Shown: piece after piece, positions 1 to 64,000 of the stretch
How positions within the stretch are numbered: the stretch's first letter is position 1
Layout of the letters: every line of letters starts with the position of its first letter
Assembly: GCA_002335605.1 (NCBI GenBank)
Contig: BEDY01000005.1
Span: 558,001 to 622,000 of the forward strand
Length of the DNA stretch: 64,000 bases
Source: Prillingera fragicola
Lineage: Eukaryota; Basidiomycota; Tremellomycetes; Trichosporonales; Trichosporonaceae
Reading direction: 5' to 3'
Translations under genes and position numbers: made by a program
The notes under the pieces: model-generated
Told to the model about the DNA's origin: nothing
Seen by the model: only the letters and a program-made list of their open reading frames with translations
Databases searched by the model: none

Positions 1-421
1 TTGACCCACTCAGCCTGAATCTTGGCAACATTCTGTTGGTCCTTTGTAGACAGGTGAGCTGTTGGAATGGCAGCACCAGCCGGAATCGGTAGAGGAAAGT
101 TGGGGTTGGGTGTCGCAGGGGACGAGCTGGCGAGATTCTTGACCGACTTTGTCAAGCCATAATGACGCTGGTTGATTCGATTCAGAAGTTCTGGTACAAG
201 TGAGCCCTCGCCGGTACACTGCAACTTACGGCTGATCCTCTCATCCTTCTCCCTGATCTCTTGCAGCAGGAAAGTCACTTCCCCAGGCAGGTTATCGAGA
301 CCTGAGCTTGTCAGCTTGTGAGAACAAGAATCAATTACTCACTTGCCACAAACTCCGCTGCCACCGCGGCTGCCTCCTCTGCATTGAAGTGCGCATGAAC
401 GTGGAGAGGCGCAGCTGCCAT
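1..421 (-). CDS. ING-family histone-binding protein, 5' part (cut by window edge)
   Basis: This is the start of an inhibitor-of-growth (ING) gene, encoding a nuclear subunit of a histone acetyltransferase or deacetylase complex. Three exons read 343-421, 230-301 and 1-190, with introns of 41 and 39 bases (GTGAGT and GTAAGT donors). The frame holds across both joins and is still open at the window edge, so the PHD finger expected at the C-terminus cannot be seen. After an Ala/Glu-rich start the protein reads LDNLPGEVTFLLQEIREKD and then LLNRINQRHYGL, the helical pattern of the ING N-terminal domain. The chosen ATG (419-421) opens MAAAPLHVHAHF. Yng2-like is my best guess; a Pho23-like assignment is not excluded. 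Confidence 0.75.
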
Positions 422-674
422 CGTAAAATGTTTGTCAGCGGTTAATGCGGCAACTCTGAGATGAAACGAACGGTGACTTGTTGAGTGATTGGTGGCAAAT
501 AAGGAAATAGGCGCCTTCAAACAGAAACGCATGCCTAATAGTCCTTAAGGTTAGGCGCGCAACACTGATCACCAACCAGAAACCATGCGCGTCATGTACC
601 CGATTGTAGCCGACATCGGACTGCAAGGTTGTCTCAGCATCTACATCCCTCAAGTCACTCTCTGTGTCCGCATC

Positions 675-1147
675 ATGAGCGCTCAGACTGTTTTCCGCGC
701 CGGTGCTGCTCTTAGTAAGCCTCATTTGTGTAGGTGAAGCAGCCCTGATGTAACGACAGCCGCCACCGGCATGTCCTTTGGTGCCTTCGGCGCCCACGCG
801 CTGCGTTCCAACTTCCCGGACATGCCTGAGAAGTCCCACGGCTCGTGGGTTACGGGCTCCAGCTATCTCATTTATAATGGTCTTGCTTTGATGGCGATCT
901 CTGCTCACCCGAGTATTGCTCTTGGTGTCCGCAAGTACCGCATTGCTGCCAGTCTGATCGTTGGTGGATCTCTGGTATTCTCGGGAACTATCTTCGGCCT
1001 TGTTCTCGCGCGTGACAAGGTCGGCAAGGTCTTTGGCCCCCTGACGCCCATGGGCGGTCTGGCAATGATTGCTGGGTATGTTGAATGGTGTCTGTAGCCC
1101 ACTCTGGGAGCTGACTTGTGAACAGATACATCGCGCTCGCCTTCTGA
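675..1147 (+). CDS. DUF423 / TMEM256-family small membrane protein
   Basis: A 125-residue protein of the DUF423 (YgdD/TMEM256) family of small polytopic membrane proteins. Its biochemical role is not established. Exons are 675-714, 760-1075 and 1126-1147. The first intron ends at GACAG and the second starts GTATG and ends AACAG. Without the last splice the frame would end in an unrelated VEWCL tail, whereas splicing gives AGYIALAF. The family signature is clear near the start (MSFGAFGAHAL), followed by hydrophobic stretches around IYNGLALMAIS, IAASLIVGGSLVFSGTIFGLVL and the C-terminus. The upstream gap to the divergent ING gene is about 250 bases, so the two may share a promoter. Confidence 0.88.
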
Positions 1148-1316
1148 ATGAACCGTCTACAACGCCAACGTATGCGGCCACGTATGAATGATATGACATG
1201 GGAAGGGGCATTGCCAGTGATATGGCATCTGTGTGTACACGGCTGGGATGGCTTGAGGAACGACGGCGCGCCTAAACTGTGCACAGAGTGTTGCTCTGAT
1301 GCATACCTGTTGGCTC

Positions 1317-2261
1317 TCACGGGGGGAGCGGCCCGTTGGCTGGACTTTGCCTCTGTTGCTCCGTGCTGGTCATGATGGCAACATCAATGCCCAGTCCGTG
1401 CGCAGCCGCGAGCTCCTTCAGATGCTCCTCGTCTATACGGTCGACGAGGGTGAACGACTGCCCCAAAGCACGCGCAAACATCTTGGCACGATCAATTTGC
1501 TCCCAGACAAGCACCTCAGCCTCCTGCAACACAGCCTTGTATTCTTTGCACCACCGTTGGGATGGCATGTGGTGCGAGTCGAGGGAGTCCGGTTGTACAC
1601 CGGCGGTTTCCAGCACGCGCCCCATGAGATAGTACGCGCAGTGCGTATCGTGATTCATGAGCGAGAGCAGTGGCATTGTAAGCGGAGGCGGCGACAGCCC
1701 AGCTGAGGGGCGGCGGTGTTGAGACGTTGTGAGAGGCAGGGGCGGCGGCTGGGGGAGTCTGGGGAAGAGCACCAGCGACTGGGTGGCCAAGATGGTGAGA
1801 TAGTCCATAGCTGGTGGGAGTGGTAAGTTTGTAGTTCATGTTGCTGTCACAGACGTACCAAAGATGGGTGTCATAGTCGATGGGTTGAAGAGTCAGTGTC
1901 TGGCCGCTGGGAAGTGGGAACAGTGGCGAGGTAGTCGGTCGTGTGACTGGGGTGAGAAGCTTGTGTGGTTCTTAGGGCTGGGGAACATTACAAGGCCAGT
2001 GCCCATGGTGGTGGAGGGTGTCAGAGTGATGGTAGGCCCTTGCGTTGGGCGATAACCGTGTGATGTGTAATGCGTGCGATTGGGCGAGCAACAAAGACTG
2101 TCAGCCTTGGGGATGTGGGTATGCAACACAAAAATGTGAGGAAGCGCGTGCATGATTGTCTGCAGTCCGAGTCCTGGTAACGTGATGGCCAAAGTGCATA
2201 CTCCGTTGCTGTGGATATTCCAATCAGTCACACTCTTCAAGGGCAGCTGGATCCACCACAA
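1317..2261 (-). CDS. possible multi-exon hypothetical gene, structure unresolved
   Basis: Two minus-strand open stretches look partly coding but I could not join them into one model. The 3' piece (1317-1808) ends in a convincing helical segment reading LVWEQIDRAKMFARALGQS and LVDRIDEEHLKELAAAHGL. The 5' piece (about 1893-2261) contains LKSVTDWNIHSNGVCTLAI followed by His/Pro/Ser-rich sequence. A third short frame (about 1840-1975, including SGQTLTLQPIDYDTHLW) lies between them. A GTACGT...CACCAG intron near 1812-1858 is plausible but does not restore the frame of the 3' piece from any upstream piece I tried. No family is recognised. It could be the C-terminal part of a transcription factor, a degraded gene, or chance. 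Confidence 0.3.
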
Positions 2262-2514
2262 AGCACATGACTTGAACGTGTACTACGACGCAATGCATCG
2301 CACCTAAAAACCTAACAGGGGGAATATTACGAGGGCCAGCCATGCAATGAAGGACTCGTTGTGCCTGCCAACACAAACGGGAAGGGAGAGAATTCAATGA
2401 GTTGATCCACCTACGCGTCTGCTAACGCGTCGGTAAAACGAGGGTGTCGATGTAGGGGTATGAAGAGTGTCGTGAAAAAGTCCATAAATCCGCCCCGTTC
2501 TAGGTAAACCACGT

Positions 2515-5500
2515 CTAGCGGTACTCGTTAAACTCGAGCGAGTTGGCCTGAAGCGTCGGTTGAGAGATCATCGTCTTCTGCACCGAACGACGCTGAGGTC
2601 GCTGCGACATGCGCGGAGAAGTCGGTGAAGTGCGACTATACATGTCGTCGAAGGGGTTTTGACTCGTGCGGTGAGCCGCAACAGAGGCGCCAGTGGTGGC
2701 AAAGTTGGTGTTCTGGAACCAGGACGAGCCAAACACGGAGTTGACGTACGATGCCTGCGTAGGCGATGTGTCGCCAACCCCAGCTTGGTCTGTATAGAAC
2801 GAGTCGACCTGGCGGTGGCGCATAGCAGGATAGTTGTCAAGGGGCGAGGCATAGAATGAACTGGGGCGGTCGTCAATCTCGGACGCAGCGATGGACGGCG
2901 TGTTCGAGAAACGACGTTCATCGCCGAATGGATTGTCTCCGCTGCGGCCGGAGAACATGGACATGTGCTCGGACAAGCGCTTGTTGACAGCGCGGTCATT
3001 GGCGCGCTTGACGCGCTTCAGAATCCAGTAAACAAGCAGGATCCAAAGAAGACCGCCAACGCCAACACAGACACCAATGATGATGTCCCTCTTGCGAGAA
3101 TTCGACTGAGTCGTGTTGGTGGTGTCCGATGTCGCCTTCACGGACTCGGAGTTGAGAGGGTGGGTCGAGTCAATGTAGCTCGCCAGCTTGCCTGCGATGC
3201 CAGTTTGGTTGTACAACGGCGACGAGCCAGTCGCCACGTACGCCTCCAGGGTGGAGAACAGGTTCTTGGGGATGTAACCTAACCAAATGGTGCCGAGGGT
3301 CGTGGGATCGTTGCTGACAGGGCGGTACTGGCGCAAGCCGTAGGTCTTGACCTCCGAGGGGTCAATCTGGAGAGCTGTGCCAAGTAGCTCGGGGAAGGTG
3401 ATGAATAGCTGGACAGCAACGTCGGGCTCGCCAAGGACCCACATCCACGGGTAAGCGTTGATGTTGAGGAGGATTGAGACGAGCTCGTCATCTTTCGTGT
3501 CCGGAACCTCTGCAGTCTTGTTGGGAGGGGTGGCGGGCACAATCAGTGACGGAAGACTGTTGGGGTTGGCTGTCGTCATGGGAGATGCGGTGGGGGTAGC
3601 AAGTCCCGTCGATGACTGAGACGTCGACGTCGTGGCACTGTACGCAATGAGATCCGTCTGAGTCGGAGTGTATGCGTCAGAGTCGACAGGAGGCAACGAA
3701 GTAGGCGCTGGTGTCGCAGACGGAGAAGCCTCCGGCGCCTCCGAGGGTGAGGGATTCACAACAGGCTCCGAAGGCGAAGGACTCACACCAGGCGACGCGC
3801 TGACAGAAATGTCCTGCGACGAGGTCACCGATGGGTCCACTGGAAGCGAAGGCGTCGTCGTCGGATCAACGGGAGGCGAAGGCGTCGTCGTGGGGTCCAC
3901 GGGAGGCGAAGGCGTCGTCGTGGGGTCCACGGGAGGCGAAGGCGTCGTCGTGGGGTCCACGGGAGGCAAAGGCGTCGTCGTGGGGTCCACGGGAGNNNNN
4001 NNNNNNNNNNNNNNNNNNNNNNNNNNNNNNNNNNNNNNNNNNNNNNNNNNNNNNNNNNNNNNNNNNNNNNNNNNNNNNNNNNNNNNNNNNNNNNNNNNNN
4101 NNNNNNNNNNNNNNNNNNNNNNNNNNNNNNNNNNNNNNNNNNNNNNNNNNNNNNNNNNNNNNNNNNNNNNNNNNNNNNNNNNNNNNNNNNNNNNNNNNNN
4201 NNNNNNNNNNNNNNNNNNNNNNNNNNNNNNNNNNNNNNNNNNNNNNNNNNNNNNNNNNNNNNNNNNNNNNNNNNNNNNNNNNNNNNNNNNNNNNNNNNNN
4301 NNNNNNNNNNNNNNNNNNNNNNNNNNNNNNNNNNNNNNNNNNNNNNNNNNNNNNNNNNNNNNNNNNNNNNNNNNNNNNNNNNNNNNNNNNNNNNNNNNNN
4401 NNNNNNNNNNNNNNNNNNNNNNNNNNNNNNNNNNNNNNNNNNNNNNNNNNNNNNNNNNNNNNNNNNNNNNNNNNNNNNNNNNNNNNNNNNNNNNNNNNNN
4501 NNNNNNNNNNNNNNNNNNNNNNNNNNNNNNNNNNNNNNNNNNNNNNNNNNNNNNNNNNNNNNNNNNNNNNNNNNNNNNNNNNNNNNNNNNNNNNNNNNNN
4601 NNNNNNNNNNNNNNNNNNNNNNNNNNNNNNNNNNNNNNNNNNNNNNNNNNNNNNNNNNNNNNNNNNNNNNNNNNNNNNNNNNNNNNNNNNNNNNNNNNNN
4701 NNNNNNNNNNNNNNNNNNNNNNNNNNNNNNNNNNNNNNNNNNNNNNNNNNNNNNNNNNNNNNNNNNNNNNNNNNNNNNNNNNNNNNNNNNNNNNNNNNNN
4801 NNNNNNNNNNNNNNNNNNNNNNNNNNNNNNNNNNNNCGACAGGAGGCTCAGGCGAAGACGAAGGAGACGGCGTCGGGTCGACAGGAGGCTCAGGCGAAGA
4901 CGAAGGAGACGGCGTCGGGTCGACAGGAGGCTCAGGCGAAGACGAAGGAGACGGCGTCGGGTCGACAGGAGGCTCAGGCGAAGACGAAGGAGACGGCGTC
5001 GGGTCGACAGGAGGCTCAGGCGAAGACGAAGGAGACGGCGTCGGGTCGACAGGAGGCTCAGGCGAAGACGAAGGAGACGGCGTCGGGTCGACAGGAGGCT
5101 CAGGCGAAGACGAAGGAGACGGCGTCGGGTCGACAGGAGGCTCAGGCGAAGACGAAGGAGACGGCGTCGGGTCAACAGGAGGCTCTGACGACGGTGTCAC
5201 CGATGGGCTGACAGAGGGCGGCTCCGACGCGGAAGGTGACGACGAAAGTGACGACGAAGGTGACGACGAAGGTGACGACGAAGGCGTCACCGATGGGCTG
5301 ACAGAGGGCTCCGACGCGGAAGGTGACGACGAAGGCGTCACCGATGGGCTGACAGAGGGATCCGACGTGGAAGGCGACGACGAAGGTGACGACGAAGGTG
5401 GCGACGAAGGTGACGACGAAGGCGTCACCGATGGGCTGACAGAGGGCTCCGACGCGGAAGGCGACGACGAAGGCGTCACCGATGGGCTGACAGAGGGCTC

Positions 5501-6919
5501 CGACGTGGAAGGCGACGACGAAGGCGACGACGAGGGAGTCACCGATGGGCTGACAGAGGGCTCCGACGCGGAAGGCGACGACGAGGGAGTCACCGACGCG
5601 GAAGGCGACGATGAGGGAGTCACCGATGGGCTGACAGAGGGCTCCGACGCGGAAGGCGACGACGAAGGCGTCACCGATGGGCTGACAGAGGGCTCCGACG
5701 CGGAAGGCGACGACGAGGGCGACGACGTAGGAGTCACCGATGGGCTGACAGAGGGCGACGACGCGGAAGGCGACGACGAAGGTGACGACGAAGGCGTCAC
5801 CGATGGGCTGACAGAGGGCTCCGACGCGGAAGGCGACGACGAGGGCGACGACGAAGGAGTCGCCGATGGGCTGACAGAGGGCTCCGACGCGGAAGGAGTC
5901 ACCGATGGGCTGACAGAGGGCGACGACGAGGGCGACGACGAAGGAGTCACCGATGGGCTGACAGAGGGCGACGACGCGGAAGGCGACGACGAGGGCGACG
6001 ACGAAGGAGTCACCGATGGGCTGACAGAGGGCTCCGACGCGGAAGGCGACGACGAAGGCGTCACCGACGGGCTGACAGAGGCCTCCGACGCGGAAGGCGA
6101 CGACGAAGGTGTCACCGATGGGCTGACAGCGGGCTCCTGCGAAGGCGACTGCGAAGGCAATGCTGACGAAGACGATGACGAGGACGAGGACGAGGACGAG
6201 GACGGCGGCGGGCTCACGGGGGGCTCAGAAGGCTCAGAAGGTGTGGGTGACGAGGAGCCCTCAGGTGTGGGCGAAGGAGAGGGCGACTCGTCCACCTCAG
6301 GAGTGGGTGAAGGTGAGGGCTCCGGAGTGGGTGAGGGGGATCGCTCAGTATCCGGCGTCGGGGTCACCGAAGGCTCCGAGGGCGTGGGCGAGGGAGACGG
6401 CTCGGCGTCTGGAGTGGGTGAGGGGGAGGGGGAGGGCTCGGCGTCAGGAGTGGGCGAGGGGGAGGGCTCGGCGTCAGGAGTGGGCGAGGGCGAGGGCTCG
6501 GCGTCAGGAGTGGGCGAGGGGGAGGGCTCGGCGTCAGGAGTGGGCGAGGGTGACGGCTCGGCGTCCGGAGTGGGTGACGGTGAGGGTTCAACAACCGGAG
6601 TTGGCGAGGGTGACGGCTCGCCATCCGGAGTAGGAGATGCGACTGATTCCCCGGCGCCAACACCAACAGACGCAGACACATCGGCGATTACAGAGACTGA
6701 ATCAAGAGTCAACGAAGAACACAAACTTGGCTGAACAGACTTACCATCGACCTGGCGCCGAAGGTTGTCCAAGCGCGAACCTCCACGGTGCTCAACCCTG
6801 CGCACCCTTTGGGTGCGTGCAGCAACAGCCACCTGGGGGGCAAGAAGGAAAACTACAAGAAGAAGAGCGGCAAGCATGCGATAGCTGCCGCTCCTTTGAC
6901 GGCCATCGCCTTTACCCAT
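2515..6919 (-). CDS. MSB2: Msb2-like signalling mucin (assembly gap inside)
   Basis: A single-pass surface mucin that in relatives feeds surface or osmotic cues into Cdc42/MAPK pathways. The first ATG is at 6919; the frame extends further upstream only to a TTG. A signal peptide (LAALLLVVFLLAPQVAVAA) is followed by a very long Ser/Thr/Pro-rich region of tandem repeats broken by 841 Ns at 3996-4836. Past the gap comes the conserved Msb2 extracellular domain (AYPWMWVLGEPDVAVQLF ... LGYIPKNLFSTLEAYV), then one membrane helix (DIIIGVCVGVGGLLWILLVYW, about 3019-3095) and a cytoplasmic tail of about 170 residues. The frames on the two sides of the gap do not match, so the gap length is wrong by at least one base. 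A 48-base in-frame intron (6697-6744) probably follows the signal peptide. Family assignment rests on the membrane-proximal domain. Confidence 0.85.
3841..3995 (-). repeat. 30-base coding tandem repeat, up to the gap
   Basis: About five copies of a 30-base unit encode a ten-residue PVDPTTTPSP-type repeat in the mucin. The copies nearest the gap are almost identical, which explains why the assembly failed here. Confidence 0.9.
3996..4836. other. assembly gap (841 N)
   Basis: Runs of N fill the middle of the mucin repeat region. The repeat unit differs on the two sides (30 bases below, 42 bases above), so the unseen sequence contains at least one switch of repeat type. 841 is not a multiple of three and the flanking reading frames disagree, so this length is not the true one. 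Confidence 0.98.
4837..5172 (-). repeat. 42-base coding tandem repeat, eight copies
   Basis: Eight virtually identical 42-base units encode a 14-residue PVDPTPSPSSSPEP-type repeat. Identity at synonymous sites points to recent expansion or homogenisation. Confidence 0.93.
5185..6640 (-). repeat. degenerate Ser/Pro coding repeats of the mucin
   Basis: Imperfect repeats encode variations of SEPSVSPSVTPSSSPSA (about 5185-6130), then a polyserine run (about 6165-6205), then DAEPSPSPTP-type ten-residue repeats (about 6300-6640). Copies differ by insertion or loss of SSPS blocks, so they are older than the perfect arrays beside the gap. Confidence 0.9.
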
Positions 6920-8805
6920 GTTCGAAAGCCTTCTAGGTATGATAACAGTCAAAGAGATGAAACGTGTGATAAGTTATCCGTTGCTCTAGAGGGCGAGTCG
7001 AGACATGTGACAGGCTAGGCAAGAGTCACTTGGCGAGAGAGAGGTGGCGACGTACGCCGAGCGGGCAGTGGACCGCGTGAGACGAGCTACGAGAGTGCGC
7101 GGCTAGCGACTTGCAGCAAGCGGCAGGAGAGGGTATCGGGGATAGATGAATGCGCGTCGCGTACTCGTACACGCAGCGAAATCACAAGAGGAAGGAGGGG
7201 GTTTGGAATAAGCAGAGAGGTCGGCAAGGGGGGGGGGAGGAGTAGGACGAGTCGTATGGACGTGCGCGCCTTGGTCGAGAGGGTCGAGAGTCGAAAGGTC
7301 GAAGGGGAAGGGCAAAGGGGTCGATAGAAAGAGCGTGGGGTACGGCGAGCAGTCGCGAAAGAGCAAGAAGTGTCGAAGATTGAGCTTTTGGTAGGAAGGG
7401 TAGATGGAAGAGGACGAGTCTACGCACTCGAGGATGAGAGAGAGGTTCTCGAAGAGAATGTGTGTTGGGTGCTTTGCTGTCTTGCGTCTTGCCAGTAGGG
7501 ATGGGTTGCATAGGGCCCTCGCGTTCAGCGGAAGGCCGTCACGGGGAGACAAAGAGGGCTCAAAGAGGGGTGGCCATCAATCACACACGGCCCTGTGCCT
7601 GAGAGCCTACCGGACGCCCCAGCCGCGCAGGCAAGGACAGGCTCGTGCCCTCGGATCCTCGGCCTCCCCCTTCCCGTGACAGGGATAGGCAAAAAAAGTG
7701 CCGGGCTGGCACGAAACCCCCTCCGAAACCAATGGCCCACTAGCATGCGCGGGGGGGCAGAGGCTCTAAGGGTGAGGGCGGGACACAGTTCAGGGTCGCC
7801 ATGTTGGCGTCTTGTCCACCAAGGCAAACCAGCCTTTGCTTTTTTTTTGCGCCCTGGCAGCCGGCCACTGACCTGGTGCCGCGCAACGTGCAGAGTAGCA
7901 CGCAGGCCCAAGAGCGCGAGATCGCCTGAACCTCCCGTGCCTGTGCTCTCTGATCCTGCGGCCAGTCGCCTTTGGGCCTGTGCGCTCCCCATCCAGATTC
8001 CTCGACTGGGTGGTTCGGTTCATCTAGCCTGCAGCGTTACAGCATATGTTGGCCAAACAAGTCTTCTTGCATCCCTTCCTCAGGCTTATTGCGAATGCCG
8101 CTGTCGGGCCGCATTGCCCTGCCGCGCGTTGTTGAGAAGAACCTAGGCTGTCCATCACGGCGTGACTCGTTTGAGCATCCGCTGGGCGCCGTCGGCCGTG
8201 GTCCAAAGGGAGGGACGGTCAACACTCCACCGAATGCACCGGCATACCTTCAAAGTGGTGCCACGCGTTCAATCGGATTTACTCTGTAGCGGATGGAAAC
8301 GAAGGCCTTGCCACTGGAACGAGGAACGGGTTGTGTTGCCGACAGATGTGGCCGGGCCAGCCGTCGTCGTAGCCTGGAAATTCTGGACACAGTCGAATAG
8401 GTGCCTTAAGAGCGTGTTGTGGCCACGCGTGTTCGTGGCACTCTTTTTATACATCCATCAGCCACTCGAGAACCCACGTTTGATTCCTCTAGGTCATTCC
8501 CGCCACCGATAAAGCTTTTGATGCTCAGAGTGTGGTGGGATCCACGTAAACCTTGTAGCGAACAAACTCATTGTTAACCGATCGTGGAGGATCCCAGCTG
8601 GGATAGGGGCATTCGGCAGTCGTGACGTGAACCTCGCCACAGCTGCGCAAGGCGAGTGAGATCAGGCTTTAACGTAATTAATGGGGGGGTACGTTTAAGA
8701 TGTGCCCTTTGACCTCCACATTCGGATGACAGCTGTATTCTGACGCACATTGATTCGCATTCGTGTACATTGTCGAATCTCAATTGCTCTCTAGTACCAA
8801 GCACG
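6920..8805. other. gene-free interval between MSB2 and the thioredoxin gene
   Basis: About 1.9 kb between two divergent genes, so it should hold both promoters and untranslated leaders. A purine-rich stretch at 7020-7480 (pyrimidine-rich in the MSB2 sense) would suit a long 5' leader for MSB2. A 183-codon open frame at 7595-8146 lacks any recognisable motif and is not accepted. No RNA gene or mobile element is recognised. Confidence 0.6.
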
Positions 8806-9961
8806 ATGGCGCCGAACCTTACAGAGATTGGCTCAACTTCCCGTATGTGTCGACTGACGGGTGCTGAGCTGACGGGAAGAGTTTGACGCACTGGTCAAGG
8901 CCATGCCGACGACGCAGCTCATGGTTATTGGTAAGGAGATGGCGACGGCCTTCGTTGGTATTGGATCCTTGCTGACACACTCGCAGACTTCCATGCAGTA
9001 TGTTGATACGCTTGGAATATTTAATTCACTAATCTCCAGGTGTGGTGCGGTCCTTGCCATGCCATCGCGCCGGTTTATGCGCAACTCGCCACCAAGGTTT
9101 GTTCGCAATGTGTAATGGGATATGCTGACCTTGGAAGTATGCCCATGTGAAGTTCGTCGTAGGTACTTTCAGGTGTGCAGCATCAGATTTGGCATTGACG
9201 ATGATAGAAAATCGACGTCGATGCTCAGCAAGACCTTGCTCGGCGTTTCCGAGTGTCGGCCATGCCAACGTTCAAGTTCCTCAAGGGTGGCAAGGAGATC
9301 GATGAGGTTCGTCATCACATGCACGCCAACCACTGACCATGGCAGCTACGTGGCGCATCTCCTCCGCAGCTCAACGCTCTTGTTGCCAAGCACGCCGGCC
9401 CCGTCCCCGCTGCCAAGCCAGCCGCGGTCGAGTCTCGCGAACCCATTGAAGGCTCCTTGCTCCACTATGTGTCCGCCTCGGGTCTGTCCTGTCTCGGCGA
9501 GGCAAATGCCCACCCGTTATCCTCCATTGTTGGCCCCGATGCGGGTCCCAAGGGGCGCAGTTATCTCGAATCGGACGCGGACCCGGAGCTGCTGATCTCG
9601 ATGCGAGTGAGTAATGACTGCCTTTGGACTTTCCTTTGCTCATAGTTTCCAGTTCAACGAGGCCGTAAAGATCAAGGCCATTTCAATCTTTGGTGGCGTG
9701 TCACCGGAGCAGGCACCCAAGACGATTCGTCTGTTCGTGAATCAGAGCACTCTGGACTTCAGCGACGTCGAGTCCCATGAGCCCGCCCAGGAGCTCGTCC
9801 TGACCTCGGAGGATATCCGTGGCAAAAAGGTGGATCTCCGCTTTGTACGCTTCCAGACTGTACACAGCCTCCACATTCTCGTCAAGGACAATCAGGAGGG
9901 GGACGAAACCACTCGCATCGACTCTATCGACCTTTTCGGCACGACGGTCACCAAGGCTTAA
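8806..9961 (+). CDS. thioredoxin-like protein with C-terminal PITH domain (TXNL1 type)
   Basis: A 281-residue thioredoxin-PITH protein. Relatives associate with the proteasome and act as redox proteins in the cytoplasm. Eight exons: 8806-8842, 8880-8930, 8987-8997, 9040-9096, 9138-9158, 9208-9306, 9346-9606 and 9653-9961. Exons 3 and 5 are only 11 and 21 bases, but skipping either destroys the thioredoxin fold. The spliced protein has the active site VWCGPCHAIAP near residue 34, the cis-proline region SAMPTFKFLKGG, a linker, and a PITH domain containing LLISMRFNEAVKIKAISIFGG and the end motif RIDSIDLFGT. The acceptor before exon 8 is the second AG (TTTCCAG), because it alone gives MRFNEAV. 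Confidence 0.92.
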
Positions 9962-10368
9962 GCACAGCTGTTCAATCCGTAGGACTTAGACGCGCGTCAT
10001 GCATGAATGATACAGGCAGGCATAGCAGATATGCAGGTATATCGGCAGCCGGAACCATGTTCGATGACGGGTGACATGGGTGGCTTGCTCCGGGCCAAAT
10101 TCGGTCAGGTCCGAGAGCCTGGACTGGTCGAGCGCTGATGACATTTGCCACCTACTCGTCCTGGTCGGCCCTCATGGTCCTCGATGATGTTGACTTCAGT
10201 TTACCTCTACTCTGTTCATATTATACTTGAAGTTATCAGCAGCAAATCACCTTTATCCTAGCAAACGCAGCCACATACTTGGCTGTCCGCTTGTTGCCCG
10301 ACCACTTTACACAGCCATCCACCGCCAGCTGGCCCCAACACGTTTCTATCACTTGCTGGTCGACCCAC
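9962..10368. other. intergenic, 3' end of TXNL1-like gene and promoter of TVP38-like gene
   Basis: About 400 bases between two genes on the same strand. I see no gene or repeat here; it should hold a 3' untranslated region and the next promoter. Confidence 0.6.
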
Positions 10369-11720
10369 ATGGTCAAGAACTATGGGGCCGCAATTGTGGT
10401 AGCTCCTAACCACTCCTCGCCGTCAGCCTCATCTCCAACTCCGCGCACCCACCTGCTTGCCCGCCGCCTATCTGATGACTCGGACGATATCGAGCTCACC
10501 GCCGCCGAACAGGCCGAATACGAACGTGGGCTGTTGACATGGGAACGTGCAAAGCGACTGAGCTTCTGGATGCGAAAGGAATGGATAGCATGGTATGCGT
10601 TATTCGTCACGCTCGTCCTGGGTGTGACCCTGGTTGCGGTCTTTCATAAACAGGCAAGTCGCTCATGAACCTGGCCGGTGACTCACCTCGCAGATCATCT
10701 TCTTCGTCATGCCCTATGTCAAGGAGCTGCGCCAAGTGCGACACGGCTGGGTGGCACCGCTCGTTCTCATTATTGTCTTGTCATTCCCTCCTCTTTTTGG
10801 CAACGGTAAGATGCTCCAGCAGCGCCTGCTGATGTCACCAGAAATCGTAATGATAGTAACAGGTGTCGTCTGGGGCGTGCGGATTGGATTCGCCATTGCT
10901 GCCCTGGGTACGCTGCTTGGCGAGATGACCAACTTTATGTGAGTTCGATACAGCCAGGCACGACCTGCTGTTGAATGTTCAGCGTTGCTCACGCGTCAGT
11001 ATCTACCGGACATGTTGCCGCACTCGAGCCCACCGCCTTGCCCGGAGGAGCCTCAATTATGCTTGCCTCTGCAAGGTGGTGGAAGATGGAGGCTTGTTCA
11101 TCGCATGGGTGGTCAGGTTGAGCTCCATCCCCACGCACGTCTCGACGGTTAGTCAACCCAAGCTGGGATGATCACAGAACACTGATGCCTCAGGTCATCT
11201 TTGCTGTTTGTGGCTTGCACGTGCGTCCTCGAGTGGCGGCGGCCCAACTGACAAACAGCCGATCCTCTTTCTCATTGCGCTCGTTCTGGCGCTGCCAAAG
11301 CAGGTTAGTCACAGCTGCTGTGGTCGTAGGGGATTAGCTGACTCGCCAGTTTATTGCGGTCTACGGTACGTCGACTGCTTAAGTGTGCTGAAGTGAACTG
11401 ACAACGCCCGTTCTCATCAACAGTTGGAGGTAAGCCTGTGTCAAGAGGTTTCACTCACACTGCAGTTGTCGTTATGGACGATAAAGCTAGCTGGAAGTCA
11501 AAGATCATCTCTGACATAGTGTGAGTGTGGAGTGTCACACGCTTTGCTGACCAGCAGCGTGGTCGTCTCCATTGCCATCACTCTCCTCGCCCTGCTCTAT
11601 CTTCACACCCACATGCTGTCTGTTCGCAAACGCGTATTGCTAGAAATGCGCGCCGACCTCGCTCGACACGGAGTCGATGAACCAGAGCCGCCTGAGTCGC
11701 TAATGGGCGACGCATCGTAA
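10369..11720 (+). CDS. TVP38/TMEM64-family membrane protein (VTT domain)
   Basis: A 317-residue Golgi/vesicle-type membrane protein of the TVP38 (VTT/DedA-like) family. Ten exons: 10369-10653, 10694-10805, 10842-10938, 11000-11147, 11194-11220, 11259-11303, 11350-11365, 11424-11429, 11466-11520 and 11558-11720. The first intron is a GC-AG intron (CAG|GCAAGT). The eighth exon has just six bases, TTGGAG; it restores QFIAVYVGVVVMDD, which fits the family better than the version without it. Hydrophobic segments are WYALFVTLVLGVTLVAVF, WVAPLVLIIVLSFPPLFGN, IVMIVTGVVWGVRIGFAIAA, LFLIALVLALPKQFI and VVSIAITLLALLYL. The VTT core shows FGNEIVMIVTG and a conserved Arg in VVRLSSIPTH. The last acceptor is a CAGCAG tandem. 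Confidence 0.88.
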
Positions 11721-11931
11721 CCAAGCATCAAATGGACGCAGTTGAACTGTGGAGGTAACACTGTCTGTAGCATACCATGCACTGTTGAAATGATACATGA
11801 CTGTAATCTATAGGACCAAATTCTACACTGTAGACTGTCCGCGCAAGCGTTTTGGGTAGGAACGTTGATGGGTATTGACGTGTGTGGGGGGTATGGTGGC
11901 AGTTGAGGCCAAAGTCTGCTCCAGGCGACGC

Positions 11932-13223
11932 TTAGAGAACGTTGACCTTGGGGAACTCGAGCTTGGGGCCAATCTGGCTGCAGCACATCTGGCCGAGCTT
12001 GTGACCAACCTCGATCGACTCGTCAAGGCTCTTGCCCTGAGCGAGAGCGCCGAGGAAGCCACCAGCGAACATGTCACCGGCACCGTTGGTGTCGACGATC
12101 TTGTCGTCGGCAAGCTTGGGAACGGGGTAGACCTTGGGGTTCGAGTCGGTGGGCGAGAGGTTGGCGGGCGAGGCCGAAGGAGACGACGAGGCGACAAGGG
12201 TCGACTCGGCACCCTGGGTGATGACAACAATACGGGGACGCGAGGGGTTCGACTTGGAGAAGACAGCGAGGGTGCTGGCAATCTGCGAGAGCGAAGCATC
12301 ACCAAGGCCAGCGGCCTCAGCGTAGGCAGCAGCCTCCGACTCGTTGCCAATCAGAATGTCAACGTGGGGGAGAAGCTCCTCGAGCTGGACCTTGAAGAAC
12401 TGGGCAATGAAGGGGGCGCTCAGGTTAAGGACAACGGTGCGGCCACGCGACGAAGCGGCCTTGGCGACCTCAAGGGCCGACTCAATGCCGTGGGTAAGGA
12501 AGAAGCCACCAATGTAGAAGAACTTGGCGCCGTTGATGAGAGCGGCAACGTCAGGCTTGGCAAGGTGGTCCTTGGTGAACATCTCAGCAGCACGGAGGGT
12601 GGTGACGAGCGAGCGGTCGTGGTTGGAGAGGATGACCGCGCAGGCGCCAGTCTTGGCGGGAGCGGGCTGAACCTGGTAGGCGCTGACAACGCCCTCAGTC
12701 TCGTTGACCTTGGAGAGGGTGTTGCGGAGCTCGTCGTCGCCGACCGAGCCGATGTAGGCAACCGACTGGGCGGGGAGAACGTACTGCAAGGTCAGTAACG
12801 GTAGATATGTTTGCTTTGACTCACAGAAGCGGCACGAGCAGCGTTCTGGGCAGCGCCACCGGCGACGTAGGTCACCTCTGAGTTCTTGACAATGTCATCG
12901 TAGCTATACCGTCAGCTCGCTCGGCTTGCCAATGTGAACGGCTACACTCACATGGGCATGTGCTTCTCCTCAGCAAGAATGGCGTCGTTGGCCTTGAGGT
13001 TGTACTTCTCAAGGTAGGCGGGGCCGTCCTTGGCCGACACCTGGATGTCGAGCTGTCACTGTGAGCAGGAGGCTTTAAACGTGGACGACGCTTCTGGAGC
13101 ACGCTACATTGTGCGCCGTGTTACACAGACGCGCTAACGCGCATGCTAACAACGTCTACAAGCTTGACCGACACTTACGAGAGGGTTACCGATGCAGACG
13201 ACGATGGGGGACGCGGAGGCCAT
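11932..13223 (-). CDS. ADO1: adenosine kinase
   Basis: Adenosine kinase (ATP + adenosine to AMP), a cytosolic PfkB-family sugar kinase that recycles adenosine formed in the methylation cycle. Exons on the minus strand are 13179-13223, 12952-13052, 12825-12903 and 11932-12783, giving 358 residues, normal for the family. The N-terminus reads VVCIGNPLLDIQV, with the acidic residue that contacts ribose. Next come VTYVAGGAAQNAARAAS and, near the C-terminus, the PfkB signature DTNGAGDMFAGGFL with the catalytic Asp. A Ser/Pro insertion (SSSPSASPANLSPTDSNP) sits before it. Only about 200 bases separate its start from that of the divergent phosphatase gene. Confidence 0.95.
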
Positions 13224-13425
13224 TTTTGCTAAATAAGTTGGTGGGTGGTGAGTGGAGATGAGAGCAGGGTGAATAGGACGATAGCAAGCGTGAGCCGAGC
13301 ACGTTCATTATTTATTTCCACTTTTTACCTTTTGTTCCAGGGCCTGCAGAGGGGTCCGGAGATCCGCGCGCCTGACCTCCACCTGCTTCCTTGACAATGT
13401 CTGCTCATCTTGAACACTCTTCGAC

Positions 13426-14273
13426 ATGATCGTCTACTTTGCGCGCCACGGTCAAACCGACTAGTATGTGTTGCACTTTCGATGCACATTCATGATTCTT
13501 GAGGCAACAGCTCACCCGCATCTGCAGCAATGTCCAGCGTCGAATCCAAGGTGGCATGGATGTGCCTTTAAACGACACTGGCCGAGACGAGTCGGCCTTG
13601 CTGTCTGCCTATCTGAAAGACGTGCCCTTTATAGAGGCTCACACATCGCCTCTGCTGCGAGCTTACGAGGTCAGCATTATACTCATTGACCCGCCCACGC
13701 CCACGCCCACTGACGCCTCACGTAGACAGCTCAGATTGTAGTCGCACCGCATGCGGGGTTGGAGCTCCAATCACATCCGGACCTCATCGAGAGGCGCCTG
13801 GGCAGCTTGGAGGGCAAGGTGTGGACGCCAGGGGTCAAGTTTCCAGACGACATTGAACAGATTGCTAGGTATGCCTTCCAAGACCATTCTTGCTACTGAC
13901 ATTCAGCTTCAAAGAACGCGTCGCACGATGGGTGACGGCCTTCCTGCAGTCACATGTGCCCACGAGCATAGCAGAGGGTTCCGGTGATGAGAAGAAGTGC
14001 ATCGTCATCTCGCACGGCGCATACCTTTCGACGCTCCTGAATGTCCTTCGCGCTCCCCCACTGAGCTTTCGTGTTGGGGAGGGCGTGGATATTCGGAAGC
14101 ACTGCCTCAATACTTGTGTGATGCGGGTCCGCGTTGATTATGACCATGCTACGTCCAAGTGGGACGGCGAGCTATTAAGCTGGGGTGAGGTTGAGCACCT
14201 TGGAGACCAAGCCCGCCAGCTTGATGTGGCCGACGACTTGAGGCACGCAATCAGGCAGACATTGACAAAGTAG
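13426..14273 (+). CDS. histidine phosphatase / phosphoglycerate mutase-like protein
   Basis: A 229-residue member of the histidine phosphatase superfamily (PGAM-like or TIGAR-like sugar-phosphate phosphatases). Exons are 13426-13463, 13528-13669, 13726-13868 and 13907-14273. The catalytic phospho-His motif is at the start (YFARHGQTDYN), the acid-base Glu is in RRLGSLEGK, and the second catalytic His is in VISHGAYLS. The substrate cannot be told from sequence. It is divergent from adenosine kinase with a shared 202-base promoter region and convergent with the flippase gene downstream. Confidence 0.88.
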
Positions 14274-14476
14274 ACAAGCCCACGCTTCGTGGCTGTATAG
14301 AACCCATCCCGAAGTATGCGAGGTGAAGCTGCATTGCTGTATGTCTGTTATTAACCGTTTATCCAGTGCATGCTAGTATAATTAACCATCTATTGAGTCG
14401 TCCGGGCAAGTACTTTGAATGGGCAAGCAAAAATATATGTTGGGTGCTGGGCCCAAGTAGAGATGGAAAGCTTCTC

Positions 14477-17400
14477 TTAATCGTGGTGCTGCAAGCCGGA
14501 TCCCGAATGTGGTATTCCTGGCTGAGCAGCAAGCGGCTCGGCATCGTCGCTGTACGTGTGCGACGCGCGAGTGTTCGTTGTCGAGCTGCGGTTGCGCGGC
14601 TTGAGAATGCTTCCTGCACGAGAGCGCAGCATACGGCCAAAGGGCGACTCGGGAGCCGGTGACGACTCCCCCTTCTCCCTGCGGTTGTGCGCCGCCAGAC
14701 GACGCAAGGTGAAGCCCTTGCGCTCCTGCGAGACCTGTGACAAGCGCGACTGCATGCGTTGGACCTGGATCGTTAGTATTTGGTCAAATTTGATCTATGC
14801 AGAAACACTCACAGCCACGCCACCCTCCTCCATGTTGAAGCCAAAACCTCGGGATGGTTCACGGTGAAGACCAGTCGACACTGCATTGTCAGCCGCAATT
14901 CCATCAAAATGTACTCACTGTCGACTTGGGAGCCGCGAGGTCCAGACCGTCCACTCTGGAAGCTGGGGCGGGTACCACCGAGGCTAGGTCGTCCAGAGCT
15001 ATAACCTCCCCGTTGGGAGTCAATGCTGTCGCGCATGTTGAATGGTCGCGTGGGCATATCTCCAGGCACGTCATCGCCAGCGGCCGACAGATCGTGCATC
15101 GCAATGTCGCCGTTTGGCTCGGGGGTGAATGGACGACTCTGGTCGCCGTGGTCGACGGCCGATTGACGGAGGTTGCCGGCCAGCATGGGGTGGTTGAGGA
15201 AGTCAATGTCGGGGTTGTACTTGCGAACCAGGCGAATGGTCTCAATGTCGTTGGGACTAATATTCTGCCTCCAGCACTTGATGAGGTATCGGGGCATAAG
15301 GGCAACGATAAGGACGAAGGGCCAGCCAAACCAACACGCTGCCGAACGGAAGAGGAAAATGTCGTTGCCGTACACGCCAGTCTGGTACATTGAGGGCTTG
15401 ATGATCGAGTAAATGGCAGTAAAGACCCAGATGAGGAAGGGGCCCACCCAAACGGCAAACACTACCCACCAACTCCATGCGTCAATGTTGAGACCCGAGA
15501 AGAGGTTGGCCATCATGACAGCAGCAATGGCCATTGTCGTCGACATTTCGTCCTTGTACACATCCCAGCCATCACCACGAGTAGTCGTGGTGACGTAGGA
15601 GTAGTGGATGAAGAAGTAGACGACGGCGGTTTGGAAGACACCTTCGAACAGGTAGTACAGGAAACGGGGCCAGTTGTAGTAACGCCCTTCGCGGCCAAAG
15701 CGGTACAGCTCGGGCAGCGCCATAAGAATGTCGGCATCGACGGGTCGCTCGAACAAACCAATGGCGATGACAGGGCACAGGGTCCAGAAAACGTTCCAGA
15801 ACAGCAGATACACGTACGCGTAAACGTACGTGGTGGACCAACCACAAAAGATCATGTACCAGAACAGGATTCCAATACCAACAACGTTCTTGTAGAAGAA
15901 GTTGCAAATCATTGTTGAGTTGCGGAAATACGACCAGTGCCCGTGAACGAGGAGAAGGCGTTTGAGGAAGCGGAACTGGCCCACTGCGTAGTCGGAAGAG
16001 TTGACGGCTTGGAGGCCTTCTTCGCCTGAGATACCGACACCGACGTCGGCAGCCTGAATCATGCTCACATCGTTGGCTCCGTCTCCAATTGCCAGGCACA
16101 TGACGCCGAGGTTGTCCTTGATGAGGCGGACGATCTGAGCCTTTTGCAAAGGTGAGACACGGCAGCAGACGACGGTGGTGCACTGGATGGAGAGAGCCAG
16201 TAAGAGATCGTTGGTCTCGGGGTCGTCAAAGGCTTGAGCCAGGGCACTGCCTTCGATAACGAGCGAGAATCCTCCGGGACGGCGACCGTTGTCCTCACCA
16301 ACTAGCGAATGGATGCCAGTGTTGACACGCTCGAGCTGAGTGGAGCGGCGAGTGTCCTCGGCATGTAGCGAAAATGTGCGCGTCAAATTGTCGTCGTTGC
16401 CAAAGTATACTTCCAATGCGTCATGGAGTTGATCGTAGATTGACCGTTGGCCGTCGCGAACGACAATTAGGTTGGTATCATGTGTGAGTAGGTTGGTAGT
16501 GTAGCCAATGGCAACGGCTGTCTCGAGCTTATCGCCAGTGGCAACCCAGACCTTGATACCAGCACGCTTCAGGTCGGCAATGGTCTCGGGCACACCATCT
16601 TGCAGCTTGTCCTCGATGGCGGTCGCGCCGAGGAGGGACAGGTCGGATTCGATCTTTGCAGAGACCTCGTCAATGCGCGCCTCACGGTTATCAAGCGAGA
16701 TCTCGGCCTGTCGGTACTCTTCGGCCCACTGGTCGTACTCGGCGGGATCCAGAACGCGATAGGCGAGACAGAGGGTACGTAGACCCTCGCTAGCGAACAG
16801 CTGCAGGTCCTTGTCGGTCTTCTCACGAAGCTTGGCCTGAGCCGGGTCCTTGTTAAGACGCTCAAAGATAATGTTGTCGGCGCCCTTGCAAAGAAGGAAC
16901 AGACGGTTCTCCTCGTCGCACTTGCGCAGGATAACAGACATGCGCTTGCGAGCCGAGTTGAACTCGAGGACGTTGAGAAGTTCGTACTCGTCTGGTTCCT
17001 CGGAGAAAGGAGTGGACAGACGAAGAATGTTACGGTCGCGACCACGGAAGACGAAGCCGACGTCGGCAGCAGTCTGAACAAGCGCTGCCTCGTCGGGCGA
17101 CTGGGCCTTGTACTCGATGACTCCGGGTTCGGGCTCGGCGGCGAGCGCGGTGTGACACAAGCCGAGAACAACAAAGAACCCGTGCAGGATCCGCGATTGT
17201 TCTGACTCAGAGTCTTCAAGGTCCTCTGTAAGATGCGCATCGTGGAATGGAGGAGCTTCGCGTTCCCTGGGCTTTTCGTGGTGGTTGGCCTCCTCTTCTC
17301 CGTTCGCGGAATTGGAAGAGTCGCTAAGTGTCGGTTTGAGGTCGTTCCTGTCCTTTTGCTCGGCCTGTGGTGTCTGGTCACCGGTATAAACCTTGCCGCC

Positions 17401-19055
17401 GATGGAGCATTGACGGAACACCATGACATTCTGCGTCAAAGTGCCAGTCTTGTCCGAGAAGATATATTGAATCTGTCCTAGGTCATCGGACAGGTTCCAA
17501 GACCGGGCGGTAGTGCGATACTTTACGCCATTCTTGAAGTACTGCATGTCGTGGTCCCAGTAGATGAACAGAGCCTGAACGGTGCGCACAAATTCGATAG
17601 AGATGTAGAGCGAAATGGGGATAATATTCTGGAACGTAATGAGCGCATTGAGGAAGGTGATGATACCGTTGATGTTGGGGTTGTCGCCCGGCTGGTCGTC
17701 GTAGAGCGTCCAGTAGGCGTTGTCACGATACCATCTGACTTCAAGAACGTGGTCAATAACGGCGCACACAGCTGACATGACACCGAGCACGCAAAGGTTG
17801 AAGAGAACCTGAGGGTTCATCTGGCGCTCAACCTTGGAACGTTTGCTAGGTGCACCACCCGAGTTTTGGACGATTTTGGAATCCTCCCCAGTAAAGGCGA
17901 CGATGCCGATAACCCAAGCAGTGTTGCGCAGCACACATCCACGGAGCAAAGTCGTCTCCAGCGTGATTGGGTGAGCAGCCTCGGTGCCGTTTTCGTTGGA
18001 TTCATCGAGGAGCACTACCGCGCCGTTCAAACGGTACATGTTGACCTCTGGCGAATCCAGGTCAACACGCAGCCTCGACGTTGCGCAGCCCTGAGCAGTG
18101 TGCAAGTGCGTCATGCCAGTCACACCGTGCCGAGACTTGAGATTTGTCTCGCCATCAAGACCCTTGGTTTCGATGTAGCAGACGTCCTCCTCCTCGGATG
18201 TCGCAAGAATCACAATATCTGTAAACCTGTCAGCGCAGCTTAAATTCGTCACGTACCAGCAGGGATTTGCTCGTGATCATAGATCTTGACAAAGTCGCCA
18301 ACCCTAACATCCTCCCAAATGGTCCGGTGCCAGCCCAGCTCTGAGGGCTTGCCGCCAGCCTCTGGGTCCTCCTCCCAGGTCGACACCTGTGAGCGCACGC
18401 GGTCCAAGTTTTCGTCAGGAGAAGGTTGCGCCGCTTCCTCGGCTTTTGCTTGCTCCTTGGCCATCTTCTTCTTCTTGGAACGACGGCGAGGCATCGGGAT
18501 GCCGCGAACGAATGTCTTGGACTTGAGGCCCATCGGGTTGTCGTTAGTGTAACCACCGCCGCCCAGAACATGGACAATCGAGTAGTTGATAGTGCGGTCG
18601 GCCTGGTGACGCTTGACATCCTCGTATCCGTCCTTGATCGCAGTGATGGCCAGAACGACGATAAGGGGAAGAATGACGAGACCCGGCGAGATGGTGGAGA
18701 ACTTGGGAAAGAACTGAAGAATAGCAATTCCCAGGAAGAAGATGTTTGCAACGCGTCGGAACTGCTCGAGGAGGTTACGCGGCAAAAAGGTAATGACCGT
18801 GTATTTCGACGTGATAGTCTGGTTGGTGATGAACTGCTTCTCCTTGAGAGGGCGTCCCTTCTTGTCAAAGTAGTCTGCTGGGATGGGCTCGTTGATAAAG
18901 ATTGAACGAGGTACTCCAGGACGACGCTTCTTCTCAAGAAGTCGCCAAGGATTGAGCTTTGAAAGAGGCTCTGAGATGTGTTTGCTGTACCACGACTTGC
19001 GCGCACCCTTCCGACGGCGGGGCACGAGCGGTGCTCCCGACGTCGAGGAGGGCAT
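14477..19055 (-). CDS. P4-type phospholipid-translocating ATPase, Dnf1/2-like
   Basis: A flippase moving phospholipids to the cytosolic leaflet of the plasma or endosomal membrane. Four exons: 18257-19055, 14919-18218, 14813-14880 and 14477-14764, for 1484 residues. Visible motifs in order are the first membrane hairpin with ANIFFLGIAILQFFPKF, an acidic/basic insertion in the actuator region, the dephosphorylation motif ETKGLDGETNLK, the P4-type PISLYIS helix, the phosphorylation site FSDKTGTLTQN, the nucleotide-binding KGADNIIFERL, and the hinge AIGDGANDVSM. The tail ends with a basic segment (QERKGFTLRRLAAHNRR). The insertion after ADRTINYSIVHVLGGGG and the long N-terminus match Dnf1/Dnf2 better than Drs2. 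The smallest intron is 38 bases. Confidence 0.93.
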
Positions 19056-20465
19056 GGCGCGGTTCGATTCGTCTGGTTGAGTAATGTTGGGCGCCAGCGT
19101 CTCGGGGGGTCCAAGGGCTTTAAACGCGCTTGTTGATGCGCTTTGAGCGGCGGCACAGATTAGGCCGGCTGGTGTGCTGGCAATACACCAGGTGTCGATG
19201 GATTGCGAAACTTTGCGCCGGTGTAGGTTGAGAGAGAGATGACAAAGTAAACGGGTCGGGCAACGAGAAGGCGGACAGTAGTGACAGGGCGGACGTCACC
19301 GAGGCTCCAACTTTGATATCGGGCTTGGTGTGTTTTTGCCGCCAGTGTGTGTGTGCTCGACACACCAATGTGTGTGCTTTGCACGCGCCTGTAAGTGCTG
19401 TTAATGCGGTACGGAGCGGTGAGGTGCCAGTGGATAAGACAAGGGATTGCATGCATTGTCGTGCAGGTGACAGCGGCTGCTGCGCTTGCGTGACCGCGTC
19501 CAAAGGCAAAGGACTTTGCTGATAGATCCAGTGTTGCTAGGTGGCCTCCGGCCGGGCGCCGCGGAGGCAATGATTCCTAGGTGAGTACTGCACACGTTTC
19601 AATTCTGCAGAGCCGCCGCTCAGCCTCGGCGGCCCAGGTGGGGTTTGTCCTTGCCCTCGGTCTTGGCGACGAAAACACCAGCCAAAAAACGTACACGGCG
19701 CAGTGTCCAGGCATCGAGACGACGTCACCCCCTGGGAAGACTGGCCCTGGCTGGGCATGGCTGGCTTGGGCCGTTCCCCCACCTTGCGGCCACTTGTGAG
19801 TTTGTGGCCTCGGCCACAAGTCACCACGGCCGAGGCTGGGGCCGCCGGCCGCGCCAACAAGTTGCTAATTGCATAAGTACTGTAAACACGCTCAAATTCA
19901 GGGTCCGAGATCAACACCACATTCCTATATTCCTATGCTAAGTTCTACTGTGCTTAGCTAGTGCGGTGCTACTGTGCTTAGCTAGTGCGGTGCTACTGTG
20001 GTGTGTCAGCCTCACAACTCGCAGCTCACACCTCTTGGCCTCAACAAATACAAGTGCTTCAATTCTCTGCATCTCTGGGTGAGGTGTCCATGGATTCGGA
20101 AACCCTCCAGCTGTGTTGGGACTCCTGTGTTGGCGTGCGGGAGCGTGTACTGTTCAGGAAGTTCAGAGCTTCAGAGCCACAGGTCATAGGCCACAGGCAC
20201 TCTCGACAATGAGGCAGCCTAGATTCCGCATGTTGAATGAGCTGTGCAACGAACCCGCCTGGGTAAAAGCCTGTGCACATGGAGGCGACGGGTACCGATA
20301 GAGGAGTAGAGGAGTCACTGAACACATTCGTACATTCTTATGACTTTACGGATACAGTTATGCGGTCTATGTATCGATATTATGCGTTTCTCTATTGCGA
20401 TCTAGAGGAAAATTGGGTTCCTTGTTGAGATTTTTCATGAATGGAGCTAGGTTGCCGAGATACGT
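19056..20465. other. gene-free interval upstream of the flippase
   Basis: About 1.4 kb between the flippase start and the 3' end of the MFS gene. It should carry the flippase promoter. It contains a GC-rich part (19540-19860), then AT-richer DNA with a short tandem repeat at 19945-20000. No gene or RNA is recognised. Confidence 0.6.
19945..20000. repeat. 24-base tandem repeat, about 2.3 copies
   Basis: Two exact copies of a 24-base unit beginning CTACTGTGCTTAG, at 19945 and 19969, followed by eight bases of a third. The unit lies between genes and has no evident coding role. Confidence 0.85.
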
Positions 20466-22328
20466 TTACACTTGGCCGCCAACGGTGTCTGCCTGTCGAG
20501 GCTTGGCCTCTTCGAAGTGGGTAGCACGAGGACTTTTGGAGCGGAGCCAAGGTCCGTACCAGAGCAAGAGGAAGGGCAGGGGAATGAACACGATCGAAGC
20601 GAACGCGAAGACCGAGTTTCCCCAAGCGATACCAAGGTTTGTGAAAAGAGGACGGGCGACAATGGGCATGGCAGCACCCATGACACTCCTGACAAAGTCG
20701 TTGCTTGCCAGGGCGGACGCAGCGTGCTTGGGGTACGCCGCGGCGAGGTAGGAGAGGTAGGGCATGAACGACCAGCAGTCGGCCAGACCAAAAATGGCAG
20801 AGGCAATCGTTGGCGAAATCCAGTGAGTGCGGTTTGCACTCCAGCCAAACCAGAACAGGCAAATCTGACATTAGCAACGGGCATAGCTAGCGGCGTAAGA
20901 CTCACTGGATAGCAAAAGCCGCCATAGAGGGAGAGCGTGAGATATGACTCTGGGGCGAGTTTGCCGTTCGCCTTGACGAATCGTGGCTCCCAGAAGTAGA
21001 TTGACCAGACGCAGTACACGGCGTAACTCAGCATGCCACCAATAGTGAGGGCGAGGAATGGCAATCCTGCTACACCGAGGTTCCAGCCGTAGCCTTCGGG
21101 CTTTGGAGTGTGGAACACAATGGGGAAACTCTCAAAGTAAGAGTAAAGGATCATGTAGGTCAGACCCTGGTACAGATCAATGGCGAGAACAATGGGCTCG
21201 GCAACCGTCATGACCAATGGCCGGATCAACGCCTCCGACATGATGTCTCCAAAGGTCTTTTCCTTGTCCAAAAACTCTGAAGCAGAGTGAATGCGCGCAT
21301 TGCCAGTAAGTTTCCTGAGGCGCTGGGCGCGGCGGTAAAGAATAGTGTCGGCGTTGGTCTGGATGTCAGCGATACTCTGGCATGTGGTAAGTGACTCACC
21401 TCTGGGAGGCCAAAGAAGATGAACAGGAGACCAGCACCGGCAATGATGAGCATTACCCAGAATGCCCAGCGCCAACCGTGATTCATGACTGCAAAGCCCG
21501 AGAGCAGGGGCGCTACGGCAGGGGCGATGCCCACAGCAACGCCGTACATGCCCATGGCGTAGCCCGACTTGCGACGAGAGAAGACGTCGGTCAAGCTGGC
21601 ACCACCAGTGGCTAGAGGCGGGGATCCCATGAACCCTGCGAGGAAGCGGAGGACGCAAAGGCCGGGAAAGTTGTTGGTGAGGGCGCTGGGGACCTGGAGG
21701 ATGCAAAAGATCGCCATCGTGATGACGTACGGCGGGTTGCGACCGATGGAGGCAATCTCGGACAAGGGGGAAAGGAATAGAGGTCCGATGGCGTACCCGA
21801 GCACAAAGAGGGTGAGGGTGAGGGTGGCGATCAGCTCGGATACGTTGAAGAACTCGGACATGTCGTGGAACGCATATGCCACAATGGCACTACCGGCGTA
21901 GATGGCCATTGTGTAGAACAAGACGACGAAGGCAACCCAGCATTTCTTGTGCAAGCTCCAATTCTGGGGGTTGGCTGGGTCTTTGGGGCCGTACCAGTCG
22001 ACAACAATGGTCCCCGATGGTGCGCGCCGGGCAATGTTTGCGAGAGAGTGCGGGTCGTTGTCTTCCTCCTCTGATCCCTCTGACTCGGGATCGGACAGGG
22101 CTTTGCCCTCGTTAGAAAGTTCAGGTAGTTCCACTGCGTCCGTCGAGGTTTCCTTTGCTGCCTGATACCTTTCGGGGAGCATAAAGTCTGAGCGCTCCTC
22201 GACGTGCAGGAAGACTTTGCCGCCTGTGAGGAGGCGCACAACGGATCCAAAGGACTGGGTGAGTCAGAATGTGTCCCAGGGGGTATGAAGAGCTCTCGCC
22301 TACTCACCGACTCTCGGAAAGTGTCCAT
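20466..22328 (-). CDS. MFS transporter, DHA1 (polyamine/drug exporter-like)
   Basis: A 575-residue major facilitator protein of the drug:H+ antiporter-1 type, akin to Tpo-like polyamine or multidrug exporters of the plasma membrane. Exons are 22308-22328, 21400-22254, 20906-21358 and 20466-20864; introns are 41-53 bases. Exon 1 has only seven codons (MDTFRES), followed by SFGSVVRLLTGG. A long acidic cytoplasmic N-terminus precedes VVDWYGPKDPANPQNWS, a signature seen in this subfamily. Membrane helices follow, with LFVLGYAIGPLFLSPLSE in place of the usual motif C/motif A region, and GRNPPYVITMAIF. The substrate is not deducible. It is divergent from the amidohydrolase gene. Confidence 0.92.
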
Positions 22329-23446
22329 GATGGTTTATGATGGGGATAGTATGGTGGGTAAAGCTGGGAGTGGAGCTGGATCAAGACCCACGATGTTCGT
22401 AAAAGTATGCATATATGCCAAGAATCGGTACAGGCAAACTGCACGCCGAGCTCCTAGCTCCGTCACACATGTCCTGGTGAACCCTCTGCTCTCGCACGCA
22501 GTGCGGCTATGTCGCCCAAACTGGCGGCTATCTCGCCCGTTTCTTCAGGAACATCGCGCGTAGCTTAAACGAGATGGCCGTAAATGGACAAGTTCAGTGG
22601 CAAAACCTTATTCAGCCTGAACTTGTCACTCCACTGTACGGAGATGCACCTCACTCTCCGTCCGGAGTCGAGTGATTCTCCGTTTGTGAATACAGTAGCA
22701 ATCTCGGCCGGAGATTCCGAACTAAGTTGAGCGAGAGCCAGTTACTGCCTCGTTAAGTGAAGTAAATCCTGTTCTTGCTTAAGACGTCTAGAGGAGTAAC
22801 GGTGTCGCTAACTGCAAATGTCGGGGTTGGGAGTTGGGAGACAGCAGGCTTTCATGGATATACCAAGGAAACTGACCAGAACGACCTGCTCCACACTTCC
22901 TTCGTCAGCGACGCTTTCTGCTTTCGTCTGAAAGGTGAAGGGAAGAGTAATGACATGAGTCGACATGGACGAAATCCGACCCATGGGATTTTAGCCACCG
23001 TACTCGGGAGCGTCCAACACACTCTGGGAGTGGTAGGGTACGTTTGGGGTTCATTGCACTCTGGGGGTTGTAAACATGCACTTTCTACGGGGGCGCAATC
23101 TCCAAAGTGACGATTGTTGCGTCGCACCTTACAAGAGAGACAACTGACACCCAAATGCACCAAGCCTACCTGAAACTACTGCATAGGATTGAACAACCGG
23201 AAAGCGAAGCACCGCTACCGCTGGAGCAACATGACAGAAGTCGCATGAGGATCGCAAAATAATAGAAATAAATGAATATATTGATGTACAGAGCCACTCT
23301 AGTCGCCCACCGTGGGAGACTTGTCCACAGTGGAGCACCAGCCCTGGAGGAACGGATATACAAATGACGTTTAGCCCACGTGAAGACATTCAAATACACT
23401 ACTGAGTCGCATCCTCCGTTCACCATCACCATCACCATCGCCTGCA
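22329..23446. promoter_or_regulatory. shared upstream region of the MFS and amidohydrolase genes
   Basis: About 1.1 kb between two divergent start codons. A CACGTG box lies at 23377-23382, 65 bases before the amidohydrolase ATG. Short open frames here (for example 22775-23110 on the plus strand and 22852-23163 on the minus strand) show no domain and are not accepted. Nothing else is recognised. Confidence 0.5.
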
Positions 23447-25549
23447 ATGTCCGACGTCCGCCAGCGCAAGGCACCTGCATCTGCACCTGCACCTGCATCT
23501 GCCTGTGCTGCCCGAGCGGGAACTCCCCGATACCAACGGGCGGCGCGGCCACCGAACCGACCCACTCGCCAGGTGCACATTGCCATATCACTTGTCATCC
23601 TCGCCTTCTTCGTGGTTTACGCGCAGCGCAAGGGGCTGACCAAAAAAGGAGGCCCGTACGTGCCCGACACTATCAAGGGGCGCCATTTACCAGACTGGTA
23701 TGCCGTGTGCTCCCGCGAAGGCAGGAAAATCTACACTGTCCCGGTGGAGCGAGGGCTCGGCCCCGTCGAGTGCGTTGTCGTCGGAGGCAAGGAAGTAAAG
23801 GACACCGGAAGCCTAGCGCACGTCCGTAGGATGTGGGGTGACGAGAAGACAGGGCCTGTCAACACTGCACCTGCCGCTGTGCAGAAGCAGGGAGGCCTCA
23901 AGATCATCTATCTGCCCGAAGGCACCACTCTTACTCCTGGGCTTACCGACTCCCACGCTCACCCTCTCGAATATGGCATGTTTGCCAACCTGCAGCTCCA
24001 GGGCTCAGCGACGGTCCAAGAAGCGGCACAGCGGGTCGAAGACTATGTCAAGAAGCGCGGCAAGATAGACGAGGCGGAATACATTACTGGCATGGGCTGG
24101 GACCAGAACCACTGGCCAGTGAAAGAGTTCCCCACAGCGGTAAGCCGAACTTCAAGCGCCAAGACTGACATGCAGGCACACCTGGACACCCCCACTCTGA
24201 AGGGAGTTCACATCGTTCTCTACCGCATTGACGTGCATGCAGTCTGGGTCTCGCCCGCTGTGCTGAATGCGATCGGCTTCATTCCAGTTGAGGACATTGA
24301 GGGCGGCCTGGTTGTGCGAGACGACTCTGGCAACCCGACCGGCGTCTTCATCGACAATGCGATTCGCCGTTACGTATCCCCTGTAGTCCCTAACCCCAGC
24401 GAGACCCAGACTCGCGAGTTCCTCGACGTGGCAACTCGCGACGCCCTTGAACTCGGCATGGTCGGTCTGCACGCTGCAGGCCTTCAACCGGAGGAAATTG
24501 CCTTTTTCCACAACGAGGCCAACCAAGGGCGCCTTGGGGTGAGTAAAGAGAACCAGGGGCGAAACTGACTACCAAAGCTTCGCGTCTACGGCATGCTGCT
24601 CTGCAAGGACCGTGCCAAGTACTGCGGAGACCAGATCGAGCGAATCCACGGCGCTGGCGATGGCCGCTTCACCCTTAGCTCTGTGAAGCTCTTTGGCGAC
24701 GGCGCACTCGGTTCTCGTGGCGCTGCCCTCTTGGAGGACTATTCAGACGACCCAGGGAACAGGGGCCTGCTTCTCACACCCGAAGAGGAATGGGCACCGG
24801 TTGTCAAGAAGTATTACGACAGTGGGTGGCAGGTCAACATCCATGCCATTGGCGACTATGCCAACAAGGTCGTCATCGATGCCATGGAGGCTGCCATTGG
24901 GGATGACAAGGACGCGGGCCGCGCACGTCGCCTGCGAATCGAGCACAGCCAAATTATGACACAGCGCGATCTTCGCCGTGCCGCAGACCTGGGCATCATT
25001 GCCAGCTTCCAGCCTACGCACGCGACCAGCGACGTGAGTGCCACCGAGCGACAGCATATTGACCACCGTCTAGATGAACTATGCCGAAGCCCGTCTGGGC
25101 TCTGAGCGCATTAAAGGCGCGTATGCCTGGCGCACCTATTTGAACCTTGGCGGCCGCATTGCGCTCGGTTCAGACTTCCCCGTCGAACACCCCGCACCAC
25201 TCAAAGGCTTTTACGCCGCCGTTTCGCGCTGCAGTGAAGACGGCAACTCGCCCCATGGCCCCGGAGGATGGTATCCGGAGGAGAAGCTGACTCGCGAGGA
25301 GGCGTTGCGCGGGTTCACAGCTGACGGTGAGCACGACTTCCGAGTGTCAACGTGCCGCTCATAGCTGACTTCTCAGCGGCCTACGCGTCATTCTCAACCA
25401 ACACTGGGAGCTTGACATCTGGGTTCCGCTTTGATGCCGTGCTCTGGGACGACGACCTGATGACCGTGGAACAGTCTGAAATGCTCGAGGTCAAGGTGCT
25501 GGCGACTATTATGGACGGCCGCATTGTTTACGGCAAGTGGAAGGCTTGA
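23447..25549 (+). CDS. amidohydrolase family 3 (YtcJ-like), membrane-anchored
   Basis: A 645-residue metal-dependent amidohydrolase of the YtcJ/amidohydrolase-3 type. Exons are 23447-24139, 24176-24538, 24578-25033, 25074-25326 and 25377-25549. The N-terminus is Ala/Pro/Arg-rich and followed by one hydrophobic helix (VHIAISLVILAFFVVYA, about residues 43-59), suggesting a signal anchor. The metal-binding HxH is visible in PGLTDSHAHPLEYG. Further family motifs are GMGWDQNHWP, LFGDGALGSRGA, VNIHAIGDYAN, RIEHSQIM, QPTHATSDMNYAEARLG, LGSDFPVE and NSPHGPGGWYPEE. The first intron is 36 bases, stop-free and in frame, so an unspliced product would gain 12 residues. The substrate is unknown. Confidence 0.92.
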
Positions 25550-28500
25550 CAAAATACGCCCTTTACGTAGCAAACCATGCAAGACAGACAATCTGTGCAT
25601 GAAATGGCTTGCACCGCCGGTAAACTGCACGCGTGTTCACAACACATCATGCCGGTGTGGCGTCGCGGGCAGCCATGCGGGCACAAGCCCGTGAACCGTG
25701 GGACAGTTACCGTGTCTAACTTTCCTAAACCTTGCACATAGCCGGGTGCAGTCGCCACAAAGACGATTCTGCGAACAGCAAGGAGCGAGACACCCTCCCC
25801 GCGGGCCGCTGTTGTTGATGGGACTTGAGCACTACTGCTGTGTGTATCAAGAGTGCGACCCTGCACGATATTCAACTCGTGCGTGTGCCAGTACCATGGT
25901 AAGATCGGTATCCCGGACACGATGGGGCGGAACGTCGGAACGGACGCGTCTGGGCCTGCTGCAGAACTTGTTGCTACGGCGACCGGCTGCGTGCATGCAT
26001 CAGGGCCTCATCATGGTTTGAATGCCGTCCTCCTGAAAGGTGCGGGGCTGCCAACAGCCAGTTGATCACTCCTGGCTGCTGAAAGCGCAGAGGCCAAATG
26101 CCACCGAAGATAGCAGGGCGTGCAAGGGTTTGAAAAGCATGATGTCACCTGGGTGTCACTTCCCCGCAATTTACCCCACATGCCGCCCTGGTGCCATAGG
26201 TACCACTACTCCCCGGTCCCGTCGCGGTACCCGAGCCGCGCGCGCGTGATGCACTGTTCTGCCAGATGGGCAACTCGAGGATAACCACCTGGCTAGCCAT
26301 GGTTGGGTCAATCACGCGCGCGATGGTTAGCGACGCGCCTGGGTGATCAAATAGGCACTGATGTGCCTTTGGTCTCCGCCGTCCTTTACTCAACCTTCAA
26401 ACATGCCATACACATAGCAAAGACGGCATATGGGGCATGCGGGCCGTTGACGTTGACTGAAGCGATCTGGAGAGGGACGAACCGCCTCAACGTTGCACAG
26501 CCCCTTGATGTGTTCGCCCTCAATGAGATGCGCACTCTCATGAATGCAGCACAAATGCAATGAGCGCAATGAAGAGTCAAGTAAATTTTTGTTCTTTGCA
26601 TGTTGAGTGCACATGTTCTCTGAGCCATTATGCACAACCGAGGGTGCTGACAGCAGATGAACGCCACCACCAACGTATGTAGCCCTGTGGCGCTCTACGG
26701 GGTTTTCGGTGCCCGGTGGAATCGGTGGATCGGTTGAATCGGTGAGCACGATCGGAGGCTCCAAGCCCAGAGCGCCAGAGCAGACCGAGAGATTAGAGGA
26801 CATCACCAAACCTACTTCAGGCGTCGTCAACGGTTCTGCACAGTTTGCGCCACTCGAATCCAGGGCTTGGGTTCCCAAATGGTTGAATATTTAGCAAATA
26901 TTCCGCGGCGGCGGCGCCAAAGCAATTGGGCTGGTCTAATCGGGGTATGACAGCGGTGATTCCACGAGTGACCAGCATGACCAGACGGTACTTCGGTAAT
27001 AATCATCATCAATACATCAATAAGATCTGATCATGTTGAACACAGGATGACGCATGGGTATACCTGGTGGCGCACTGGCGTCTTACTTTGGGGAGGTGGC
27101 CGAGTAAGCCCTCGTCTTTCTCTTCCTCTGGCCTGTCGTCAAAGCAGGCAGTCACGTCAACGCCCGTTGAAATACTTTTTCGGTTTCAGTTCCACAGTTC
27201 GACATGTTGAGCTTGGCTACCAGCTGCGGCGCTTTTGATGTTTAAACGCATGTCGTTGTTCTCGTAGCTCGTGGCTCATCGGGTCAGGTCCCACCGGCGG
27301 AGGCACCGCCGTGCCGGACCGTGACGCGCAAAACGCAAACGGCATGTACGAGAGCATCTACGCCACGCCAGTAATACAGTTCTCAGGGCAGACGACGACC
27401 GAACACCCAAGAGCGAAAGTGCCTTCGTCGAAAGTCCAGGAGTCAAGGGACCGCACACCGCGGACATGACTGGTGGCGCGCTCGGGGATGAGGTCGCAAG
27501 GCGGCGTATGCTTCGGCCACATGGCCCATTCTGCAGGTTTATGGCAGGGTTCGTTAGTTTCGGCTCTGAACGTGAGGTGAACCATTGCGGGATGGATGGA
27601 GAGCAACGGAGGGAATCAAGGGCGGGCGGAGGTGGATGCTAACAACAGTGATCGTGCGTATGACTATTCAACCTTGTCAGGCTACGCCGCCATCGCGTAT
27701 GTAACATGGTGCGCTCAGACAGATGATGTACTACTATGCTTGCTACTACTCTTTAACTCGCCTTGCTGGCCTTGGCTCCACATATTATCTGTTACCACCT
27801 AGTCCCGACAAACGGCTTTCTTCAACGTCTCTCCTTCCCCCCTCACTGTTACCCAGGACTACAACAATAATAACCAGTGAGTAATGGCCCACTGGCCTCT
27901 GGCTTGGTCCTCCACCACATCCACATCGCTATGGCCCCATCAGAGGCTTGAGGAATGCGCAAACGCACTCGACCTAGTGCTAGGTGGCTCTTGGCTTGCA
28001 AAGTGTCCCCCTTAGGTTGCAAGCCCTGGGGCAATCCCTGGCATGCCTTGCACTCGTAGTTCTGGCGCTGTAGCGGCAAGCAGCTTTTCAAGATCTGTAG
28101 TGACGGGCCGACGGACAAAGCAGCAACACAGTGATGTGCAGCAGCTCGCACCAAACAAGCCTCCAGCCTCTCTCGGCGTGTGACCATGCGCAAATACTTT
28201 GGCACTGACTACAACTTTAGGCTCTCCACCACTGCACCAGTCTACCATATCAATTGCAAGCAATTGCAAGCTCTTAATCCACAGTGAGTTCGGGTCACCA
28301 ATGTCCTGTTCAGTGATCAGTGGGGTTGTCCGAGACACCGGACGGTCACCCCTACCGGCCCTGCAGCCCCTGGTGTCCCACCATGCTGTATGCCTCCCCG
28401 TTCCTCTCTTGTCATCCTTCTCTTGTTCTCACCCTCGCGATTGTCATGCCCATGCTTACCGCAACAGTCGAAGAGTGCGCCGCAACTGGAGTGCTCAGTC

Positions 28501-28853
28501 ACTGCAACAAAGGCGACCTGGCGTCGACATTATTGCAGTTACAAGCCTGACCAAGATCCTGATATCGTTGAGCCCTTCATTAATTTGCTCCGACCGTGCG
28601 TGGCACAAAGCAACGCCACACCTCTTCGAGTCCCGTGCTCGCGCCTTCCGTTTCCTCGGACAACTAGGTATTCTCAAGTCGACGAGCACCGTCGGGGGCT
28701 GATCTAGAGGATCGTTGCGTTCGGTACCCTCGTGTATTCTCTTCTCTGCTTCCTCCGAAGTCACAAGAAGCGGTTATCGCCATCGCTTTGGCCACCTCTC
28801 GGCTCACTCGTTGTCCTATCCACTTTGCGTCTCAACAACGCACTCATTCCATT
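25550..28853. other. 3.3-kb interval without a recognisable gene
   Basis: This is the longest stretch with no gene I can support. Open frames up to about 160 codons occur on both strands but have Cys/His/Pro-rich, patternless translations and no splice chain that lengthens them. A short tRNA-like fragment near 27096-27110 lacks the rest of a tRNA. An imperfect palindrome-like pair of CGCGCG-rich arms lies at 26239-26250 and 26311-26322. The last part must include the promoter of the TCP11-like gene. A non-coding RNA cannot be excluded. Confidence 0.5.
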
Positions 28854-31736
28854 ATGGACACTGACCCCAACGCATACGTTGACCGTGGCACATCGTCGTC
28901 GTCGTCCACTTTTCCTCAACAACGGCCCCCGACTGCGGGACACCACCAGAACTCTTCGCAAGATGCAGAGCGGACGGACCCGGATCCACGAGACCCTCGT
29001 GCCGCAGCTCCGCACACCAGCCCCGAGCTTTCCAGTGGCAACATTTTGGCAACTGGACGGACACCGAGCTCACCGCTAGCGCCGAGCATGCCGCAACCTG
29101 CCCCGCATGCAGAGTCGTCAGCTCAAGCACAGGCTCGCCATGCTGCTGCACCCACCTTGGATACCGACATGTACACGCCTTTTGTCTCCCCCTGCCCTGC
29201 CCCCAGCTCATCTCGTGGGTCGCTCCAAGCCCCCGGTTCGTCCGAGCAGCTTCGCAATGTTATGCAGGAGGCCGCAAAGACAGAGGAGCGCCACGAGACG
29301 CGCATTCCATCAGCAACTGCTCCGGCGCTTTTGACCAGCAAGCCTCTTGACCGGGTGGCTTCCCAGTCAGGTACGACTGCGCTCCCGTCTCGCCGCGACC
29401 ACGGGTGGTCTCAAACCAAGCGACCCATGCAGCGTATCACGTCGCAAAATGGCACCTGCCACCTTCCCCAGCATCGCTCCATTGCGCTGAAGCGTGCACG
29501 ATCGTTCTCGGACCCTCCCGAGAGCCATCGGCCAGTGCAAGCCGCCCGTCATGCAGCAAAGTACTTTCGCAACCTTCCGCGCAAAAAGATGCGCGTTTGG
29601 ACAGCCAAGGATGCAGCCGAAGCCGCGGAGGGCGAACGTATCATGCGCCAGATCCGCGGGCGTGCGCAGGACAACTACATTGCTGCCAGCCGTGAGCCGC
29701 CAGTAAACATGCGGTCTCTGCGTGTGCTTGACACCAACGAGGTCTTGCGCCTTCCTCAGATGCGCCACGACCTTTTGTTTGACAATTTTGGATTCCGCCC
29801 GATCCACACGCCTATGGCCTATTCGTCGACAAACTATGGGCTGCTCTCGACCTTGCGGTCACAAATTGTGCACCCTTCTCCGGCTTCCGAGTCGAGCAAC
29901 ATGTACTGGGAGTGCATTCGGGCGGAGATCGAGTACGGGTGCCGCTGCACTCGCTGGGACGGCGCCGTGCCTTCCCGCGTAAAGGAGTGCATCTGCGGGC
30001 GTTGGAAGGGTGGCATGAGTGAAAAGGCGTGGTGGAAAGAGTCTCGCGCGACGTGGCCCAGCCGTCTTCCTAGGCTCATTTCGACGCTTCGCGAAATTCT
30101 CGAGTCCCTCATGGCATCCACGACGCCTTGCGTGAATCACTATGCGCATTCGATCAACCGTGATGCGCAGGCGCATCACTCGCAAGTTTGCCCGACCGTA
30201 ACTCATTCCCTCGTGCCCACGCTCTTTGCCGCTCTTGACGCCGAGTTTCTCACCTCGCAAGTGCGTCGGGGCAACTTCGACTGTGAGATTTTCAGCGTCA
30301 TTGGTGATGCCATGAAGGTTCACTGCGCACCGGTTCGCGATGCCATGGTTGACGACATGGTCAAGACGGCCACAGGCAGTGACGGCCGCATGCCCGACGT
30401 CGTGGCCGGTCTGCGCAAGTGCTTTGACTGTGTCGAGGTCATGAAGCTCGATATTGCAAACCACCAGGTTCAGTCGCTCAAGGGCATGCTGTGGCAGCAG
30501 GCTGAGCAGAATGAGATGACGACCTTCACCAACTATCTCCTCGCAGCGGGACGCACACTTGAGACTTCCAAGACACATACCTGGATCAACGCAGCTTCCA
30601 AGCGTGTTGCCTTTGCGACGCTTCCTCGCGAACGCCGCCACTTGCTGGCCCAGTGCGACTGCTCGTCCAACACCGAGTTTGTGATTCGCTCGCTGGCTGA
30701 TGGCTTCATCACCCTCGTCTTTGGCGACTGGCAAGAGGTGGGCGAAATGTGGCCTCCTGTTGTTCCTTCTCGTCGTCCTGGTAGCCCGATCAGTGGCCAC
30801 GTCTTCCCCACAAAGGTCATCGTGCCCGAGGTCTTCAAGATGGACTCTGGCCGCCTGAAGAACTTTAATGCCGAGATGGTCGACATTGCAATTGCACAGA
30901 GCATTCTGCAGGCTTTCCGGGTCCAGTACATGCGGCACAACTCTGACGCGACCGCCGACGAGGTCGAGTCACAGGTTGCCCAGGTGCGCGAGAGCTACAA
31001 GCACGTCATGACTTTGGGCAATGGCCTGGGCAGGTCTACCAGCGACTGCCCTTCGGACTTGAGCCTCCACATGGCGCACCGCATCGTGTTTGCCCGCGTC
31101 GTGTACACACCGACATCGCGCAACCAAGCCGAAGTCGAGCTCGTCAACCGGCTGGCGCAGGAGTTTGACCTAATCATTGCTCGCGACATTGCGCGCCCCG
31201 ATGCTCCTGCCTACCTGCAGGCAATCGAGTCGCTTCGCAAACTCGTCCACAGCATGCTCACCAAGACGCTTCTCCTACACCGTGTGCAGCCCGAGTCGTT
31301 TTTGTACGACACTCGCGGCGTTGATTCCAAGCCCTGCCTTGGCGGCCGCATCATTCCACCCTCGGCGCGCCTTCGTGTTCCCGCTTGCCGCTTTGTCAGT
31401 CTGGCCGAGCCTCTCACCGGTCAAGGCGCGCCGACCAACGATCCGCGTGAGCGATACCACCGTCCCGCCAACTCTGAAGCGGTTGTGGCAGCCAACGAAA
31501 TGTTTTCGCGCAGGCTTTCCGAGGCTCGTGCTTCCGAGGCCGAGCTCGCAGTCAAGCTCGGCTTTGAGCCACTGGTCAACGAGATTCGCGCTGTTGTGGA
31601 CCGCATGGTCAAGACGGCAGACTTCAACCTGTGTGTCTTTGCCAACCTATACGGCAGGCAGGGCATGCTCGTGGGCAGTGGGCCACTCCTGCCCCTCCCC
31701 GAGCTCGCCGGTGAAGAGGGCGCTGTATTCATGTAG
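28854..31736 (+). CDS. TCP11-family protein (SOK1-like)
   Basis: A 960-residue, intronless gene of the T-complex protein 11 family, whose yeast member Sok1 was found as a suppressor of lost protein kinase A activity. The first ATG is at 28854 (MDTDPNAYVDRG); the frame extends upstream only to a TTG. Residues 1 to about 200 are Ser/Pro/Gln-rich and probably disordered. A basic stretch (HAAKYFRNLPRKKMRVW) precedes the TCP11 domain, marked by FDNFGFRPIHTPM, YWECIRAEIEYGC, LKLDIANHQVQ-like MKLDIANHQVQSLK, and a long all-helical C-terminal part ending DFNLCVFANLYGR. Cellular role in this organism is inferred only from family membership. Confidence 0.88.
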   Translation: MDTDPNAYVDRGTSSSSSTFPQQRPPTAGHHQNSSQDAERTDPDPRDPRAAAPHTSPELSSGNILATGRTPSSPLAPSMPQPAPHAESSAQAQARHAAAPTLDTDMYTPFVSPCPAPSSSRGSLQAPGSSEQLRNVMQEAAKTEERHETRIPSATAPALLTSKPLDRVASQSGTTALPSRRDHGWSQTKRPMQRITSQNGTCHLPQHRSIALKRARSFSDPPESHRPVQAARHAAKYFRNLPRKKMRVWTAKDAAEAAEGERIMRQIRGRAQDNYIAASREPPVNMRSLRVLDTNEVLRLPQMRHDLLFDNFGFRPIHTPMAYSSTNYGLLSTLRSQIVHPSPASESSNMYWECIRAEIEYGCRCTRWDGAVPSRVKECICGRWKGGMSEKAWWKESRATWPSRLPRLISTLREILESLMASTTPCVNHYAHSINRDAQAHHSQVCPTVTHSLVPTLFAALDAEFLTSQVRRGNFDCEIFSVIGDAMKVHCAPVRDAMVDDMVKTATGSDGRMPDVVAGLRKCFDCVEVMKLDIANHQVQSLKGMLWQQAEQNEMTTFTNYLLAAGRTLETSKTHTWINAASKRVAFATLPRERRHLLAQCDCSSNTEFVIRSLADGFITLVFGDWQEVGEMWPPVVPSRRPGSPISGHVFPTKVIVPEVFKMDSGRLKNFNAEMVDIAIAQSILQAFRVQYMRHNSDATADEVESQVAQVRESYKHVMTLGNGLGRSTSDCPSDLSLHMAHRIVFARVVYTPTSRNQAEVELVNRLAQEFDLIIARDIARPDAPAYLQAIESLRKLVHSMLTKTLLLHRVQPESFLYDTRGVDSKPCLGGRIIPPSARLRVPACRFVSLAEPLTGQGAPTNDPRERYHRPANSEAVVAANEMFSRRLSEARASEAELAVKLGFEPLVNEIRAVVDRMVKTADFNLCVFANLYGRQGMLVGSGPLLPLPELAGEEGAVFM

Positions 31737-32585
31737 TCTATAGCATCATTGGCCACGACATGACTTTGCTGGGCAGAGACATTAGCCTGGTTGTAGCCAG
31801 ACTATGTGTGTCATAATAATACTATTAATAATGTAAAATGTATATGCACCAGCCAGCCAGCCGATCGCAGTGCGCAGCACACGACAGCGGGACCATCGTG
31901 TGTACGTACGGATGTACGACGCAAAGGGGCATGTACGTATTGGCGGGAGGGTTAATGTGGATGGCGTCGTGAAGTAATGGACGACCCCGTCCATGGTGGC
32001 GCGAGTCTGTGATCGAATGTGCAGCCCGAGCGCAAACAGCCAGCAGCCCAGCGATCGTCCGACTAGAAGGGAGGGTTGAATAACTGACATCGTTCGGAGT
32101 TATGTCGGCCGGGCCAAAAGTGGCAAATTCTGGCTGCCCAGCCAAATGGTGTGTGTGTGGACATTTTGCACGCGGTGGTAATGGCGTCAGGCGCCCATGC
32201 TGGGTGCCCAGCCAGGCAGGCAGGTAACAACCTGCACTAGATGAATTGTACTGGAAGCGGGATCAAATCTGGGCACCAGGGACGGAGCAAAGGGTAGCAC
32301 ATCCTCAGTCTTCCTCGCGATCTCGAAGTCGTCTCTCCACGTCCTTCTACTCAAATCCACTCGGCCGCCTCTTATCACTCAATCTTGCATCAGGTGAACG
32401 GGTCTGACACGCCTCGTCATCAACCTCCGCTACCCAAGCCAGGAGGATCCCCCCCGCCAACAACCGGCACGAGCCAGTCCACTACCCGGGCCCGGCACGT
32501 CCTATTGTTCGACTCTTTCAAGGTCATACCTTCCCAGTCCTAACCCCCCTCCTCCACACCCTCTACCACTACCCTACAAGACACC
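31737..32585. other. intergenic, 3' end of TCP11-like gene and DEF1 promoter
   Basis: About 850 bases between two plus-strand genes. The last 200 bases before the DEF1 start are C/T-rich, as is usual for promoters and leaders in these fungi. No gene is recognised. Confidence 0.55.
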
Positions 32586-35463
32586 ATGGCAACAGTCGGC
32601 GACTTGTCCAAAAAGTACTCAGCCCAGCTGTCGCAGCTGCAGGTCATCTTCCCTTCTTGGGATGAGAGTGACCTCCTCTTCACCCTTTCAGACTCGAAGG
32701 GAAATGTAGAGGAGGCTGTCATTGCGATCTCTGAGGGTGAGTCGACGCGCACAATGCCATTGAGATGGCATTCATGGAGCTAGTCGCTGACAGCGTTCTT
32801 CCTTTCTTTCGTTCCACTTCTCTGCGCCTGGCAACAACATTGTCTGCCGTTTCTGTTTCTTTACCTCCTTTGCCGGGTACCCAGGTCGCGCGACTCAGTT
32901 CACTCAAGCCACCAAGAAGAAGCCAGCCAAGGCTGCTGCGCCATCCAAGTCACACGGCAGCAGGAATGCCGACTCTGGTGGCTGGGAGAGCGCCGAGAGC
33001 TTTGGCGCAGGTCGTGGCGGCCGCGCGGGTGGTGCCGCCGCTCGTGGTGGTCGTGGCGGTGGACGTGGAACGCGTGAGTTTGTCTGCTTTGATGTACGGA
33101 CTATCCTAACACCCCAGCAGAGGCAGTTCGCGGCGCGAGGATTGGACGCGGTGGTGCCCGGGGCGGTGCTCGTGGTGGCTTCGCCAACGTCAATGGCGCC
33201 GGCGCAAAGAAGTCGAACGGAGCCCCTTCGGACGCATGGCCCACTACCACGGCCACTAACCCCGAAGAGTGGAGCCGCCAGGTTGAGCAGGCCGAGGCAG
33301 CGTCTGCCCACGAGGACGACGGTGGATGGGGCGAACCCGCTGAGTCCAAGGCTCCTGAAGTCAGCAACAGTGACGACTTTGCCGCTGCCGGTGGTTTCAG
33401 TGATGCACCTGCTCCCAAGGAGCTTGAGGCCGCTGTCAAGACTGGCGGTACTGCCTGGCAGACGGACGCACAGAAGCCCGCTCCAGCCGTCGCCAAGTCC
33501 ACCGTTCCTGCGTCGATTCCCAAGGCCAAGATGACTTGGGCACAGATCGCAAAGTAAGCAAATTGTCACGACGAGCACTAACAAATGCAGGCCTATCGAA
33601 AAGCCCAAGCCCACTCCTCCCCCTGCCCCCAAAGCTGAGCCTAAGCCTGAGCGCGTTGCCGCTCCAGTCGCTACCGAGGAGGCTGCTCCTGAGCCCGAAA
33701 CAGTTGCCGAGCCCACCAAGGAGGCGGAGCCCGAGACCGTCGTCGAGGAGAAGGTTGAGGCTACTCAACCAGAGCCCGAAGTTGTCGAGTCGAAGACTGC
33801 CGAGGAGCCCGCCACTGCCGACGTCGCCGAGCCCACGCCATCAGATGCGTCAGCTTGGGCGGATCCCGCCATCGCGTCGGCTACCGCTCCTGCTGCTGCT
33901 GCCCCCGAGCCCGTTACGACCTACACTGGTCCTCCCGGCTTCAACACCGTTGCTGCCAAGGCCGTTCAACAGCCCCGAACCAACTCGCGTGCTGCTCAGC
34001 GTTACAAGAATGCCGACGGCCAGGCAGTTGTTCTTCCTGCATCTGCGAGCGGTGTCTCGGCTGTCGAGGTTCAGTTCGGCAGCTTGAGCTTTGGTGGTTT
34101 GAACGGTGATGGTGTTGAGGCGCCTGTCCAGCCCGAGGCCGCGGCCGAGCCCGCCGCTTCTTCCGCCACCGCGTCTTCTCCTGTTCGTTCGTCTGCCCCC
34201 GCGGCTGCTGCCCCTTCACAGCCCGCGGCTACCGCTGCTCAGACTCCTGCTTCGTCGTACTACGGCCAGCAGCAGCAACAGCCTCAGCAACCCGCCGGCT
34301 ACCCACCTTCGCAGACGCTGCAGCAGCAGATGCAGGCCTACCAGTCGTATGGCCAGCAGCAAGGCCAGCAGGGCCAGCAGCCCCAGGAGCAGGGTGGTCA
34401 GCAGTCGCAGCAGTTCTACCGCCAGGACTACTACAACCCCATCGGCTCCCAGTCGCAGCCCCAGCAAGGCGAGTCCCAGCAGCAGGGCCAGCAGGGTCAG
34501 CCCCAGCAGCAGCAGCAGGCCCAGCAGGGCCAGCAGCCCCAGCAGCACTCTTACGACAACGCTCCTTTCGGCGGCTTCAGTGGAAGCCAGCAGTTTGGCC
34601 AGCCCGCCCAGCAGCACGAGTATGGCCAGGGCCGGTCGTTTGACTCGTACTCGTCTGGTTACCCCCCCCCCCCCGCCGACGAGCCCAAGCAGTCCGCCCC
34701 CGCACCTTCGCACTCCTCCGCCCCCGCCCAGCCCCAGCAGAACCTCCCCCACCAGCAGAACCAGTACTACTCTGCGCTCGGCAACATGGGCTACTACCAC
34801 TCGGGCCCGTACAACCCATACTACCAGTACGGCCAAGCCCCCAACCCCGGATTCCAGCAGTACTACCCCATGGCCGGCCGTAACCTTTACGGCCAGCCCG
34901 CTCCCCAGGCGCCTCCTGCTCCCATTCCCGCCAACAAGCCTGCTGCCCCGGCCGCGCACCACTCGCCCTACGGGGCTCCCGCCGCGTACCCCTCATCGTC
35001 TGGCTTCGACGACCAGTCGTTTGGTCTTGGGCGCTACGGCGACTCCAAGGCAGCCGGTACCCCCCAGGTTGCCGGTGCTGCCCAGGGCCAGCAGAACCCC
35101 CAGCCTATCGGCGGCTCCCTTCCCCAGTCGGGCTACCCTTCGCAGCAGGGCTTGCACAACTTTTTGGGCGCGTCGTCGGCGTCTTCGGGCTCCGCTCAGC
35201 CTAACCGTCCCCAGGCCGGCACCCCCGAGGACAACTTCAAGTCGCAGACGGCCGCTGGTAGCAACTCCGCCACTGGAGCTAGTGCTACCGGCGCTGGAGC
35301 ACGCGCACAGCCCGCCCAGCCCCAAGGCGCTCAGCAGGCATTTGCCTCGTACCCGTACGGTGGTTACCAGAACCACGATTGGTCACCCTATGGCCAGCAG
35401 CAGCAGCAGCAGCACTACAGCGGCTCGAGGAACGGTGGCGGCTATTCGGGCTGGCAGCAGTAA
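32586..35463 (+). CDS. DEF1: RNA polymerase II degradation factor DEF1-like
   Basis: An 882-residue protein like yeast Def1, which promotes ubiquitin-dependent removal of stalled RNA polymerase II. Exons are 32586-32736, 32885-33073, 33118-33553 and 33591-35463. A CUE domain is at residues 14-50 (QVIFPSWDESDLLFTLSDSK). It is followed by an RGG-rich segment (GRGGRAGGAAARGGRGGG), an acidic/proline middle part with MTWAQIAK, and a C-terminal half dominated by Gln, Pro, Tyr and Gly (QQQQPQQPAGYPPSQTLQQQ). The acceptor of exon 3 is a CAGCAG tandem, and both versions stay in frame. A run of 13 C lies in exon 4. Assignment rests on the CUE plus Q-rich layout. Confidence 0.85.
34662..34674 (+). repeat. 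13-base poly-C tract in DEF1 coding sequence
   Basis: Thirteen consecutive C encode part of a polyproline stretch (YPPPPADEP). A gain or loss of one C would frameshift the last quarter of the protein; at the given length the frame continues to the natural stop. Confidence 0.9.
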
Positions 35464-35869
35464 GCACGCCAGTTTGTGTCGGCGCCACGCCCCACTAGCC
35501 AGCTAGCATTGTCTTTCATCTGTTTGTCCCCCTCCTCCGAATTCACCCCTTCCCCCGTCTGTGCCAACAACACCAACAACACCAACAACACCAAATCGCT
35601 TTTAGCATTCACCCTCCGAATCCACCTTAACCGTCTCTCGTTCGTAAATCAATCAGCACGTGTCAACCGCCCTGGTCCGTGTGCGGCCTGGACGAAAACC
35701 TTGTAGTTGATGTGTCCGCTGAGGAAGAAGAGTCGATGCACTGGTTGAAGCAAATGACTGGTCTTGAGACTGATATTATTCGGCTGGCTCACTGACTCTG
35801 GCAATACGATTATATCGCAAAACCATGCCCACAGCCAACGCGTTGAGTAAAATGCATCGGTATTGGCTA
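35464..35869. other. convergent 3' region of DEF1 and ASCC2-like genes
   Basis: About 400 bases between two convergent stops. It contains a small 9-base repeat (CCAACAACA, three exact copies at 35564-35590) within a C/A-rich stretch, and no gene. Confidence 0.65.
35564..35593. repeat. 9-base tandem repeat (CCAACAACA)
   Basis: Three exact copies plus a partial copy lie about 100 bases after the DEF1 stop, probably in its 3' untranslated region. Confidence 0.85.
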
Positions 35870-37921
35870 CTACTCCACACCCATACGGGACATTTTCTTA
35901 TCGTGTCCCCTTGTACGCACCGCGTTGGAGTGCCCGCGGCTGCCCTTGCTTGCGCCTCGGCCGCGTCCGCCGCCACCTCCGCCTCGACCACCTCCGCCTC
36001 TGCCACCACTGCCACCGCCACCGCCGCCGCCGCCACCGCCGCCGCCACCGCGTGACGCACCACCACCTCCACGGTTGTCGTCCTTGGTCTTTGGCTTCTG
36101 CGGTGCACTTTGAGGTTCGCGGCTCCACTGGTGCCTCTCCAGAATGGCATCCTTGTGCGGCTACGGCACGTCAGCTGGTTTCCGGTTTGGGAAGCTTGTA
36201 CGTACGTTGCGGTCCAGCATAATTTTCCATCCCTCAATCTGCCCGTCGTCCATGCCAGTTGCCTCGCGGAGGGCCCGGCGTGCGGGTCCTCGGCGGGTGC
36301 CCGAGTCGCGATTGAACACGTCTGGTGTGCGCAGGTACGCCAACTCAAGCTGAGTCTGACTGTTCGAGGCATTGGGGCGAGCGGCGTGACCTGGAGGAGG
36401 GCTGGCAGATCGGTCGCTGGCAGACTCTCGATCCGAGTCATCGCCACTTTCATCACCCGTCCGCACCCGTACGCGAATACGTGCAGCTGGGGCCTCGTCG
36501 TCGGGGTCATCATCCTCATCATAACCGCGGTCGGGCCGATAGGTCGTGCCATGGGCCGCGGCTACTGCTCGCGCGGCCTCCTCAGCCTCCTCGGCCTGCG
36601 CCTCCACGAGACGCAAGATGCTAGCGCGGAGCGTGTCTGGAATCTCCTCACCGAGAGCCGGTTCGCTGGCGATATTAGCTTCGTCAGTTATTCAAGGCGT
36701 GAATACTCACTCTGTAGCACCTTTAATACGGATCCTTGACAAGTCCAAGTCATCATCCCAGTTGCTTCGGCGCTCAGATTTAACCGGTTGGGCAGTCTGC
36801 TGAGCACTGGCGTCGTCGGCTGCACCGAAACCTGCAACACGAGCAGCAGAAAGCAGCTCGCCCAGCTCTGGAGGCAAGGTTCCGCCCAGAATGGCGTCCA
36901 CCAGCGGAGCAGCCTGCTCCTCTGGAGTAGCTTGGGAGCCACCAGTTGCCGTAGCAAAGGCAGGGTGGGCAAGGGCATCGGCAAGCAGATGGGAGGGAAG
37001 CAATGGAAAGAGGGTGAGCAAAGGAGCCAGCCGCTGGTGACGTTTAGCAAACGTCTGAGGCGTAACACTCACTGCGTCGTCGGCTCGTGTCTCATCGTGC
37101 AAAGCTCGTAAAATCTCTGCCTGTTCACTACCCAGTGACCCACGGCGGGCAAAGAGAGCGTAGTCGTCCTTCAGGCCGTTGTCGATGAGCGGCTGCTCTC
37201 CCAACTTGGGCCCAAGGAGGCGCTTGAGACTTTCATTTTCTTGTATCAAAAGACGCACCAGTACGAGGACCTCGGCCTTGGCCTGTACAGCCCTCTTTTC
37301 AACCCTTCCACTTAGTCGGGCATACGCTCCAGAGAGCGCCGGCACCACCGCATCGGCCTCTGCGCGGACGACGGATGCCGTGGCGTCATGAATTCGTAGC
37401 AAGGCATGAATAAGGCGGGCCGAAGTGGTAAGGATGGTAGCCAGATCGGCGGAGACCGCAGCTGAGCCAATACGAAGCACAAGGGAAGATATTAGGGATT
37501 CAACTTGGTCTTTCATGCGTTGCGTCTCGAGAACAGAAGCCAACGCTGGCCGGAGCAAGCCAACTTCGGCCGGGTATGCCAAGAGCGCGTCGCACATGAG
37601 CGCTAAGGTGATGTCCTCAGGAGAGTTCTCAGCGAGACCCACAAAGGCGTGCAAGGGTGACAATGGGGTGTCCACTCGCGTTCCATCTAGGCGGAGCCGT
37701 GCCAGTGTACGAAGTGCGAGGGCGAGCGGCGCCAGTTGTGCCGCTGGACCTTCAGGACCAGCTTTGGAAACGTGCTCGGACAACAGAGGGAGAGCGCGCG
37801 GAGCGAGCTCTCGTGGTGGGGGTGTATCAGGAACGGTCGCAGTCATATCGAGACTCTGCGAAAAGAGATTGAGCGCGGGTTGTGGTGTTGTTGGGAATGC
37901 TACGCCATTAAAGGTGTTCAT
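35870..37921 (-). CDS. CUE-domain protein, ASCC2/Cue3-like
   Basis: A 653-residue protein resembling ASCC2/Cue3, the ubiquitin-binding subunit of the complex that splits stalled ribosomes. Exons are 36711-37921, 36206-36665 and 35870-36160. The N-terminal half is helical. A CUE-like segment reads LTLFPLLPSHLLADALAHP and PLVDAILGGTLP. After an acidic Arg-rich linker comes a conserved C-terminal block (LELAYLRTPDVFNRDSG, MDDGQIEGWKIMLDRNPHKD). The tail is a Gly/Arg tract rich in GGN codons followed by KGSRGHSNAVRTRGHDKKMS. The acceptor of exon 2 is GCCAG, since the nearer AG gives a stop. The ATG at 37921 is the first in frame; a second Met about 26 codons on is possible. Confidence 0.8.
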
Positions 37922-38144
37922 CGACCACACGAAACACACTCGATTTTCGGATCCGGACAGCAATGTCCAGGCACGGCCATATATTTTGTCAACTAAACTG
38001 GCCGATTTGCGAGCATGCAGCCATTATCTCAGTCTGGCTTGGCGTTGAATCGGCGCACCTCTAAGTAAGATCCATGAAGGGTATATATGGTACCAATGTA
38101 CATACACGGCAGTCTCGCCATCCACGCACTCCAATTCCAGCTGC

Positions 38145-40281
38145 TTAACGACGCTGGGTCTTGCCCGCCTTGCGCTTGCCCGCCAGCATCCACTTGGGGC
38201 GAGTGATGGGAATATGCCTGTCGGACTCTGACGCCTTGGCCAGACGGTTGGGCTCGCGCTGAGCGAACTTGCGGAGCAGATGAGCCTTGTCGAGCTGCTC
38301 GGTATTGGCCAGACCGGCCAGGAGGGAGCGCTTTCCCTTCGCGGTGACACCAGCGCGGCCACCAGCAGCCTCGGCATCCATGTCGACGTCCATACCGCCG
38401 TCGCTGCCACCGTCCTGGAAGTCGCCAGACTCTGCGCGAGCAGCCTCGGCAGCCTCCCAAGCAGCACGCTTTTTCGCAACGAGACGAGCGGCACGCTTCT
38501 CGAGTGCGGCGGGGTCGTGGCCAACTCGGCGCATGCCCTGGGTGAACTCGGTAATGGTAACAGGGCGCTTCTTGCGGGGAATAATGGGCTTGTTCTGGAG
38601 CTTGTTCTTGTCCTGACTGAGCTTCTTGATCACAGCCTTGCGCTTGCGGACCTGGTCGGCGGCATCAAGGAACTCCTCCTCGTCCGAGTCAAGCATCTCC
38701 TCCTCGTCTGAGGCGTAGAAGCCCTGGGCCTCAAGCTGCTCCTCCTCGCGCTCAAGCGCCTCGAGCTTCTCAACAATGTCGGGGTCGATGAAGTCGGCCA
38801 CGTTCTTGCCGTTGAGAATCTCGGGCATGACGTCGTACTTCCACGAGTCGTCGGCAAGGAGGTAGTCGCGCTTGATGTCCTGAGTGTAGATACCAAGCCA
38901 AGGGTTGAGGCCAACCTCTTGCTCGACGTCCTTCTCCAGCTTGCGGCGGTTGGGGTCCTCCTTGTCGTACTTGACGCGGCTCTTCACAGCGTCAGGGATG
39001 AATGGGGCACGGTCAACATCGTCACGCTTCTGGGGCACGGCGACGTGAATCTTGTTGGCAACCGCCTCAATGCGGTGACCGCGGAGCTTCTGCTCAACAC
39101 GGTGGGCCAGCAGAAGCTCACACGCCTTGTTACGGACGTCCATGACACCCTCCTCCGAGTAGGTTGACGCCTCGACAACAGTGACAGTCTTGTCAGAGAG
39201 AATGGTGTCCACAAAAGCCCGGTTCTCAGGACTCAGGTCCGACAGGCGCACAATGTCAATCTTGTTGATGACCAGGATGATGGGCTTGTTGGCGAACAGG
39301 GGCTTGATCGAATGGAAAAGCTTGCACTGAGCCTCGATAGTGTAACCACACTGCTCAGAGAGGTCCATGAAGTAGAGGACTGCCGAGCGCAGGTGGGCAA
39401 GGGCAGTAATGGACTGCATCTCGATGGTGTTCATCTCCTCGAGAGGATGGTCAAGAACACCAGGCGTGTCAACCACCTGCCAGCGGAGGTACTTGTAGTC
39501 CATGTGACCGACAAAGAGCGACTTGGTGGTGAACGCGTACGGTTGAACGTCGACGTCCGCGCGGGTGATCTTGTTGACAAAGGAGGACTTGCCGACGTTG
39601 GGGTAGCCACAGATGAGGAGGGTACGAGTGTTGGGGTCGATTGCGGGGAGACGCGAGATGTGCTGACGGACCTGCTCGAGGTAGGCAAGGGGATCCTTTT
39701 GCCTACGCATGATCGTGGCCATACGACCAAGGGCTGCCTTCTTGAGCTGCTTGCAGCGATAAAGCGAGTCACCAAACTTGAGGAGACGGACATAGTCCTT
39801 GGAAACCTGAGAAATGAGGTGACGAGCAGTCGAGATCTGTCCCAGGGCAAGCTTGTAATGGTTTTTGTCATACAAGACATTGAGGAGACTCGAGAGGAAG
39901 GGATGCAAATTGTCGAGGATCGGGAACTCGGAGAGAATGCGACCAAGCTTCTCGTCGAAGGTGTCCTGGGTAAACTTGACCTTGCGCATGTAGAAGTTAC
40001 GGATACGTGAGATCTGCGGTGGTCAGCCCTGGCGTGCTACTGCAAGGCAAGAGTTGGAGCGGCAAGAGCAGTAGACGGGTGCACGATGGTATGGTAGTGT
40101 GACCTCTTGTGTTCATTTCCCTCAATCGCACACTCCAGACCAAACAGTCAAATGTACGCACCTTAAAGTTCTTGTGGATGACAGTAGGCGTCTTGCGCAT
40201 GGTCGCGTTGAGCACCACATCAATAAAGTCATTTGATGTGGGGACCGGAGCGATGCTCTGAAGAGCCGAGAGAGTCGACAT
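38145..40281 (-). CDS. NOG1: nucleolar GTP-binding protein NOG1
   Basis: NOG1 (GTPBP4), a GTPase needed for 60S ribosomal subunit maturation in nucleolus and nucleoplasm. Exons are 40162-40281 and 38145-40013, joined by a 148-base intron after 40 codons; 662 residues. The N-terminal helical domain starts SALQSIAPVPTSNDFIDVVL. G-domain motifs are GYPNVGKSSFVNK (P-loop), the threonine region YAFTTKSLFVGH, VVDTPGVLDHP and VINKIDIVRL. The C-terminus is rich in Lys/Arg/Asp/Glu, with PIIPRKKRPVTI and KWMLAGKRKAGKTQRR at the end. Length and motif order are as in other fungi. It is divergent from SEN2. Confidence 0.96.
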
Positions 40282-40591
40282 GGTGGGCGACTAGGTGTTG
40301 GGTGAAAGGTGTTGGAAGAGTGAAAGCCCCTTGTCAGTCGTGGGGAGTTTTAAAAGATTGCCGCACTAGAAACCGGTACGAGTGCTCGCTGAGAATCGAC
40401 TGGAGACGGTGGGATGGGTTATGAAGAGCACACTTGCAGCTGTGGACATTCATGAAGGTGGACCGCAAAATCTCTGCTGCATCACGTGACAAATGAAAAA
40501 TCTGCTTCCGCTTTCTTGGGGCCCCAGCCTTCGTTATCATTTTCCTCGTCGAAAACAGACTCGACATCCACAACCTTTACTTTACGCCACC
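40282..40591. promoter_or_regulatory. bidirectional promoter of NOG1 and SEN2
   Basis: Only 310 bases separate the two start codons. A CACGTG box (within TCACGTGA, 40483-40488) lies about 105 bases before the SEN2 ATG and about 200 bases before the NOG1 ATG. Confidence 0.6.
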
Positions 40592-42229
40592 ATGAGTCTT
40601 CCTACGGCCGTGCCGCCGCCAGTAGCCCCAGGAGGTTTCCAGTCCAAGGGAGGAAACTGGGCACAGCGACAAGCAAAAGAACGCAAGTATGGCTCGCCAC
40701 TCCCGGTGCTCTTGCCAACTTCGCCTTTGCATCCTTCTTCCCGCCAGAGCAAACCGCCAGGTGCAGCTTCTGTCGGTGTGCTCGCCACATCCCCTTCTCG
40801 GGCAATCGAAGTACCCTCTGTTGTTGGAATTTTTGATGCAGCAACCCAGAGTGTGTGGGTTGCTGATGGGCAACACATGGCCATCCTGTTCAACCGTGGT
40901 TTCTTTGGAAAAGGGTCTCTGTCGCGGTCGGAGCCCGGGTGGAGGCAGCGCCGTGTCGACATTCTGCGAGGAGGTAATAGTGAGTGCTTGATTTTTGGAA
41001 CTGCTACTAATGAAAGCTCTTGCCGCTGAACAAGTTCGCGAGAAACGCCGACTGGAACGCAAGCAATTCAAGATTGACCGCGCGGCGGCAATGTTGGATG
41101 CGGCCAAGAAGGCTGAAGCCGTTCTAACCACCGGTCAACTGCCAGAAGATTTCGAGGCAGATGCCGAGGGAGCAACGGAGACTGGTCAGGCGGACGAGGC
41201 TGGGGCATCGTCACCTACACTCCCGCCTCCCTCCGTCTCCAGCTCTCTTCCAGCAGGGACGAATCTCAACGCACAGACATTTTTGGTTCGCCCTGCTCGC
41301 CCTGACTCCAACCGTAACCGTGGCAAGAAACCTTTTAAGCGGCGTCCACCACCACCTCCTGGTCAAGCTCGCCCTCCCCCTCCTCCCCCTCCACCGCCTG
41401 CGGATCCGTCGTCGGACGAGGCCAGTGAGGACGAGGCCTCGCTTGCGGTGAAAGATATGGAGCACCTCCAGCTTTCTCTTGAGGAGGCATGGTTCTTGTC
41501 TGCCGGACTCGGTGTTCTCAAGGTTTTGGATCCCTCAACTGTGAGAGCAGAAGGCAAGCAGAGTTGACTTGACAGGACACTTTCACTCCTTCCACCGCAC
41601 TCCTCTCGTTGTTCTTGACCCCTCCGTCTCCAGAGCAGTCGCTTGCTTCACCCGCGGCTCTATACCCTGACGACCCGCTGCTGGTGTCTTACGCTGCTTA
41701 TCACCACTACCGTTCATTGGGATGGTGTGTACGCTCAGGTATCAAGTTTTGCGTCGATTGGTTGCTGTATCGCCGGGGCCCAGTCTTTAGCCACTCTGTG
41801 TAAGCTGATTCTCAGTGACCGTGTCTGACATCAGTTTCTCTATTCTTATGGTGCCTGTCTACATGGACGACAAGGATCGAGCTGTGAGCCCATACGGTAA
41901 CACCGAATGGTTTCAGGACCGCATGAGCTGGAAGTGGATAAACACGGTTATGCGCGTCAACTCCCTGGTTCAAAAGGTATGTCAGTGACCAGAGTTGCGT
42001 TAACGATCAAGACTGTGATTATCGCGTATATTACAATCCCGTCATTGGATGCCTTCCCGGCCAGCGCGCGACTCCCAGATGGAGGGCTTGACCCGCGCAA
42101 GTTTAACATGCAGAGCTTGATGGCACATTACAGTGTGCGCGAGGTGTCATTGGTAAGTCAACAACCTGGATATCTTGGCCAACGCTGATACTTCAGATGC
42201 GGTTCAGCCCAGCCCGTCGTCGCGACTAG
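40592..42229 (+). CDS. SEN2: tRNA-splicing endonuclease catalytic subunit SEN2
   Basis: SEN2 cuts the 5' splice site of pre-tRNA introns within the four-subunit Sen complex. Exons are 40592-40979, 41017-41540, 41576-41799, 41835-41976, 42012-42152 and 42197-42229; introns are 35-44 bases, and the protein has 483 residues. The N-terminal part has [19 protein letters not shown] and [14 protein letters not shown], followed by a basic coiled segment ([16 protein letters not shown]) and a polyproline linker. The nuclease fold shows [19 protein letters not shown]. Candidate catalytic residues are the Tyr of YRRGP, the His of FSHSV eight residues later, and the Lys of VQKTVI. The residue after HS is Val across a splice junction, where relatives usually have Glu. 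Confidence 0.93.
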
Positions 42230-43969
42230 TAGAGAGAAATGTATTAAGCCGTGCACCGGCATACATGGTATCGTAGTCTATTGGCATGGTGACAGCCGAT
42301 CTACTTCAAATCGAAGGCTGAGCGACCCGGGACTTGTTACCAATAATGCGCAGTCGTGTTGAGGGTCAGTGGCCCAGTGGGATCACACTGCGTCAATTGA
42401 ACCCACCGAACTTCCATTGATCCATCGAAGTAGATGCACATGGCCGCTATGGCACGAATGGTGGCGGCTAGAGATCGAGGCAGGGCAGATGACTATGACG
42501 ATGTCTCAGCCGTAGCATTCATCGGCTCATGCGGTCATGCTGGACAGCAGCTGTGCAGCAGATCAGATCAGCCGCTCCGACGGGCCACAGTGACGTCGCT
42601 TGAGCGGCCAGAACGGCCACTATGACATGGGCGCTAGGTAACATGCCAGCCCGGCTATGCCGCCGAGACGGCCGAGCTTGCCGGAGGATGGAGACGATTG
42701 AGCTAATCATTCCCCAACTCCCCACGATCCCCACCATCCGAGCGTGGCGCATCGTTACGAAGAGTCCAACAAACGTCGCGTCTGGAGTCAGGCAAGGTCG
42801 CGTCTCAAGCTATCGCCGCGAGCAACAGTCTCATAACACGAGAAATGCTATCAAGGCACTGTTGACGCGTTAAAGAGAGTCAGCGTACGTTGTTCTGAGG
42901 ATCTGCCGCCAACACAATTTGCCACCGAGAACAGCGGGATATCTGCCTAAGCTTGGGCGCTGGTGCCTGCAGTAGTAGTCCGTGGCGATTTGTACAATTG
43001 GTGACACTCATGCCGATCGTGCGTGTGCCTTGCACACCCATGCCCACCCTCCGAAGGGCTGCCCCATGATAAATTTTGCCTGGCGCCTGTTGCGTCCAAA
43101 GGTGACACAGTGGTGAGCGGCAGCTACTCGGCGGTGGGCTTGTCCGCATGCCAGCCCAGTGACGACGCGTGAGTTGCGCTTGAGTGACATCTTTCCGACA
43201 CGAACGGCGGCCTTTCTATTGCCCTCCGATGTGGGGAAAAAGCCGGGGCTTCATGGGGCCGCACTTGTACGGACGGCAGCCCAGGCATGGCGTCAGAGGT
43301 CACAGTTTGCGGGAACAAAACACGCACACGGGCGTTTGCGCGTTTCGGGGAGTGTGCTCTGGCGCTCTGGGCGGGCCGGCAGCTTGCACAATGCGTACAA
43401 GGGGAGGCGGGGGATGTGGGCGGCTGAGGTGCCGCCTCCGCCACGGCCACGCACAGTGGCCATTTTGTATTTTTGCTTCCACCGCCTCGGTGCTCGACCG
43501 CGGCCGGGCGGATTGATCCGAGCACCGCCTGGCAAAAGCGCATGAACACTGGGGTGCCACACGTCTTTGATCCGATATCCCCGGCTTGAGAGTGGTTTGG
43601 CTCAGGGTTCAGTAAAAAATTGCGACCGTCTCCTCCCCTGGGCGATGCGATTTTAAACATCCCCGCTCCACCCCTTTCTTTCTTCTCCATCAACCCTCTC
43701 TCTCCCTCTCTCCCCTCTCTTCTTCTCCCCACCTCCCCCCCTAATAGAGGATTGCATTCGCCCGAAAGGCATCTGCACACGCGCTACGCAAAAAAACACC
43801 CTCTCATTCTCTAGATCGCCACACGAGATCGCTATCTTGCGACCCCCACAGAGAAAACTCGTAGAAAACCGCTCTAAAAACACACTCATCTCTACCCTTC
43901 CCACCGAAATCTAAGTGAGTATAGAGCTCTGGCATGGACGCAGAAAAGTGTTTCTGACGCGTTTTAGTG
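42230..43969. promoter_or_regulatory. upstream region of the eEF3 gene
   Basis: About 1.7 kb with no gene I can support. The last 300 bases become strongly pyrimidine-rich on the plus strand (especially 43675-43742), as expected for the leader of a very highly expressed gene. An intron in the leader is described separately. Short open frames between 42430 and 43560 lack any pattern. Confidence 0.6.
43915..43967 (+). other. intron in the 5' untranslated leader of the eEF3 gene
   Basis: A 53-base intron with donor GTGAGT, branch-like CTGAC and acceptor TTTTAG ends two bases before the ATG. This places the start codon at the very beginning of the second exon. Confidence 0.75.
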
Positions 43970-46900
43970 ATGGCTCCTGCTGCTACCGCTTCTGCCTCGA
44001 CCGGCAAGGCCGGCGCTTTCGACGTCGCCACCCTCTTCGTTGCCGACAAGGCTGCCCGCGATGAGGCTCAGGTCAACCTCGCCGCCGCCGTTAAGAAGGA
44101 GGGCGTCGAGTTCCTCGGCCAGATCGGCTGGGCTGACGCCACCATCAAGGCTCTCCAGAGCAAGAAGGACGCCGCCGCTCGCGAGGCCGCTGCCGCTTGC
44201 GTCTCGACCCTCTGCGAGAACGGCGCCGGCATCTACCTCGAGCCCTACATTGTTAGCTCGTCGTCGACCAGCGTCTTCGCTGCTCTTTCCGATGCCATGG
44301 GTGACAAGGAGAAGCCCGTCCGCGAGGCTGCCGTTGCCGCTCTCCAGGCTGTTGCTCAGTCGATGAACCAGTTCGCCGCCTCGGTTGTTGTCCCTGCCCT
44401 CCTCAACACTGTTGAGACCCACGGCAAGTGGCAGGCCAAGGTCGGAGCTCTGGAGGTCATCCAGCAGCTCATTACCTCGTCGCCCGGCACCATGGCTCTT
44501 GCCACCCCTCTTCTCGTCCCCACCCTTGCTGGTGCCGTTCACGACACCAAGTCGGACGTCAAGAAGGCCGCCAAGGCCACTCTTGCCAAGACTGCTTCGC
44601 TCTCGGAGAACCCTGACATTAAGAAGCTCCTCCCCGCTCTCCAGGATGCTCTTATCAACCCCGAGAAGGTCACCCAGTGCCTCCAGCAGCTCAGTGCCAC
44701 CACCTTCGTCTCGGAGGTCACCGCCCCCACTCTGTCGCTCATTGCTCCCCTCCTCACCCGTGGTCTTGACGAGCGTCTTACCGCCACCAAGCGTAAGGTC
44801 GCCGTCGTCTCGGACAACATGTCCAAGCTCGTCGACTCGGAGTACACTGTCCGCCCCTTCCTTCCCCAGCTCCTCCCCCGTCTCATCAAGACTGCGGACA
44901 CCATTGCCGACCCTGAGGCTCGCTCGGTCGCCAACCGCGCCATTGCTACCCTCCGCCGTATCGGCAAGGTCCCCGCCAACTCGGACGGTACCGACCTCCC
45001 TGCTCTTCGCATTGCCGAGGGCCCTGCCGTCGCTGGCGAGCTCGTCGCCTTCATCAAGAAGACCGGCGGCCCCGAGGTCGACGCTGCCAACCCCGCCATT
45101 GCCTACGCTGGTGTTCTCGCCGCGTCGCTCACCAACGCCCACAACTTTGACCAGAACACCTGGGAGGGTGCCGTCCCCCAGTACGTTAAGCTTGCCGTCC
45201 CCTCGTTCGACATTCTCCCCGCCGTCCGCGAGCTTCTCCAGAAGAAGGCCGACGAGGAGTCGACCGACGACATCAAGTTCGACGACGAGGAGGAGGGCGA
45301 GGACCTCTGCAACATTGAGCAGTTCAACCTTGCCTACGGTGCCAAGATTCTTCTCCACCACGCCAACCTCCGTCTCAAGCGTGGCCACCGCTATGGTCTT
45401 CTCGGCCGCAACGGTTCGGGCAAGTCTACCCTCATGAACGCCATTGTCAACAACCAGGTTGAGGGCTTCCCCGACCCCTCGCAGGTTCGTACCTTCTACG
45501 TCCAGCACGACATCGACGGCTCCGAGGAGTCCGTCTCCATCATTGACTGGGTCCTCGCCGACAAGCGTCTCCTTGCCAACGAGGAGGAGATCCGCTCGAC
45601 TCTCGAGTCGGTCGGCTTCGACGAGAAGAAGCAGCAGCACTCCATCGGCTCGCTTTCGGGTGGTTGGAAGATGAAGCTCGCCCTTGCGCGTGCCATTCTC
45701 TTCAAGGCCGACATTCTTCTCCTCGACGAGCCCACCAACCACTTGGATGTTGTCAACGTCACCTGGCTCATCGACTACCTCACCTCGCTCACCCACTGCA
45801 CCTCGATCATGGTCTCGCACGACTCGGACTTCCTTAACCGTACCATCACCGACGTCCTCCACCTCAACAACTTCAAGCTCAAGCGTTACCCCGGTAACCT
45901 TGAGGCCTTTGTTGAGCACGTCCCCGAGGCCCGCTCGTACTTCCAGCTCGACGTTGCTGAGGACTACCAGTTCAAGCTCCCCGCTCCTCCTCTTCTTGAC
46001 GGTGTCAAGACCAAGGAGAAGTCGCTCCTTAAGATGCGTGACGTCTCTTTCCAGTACCCCGGCGCTCCCGTCCAGCAGCTGTACAACATCTCGCTGCAGG
46101 TTTCGCTTTCGTCGCGTGTTGCCGTCCTTGGTCCCAACGGTTCGGGCAAGTCGACTCTTGTCAAGCTCCTTACTGGCGAGACTGAGCCCAACATCGGCGG
46201 TACCGTCTGGAAGCACCCTAACCTTGTCATTGGTTACGTTGCCCAGCACGCCTTCCACCACATCGACCACCACCTTGACTCGACTCCCCTCGAGTACATG
46301 CTCTGGCGTTACCAGACCGGTGAGGACCTCGAGGAGCTCAACAAGGCCTCGCGTGTCATGACCGAGGAGGAGAAGAAGAAGATGGCCGAGGGTGCTACCG
46401 TCGTCAAGGAGGGTGTTAAGCGCATCATCGACGAGCTTGTTGCCCGTAAGAAGCTCAAGCAGTCGTACGAGTACGAGGTCTCGTTCAAGGGCCAGTCGTC
46501 GGCTGAGAACATCTGGATGTCGCGTGACGAGCTTATCTCGCGTGGCTTCGAGAAGAAGATAATGGAGCTCGACACCCGTGAGGCCCAGCGTCTTGGTCTC
46601 ATGCGTCCTCTTGTCCGTCGTGAGATCGAGAAGCACTTCGAGGACTTCGGTCTCGAGGCCGAGTTCGTCTCACACAACACCATGCGTGGTCTCTCTGGTG
46701 GCCAGAAGGTCAAGGTCGTGCTCGGTGCCGCCACTTGGCGCCGCCCCCACATCATCTGTCTCGACGAGCCCACCAACTACCTCGACCGCGAGTCGCTTGC
46801 CGCTCTTATCGCTGCGCTCAAGAACTTCGAGGGTGGTGTTCTTATCATTACCCACAACCAGGAGTTCTCCGAGTCGATCTGCTCTGAGGTCTGGGCTATG

Positions 46901-47143
46901 CGTGACGGTCACCTCGAGGCATCCGGCCACAACTGGGTCGAGGGCCAGGGCTCTGGACCCCGTATCGACAAGGTCGAGGGTGGCATGGACGAGGAGGTCG
47001 AGTACGACGCTCTTGGAAACCCCATCGCCAAGGCGAAGAAGGCCAAGAAGGTCAGCTCGGCTGAGGCCCGTAAGAAGAAGAAGGAGCGCATGGCCCGCCG
47101 CAAGCGCGGAGAGGAGGTCTTCACCGACGAGGATGAGCTTTAA
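43970..47143 (+). CDS. TEF3: translation elongation factor 3 (eEF3)
   Basis: The fungal elongation factor 3, a ribosome-bound ATPase that helps release deacylated tRNA from the E site. The coding region is uninterrupted, with 1057 residues, the usual length. The N-terminal half is a HEAT-repeat domain. The first ABC module has GRNGSGKSTL, LSGGWKMKLALARA and ILLLDEPTNHLD. The second has GPNGSGKSTL, LSGGQKVKVVLGAA and IICLDEPTNYLD, with the chromodomain-like insertion between its Walker A and signature. The C-terminus is Lys-rich (KKAKKVSSAEARKKKKE). Codon use is extremely biased to C-ending codons, which creates a long antisense open frame with no meaning. Confidence 0.98.
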   Translation: MAPAATASASTGKAGAFDVATLFVADKAARDEAQVNLAAAVKKEGVEFLGQIGWADATIKALQSKKDAAAREAAAACVSTLCENGAGIYLEPYIVSSSSTSVFAALSDAMGDKEKPVREAAVAALQAVAQSMNQFAASVVVPALLNTVETHGKWQAKVGALEVIQQLITSSPGTMALATPLLVPTLAGAVHDTKSDVKKAAKATLAKTASLSENPDIKKLLPALQDALINPEKVTQCLQQLSATTFVSEVTAPTLSLIAPLLTRGLDERLTATKRKVAVVSDNMSKLVDSEYTVRPFLPQLLPRLIKTADTIADPEARSVANRAIATLRRIGKVPANSDGTDLPALRIAEGPAVAGELVAFIKKTGGPEVDAANPAIAYAGVLAASLTNAHNFDQNTWEGAVPQYVKLAVPSFDILPAVRELLQKKADEESTDDIKFDDEEEGEDLCNIEQFNLAYGAKILLHHANLRLKRGHRYGLLGRNGSGKSTLMNAIVNNQVEGFPDPSQVRTFYVQHDIDGSEESVSIIDWVLADKRLLANEEEIRSTLESVGFDEKKQQHSIGSLSGGWKMKLALARAILFKADILLLDEPTNHLDVVNVTWLIDYLTSLTHCTSIMVSHDSDFLNRTITDVLHLNNFKLKRYPGNLEAFVEHVPEARSYFQLDVAEDYQFKLPAPPLLDGVKTKEKSLLKMRDVSFQYPGAPVQQLYNISLQVSLSSRVAVLGPNGSGKSTLVKLLTGETEPNIGGTVWKHPNLVIGYVAQHAFHHIDHHLDSTPLEYMLWRYQTGEDLEELNKASRVMTEEEKKKMAEGATVVKEGVKRIIDELVARKKLKQSYEYEVSFKGQSSAENIWMSRDELISRGFEKKIMELDTREAQRLGLMRPLVRREIEKHFEDFGLEAEFVSHNTMRGLSGGQKVKVVLGAATWRRPHIICLDEPTNYLDRESLAALIAALKNFEGGVLIITHNQEFSESICSEVWAMRDGHLEASGHNWVEGQGSGPRIDKVEGGMDEEVEYDALGNPIAKAKKAKKVSSAEARKKKKERMARRKRGEEVFTDEDEL

Positions 47144-47751
47144 TCATCGTCATCGGGACAACAGTTGGTCGCGGACCACTTCTAGCTTCTAGGCCACATA
47201 TAGATCACTTTCTCTTATGTAACATTCATTTCGGACCCAATGTTTCTGCTGCAGATCCTTTGACACTACAGACGCAGAGACGACACGACGACCAACATGG
47301 ATTCAGAGTGAGCGAAAGATAGTGCGCATGGTGAATACAGTGAGTGGCATTGAAACGAAGTGCCACTCGGCTCGGTTAGACCGCGGCTGGCGGGGACTAG
47401 GGCTTTCTGCGTTCACTTGGATTTTCCATAGACGAGACCACCAGCTACCAGGCTGCCGAGTAGTGACCAGCAAGCATCACCCAATAAGTCATGCAGCAAA
47501 CATTGTCACGCACTGTCGCCGATCCTCCCGTGGTCTGAGATTGTCAGGGACTGGCAGCTCTTCGTCGGCGGTGGCCGCCATGGGGACTGCCTCACGCGTC
47601 ACTCCGGACCATAATCGCCCCACGTGCTGCATACCAATATACAACTCCGGCCATTCCTTTGTCGGCGTCGACTCCACCAGCTACAATTGCCCACATTTGT
47701 CCCTCCTTTTCATCGTCGTCGCATCATTTCTCGTCCACATACACCGAATCC
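47144..47751. other. intergenic, eEF3 3' end and AVT3-like promoter
   Basis: About 600 bases between two plus-strand genes. One CACGTG box lies at 47621-47626, 126 bases before the next ATG. No gene is recognised. Confidence 0.6.
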
Positions 47752-50397
47752 ATGGCCTCCCCTCGCAGCATTCCACTCGGTTCGAGTGAGACATCATCGG
47801 CTCACGCGAGATCAGTGTCCGCCGCAACGCGGCCCTCTGCAGGTTCCGTGTCCGCACAAGTTGGCACTCCCCAACTGCAGCAAATCCCTTCTCGGGGTGG
47901 TGGAACGTCGTTTCATTCTCGTTCCATTACTGGAGAGCGGCTCCCTTCCCGCACCATCTCGCCCGCTGCCCAGGCGGCATCCCCTGGCGAGGCCTCCGAC
48001 ACTGGTATCGGCAGCAAGACGGCGCTTGAAGCACCCAAGAACACTGCCTCGGCGCTTACCGCCGGCGCCCCGGCACCGACCTTGGGCTCCTCCCCTCAGC
48101 CCGCACTAGAGATCCCTACTCCTGGAGCTACTGGGGAATCGTCTACTCCTCTCCCGGAAGACTCTGCATTCTCTACGCTCGCTGACGTTCCCGATGCGGA
48201 AAAGGCCCGAGTGCTTCGGCGTCACCTTGTCTCTGCAGAGGAACGTGGGTCAAAGAGTAACACTCCGGGTACCGGACAGAGCCCACAAGATACTCCAGGC
48301 AACGCCAGTGTAGCAGGTGATAGCTCGGTCTCGGTGCGTAGCTCGCCGAACCGCCAAGACACGTTTCCCATCCCGTACGATGCTCCCGGTGGCGATGTAA
48401 CGTGAGTCACACCAGACCCTGCTGTCTTCTGACGCTGCAGCCATAACTTGTACAAGTGGCAGCACGACCACCGGCCCAGGCCAAACCGCTCGGCGTCATT
48501 CTCGCATGCAGACCGCTCTGCTATCATTGATCCGGCTATTACTCAAATGAAAGAGCCCAACGGTTTCAGGCGTAATTTCGTGGTTGCTCGCGCGCAGGAA
48601 CGTGGTATTGAAGAACCTCCCATGATTCGCAACTTTGTCGACTTCCTGTATCTCTACGGCCACTTTGTGAGTGCCTTTGTTTACACTGTGCTAACCATTG
48701 TCAGGCCGGTGAAGATCTCGACGAGGACGAGGATCTATCGGACGACGATGACGAAGATGCCCTTGACCAAGAAGCTGCAGAGGAAGGCCGGCCTCGTGCT
48801 TCGTCGAGTCGCCGAGCTTCGCGTGGCTCGCCGCTGGCTTCCGAGCGGACTCCGCTCATGCAACGTTCGGTGAGCCGGGGACGTAAAAAGCGCACCAAGG
48901 CCCCGGGTCAAGGTACAGCCAGCACAACGCAGGCCGTTTTAATGGTTAGTCCCCGTCGATTTTCCTCGCTCACGTCTAGCTACTCAAGGGCTTTGTTGGC
49001 ACCGGTGTGCTCTTTATGGCAAAAGCATTCTTCAACGGAGGTCTCCTGTTTTCAGCGGTTGTTCTTCTCGCTATTGCTGCCATCTCGCTCTGGTCGTTCC
49101 TTCTTCTTGTGCACACGTACATGAAAGTTCCAGGCTCCTTTGGCGGTGAGGCTACCCCTGTCGTCTTCCACGCTAACAACAGACATCGGAGGAGCCTTGT
49201 ATGGCCCATACATGAGGTTGGCCATTCTGGTCTCGATTACCGTGTCGCAGATTGGATTTGTTGCAGGTGCGTGCTCGACCCATGGCGAGTCTTACCATCT
49301 TTAGCCTACACAATCTTCATTGCCGAGAATCTTCAGGCGTTTGTCATGGCTGTCACCGACTGCAAGCACTTCATTCCCACGAGCGTGTTAATTTTCGCTC
49401 AGCTGCTTCTATTCTTGCCTCTTGCCATGATTCGCAACCTCGCGAAGCTGTCTGGTACCGCACTTGTGGCGGATGCGTTCATTCTTGTGGGACGTAAGTG
49501 TCTGTGACGTTAGCTTCACTGACCGTTAGTGGTCTACATTGCCTCCTGCGAAATCGGGGAGCTGGCGACAAAGGGGCTCGCCGATGTCGTCTGGTTCAAC
49601 AAGGATAGCTTCCCGTTGCTTATTGGAACAGCCGTATTTGCTTTTGAGGGAATCGGACTGTGGGTTGTCCAGATTGGACTTGGTAAGCTGATGTCAGTGT
49701 CATTCCCATCACCGAGTCGATGAAGGAGCCGGAAAAGTTTCCCCGTGCTCTGACCGGAGTCATGATCTTTGTCGGCGTGCTATTCGCCAGCTTTGGTATT
49801 CTGGGCTATGCGGCGTACGGCAGCGAGGTCCAGACGGTTGTGCTGGTAAACCTCCCCCAGGATCAAAAGTTTGTTCAGGCTTCGCAGTTTCTCTGTAAGT
49901 CGCCGTGGCCACCTTCCTCCGTGCTCACACTCCAGACTCAATCGCTATTCTCCTTTCCATTCCGCTACAGCTGTTCCCGGCTGTACGCATCATGGAGACG
50001 GGATTGTTTTCGCGCAGTGGTAAACACAACCCCAAAGTCAAGTGGCAAAAGAACATCTTTCGGGCCTGCACCGTACTGTTTTGCTCTCTCTTGTCTTGGG
50101 CAGGCTCGGCCGAGCTCGACAAGTTTGTCTCCCTCGTGGGAGCGTTTGCTTGGTGAGTTTGAACGGGGATGCAACATCTGACGCCAAAGTATCCCACTGT
50201 GCTTCATCTATCCACCGATGCTGCATCTGAAAGGTTGCGCGCAGACCCGCAAGGCAAAGATTCTCGACTGCATCCTCCTCGCATTTGGCATTGTCGTTGG
50301 CGTATACACCACAGTGCAGACTCTGCGTAGCCTGTACTCTTCGGCACCAGCCGAGCCACCCAAGTTTGGAAAGTGTGATGTGCCGAAAGGATATTAG
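47752..50397 (+). CDS. vacuolar amino acid transporter, AVT3/AVT4-like
   Basis: A 768-residue amino acid/auxin permease family protein like yeast Avt3/Avt4, which export amino acids from the vacuole. Ten exons: 47752-48401, 48441-48666, 48705-48944, 48980-49145, 49183-49266, 49305-49493, 49530-49659, 49698-49894, 49936-50152 and 50190-50397. The first 300 or more residues are cytosolic, Ser/Pro-rich, then acidic (DEDEDLSDDDDED). The transport domain starts LLKGFVGTGVLFMAKAFFNGG. Later helices include VSITVSQIGFVAAYTIFIAE, FEGIGLVIPITESMKEP, SIPLQLFPAVRIMETGLF and GAFACIPLCFIYPP. The seventh intron uses a GTGGGT donor, chosen because it alone gives GIGLVIPITES. The homeodomain gene follows. 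Confidence 0.92.
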
Positions 50398-50951
50398 AAC
50401 TAGGAGTGAATGCAACGCTGAGCCCCCGCTTCCTCATAATAATGTGGGGCCTGCAAAGGTCTGGACCGATGAACAGACGTCGCGGTGCAGGCGTGAAGGG
50501 GCTTGCCGCGTTCGACGATGTTAATGAAGAGGGGGAGAGTGACCAGTTACAGAGTCGAGGAAGCACGTGCACAGCACGTGACCTTGACGTTGTGTCGCCA
50601 GTATCGAAGGCTGTTGTCTGTCTTTGGGCCTTTGATGTCGTGCCGTCCTTGCGGACAAAAGGGTATCTGATCCATGCGCGTGCACATCGCTGCTCCATCA
50701 TGATGGTGAATTTGGTTCTTCTCCATCTCCCAGTTCCTACCAGATATCTTTCCTATCCACTTGAACTTTGCGCATTGCGGCAACTCACTCCCCGTCCACG
50801 AACATATCCGCGATGATTGGCACCACTGCAAGTAGTGACTACATCAAATCACATAGCCTAACCGTCGCAGCTTCCTCGTTTTGCTACCGCCAAATCCATC
50901 ACTCCCCCGTCATGGCTAGCAAACCTGTCGTCTACTAAGCAGCGCAGTACT
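50398..50951. promoter_or_regulatory. upstream region of the homeodomain gene
   Basis: About 550 bases between the AVT3-like stop and the homeodomain ATG. It contains two CACGTG boxes close together. I looked for a short pheromone-precursor frame ending in a CAAX-like motif and saw none. Confidence 0.55.
50564..50580. promoter_or_regulatory. paired CACGTG boxes
   Basis: Two CACGTG hexamers at 50564-50569 and 50575-50580 are spaced 11 bases centre to centre, about one helical turn. They lie some 370 bases upstream of the homeodomain gene. CACGTG is the core site of basic helix-loop-helix factors; binding here is inference. Confidence 0.4.
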
Positions 50952-51922
50952 ATGAGGATCGTGCAACAAGAGATTGAATGTGCCCGCTCGCACGCAGTCC
51001 GAAACTTCTGCTTCGAGAGTGAATGTCTCCTCGATGGCGGCAATCATGATGCCCTCGTTGCACTCTCTGCTGCGTTCGATTGCGCTTGGGACAAGCAAAT
51101 TTCAGACTTCTTGGATCAAGTGGCGTGCACAATGACGAAACCCGTAGCTGTCAGACGTGGTCCTAACTTTCACTTGGTATGTTTCCAAGTCACTGTCGCT
51201 GACTGCTTGCAGCGCACGAAGGAAATGCTAGAGGAAGCGTTCGCTCGGTCGCCCTTCCTGAATAAAGCGGAGTGTGCGATGCTTGCCAAGGCCTCTGGCT
51301 TGACGGCTCGCCAGGTAAGTCTGTTCTCGTGCAATGCAACACTGACGCGGTACAGCTTCGCACATGGGTGGGTTGTAACTGTCGAGGCTTGTTAACCCTC
51401 AGTTTCAAAACAAGCGCAGCCGCAACCTTAAGCCGGAGTCGCCTCCAACGACTGAATCACTCGATGCTGACACGCTGTGCGGCCTGCATTCAGCTTCTGT
51501 AACTGGTCGTGAGTTCAGTCTGAAATGGCCATCGACGTCAACCTCTTCTGACATCCGTGCGAAGGTAGCAGTTCACCTCGGCCAGCGCCCATTGATATTG
51601 GCATCATCCGTTAGTACATAACTGCGAACGAGAGCAACTAATTGCCCCAGCCAATATCTCGCTTGGTTTATCGCAGGATGAGCTCGGAACACATTCACTG
51701 TTAGCCGTAGGGCATTGGTTTGAGGAGACACCCGGGCTCGACACCGATTCCCCACCCATGAAGGCATGCGGTCCCGAACAGACGTACTTCACTCCCATGA
51801 GTACCCAGATGATCTCGCCAGATACAGCACAGCTTTCGGTAAGGCTCCTGCTGTGACCAGGCTAACATCGCCAACAGACAGTCATCCCTGACGGTCAAAT
51901 CCCGTGGCGTGGATACGATTGA
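50952..51922 (+). CDS. mating-type-like homeodomain protein, typical (HD2/SXI2-like) class
   Basis: A 250-260 residue homeodomain protein, probably the HD factor of the mating-type locus. Exons are 50952-51176, 51213-51314, 51356-51367 (12 bases), 51403-51609 or 51613, 51677 or 51651-51838, and 51878-51922. About 75 residues precede the homeodomain, as in dimerising HD proteins. The domain reads LEEAFARSPFLNKAECA, then ASGLTARQLRTW and FQNKRSRNLK, with the invariant Trp, Phe, Asn and Arg of helix 3. It aligns without gaps to a 60-residue homeodomain and lacks the three-residue TALE insertion, which argues for HD2 (SXI2 side) rather than HD1. Its 3' end is 113 bases from RPL22. The exon 4/5 junction has two in-frame solutions. 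Confidence 0.8.
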
Positions 51923-52035
51923 AGCTTGGGGATCGCGGAAAAGCCATGGACGACAACGACGTGAAGTCTTTTCAGTGGTGGCTCATTTAAATGCAGAGGT
52001 TCATCATAATGGCTGTCCTGATGGACAGACTACGA

Positions 52036-52643
52036 TTACTCCTCGTCGTCAGCCTCGTCCTGGTCAACCTTGAAGTAGCGCAGCGAGTAGGTGTCCTTCG
52101 AGGTGGCAACGACACTTGCAACTCATCAGCACTCATTGAGGACTTTCCCAGCGTTGTACTTACCGGAGGAAGTTCTCGAAAGAGTTCTTCTTGAGGTGCT
52201 TCTTCGTGAGGTACTGTTGTCCGTTAGCGGAGCTTCTAGATTCAGTGAGCGCGGCATACCTTGAGGTAACGCTTGGAGAAGGGGATCTGCGAAGTGAGGA
52301 CGAGCTTGTTGCCTGTGACATTGTCAGCTCACTATACAAGCCATGAAGTAAAAAATGCCACTCACCCTCCTTGCTGAGCTGGATCGAGTCACCAAGCTGA
52401 CCGGGCTTGCCGTCAACCTTAATGCGGTCGTGAAGGAACTTCTCGAACGCAGCAGGGTCGAACACGTTGTCGTTGGCAGGGACCGAGTAGTCAACGTAGA
52501 ACTTGTGCAGGGCCTTGCCCGCAGTCTTGGAGGTGGAAGTGGCCTTAGGCTACAGCGTCAGCAATGTAAGCTCGCGCCATTCAAAGTCAGGCAAGCGGCA
52601 GGAGCCACACCCATATAAGTGCTAGAGGAAGCGGACATACCAT
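52036..52643 (-). CDS. RPL22: 60S ribosomal protein L22 (eL22)
   Basis: eL22, 122 residues. Exons are 52641-52643, 52366-52549, 52260-52312, 52164-52213 and 52036-52114. The first coding exon contains only the ATG, separated by a 91-base intron from CCT AAG GCC, a pattern seen in several ribosomal protein genes. The protein reads KFYVDYSVPANDNVFDPAAF, EKFLHDRIKVDGKPGQLGD, IPFSKRYLKYLTKKHLKKN, NFLRVVATSKDTYSLRYFKV and ends in an acidic tail, matching the family throughout. RPL22 is a known member of the Cryptococcus MAT locus, so its adjacency to the homeodomain gene is informative. Confidence 0.96.
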
Positions 52644-53198
52644 GTCTACAGGTGATTCTGCAAAACGTTTTGGGTGGAATGGAGGACTCTGGATTTCATT
52701 AACAGCGAAAAAGATAGAGGGTCGATTTGGCGGAGATATTCGGTGTTTTAGCCGTGGCACCTGCTCTCCCATTAGAATCCGTTGCATGGCAACTTGATGG
52801 CTTAATCGCTCAACCATAACACGCGGCTAACCTTGTCTGCTCCTGCTTTACGCCGTCTGGTGTGCTCTTCTCATAGGGCTGTTGGATACCTTGACAAGAA
52901 AGGAAAACTTTTTAGAAAGTGGGACGAGGTATTGAGCGGCATGGGATCGGATAATACAAGAATTCGACGCTGCATACTGAGGCCCAACAGTGAAACTGAC
53001 TATTCTCGTGGGCAACCTTCAAAACAACCCTGAGATTTCGCAGCATTAGCAGTTCACGGTGTCGCTTGTCTACGAGGCGATGGTTTTGCTTAAAAATCAC
53101 ATCATATTCGCATACCACCTGCTGCTGTGACCCCGGCCCCTTGTCCCGTCTCCGCCTGCAATAGGAGCGAGTTTGCTATTAACACAGTGCTATGCATC
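52644..53198. other. RPL22 promoter and ferric reductase 3' region
   Basis: About 555 bases upstream of RPL22 and downstream of the ferric reductase, both on the minus strand. No gene or repeat is recognised. Confidence 0.6.
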
Positions 53199-55367
53199 CT
53201 ATGCACCAAGGGTTTCCTCATAATAGTCTACGCTTGGCTCCCCACAAAGTAATCCACGTATGGAGCTACTGGTGCAAACAGCACGCCTCGCAGCCAATAG
53301 CAAGGAATGCGGGCCACATACTGCCATCAACATTTGCTCTGTGCGCACGTCATGCCTCACCTGTCACGTTCATCCGTTCCGTCGTCAAAGCCATGTCATC
53401 GCGTACAATTCTTGCCAGGTCTGCCCTTCCAGCATGCCAAGAAATCATTTCACGAGCAGCTGCTGAAAGGTGAATGGCAGAACTCAGCAACGGCTGCTCA
53501 TCCGTTTCAAGGTCCACCGCGTCACCTTGGGCCTGGTGGGACTGATCGAGTGTCATGTCGCTCTCAGACAGGACCGGTCTGGTGACGTACAAGTCCACCG
53601 AAACACTGAGGCCGGTATCCCGTGCGTTCTCCACGACATCATTGAGTAAGGGTGCTACCCACTCTACGTGACACTCATGCCGAATATGCCACACCAGACG
53701 AACACGGCGAGTTTCAATCTCGTCACGAGCGCCATTGGCCAGTGCCATTAGGTGAGACAGGCAAAATGTGATGCCGGTTCCACCTGGATATCAGCCGACT
53801 GAGGAATACCCGGAGCTCACCTGCTAAAAGGACCACTGTTGGGTAAGTTTCCAAGGTGTGGACTGATCCATATGGGCCTTCCACATATATAGGGATACTT
53901 GTGGTTTCATGGCTCGGGAGCGCATCTCGGAGCAGCTTGGTAGCCCCAGAGTGCACGCGCACCAGAAAGACAGCCGCGTTGTCGGTGCCAACGGGGACGT
54001 TGGCAAAGGAGAATGGATGTGATTCGTGCCGGCTTTGGGTTATGGAAGGCATGGAAAGGAAGCTGAAGGTCAATCAACATGGCAGCAAATTGACGTACGC
54101 GTGTTGTCCCGCCGACCACCTGAGGCCCTTGCGACGAATAGTGAGGCGCAAGACATTCCGATCGACAAGTTCAATGATGCAGCGGTTCTCCGCGGATGAC
54201 TTGCTGACAAGCTTCGAAGGGGTCCAATTGGTGAAGATCACCCGCGACAGTCGGATCACGCGGTCGATAACCCACAATATCAGTGAGGGCTGTTCGTCAA
54301 CATTGCCGTCATACAACACACTGACCCATATCCAGTACATCAGCTTTTTCCAGTGGAATAATGCGCCAACAAGAAATAAACTGCTGATTAGCCATCCCAA
54401 ATTCTGGCGCTCATTGCGCAGATTAGCTTACAGAGTGAAGACAATGTGGGAAACAATGAAGAACTCCCATGCCACTCGTCGAATGACACGGAAACTTGTT
54501 GTCCACAGCATAGTGAACCCAAACAATGCCAACAGTCCCTGATGGGTATTAGTGCCAAAGGAGATCGACAACAGCAGCCTACCCAGATGATATAGCCCCT
54601 TGAAAAGTGTCCTTTGGCCCAAACCTTGGGCGTCCACAATATCGCGTGGGCCCAACTGCTCAGCAAGCAAAGCCTAGAAGCGGCACGGTGCAGGAAGTTG
54701 AGTTTTTGGTACGTGATTCCAGTAAGGAGGGAGATCGGGTTGTTCTTTGTAATCAACAAAATAATGAGCGGCATCTGACTGAATGCCTGACGCACTGTTA
54801 GCACCAACATGAAAAATCTTGGCTCACCAAGACGCCGATCTGATTTGGAAGATTTTGGTCTCCGCCGCACACTGAGGTATCAGCGCTATTCCCGTCGCGA
54901 GTGCTCATCATGTACTCACAGGTCGTCTTGTTCACTGAATAGAAGGACAGCAAGGCACAGTAGGCAATGGTGCAGAAGGCGTCCGACATTGTATCTGGAG
55001 CGTACAACCAAGGAGGCAAGGTAGTGAGAACTAGTGCTTTCTGCTTGACTGTGTCGACGACAGCAGCAGATTTTGAAAGCATGGATGCTGCTGCAGGGGC
55101 ATGGCTATCTCTCTGCGGCCTAAGACGGCCAAGGCGTTGCCGCCTGCTTCGACGTCGAATAGATGCGCACGCATGGTAGAAAGCCAGGAGTAGGATGACC
55201 ACCAGAGTGATGACGCAAAGATACCGGCTTGCGTACCAGTGATATCGAGTAGGACGAGGAGGCCTGGGGCTTTCCGGTGAGGGTGTATCATGGGGGCTGA
55301 GAGAAACCCCCAACGCAGCATCCCCTAGGTGGTCAAGAATCTCAAGTCTGACCTGGGCGACGTCCAT
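53199..55367 (-). CDS. ferric-chelate reductase (FRE family)
   Basis: A 623-residue plasma-membrane metalloreductase passing electrons from NADPH through FAD and two haems to extracellular Fe(III) or Cu(II). Eight exons: 54920-55367, 54828-54871, 54583-54786, 54432-54538, 54099-54380, 53821-54062, 53361-53783 and 53199-53320. Haem ligands appear as His pairs 14 residues apart in FLHRAASRLCLLSSWAHAI and in SHIVFTLLFLVGALFHW. The FAD-binding motif is HPFSFANVP, the nucleotide-binding glycines are LLAGGTGITF, and the C-terminal motif is VCGPHSLL. The exon 5 acceptor is a tandem CAGCAG; the second AG is preferred because it keeps the haem spacing. It is divergent from the methyltransferase. Confidence 0.92.
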
Positions 55368-55676
55368 GTCATGAGACGCTGAAATGTGTGACGGAGAAGA
55401 GGACGTGTTGGGAGTGAAATCCTAATCCCACTGGGCAGGGTCAACGTGGGCAAGCTGCGGCCCTGCTGAGACCATGCGATGTTCTCCCAGTATTCTTGTG
55501 GACAATGAATCGGTTCGGGTCTCGCCGCTCCACTACTCCATTCACCCAACGCGTCGGCCGATTATCAGATAACCAAATATCGCCGGTCCCGGTAATATCT
55601 TTGTGGCATCTTGCAATCTCTTGGCATCTTCCATATCGTCCTGTGCACGAAAAGTTTGAGGGCAACAACACGATTC
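55368..55676. promoter_or_regulatory. shared promoter region of ferric reductase and methyltransferase
   Basis: About 310 bases between two divergent ATGs. Nothing beyond ordinary intergenic sequence is recognised; I did not identify a GATA-type iron-regulator site with confidence. Confidence 0.5.
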
Positions 55677-56378
55677 ATGCCGGCCGACTATTCCTCTCAG
55701 GCTTACTGGGAAGCCAGGCTAGCTAAAGAGCAGCAGGGAGGATTTGAGTGGCTCGTTCCGTCATCATCTGTGCTACCTTTGGTGGACTCGATAGTGGAGG
55801 AACTGAGTCTGAAAACCTTGCGGAAGCAAGCAATTGGCATTCTGCACTTCGGATGTGGTTCATCTTCTCTTGGGTGGGATGTTCAGCACTTCCTGGGGAG
55901 TAGGGCAACAGTCACAGATGCCGACTATGCCAGCAATGGCATAACCTCGACGCCGTCGGATGGTTCGCCTTCACCACACACCGCCGTGCCTCTCGTTCAG
56001 CTCGACGTTCTGTCCACGGAGTCCCTCCGTGACGCTGCCCCAGTAGAGGGTTGGGATCTATTGATCGACAAGTCTACAGCTGACGCTATCTCGTGTGGCG
56101 AACCGCGATTCAGCAGCTCCGACCAGTCCATTAGCTCTGAGCCAATCGATCTCTTGTGCAGCAACCTGGCAAGCGTTACACGGGCTGGTGGGATGTGGAT
56201 CAGCATATCATACTCGTCGAGCCGATTCGACTTCATATCTGAGCTTAACCAACAGCAAGAATGGCGACTGATCCGTCGCCTCCCCGTTAAGCTCAATGAC
56301 AGCTTTGTCCCTGGCTCTGGCTCGGCAGTCTACAAACCAGAAACAGGTGTTTGGGCTTGGGTACTGGAGAGGCTGTAG
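55677..56378 (+). CDS. small SAM-dependent methyltransferase (EEF1AKMT4/See1-type candidate)
   Basis: A 233-residue, intronless class I methyltransferase. The start MPADYSSQAYWEARLAKEQQ with FEWL resembles the YW...R...FEW opening of lysine methyltransferases that modify elongation factor 1A. The SAM-binding glycine motif is ILHFGCGSSSLGWDV. An acidic motif follows at VTDADYAS, then WDLLIDKSTADAISCG (motif with the catalytic-pocket Asp/Lys) and the C-terminal strands GGMWISISYSSSRFDF and VWAWVLERL. The frame extends upstream only to a TTG, so the first ATG at 55677 is used. The exact substrate is inference from the N-terminal pattern. Confidence 0.85.
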   Translation: MPADYSSQAYWEARLAKEQQGGFEWLVPSSSVLPLVDSIVEELSLKTLRKQAIGILHFGCGSSSLGWDVQHFLGSRATVTDADYASNGITSTPSDGSPSPHTAVPLVQLDVLSTESLRDAAPVEGWDLLIDKSTADAISCGEPRFSSSDQSISSEPIDLLCSNLASVTRAGGMWISISYSSSRFDFISELNQQQEWRLIRRLPVKLNDSFVPGSGSAVYKPETGVWAWVLERL

Positions 56379-56440
56379 AGCAAATGATCTACCATGCATA
56401 GTGTTCGATCAAGCTCCAATGCGGTAAAACGTTCCAAAGA

Positions 56441-58880
56441 TCACAGCAACCCTCCAACAAACAGCGTCAGCAAGGATTTGTTGTGGAGACCGAGGGCAAG
56501 CTGCTGCCCGTCATTTCTCCAAGCCATTGACATCTCAAAGTTAGCAAACCTTTCAACCAAAACGCTTACCATCATCGGCTTATCCCGCGCATTTTGCTTG
56601 TCCGGCTCCTCGTCAATTTCGCATTCCCGCAAGACTTCCCCTGTCTAACGTTGTCAGCAGGCATAGCGAGGATGAGCTAAACCCCACCTGCACATCCCAA
56701 ATGACGAGCTTTCCATCCCAGCCACCTCCCGCCACAAGCCCAGACTTGCGGCCAAAACCGATGGGCGAGAATGCAATAGAGCCAGTGCCAGATTCCAGTC
56801 CGGGTAAAACGTGCAAGCACTCGCCGCTCAAGGCATCGAAGAGCTTGACTGTAGAATCTTGACCGCCACTGTACGGGGTCAGCATTCGCTTGAGGCTCAT
56901 CAACGTACGCTGCTACAATCATTTGGCCATCGTGGCAAGCTGGACTCCACTCGAGCGTGTTCATCCGCTTGTTTTCCATTCCTGCACTGACGACTGCAAG
57001 ACGATTGACGCAGTACTCTGAACCCGGAGCCACAGTCGACTGGAAAAAGTCGTCGGAGGAGAGCTCCTTTTCGCGTGGCTGCTTGCTAGGCGACAAGGAC
57101 CGGCTGACCGTACCACGGTCGGCTGGGTACTGTGGGAGCTTCCATACCATAATATTACCATCGTCGGAAACGGAGGCGAGCAACCGGTGGTGAGTGGGAA
57201 CACCAGGTATTGATGGAGACCACTTAACACGAGTCACGTCGTCCGTGTGGCCTTTAAGAGTAAACCTCGGTCGTCGATCATTGGCTCGGTAAATGAAGAT
57301 TGTGTGATCGTTTCCTCCGGAAGCGAAGACGTCGTCGTCGAGCCAGTCGACGTCATTGACTTCTTTGGTGTGAGACTCGAAGCTGAGCTGCTTCGGAGAC
57401 TTGAGATCAAAGTCAAGGACGAAGAGGCAAACAGTGAAATCGTCCTTGGCAGCCAGGAGAGATGTACCGGACGGATTGAACTTCAGGGAGTTGATGGCAC
57501 CACGGCCATACGTCAAGATCCCCTGCAACTGGCCTGAAGGCGTGAAAAGCCGACCGACTCCATCAGAGGCAGCTGGAAGTCAGCCTTGAGCGTGGTCATT
57601 CCATTCTCACCCGTAGCGAATACCGTTCCATCTGGGTGCCATACCAAGGCAGTAACCGCCTTCTTACCGCTGTCAATCGATTTGTGACTAATCGTAGACG
57701 GCTTTTTCCCAAGTTGCAGCACGTTTCCTTCGTCCTCAGAAGATTCCACAAAGTCCCACAATTTGGCGGTCCCATCGCTGCTCCCAGTGACCAAAACTTC
57801 CTTGTCCTTGGGGTTCCACGCAAGGCAAGTAACCTGTGCCACGTTAGGCTGGGTTCCACATCGGGTCTCACCGTATCACGGTGCTCAATCCAGCTTCCGC
57901 TCCCAGTCGCACCCGAAGAAAAGCCCTTGACAGCCTTGCTTTTGGATCCAGCCGACAATCCTTGCGCGCGAGCACTACTTGATTTGGACCTGGAGGCCGA
58001 AGATTCTTTAGGAGTCTCATCCCTAGAGCGCTTCTGGGCAGGCCCCAGGTCAAGTGCCGCTGGGCCCGATGATGATATAGCTCGGTCCAAATCGTCGCGA
58101 CCTGCTCCAACTGCTGGCATGCCGTCCCCTTCCTGATCTGCTGCGAGAGTTGACCTGGCATTCGACGCAGGCGAGTCGGGATGACTCTTTCGTTTGGTTC
58201 TGCCACTGACTGTGGGAGACCCAGCCTCTACCTCCCGATGGATGGAGCGGCGCTCGCTCTCGTTCGAGCTGCCCTTGAACGGCGGTGCGACTTCTGTTTG
58301 GGGCGGAAAGGGCTCTGGTCGTTTTGAAGGGGGAGTTGATGTGATACCATTGCCTGTAGCACCGTCGTTGGAACAGGTGTGCGGCACAATCAGATGAAAT
58401 GGCGAGCTACACGTCGACGGCGAGGTTTCCTGCACACAAGTTAGCGTAGGCCGGCATAGCATGATGCATGTACGTTGCCTGTAGCGTGCCTCTCAATGTC
58501 CTCCCAACGCAGAGCCTTCCACAATTTGCGAATCAACTCGCCTCGAGGAACTTTTCCATTTGAAGACCCAAAAGCCTCTGCCATAGAGGCTTTAAGCGCC
58601 CCGTTGGTGCGCGCCGAGGCTGGGGGAGCTCTTGACGAGGATGGTGTGGGGTATGAAGGGTTAAAGGCTTGAAACAGCGGTGTTGATGGCAGCGCGGACT
58701 CGGAGAGCAGAGCAAAGGCAGTGTGCGTAAAGTTGGATTCCAAGAGATACTGGCATAACATAAATAATTGCACCGCGAGGGATAGGACAGACATACGAGG
58801 TAGATGAGAATGTTGACTTCCTCACTGCAGAGCTTGAGGTGACCGGCTCCGTGGTCGTCTCCGGAGATGTCAACTTGCAT
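56441..58880 (-). CDS. LisH/WD40 protein, TBL1/Sif2-like corepressor subunit
   Basis: A 729-residue (or 717) protein with an N-terminal LisH motif and WD40 propeller, like TBL1/Sif2, a scaffold of the Set3/SMRT histone deacetylase complex. Exons are 58797-58880, 58474-58749, 57872-58429, 57611-57833, 56909-57572, 56688-56868 and 56441-56644. LisH: EEVNILIYLYLLESNFTHTA. A long basic/Ser-rich linker follows. WD repeats include VTCLAWNPKDKEVLVTGSSD, INSLKFNPSGTSLLAA, VNDVDWLDDDVFASGGND, VTRVKWSPS with LLASVSDDGNIMVWKL, and GGWDGKLVIWDVQ. The last exon may contain a further 36-base in-frame intron (56534-56569). The gene is divergent from TMEM115. Confidence 0.88.
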
Positions 58881-59343
58881 CGTGGCTGCAAAAGCACAGG
58901 ATCTCCCAAGTGCTGCTGAGATTGGATATCAGGTGGATGCGCTTAAATGGAATGGATGGCAGCGAGGAAGTAGTGTGACAATTGCCGCGTTGTAGCATGG
59001 GTGGCGAAACACAGCCAGACCAAAGAACACAGAGTCAAGCAAGTGCCACAGGGCCTAATGCCGGCCTAATTACCGCTACTGCATTGGGCTCGCGACGCGG
59101 TAACCAGTGCGGCCAGTGCACAGTTGCCACTGAGAAACGTCAGCGGGCCTACGGAGGCAGAAGGCTCGGGGTTTGAAAAGGTGCCTACCAGCAGGCCTGA
59201 CGCTAGTGTCCAGACTGCCGTGTGCCCACGTACGTCTATGGGCGAGAGTTAGCGAACACTTGTTGGTGTTGCACAGCTCATTCGAGATCACTTTGTCTCG
59301 AGCTTCACAGTTTCAGCAAGACGCTCAGCAAGTCATCACCGTC
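58881..59343. promoter_or_regulatory. shared upstream region of TBL1/Sif2-like and TMEM115-like genes
   Basis: About 460 bases between divergent starts. The plus-strand frame is open from 59173 but has no upstream ATG that improves the match, so this part is read as leader. Nothing else is recognised. Confidence 0.5.
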
Positions 59344-60583
59344 ATGCCGTCCATATCGTTTTTGCCCTTTCTTCAAACTGTACCATGGGGAACGCGGATT
59401 CTTACATCGGTGCTCGTTGCAGCGTCAGTCCTCCAGTATTCCCTCGGCGCCATCGTCCGGAAACAAGCGACTGTCGCGCCAGCGTATGGCCAGGAGCTCC
59501 CTTGGCTAGTCATGGTCCCGAAGACTAGCTGGATGTTTCCTTGGACTCTTTTGACAGCCGGCTTCGTGGAGTTGAACTTTGTAGAGGTATGCACACAGAC
59601 GCCTTTCCACGCTGACACCTTTCAGCTACTTCTGTCGGCAGTCACTGTGCCATTGGCATGTCGATACCTTGAGCGACTTTGGGGTCTTCGCGAAACTCTG
59701 CGCTTTGCTGCTATTGTCATTGTGGGATCAAACGTGATTGCCTTTGGCTTCTCTTGGCTGTGCTTTATCGTCTTGGGCTCCAAGATTGCAATGTAAGCCC
59801 TTGACTGCATTGCTCACTGACGCGTCTCAGCAGCGGTATCCCATACCATGGCCTCTCTGGCTTGCAGTCAGGACTGCTTGTTGCTTTTACTCAGATTATT
59901 CCAGAGCATCAGATCCAGCTCTTTGGCGTCATCAAAGCGCGCGTAAAGGTCAGTTCTCCTAGGCGACCTGTGCTGAACTCCGACTAGACCGTGCCCGGCC
60001 TATACCTTCTGTTGTCCAACGTACTCGTCATCGTGCTGGGGCCCTCACCATTCATTCTGGTCCAGTTTGGTTTCTTCGTGGCTTGGATCTACTTGCGATT
60101 CTTCAAGCTCTCCGAGAGTGGAGAATATCGAGGCGACCGCAGCGAGACTTTCGCCTTCCAGTACTGGTTCCCGCCTATTGTTCGGTAAGTGGACTGGCAT
60201 GAAAAGGTTGCAGAGGCTGATCCGGTCCCGTCAGTCCGTACATTGCGATGGTAGCCAACCATGTCTTCCGCCTGGCTGTCCGGACCGGTGTGATCCAATC
60301 CTGGGATGACACTCATGGCAGCTACGCGGTTCTGCCAGGCCCAGGTGGTGCCCGTGCCGAAGCGGAGCGACGGAGGTAAGTGTGTTGGACTCGCAGCACC
60401 CCCTGGTCCGAAGCTAATTTTTCTTGCAGGGCTGTTGCACTTAAGGCTCTGGATGCCCGCCTCGCCTCGTCCTCGTCATCAACAGTGCCTCCCCCTGTGC
60501 CCCCTGTCAACGACTCGGACAATGCTTCTTCTTCGCGAGCTGGGCCGGGCTCCTCAGAACCTCTCAGCACGTCTACATCGTGA
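59344..60583 (+). CDS. TMEM115-like Golgi rhomboid-fold membrane protein
   Basis: A 339-residue protein of the TMEM115 (DUF1751) family, rhomboid-like Golgi membrane proteins without the protease residues. Exons are 59344-59586, 59626-59792, 59831-59948, 59988-60184, 60235-60375 and 60430-60583. Segments typical of the family are TSWMFPWTLLTAGFVELNFVE, here split by the first intron, RYLERLWGLRETLRF, IPYHGLSGLQSGLLVAFTQ and LSESGEYRGDRSETFAFQYWFP. The C-terminal tail is Ser/Pro-rich. The acceptor of exon 3 is CAGCAG; either AG keeps frame and changes one Ser. Start is the first ATG after the long leader. Confidence 0.86.
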
Positions 60584-60691
60584 GCTCTCGGGCTACATCT
60601 GCAGGGTGATACCGACCACTGCTATGAAATAGAGTTTGGCTTCTGTAGTCTCGGATCATTGTTCTGCATACAGAGATGGATGGTGACACAA

Positions 60692-62931
60692 CTAGCAAGA
60701 GTCGATGAGGCTATTTTTCTGTTGATGGAGGTCAGTCTGCGTCCCGCGCTCGAGGTCCCAGATACTCACAGGCCAACCGTAGCCCGCGGCGTCCCAGGTG
60801 GTCAGGTTGGGGTTCTGGTACGCCTTGAGGTGGTTCTTAATGTAGTCCGCTGTAGGGTGGTCGGCGGGGTCACATCCAATCTTGCCTCCTTCGCGCTGGT
60901 AGACCCTGACATAGTCAACCAGCATGTGGTTAGGGAAGACCAGATGTTGCAAGTCAACAGCCTGGAAATTGTTTGACATGCCAAAGTTGATGATCTTGGC
61001 AGGTCAGCATGGCCTCCGACGCGTTGCGCTCACCATTGTCATCGGCTCCTCGGTAATCAGACGCTGGCCAATTTCGGTCCTATCGTTCTTTCCCGTTGCT
61101 CCGGGGTACATGGTCCACGATGGCTCACCGCCAGAGACCCACGTAATGTGACCAGCGTTTCGATCGTTGGGGTCCGCCCAGACTTCAACGCCTGACCATT
61201 AGCTGTGCTGAAATTGCCGCCCAAGGGAAACATACCATAGATGTTGAAATGCCCCGAAGTGCCCTGGTAGACATCGTTGGCCACGTACACGAGGCCGGAG
61301 ACGGCTTGCTGGTACACGCCGCCAAGATAAGAGTTCCACTTCATCACGTCCGCCTGGTGAATCACATAGTTTCCACTCGAGTTGTCCCACTGGTAGTAGT
61401 CGTCAAAAGGAGCAACTTGAGCCGACTGAGACATCTCTCCCTTCTGGGCGTTGACGTCGATCTGGGCCTAACACAGTTAATATACAGCCATGGCAACACC
61501 TGAGCGCGGCACTGACCTCAATAATGTCAATCTCTGGAGCAGAACGTCCAACCCCCGTGTTTGGTCCTGGGTGGTCTTCCCCTGCACAGGTGCATTTGGA
61601 CAATTTCTGGCCGGGAAGGCTGATAAGGCTTAGCAGGGTCTTTCATTCAGGTCATGACTCACGATGATAGAGGGCCATCATTAGCTCCAGTGGTCAGGGC
61701 TGCGATGGGAAGAGTGCCAGCAGCGTTGGTTTGGCCCTTCAGCGTTCCAACATCGCAAGAGTCGTAGGTGTACGGCCATGTTCCTTCCGTGCTTGCTCCA
61801 TAACCAGGGCGACCGAGGTTGCCCATGGTCCACACGCCCGGCCAGAAGCCACCAACACTGTTGTCTCCTGGGAGTGAAACGCGCACCTCGATGTAATAGC
61901 TGTACTGGAAACAAAGCTTGTTCCAAGACTGGAGCATACCCGACTGGAACATGAGATCGTGCGTCGGCTCTTGCGTCATGGTGATCTTGAGGTTACCATT
62001 CTCAGTGGTAATGGCCCTTGGGTCGTACCACTCAAGATCACTGGCAGCATTAGCAAGCGCCACGTGGGGGGGGTTAACAGTACACACCCGGTTGGCCAAT
62101 AGTGGAAGTCACTAGTGCGTTGTCAGCAGTTGTGCAATGGGGTACGCCGATAAACTCACACCGCTGTCCAGTAAGGGTCGTCGCCCTCGTAGAAAGTCCT
62201 GCCATCCTTTTGGAACTCGTCCGAAAAGACAAGAGTGTACTCTGCCTTATCGAACCCGATTCGAATGGTGTTCTTGACATCGTCGGGTGTGTCAGGGTCG
62301 ATAAGCTGAGGGAAGCCTGGAATTGAAGGAACCTGGCCGGTCGAGTTGATGCCACCAATGTTGTAAGCACCGTTGGTCGTGAGTCGCTTCTCGGTAATTG
62401 CAGTGATAATGGGGTATCCAGCGAACAAGGTAATCAGGATAAGAAGCAAGAGAAACAGGCATCCAACGTTGGCAAAGCCTCGAATAGTGAAGATAGATCC
62501 TCCACGATCATTCTGCAATGTCAGCAGTTGCAAAGCACAGTCAATTTACCTTGTGATCACGCTTGGGGTCTGGGTTGTGAAGATAGTCATCTGCCTCAGG
62601 GTCGTTCCATCCCCAACCATCGCCAGGTCCAGCACTGGCAGGCCGAGTGCTGTAGCTTGACCTCGAGCCTGCATGACTCAATCCACTCAGACGCGAGCCG
62701 GCATGGCTGGCCCTTGACCCAGGTCCCGAAAACGATGCTGAAGGGGTACCCAGCAATGAGGCTGTGGATGGGACTGGGGTTGCTGAGGCGGTGGGGCCAT
62801 AACGCCTGGAGGATGGCTGCCAGGTCAGTCGCGAAAAAACAGCCAGACCCAGTGGACCAACTCACCTTAGCATAGTCTATCGTGGGACTACCAGGTGAAA
62901 GAAGAGCGCGCTGGTCTCCCGTCTTCGACAT
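60692..62931 (-). CDS. beta-1,6-glucan synthesis protein, KRE6/SKN1 family
   Basis: A 610-residue type II membrane protein of the SKN1/KRE6 family (GH16-like), required for beta-1,6-glucan in the cell wall. Ten exons: 62866-62931, 62550-62816, 62160-62512, 62088-62111 (24 bases), 61663-62040, 61517-61619, 61236-61467, 61034-61191, 60770-60994 and 60692-60718. The cytosolic N-terminus is Ser/Gly-rich with a [17 protein letters not shown] segment ([17 protein letters not shown]). One helix follows ([21 protein letters not shown]). The lumenal domain has [60 protein letters not shown] and the GH16 catalytic box [10 protein letters not shown]. It ends [11 protein letters not shown]. Confidence 0.94.
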
Positions 62932-64000
62932 GTTGCGCAAGTTCAATACACACCGCCTAGTCAATGGTCGGTTTGTTTGTCGCGTAAGGTGAAGGGGCTG
63001 TAGCCGCCGCGTTGATTGCACAGAATGGCACCGCTCTCACTCAAAGAGATTGGGCTAGTGTTGCAGGAAAGGAGGAGCTGGTCGTGTTCTACTTGTAGGG
63101 AGCGAAAGAGAATGAAGGAATAATTCAATGGCGAGCCGAGTGAGAGAACAGACAACCAAACGCTACAGAGGAGGAAAACGAGGGAGGGCGGTGCACTGAC
63201 CGGGACCAGTGTTGACTGAGTGAGGGTTCAAGGGGCGCACCACTGTCAGGGGCGCGTGCGGAAACTCGGTGAGGCAACGGGAGGATGTCCCTTTGACGGT
63301 TTGATCCCGCCGGGCGACCAGTGGCCACCGCGCCACTCTACAAGGCGCACTGCACTACTACTGTTGCATTCACCGAGCTGCTGGCCAGCTGCTGGGAGCA
63401 AGCGCACTGTTGGCCGCTGCGGCGCTGCCAAAGAGACATAGAAAGATCACCAAAACTAGTTGGCAAACCAGTGGGAGCCGAGTTCCCAATAATGCTAAGC
63501 AGCTGTAAGCTGTCACCTTCTTGGATGATGTTGCATAGTTTCCAGTTATACGGCTCTTGATCAACAGCTATTGCCTTGAGGCCTTGAGTTTGACTATGGC
63601 AACACTCCGCACAGAACCCTGGCTCCGGCCGCAAGTCTCCGGCTCTCCCTGCAAATCTGCATAACGGCACCACAGGCCACAAGCTACAAGCTACAAGCAA
63701 GTGCCTAGTTCCTGGCCGCCTGGGATGTATTCTTGCCCCACGCCTACAATCTGGTATCAAACAACAGAGCACGCGTGCGACTCGGTGAGTTTTACATTAC
63801 CTGTGCCCTCTTTGTGATACAGCTGTTCCACTGGCCAGCGCGCCAGCGCACTGGTAAGTAGCTACTGTAGGGATATGCTGACCTTCATGCCGATCAAGCC
63901 ACAAGATCGACGCGTGGTCAATGACACGCTCCTGCCTACCTGCATGTGTTCAGCTCGTAGTTAGCATGCAGCATGTAGTATGTAAGGGGAATTTTATCTG
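62932..64000. other. upstream region of the KRE6/SKN1 gene to the window end
   Basis: About 1.07 kb. It should contain the KRE6/SKN1 promoter and leader. Open frames up to 144 codons (63338-63772, minus) show no domain. No RNA gene or repeat is recognised. Confidence 0.55.

Follow-up and report, generated by a model that had tools for sequence, protein, structure and literature searches.

A homeodomain gene lying beside the ribosomal protein gene RPL22 raises the question whether the two mark a mating-type locus and, if so, of which type. A preliminary description of this DNA had taken the pair for the HD half of a mating-type locus, with the MAT locus of Cryptococcus as the model. The window, i.e. 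the whole stretch of 64,000 nucleotides that was analysed, corresponds to C5:558001-622000 in a genome of 20.25 Mb assembled in 17 contigs; coordinates given with a contig name refer to the contigs, those without refer to the window.

The homeodomain gene (50952-51922, forward strand) is represented by a spliced model of seven predicted exons (50952-51176, 51213-51314, 51356-51367, 51403-51508, 51586-51609, 51651-51838 and 51878-51922) encoding 233 amino acids. All six introns are of the GT-AG type and 35-77 bases long, and the spliced frame is open. The Pfam Homeodomain model matched residues 77-120 of the protein (E=1.2e-10, 41.5 bits against a cut-off of 22.9), and helix 3 reads WFQNKRSR, in agreement with the WFQN-RxR core reported in the preliminary description. 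Both the sequence and the spliced model place a 35-base intron (51368-51402, forward strand) between the W and the F of the helix-3 motif WFQNKR, therefore the motif is absent from every unspliced frame. The exon pattern was predicted without transcripts, and outside the homeodomain it should be read as a prediction: the automatic gene finder recovered just the 3' part of the gene, a scored model search from the start at 50952 put other splice patterns on top, and the model used here was picked for its whole homeodomain and short introns.

RPL22 (ribosomal protein eL22; 52036-52643, reverse strand) encodes 122 amino acids in five exons, the first of which consists of the ATG codon alone. It matched Pfam Ribosomal_L22e with E=4.2e-43 and is the sole match to this family in the 20.25-Mb genome (one match, three candidates scored). 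Positions 50952 and 52643 are the start codons of the homeodomain gene and RPL22, and by both gene models the convergent stop codons are separated by 113 bases (51923-52035), as stated for the tail-to-tail arrangement described before. Rfam and tRNA scans of the window yielded 0 and 0 matches. To the left of the homeodomain gene lies an amino-acid transporter gene (47752-50397, forward strand; gene model, Aa_trans 9.9e-12, one exon), whose stop codon is 554 bases from the homeodomain start codon. Two genes left of the homeodomain gene there is a single-exon elongation factor 3 gene (43970-47143, forward strand) with EF3 HEAT and ABC domains. A gene at 3869-6919 on the reverse strand codes for a long repeat protein rich in Ser, Pro and Thr, which has a signal-like start; the gene contains several tandem arrays with periods of 12-150 bases and is interrupted by an 841-base run of N (3996-4836).

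Two classes of homeodomain proteins have to be distinguished at mating-type loci. According to the S2 Fig legend of PMC6730849, HD1 homeodomains of Tremellomycetes contain a three-residue insertion that is missing from HD2, and the insertion is stated likewise for HD1 of Agaricus (PMC8305134). The homeodomain encoded in the window showed zero length difference from the Pfam Homeodomain model and aligned 46 to 46 residues with yeast MATa1, its best yeast match in PDB (E 2.1e-6), whereas it was three residues short (57 to 60) of the TALE protein PBX1. The best PDB matches of the protein were human DUX4 homeodomains. As the HD1 insertion is missing, the protein is, judged by the length of its homeodomain, HD2-like, i.e. 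of the SXI2 type.

STE3, STE20 and a pheromone gene, for which a search had been proposed in the preliminary description, all lie on the contig of the homeodomain gene itself, the last of them as a frame ending in a CAAX box. Proceeding rightward from the homeodomain gene, the order is RPL22, five predicted genes, ATG7, MYO2, a kinase gene in the place of IKS1, STE11, a gene for a C2/MUN protein and STE20, followed by STE3, REI1, DBP10, the pheromone gene, UBP6 and STE12. The five genes between RPL22 and ATG7 (gene models, 53564-62931, corresponding to C5:611564-620931) were scanned with Pfam on one exon or frame each: the pieces of two gave no match, and those of the following three matched WD40, DUF1751 and SKN1/KRE6. 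MYO2 was recognized by its myosin head, IQ and DIL domains (myosin V), STE11 by SAM, Ras-binding and kinase domains, and STE20 by PH, PBD and kinase domains. In the automatic prediction, the C2 protein and STE20 had been fused into one gene, as had STE11 and the end of the kinase; both fusions were split by domain. Pfam scans covered part of the predicted genes, mostly one exon or piece each. Since the 161-aa piece from the start of the kinase at the IKS1 position had no Pfam match, the name IKS1 rests on place; an NCBIfam search for UBP6 returned 0 matches.

Three exon matches to STE3 belong to one gene at C5:645.6-646.5 kb, the only STE3 found in the genome, and its ATG is 37.6 kb from that of the homeodomain gene. 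The pheromone-like frame (C5:651647-651766; 39 aa, MDAFTAVFS...CVVA) lies 42.8 kb from the homeodomain gene and 5.2 kb from STE3. It stayed below the cut-off of Pfam Mfa1 (E=0.029, 14.7 bits against 25), and with its CAAX end it has the form of a farnesylated pheromone precursor, to which we assign it putatively. We take its MDAFTAVFS start to resemble that of Cryptococcus pheromones. The start pattern has two occurrences in the genome, and a reversed control matched once; the occurrence on C8 was rejected as a second pheromone gene, as it falls inside a frame of at least 809 residues. STE12 is situated 33.7 kb beyond the pheromone gene.

Base composition was compared in 2-kb windows over 263 kb (C5:498001-761000), with the block length set to the HD-to-pheromone interval (22 windows). 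The lowest-GC block of this length was C5:608001-652000, with a GC content of 0.538 against 0.575 in the 109 other windows, which represent 219 kb of C5 flanking the core. One of 131 circular shifts was as low, and that one was the true place. Within the precision of the 2-kb grid, the block starts 1 kb before the homeodomain start codon and stops just past the pheromone gene; its left 14 kb are in the window (50001-64000), and the trough extends past the right edge of the window as far as the pheromone gene. Third codon positions had a GC content of 0.615 in 14 predicted genes inside the block and of 0.663 in 35 outside (p=0.003). Lower GC has been reported for the MAT core of Trichosporonales (PMC6730849), and GC depletion has been explained by reduced biased gene conversion under suppressed recombination (PMC12510652). 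We infer that recombination is reduced in this core.

To classify the receptor, a hand-mended splice model of STE3 was used, which contains the first three long exons, its last letter being read in frame past the end of the exon; the gene probably has one more exon at the C-terminal end. For STE3, one search returned three proteins and a profile search 18, each among ~8000 scored candidates. The tree had 14 rows, namely the genome's own STE3 and 13 of the 19 proteins P0001-P0019; P0010, P0011, P0012, P0014, P0016 and P0019, which were partial or fused, were left out. The STE3 of the genome formed a group (99/96) with VHUM_00825 of Vanrija humicola and a metagenome protein, and Filobasidium floriforme FFLO_06159 joined this group further out (90/89). 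FFLO_06159 is the STE3 of strain CBS6242, which was placed in the alpha group, and TXT13458.1 is the STE3-alpha of V. humicola (both as given in PMC9210288). Because the V. humicola genome that this research group deposited is that of the A1 strain CBS4282, VHUM_00825 was taken to be the STE3-alpha of CBS4282. By its nesting in this tree, which is composed of receptors other than STE3a, the STE3 on the contig of the window would belong to the alpha class. Alpha receptors are reported to be recognizable by a conserved proline (S3 Fig legend of PMC6730849); the N-terminus of this STE3 has prolines, and the outgroups carry prolines there as well. The nearest relative found for the receptor was P0001, a metagenome STE3 about 50% identical to it, encoded on a 33.9-kb contig that may hold a related mating-type locus.

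In PMC6730849, an HD2 gene together with STE3-alpha on one contig defines the allele called A1 in Trichosporonales. In that study, 24 species of the order were analysed and found to have fused loci with one HD gene per mating type. The A1 allele is described there as fused, with HD2 and STE3-alpha, a single HD gene and a low-GC core; RPL22, MYO2, IKS1, STE11, STE20 and STE12 are listed as linked genes, STE12 being nearby in most species. Takashimella tepidaria was also assigned to A1, and Takashimella is reported to differ from the other genera in the gene content between HD and P/R.

The question whether the locus contains a second HD gene was approached in several ways. Genome-wide, there were six Homeodomain matches at five places, the one in the window included, and two Homeobox_KN matches, none of which was HD1-like. 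The remaining places (C1:430 kb, C1:1316 kb, C4:166 kb and C5:669 kb) were read as other homeodomain proteins. A scan for the helix-3 motif over 604-662 kb revealed no real second motif, and it also misses the known intron-split gene. Mating_N, the HD1 N-terminal family, had 0 matches in the genome and 0 in the controls too, so that this search carries no weight. The 554 bases upstream of the homeodomain gene leave too little space for a divergent partner HD gene. It is thus likely, though not proved, that the locus contains a single HD gene; a spliced HD1 could be missed. The homeodomain gene at C5:668425-670104 (reverse strand) is located on the contig of the locus, 18 kb beyond the pheromone gene. 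It is probably not a second mating HD gene, as it lies outside the GC trough and its helix 3 reads YFRQRRNK. Homothallism was considered as well and is unsupported because one STE3 and one candidate mating HD gene were found, with the same reservation concerning a spliced HD1; heterothallism is presumed.

Taken together, the homeodomain gene is, with high probability, the HD end of a single fused MAT locus with the published A1 combination of Trichosporonales: HD2 (SXI2-like), STE3-alpha and one pheromone precursor. By its gene content and the STE3 tree, the genome is that of a basidiomycete yeast probably belonging to Trichosporonales or closely related to them. This reading of the locus is built on direct observations, namely the gene content, the linkage, the HD class, the grouping of STE3 and the GC trough. 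The earlier interpretation as an HD mating-type region is supported by STE3, the CAAX frame, MYO2, STE11, STE20 and STE12 on the same contig and by the position of the gene at the edge of the trough. It was right in assigning the gene to a mating-type HD region; the separate half, as in tetrapolar species, has to be replaced by the end of a fused locus.

It could be argued that the gene encodes an ordinary, non-mating transcription factor sitting beside RPL22 at the edge of the locus, and that the true HD gene is elsewhere or has been lost. A search with the protein found no homologue among 319 candidates at E<=1, and the genome has further homeodomain genes, both of which would be compatible with such an explanation. 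Mating HD proteins, however, usually diverge fast (PMC8305134), the other homeodomain genes are all outside the GC trough, and the gene in the window is on the edge of a trough that it has in common with STE3 and the pheromone gene. Moreover, RPL22 is HD-linked in Tremellales (PMC2873909, PMC12510652). We consider a non-mating factor very improbable. A fused MAT of the Cryptococcus neoformans type, in which SXI2 would be combined with STE3a or SXI1 with STE3-alpha, has even less to recommend it. A fused locus with RPL22, MYO2, STE11, STE20 and STE12 is common to the C. neoformans MAT (PMC6730849) and to the locus described here, but the receptor groups with that of V. humicola (99/96), and the CAP1-like and SPO14-like genes, whose C. 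neoformans counterparts are part of MAT, lie on a different contig (see below). Compared with the model chosen in the preliminary description, the locus fits the Trichosporonales A1 allele better than that of C. neoformans.

If the locus is an A1 allele, its biology would follow what is on record for Trichosporonales. Unlike cells would find each other and fuse by means of STE3 and the lipid-modified pheromone, the signal being relayed by kinases, STE20 and STE11 among them. Once the cells have fused, the HD2 protein would pair, presumably as a dimer, with HD1 (SXI1) contributed by the opposite mating type, and the HD1/HD2 pair would turn on sexual development. With one HD gene per allele, the active pair could form only after mating, and the linkage of HD and P/R genes would lead to their joint inheritance as two mating types, i.e. 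to a bipolar system. RPL22 would be a housekeeping neighbour kept beside the HD gene.

In Cryptococcus heveanensis and Tremella mesenterica, RPL22 is linked to HD, and in Cryptococcus and Kwoniella it ranks as an HD-associated gene (PMC2873909, PMC12510652), therefore its place in the window is better read as inherited than as coincidence. In Tremellales, CAP1 and SPO14 are HD-linked in addition to RPL22 (same sources). At C2:845720-854884, away from the MAT contig, a Glyco_transf_90 gene adjoins a gene with two phospholipase D motifs. This pair is probably CAP1-like and SPO14-like, although 9 Glyco_transf_90 and 7 PLDc matches occur in the genome. UAP1, an HD flank gene in Cryptococcus, was not found near the C2 pair, the UDPGP matches being on C6 and C1. 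Since the CAP1-like/SPO14-like pair is on another contig, SXI2 and RPL22 may have been relocated jointly. Eight of nine Kwoniella P/R genes are on the C5 part, which would place the seam of the two former loci within the 11.6 kb that separate RPL22 from ATG7. In Kwoniella fici, the HD-associated genes described in the vicinity of P/R are limited to SXI1, SXI2 and RPL22 (PMC12510652), and by analogy SXI and RPL22, together there too, may be a repeatedly moved unit. SPO14 and CAP1 are absent from the main text of PMC6730849. We tentatively propose that both ends of a fusion event have been kept in this genome: a short segment with the HD gene(s) and RPL22 would have moved into the P/R region, leaving a seam between RPL22 and ATG7 and a CAP1-like/SPO14-like remnant elsewhere. 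This is a possible scenario rather than a probable one.

The instance described here is new or possibly already published. That the genome was analysed before, for instance as that of Takashimella tepidaria JCM11965, and the locus is already in print is somewhat unlikely, and would bear on novelty and not on biology; the A1 assignment of T. tepidaria, the deviating gene content of its genus and a core that falls short of the ~55 kb given for the order were counted on the side of earlier publication, and on the other side, our literature search found no description that could be tied to the genome analysed. What had been an isolated guess is now a mapped mating-type locus with both ends. The locus offers targets for strain typing, and a compatible partner is predicted to carry SXI1 with STE3a. 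The compact core, the matching GC trough and the separate CAP1-like/SPO14-like pair should be useful in addressing how HD and P/R loci fuse and why RPL22 is retained.

Comparison with known systems places the locus as follows. A tetrapolar HD locus, with divergent HD1 and HD2 genes unlinked to STE3, does not match, since there is a transporter gene 554 bases upstream, RPL22 downstream and STE3 linked on one contig. Of the nine genes that the P/R loci of tetrapolar Kwoniella species have in common (PMC12510652), eight lie on the C5 part, namely MF, STE3, STE20, STE12, DBP10, REI1, ATG7 and the C2 protein gene; in contrast, NDC80 is on contig C1 here, and the Kwoniella SXI1/SXI2 pair is unlinked to P/R. 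Bipolar Kwoniella fici (PMC12510652) is similar in having few HD-associated genes, SXI and RPL22, near the P/R cluster, but it keeps both SXI1 and SXI2, whereas one HD gene was found here. The MAT locus of C. neoformans/gattii is likewise fused, with one HD gene per allele, as is probable here, and with RPL22, MYO2, STE11, STE12 and STE20. It differs in containing CAP1 and SPO14, the likely counterparts of which are on C2 in this genome, and in C. neoformans HD2 goes with STE3a, the opposite pairing, in a locus more than 100 kb long (PMC6730849). The resemblance is closest to the A1 allele of Trichosporonales, e.g. that of V. humicola CBS4282 (PMC6730849), with HD linked to P/R on one contig, a probably single HD gene, HD2 combined with a putative STE3-alpha, one pheromone gene near STE3, linked RPL22, MYO2, STE11 and STE20, STE12 nearby and a core of lower GC. 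The difference is in size: the core measures 37.6 kb from HD to STE3 and 42.8 kb from HD to the pheromone gene, whereas ~55 kb is given for the order and ~50 kb for CBS4282.
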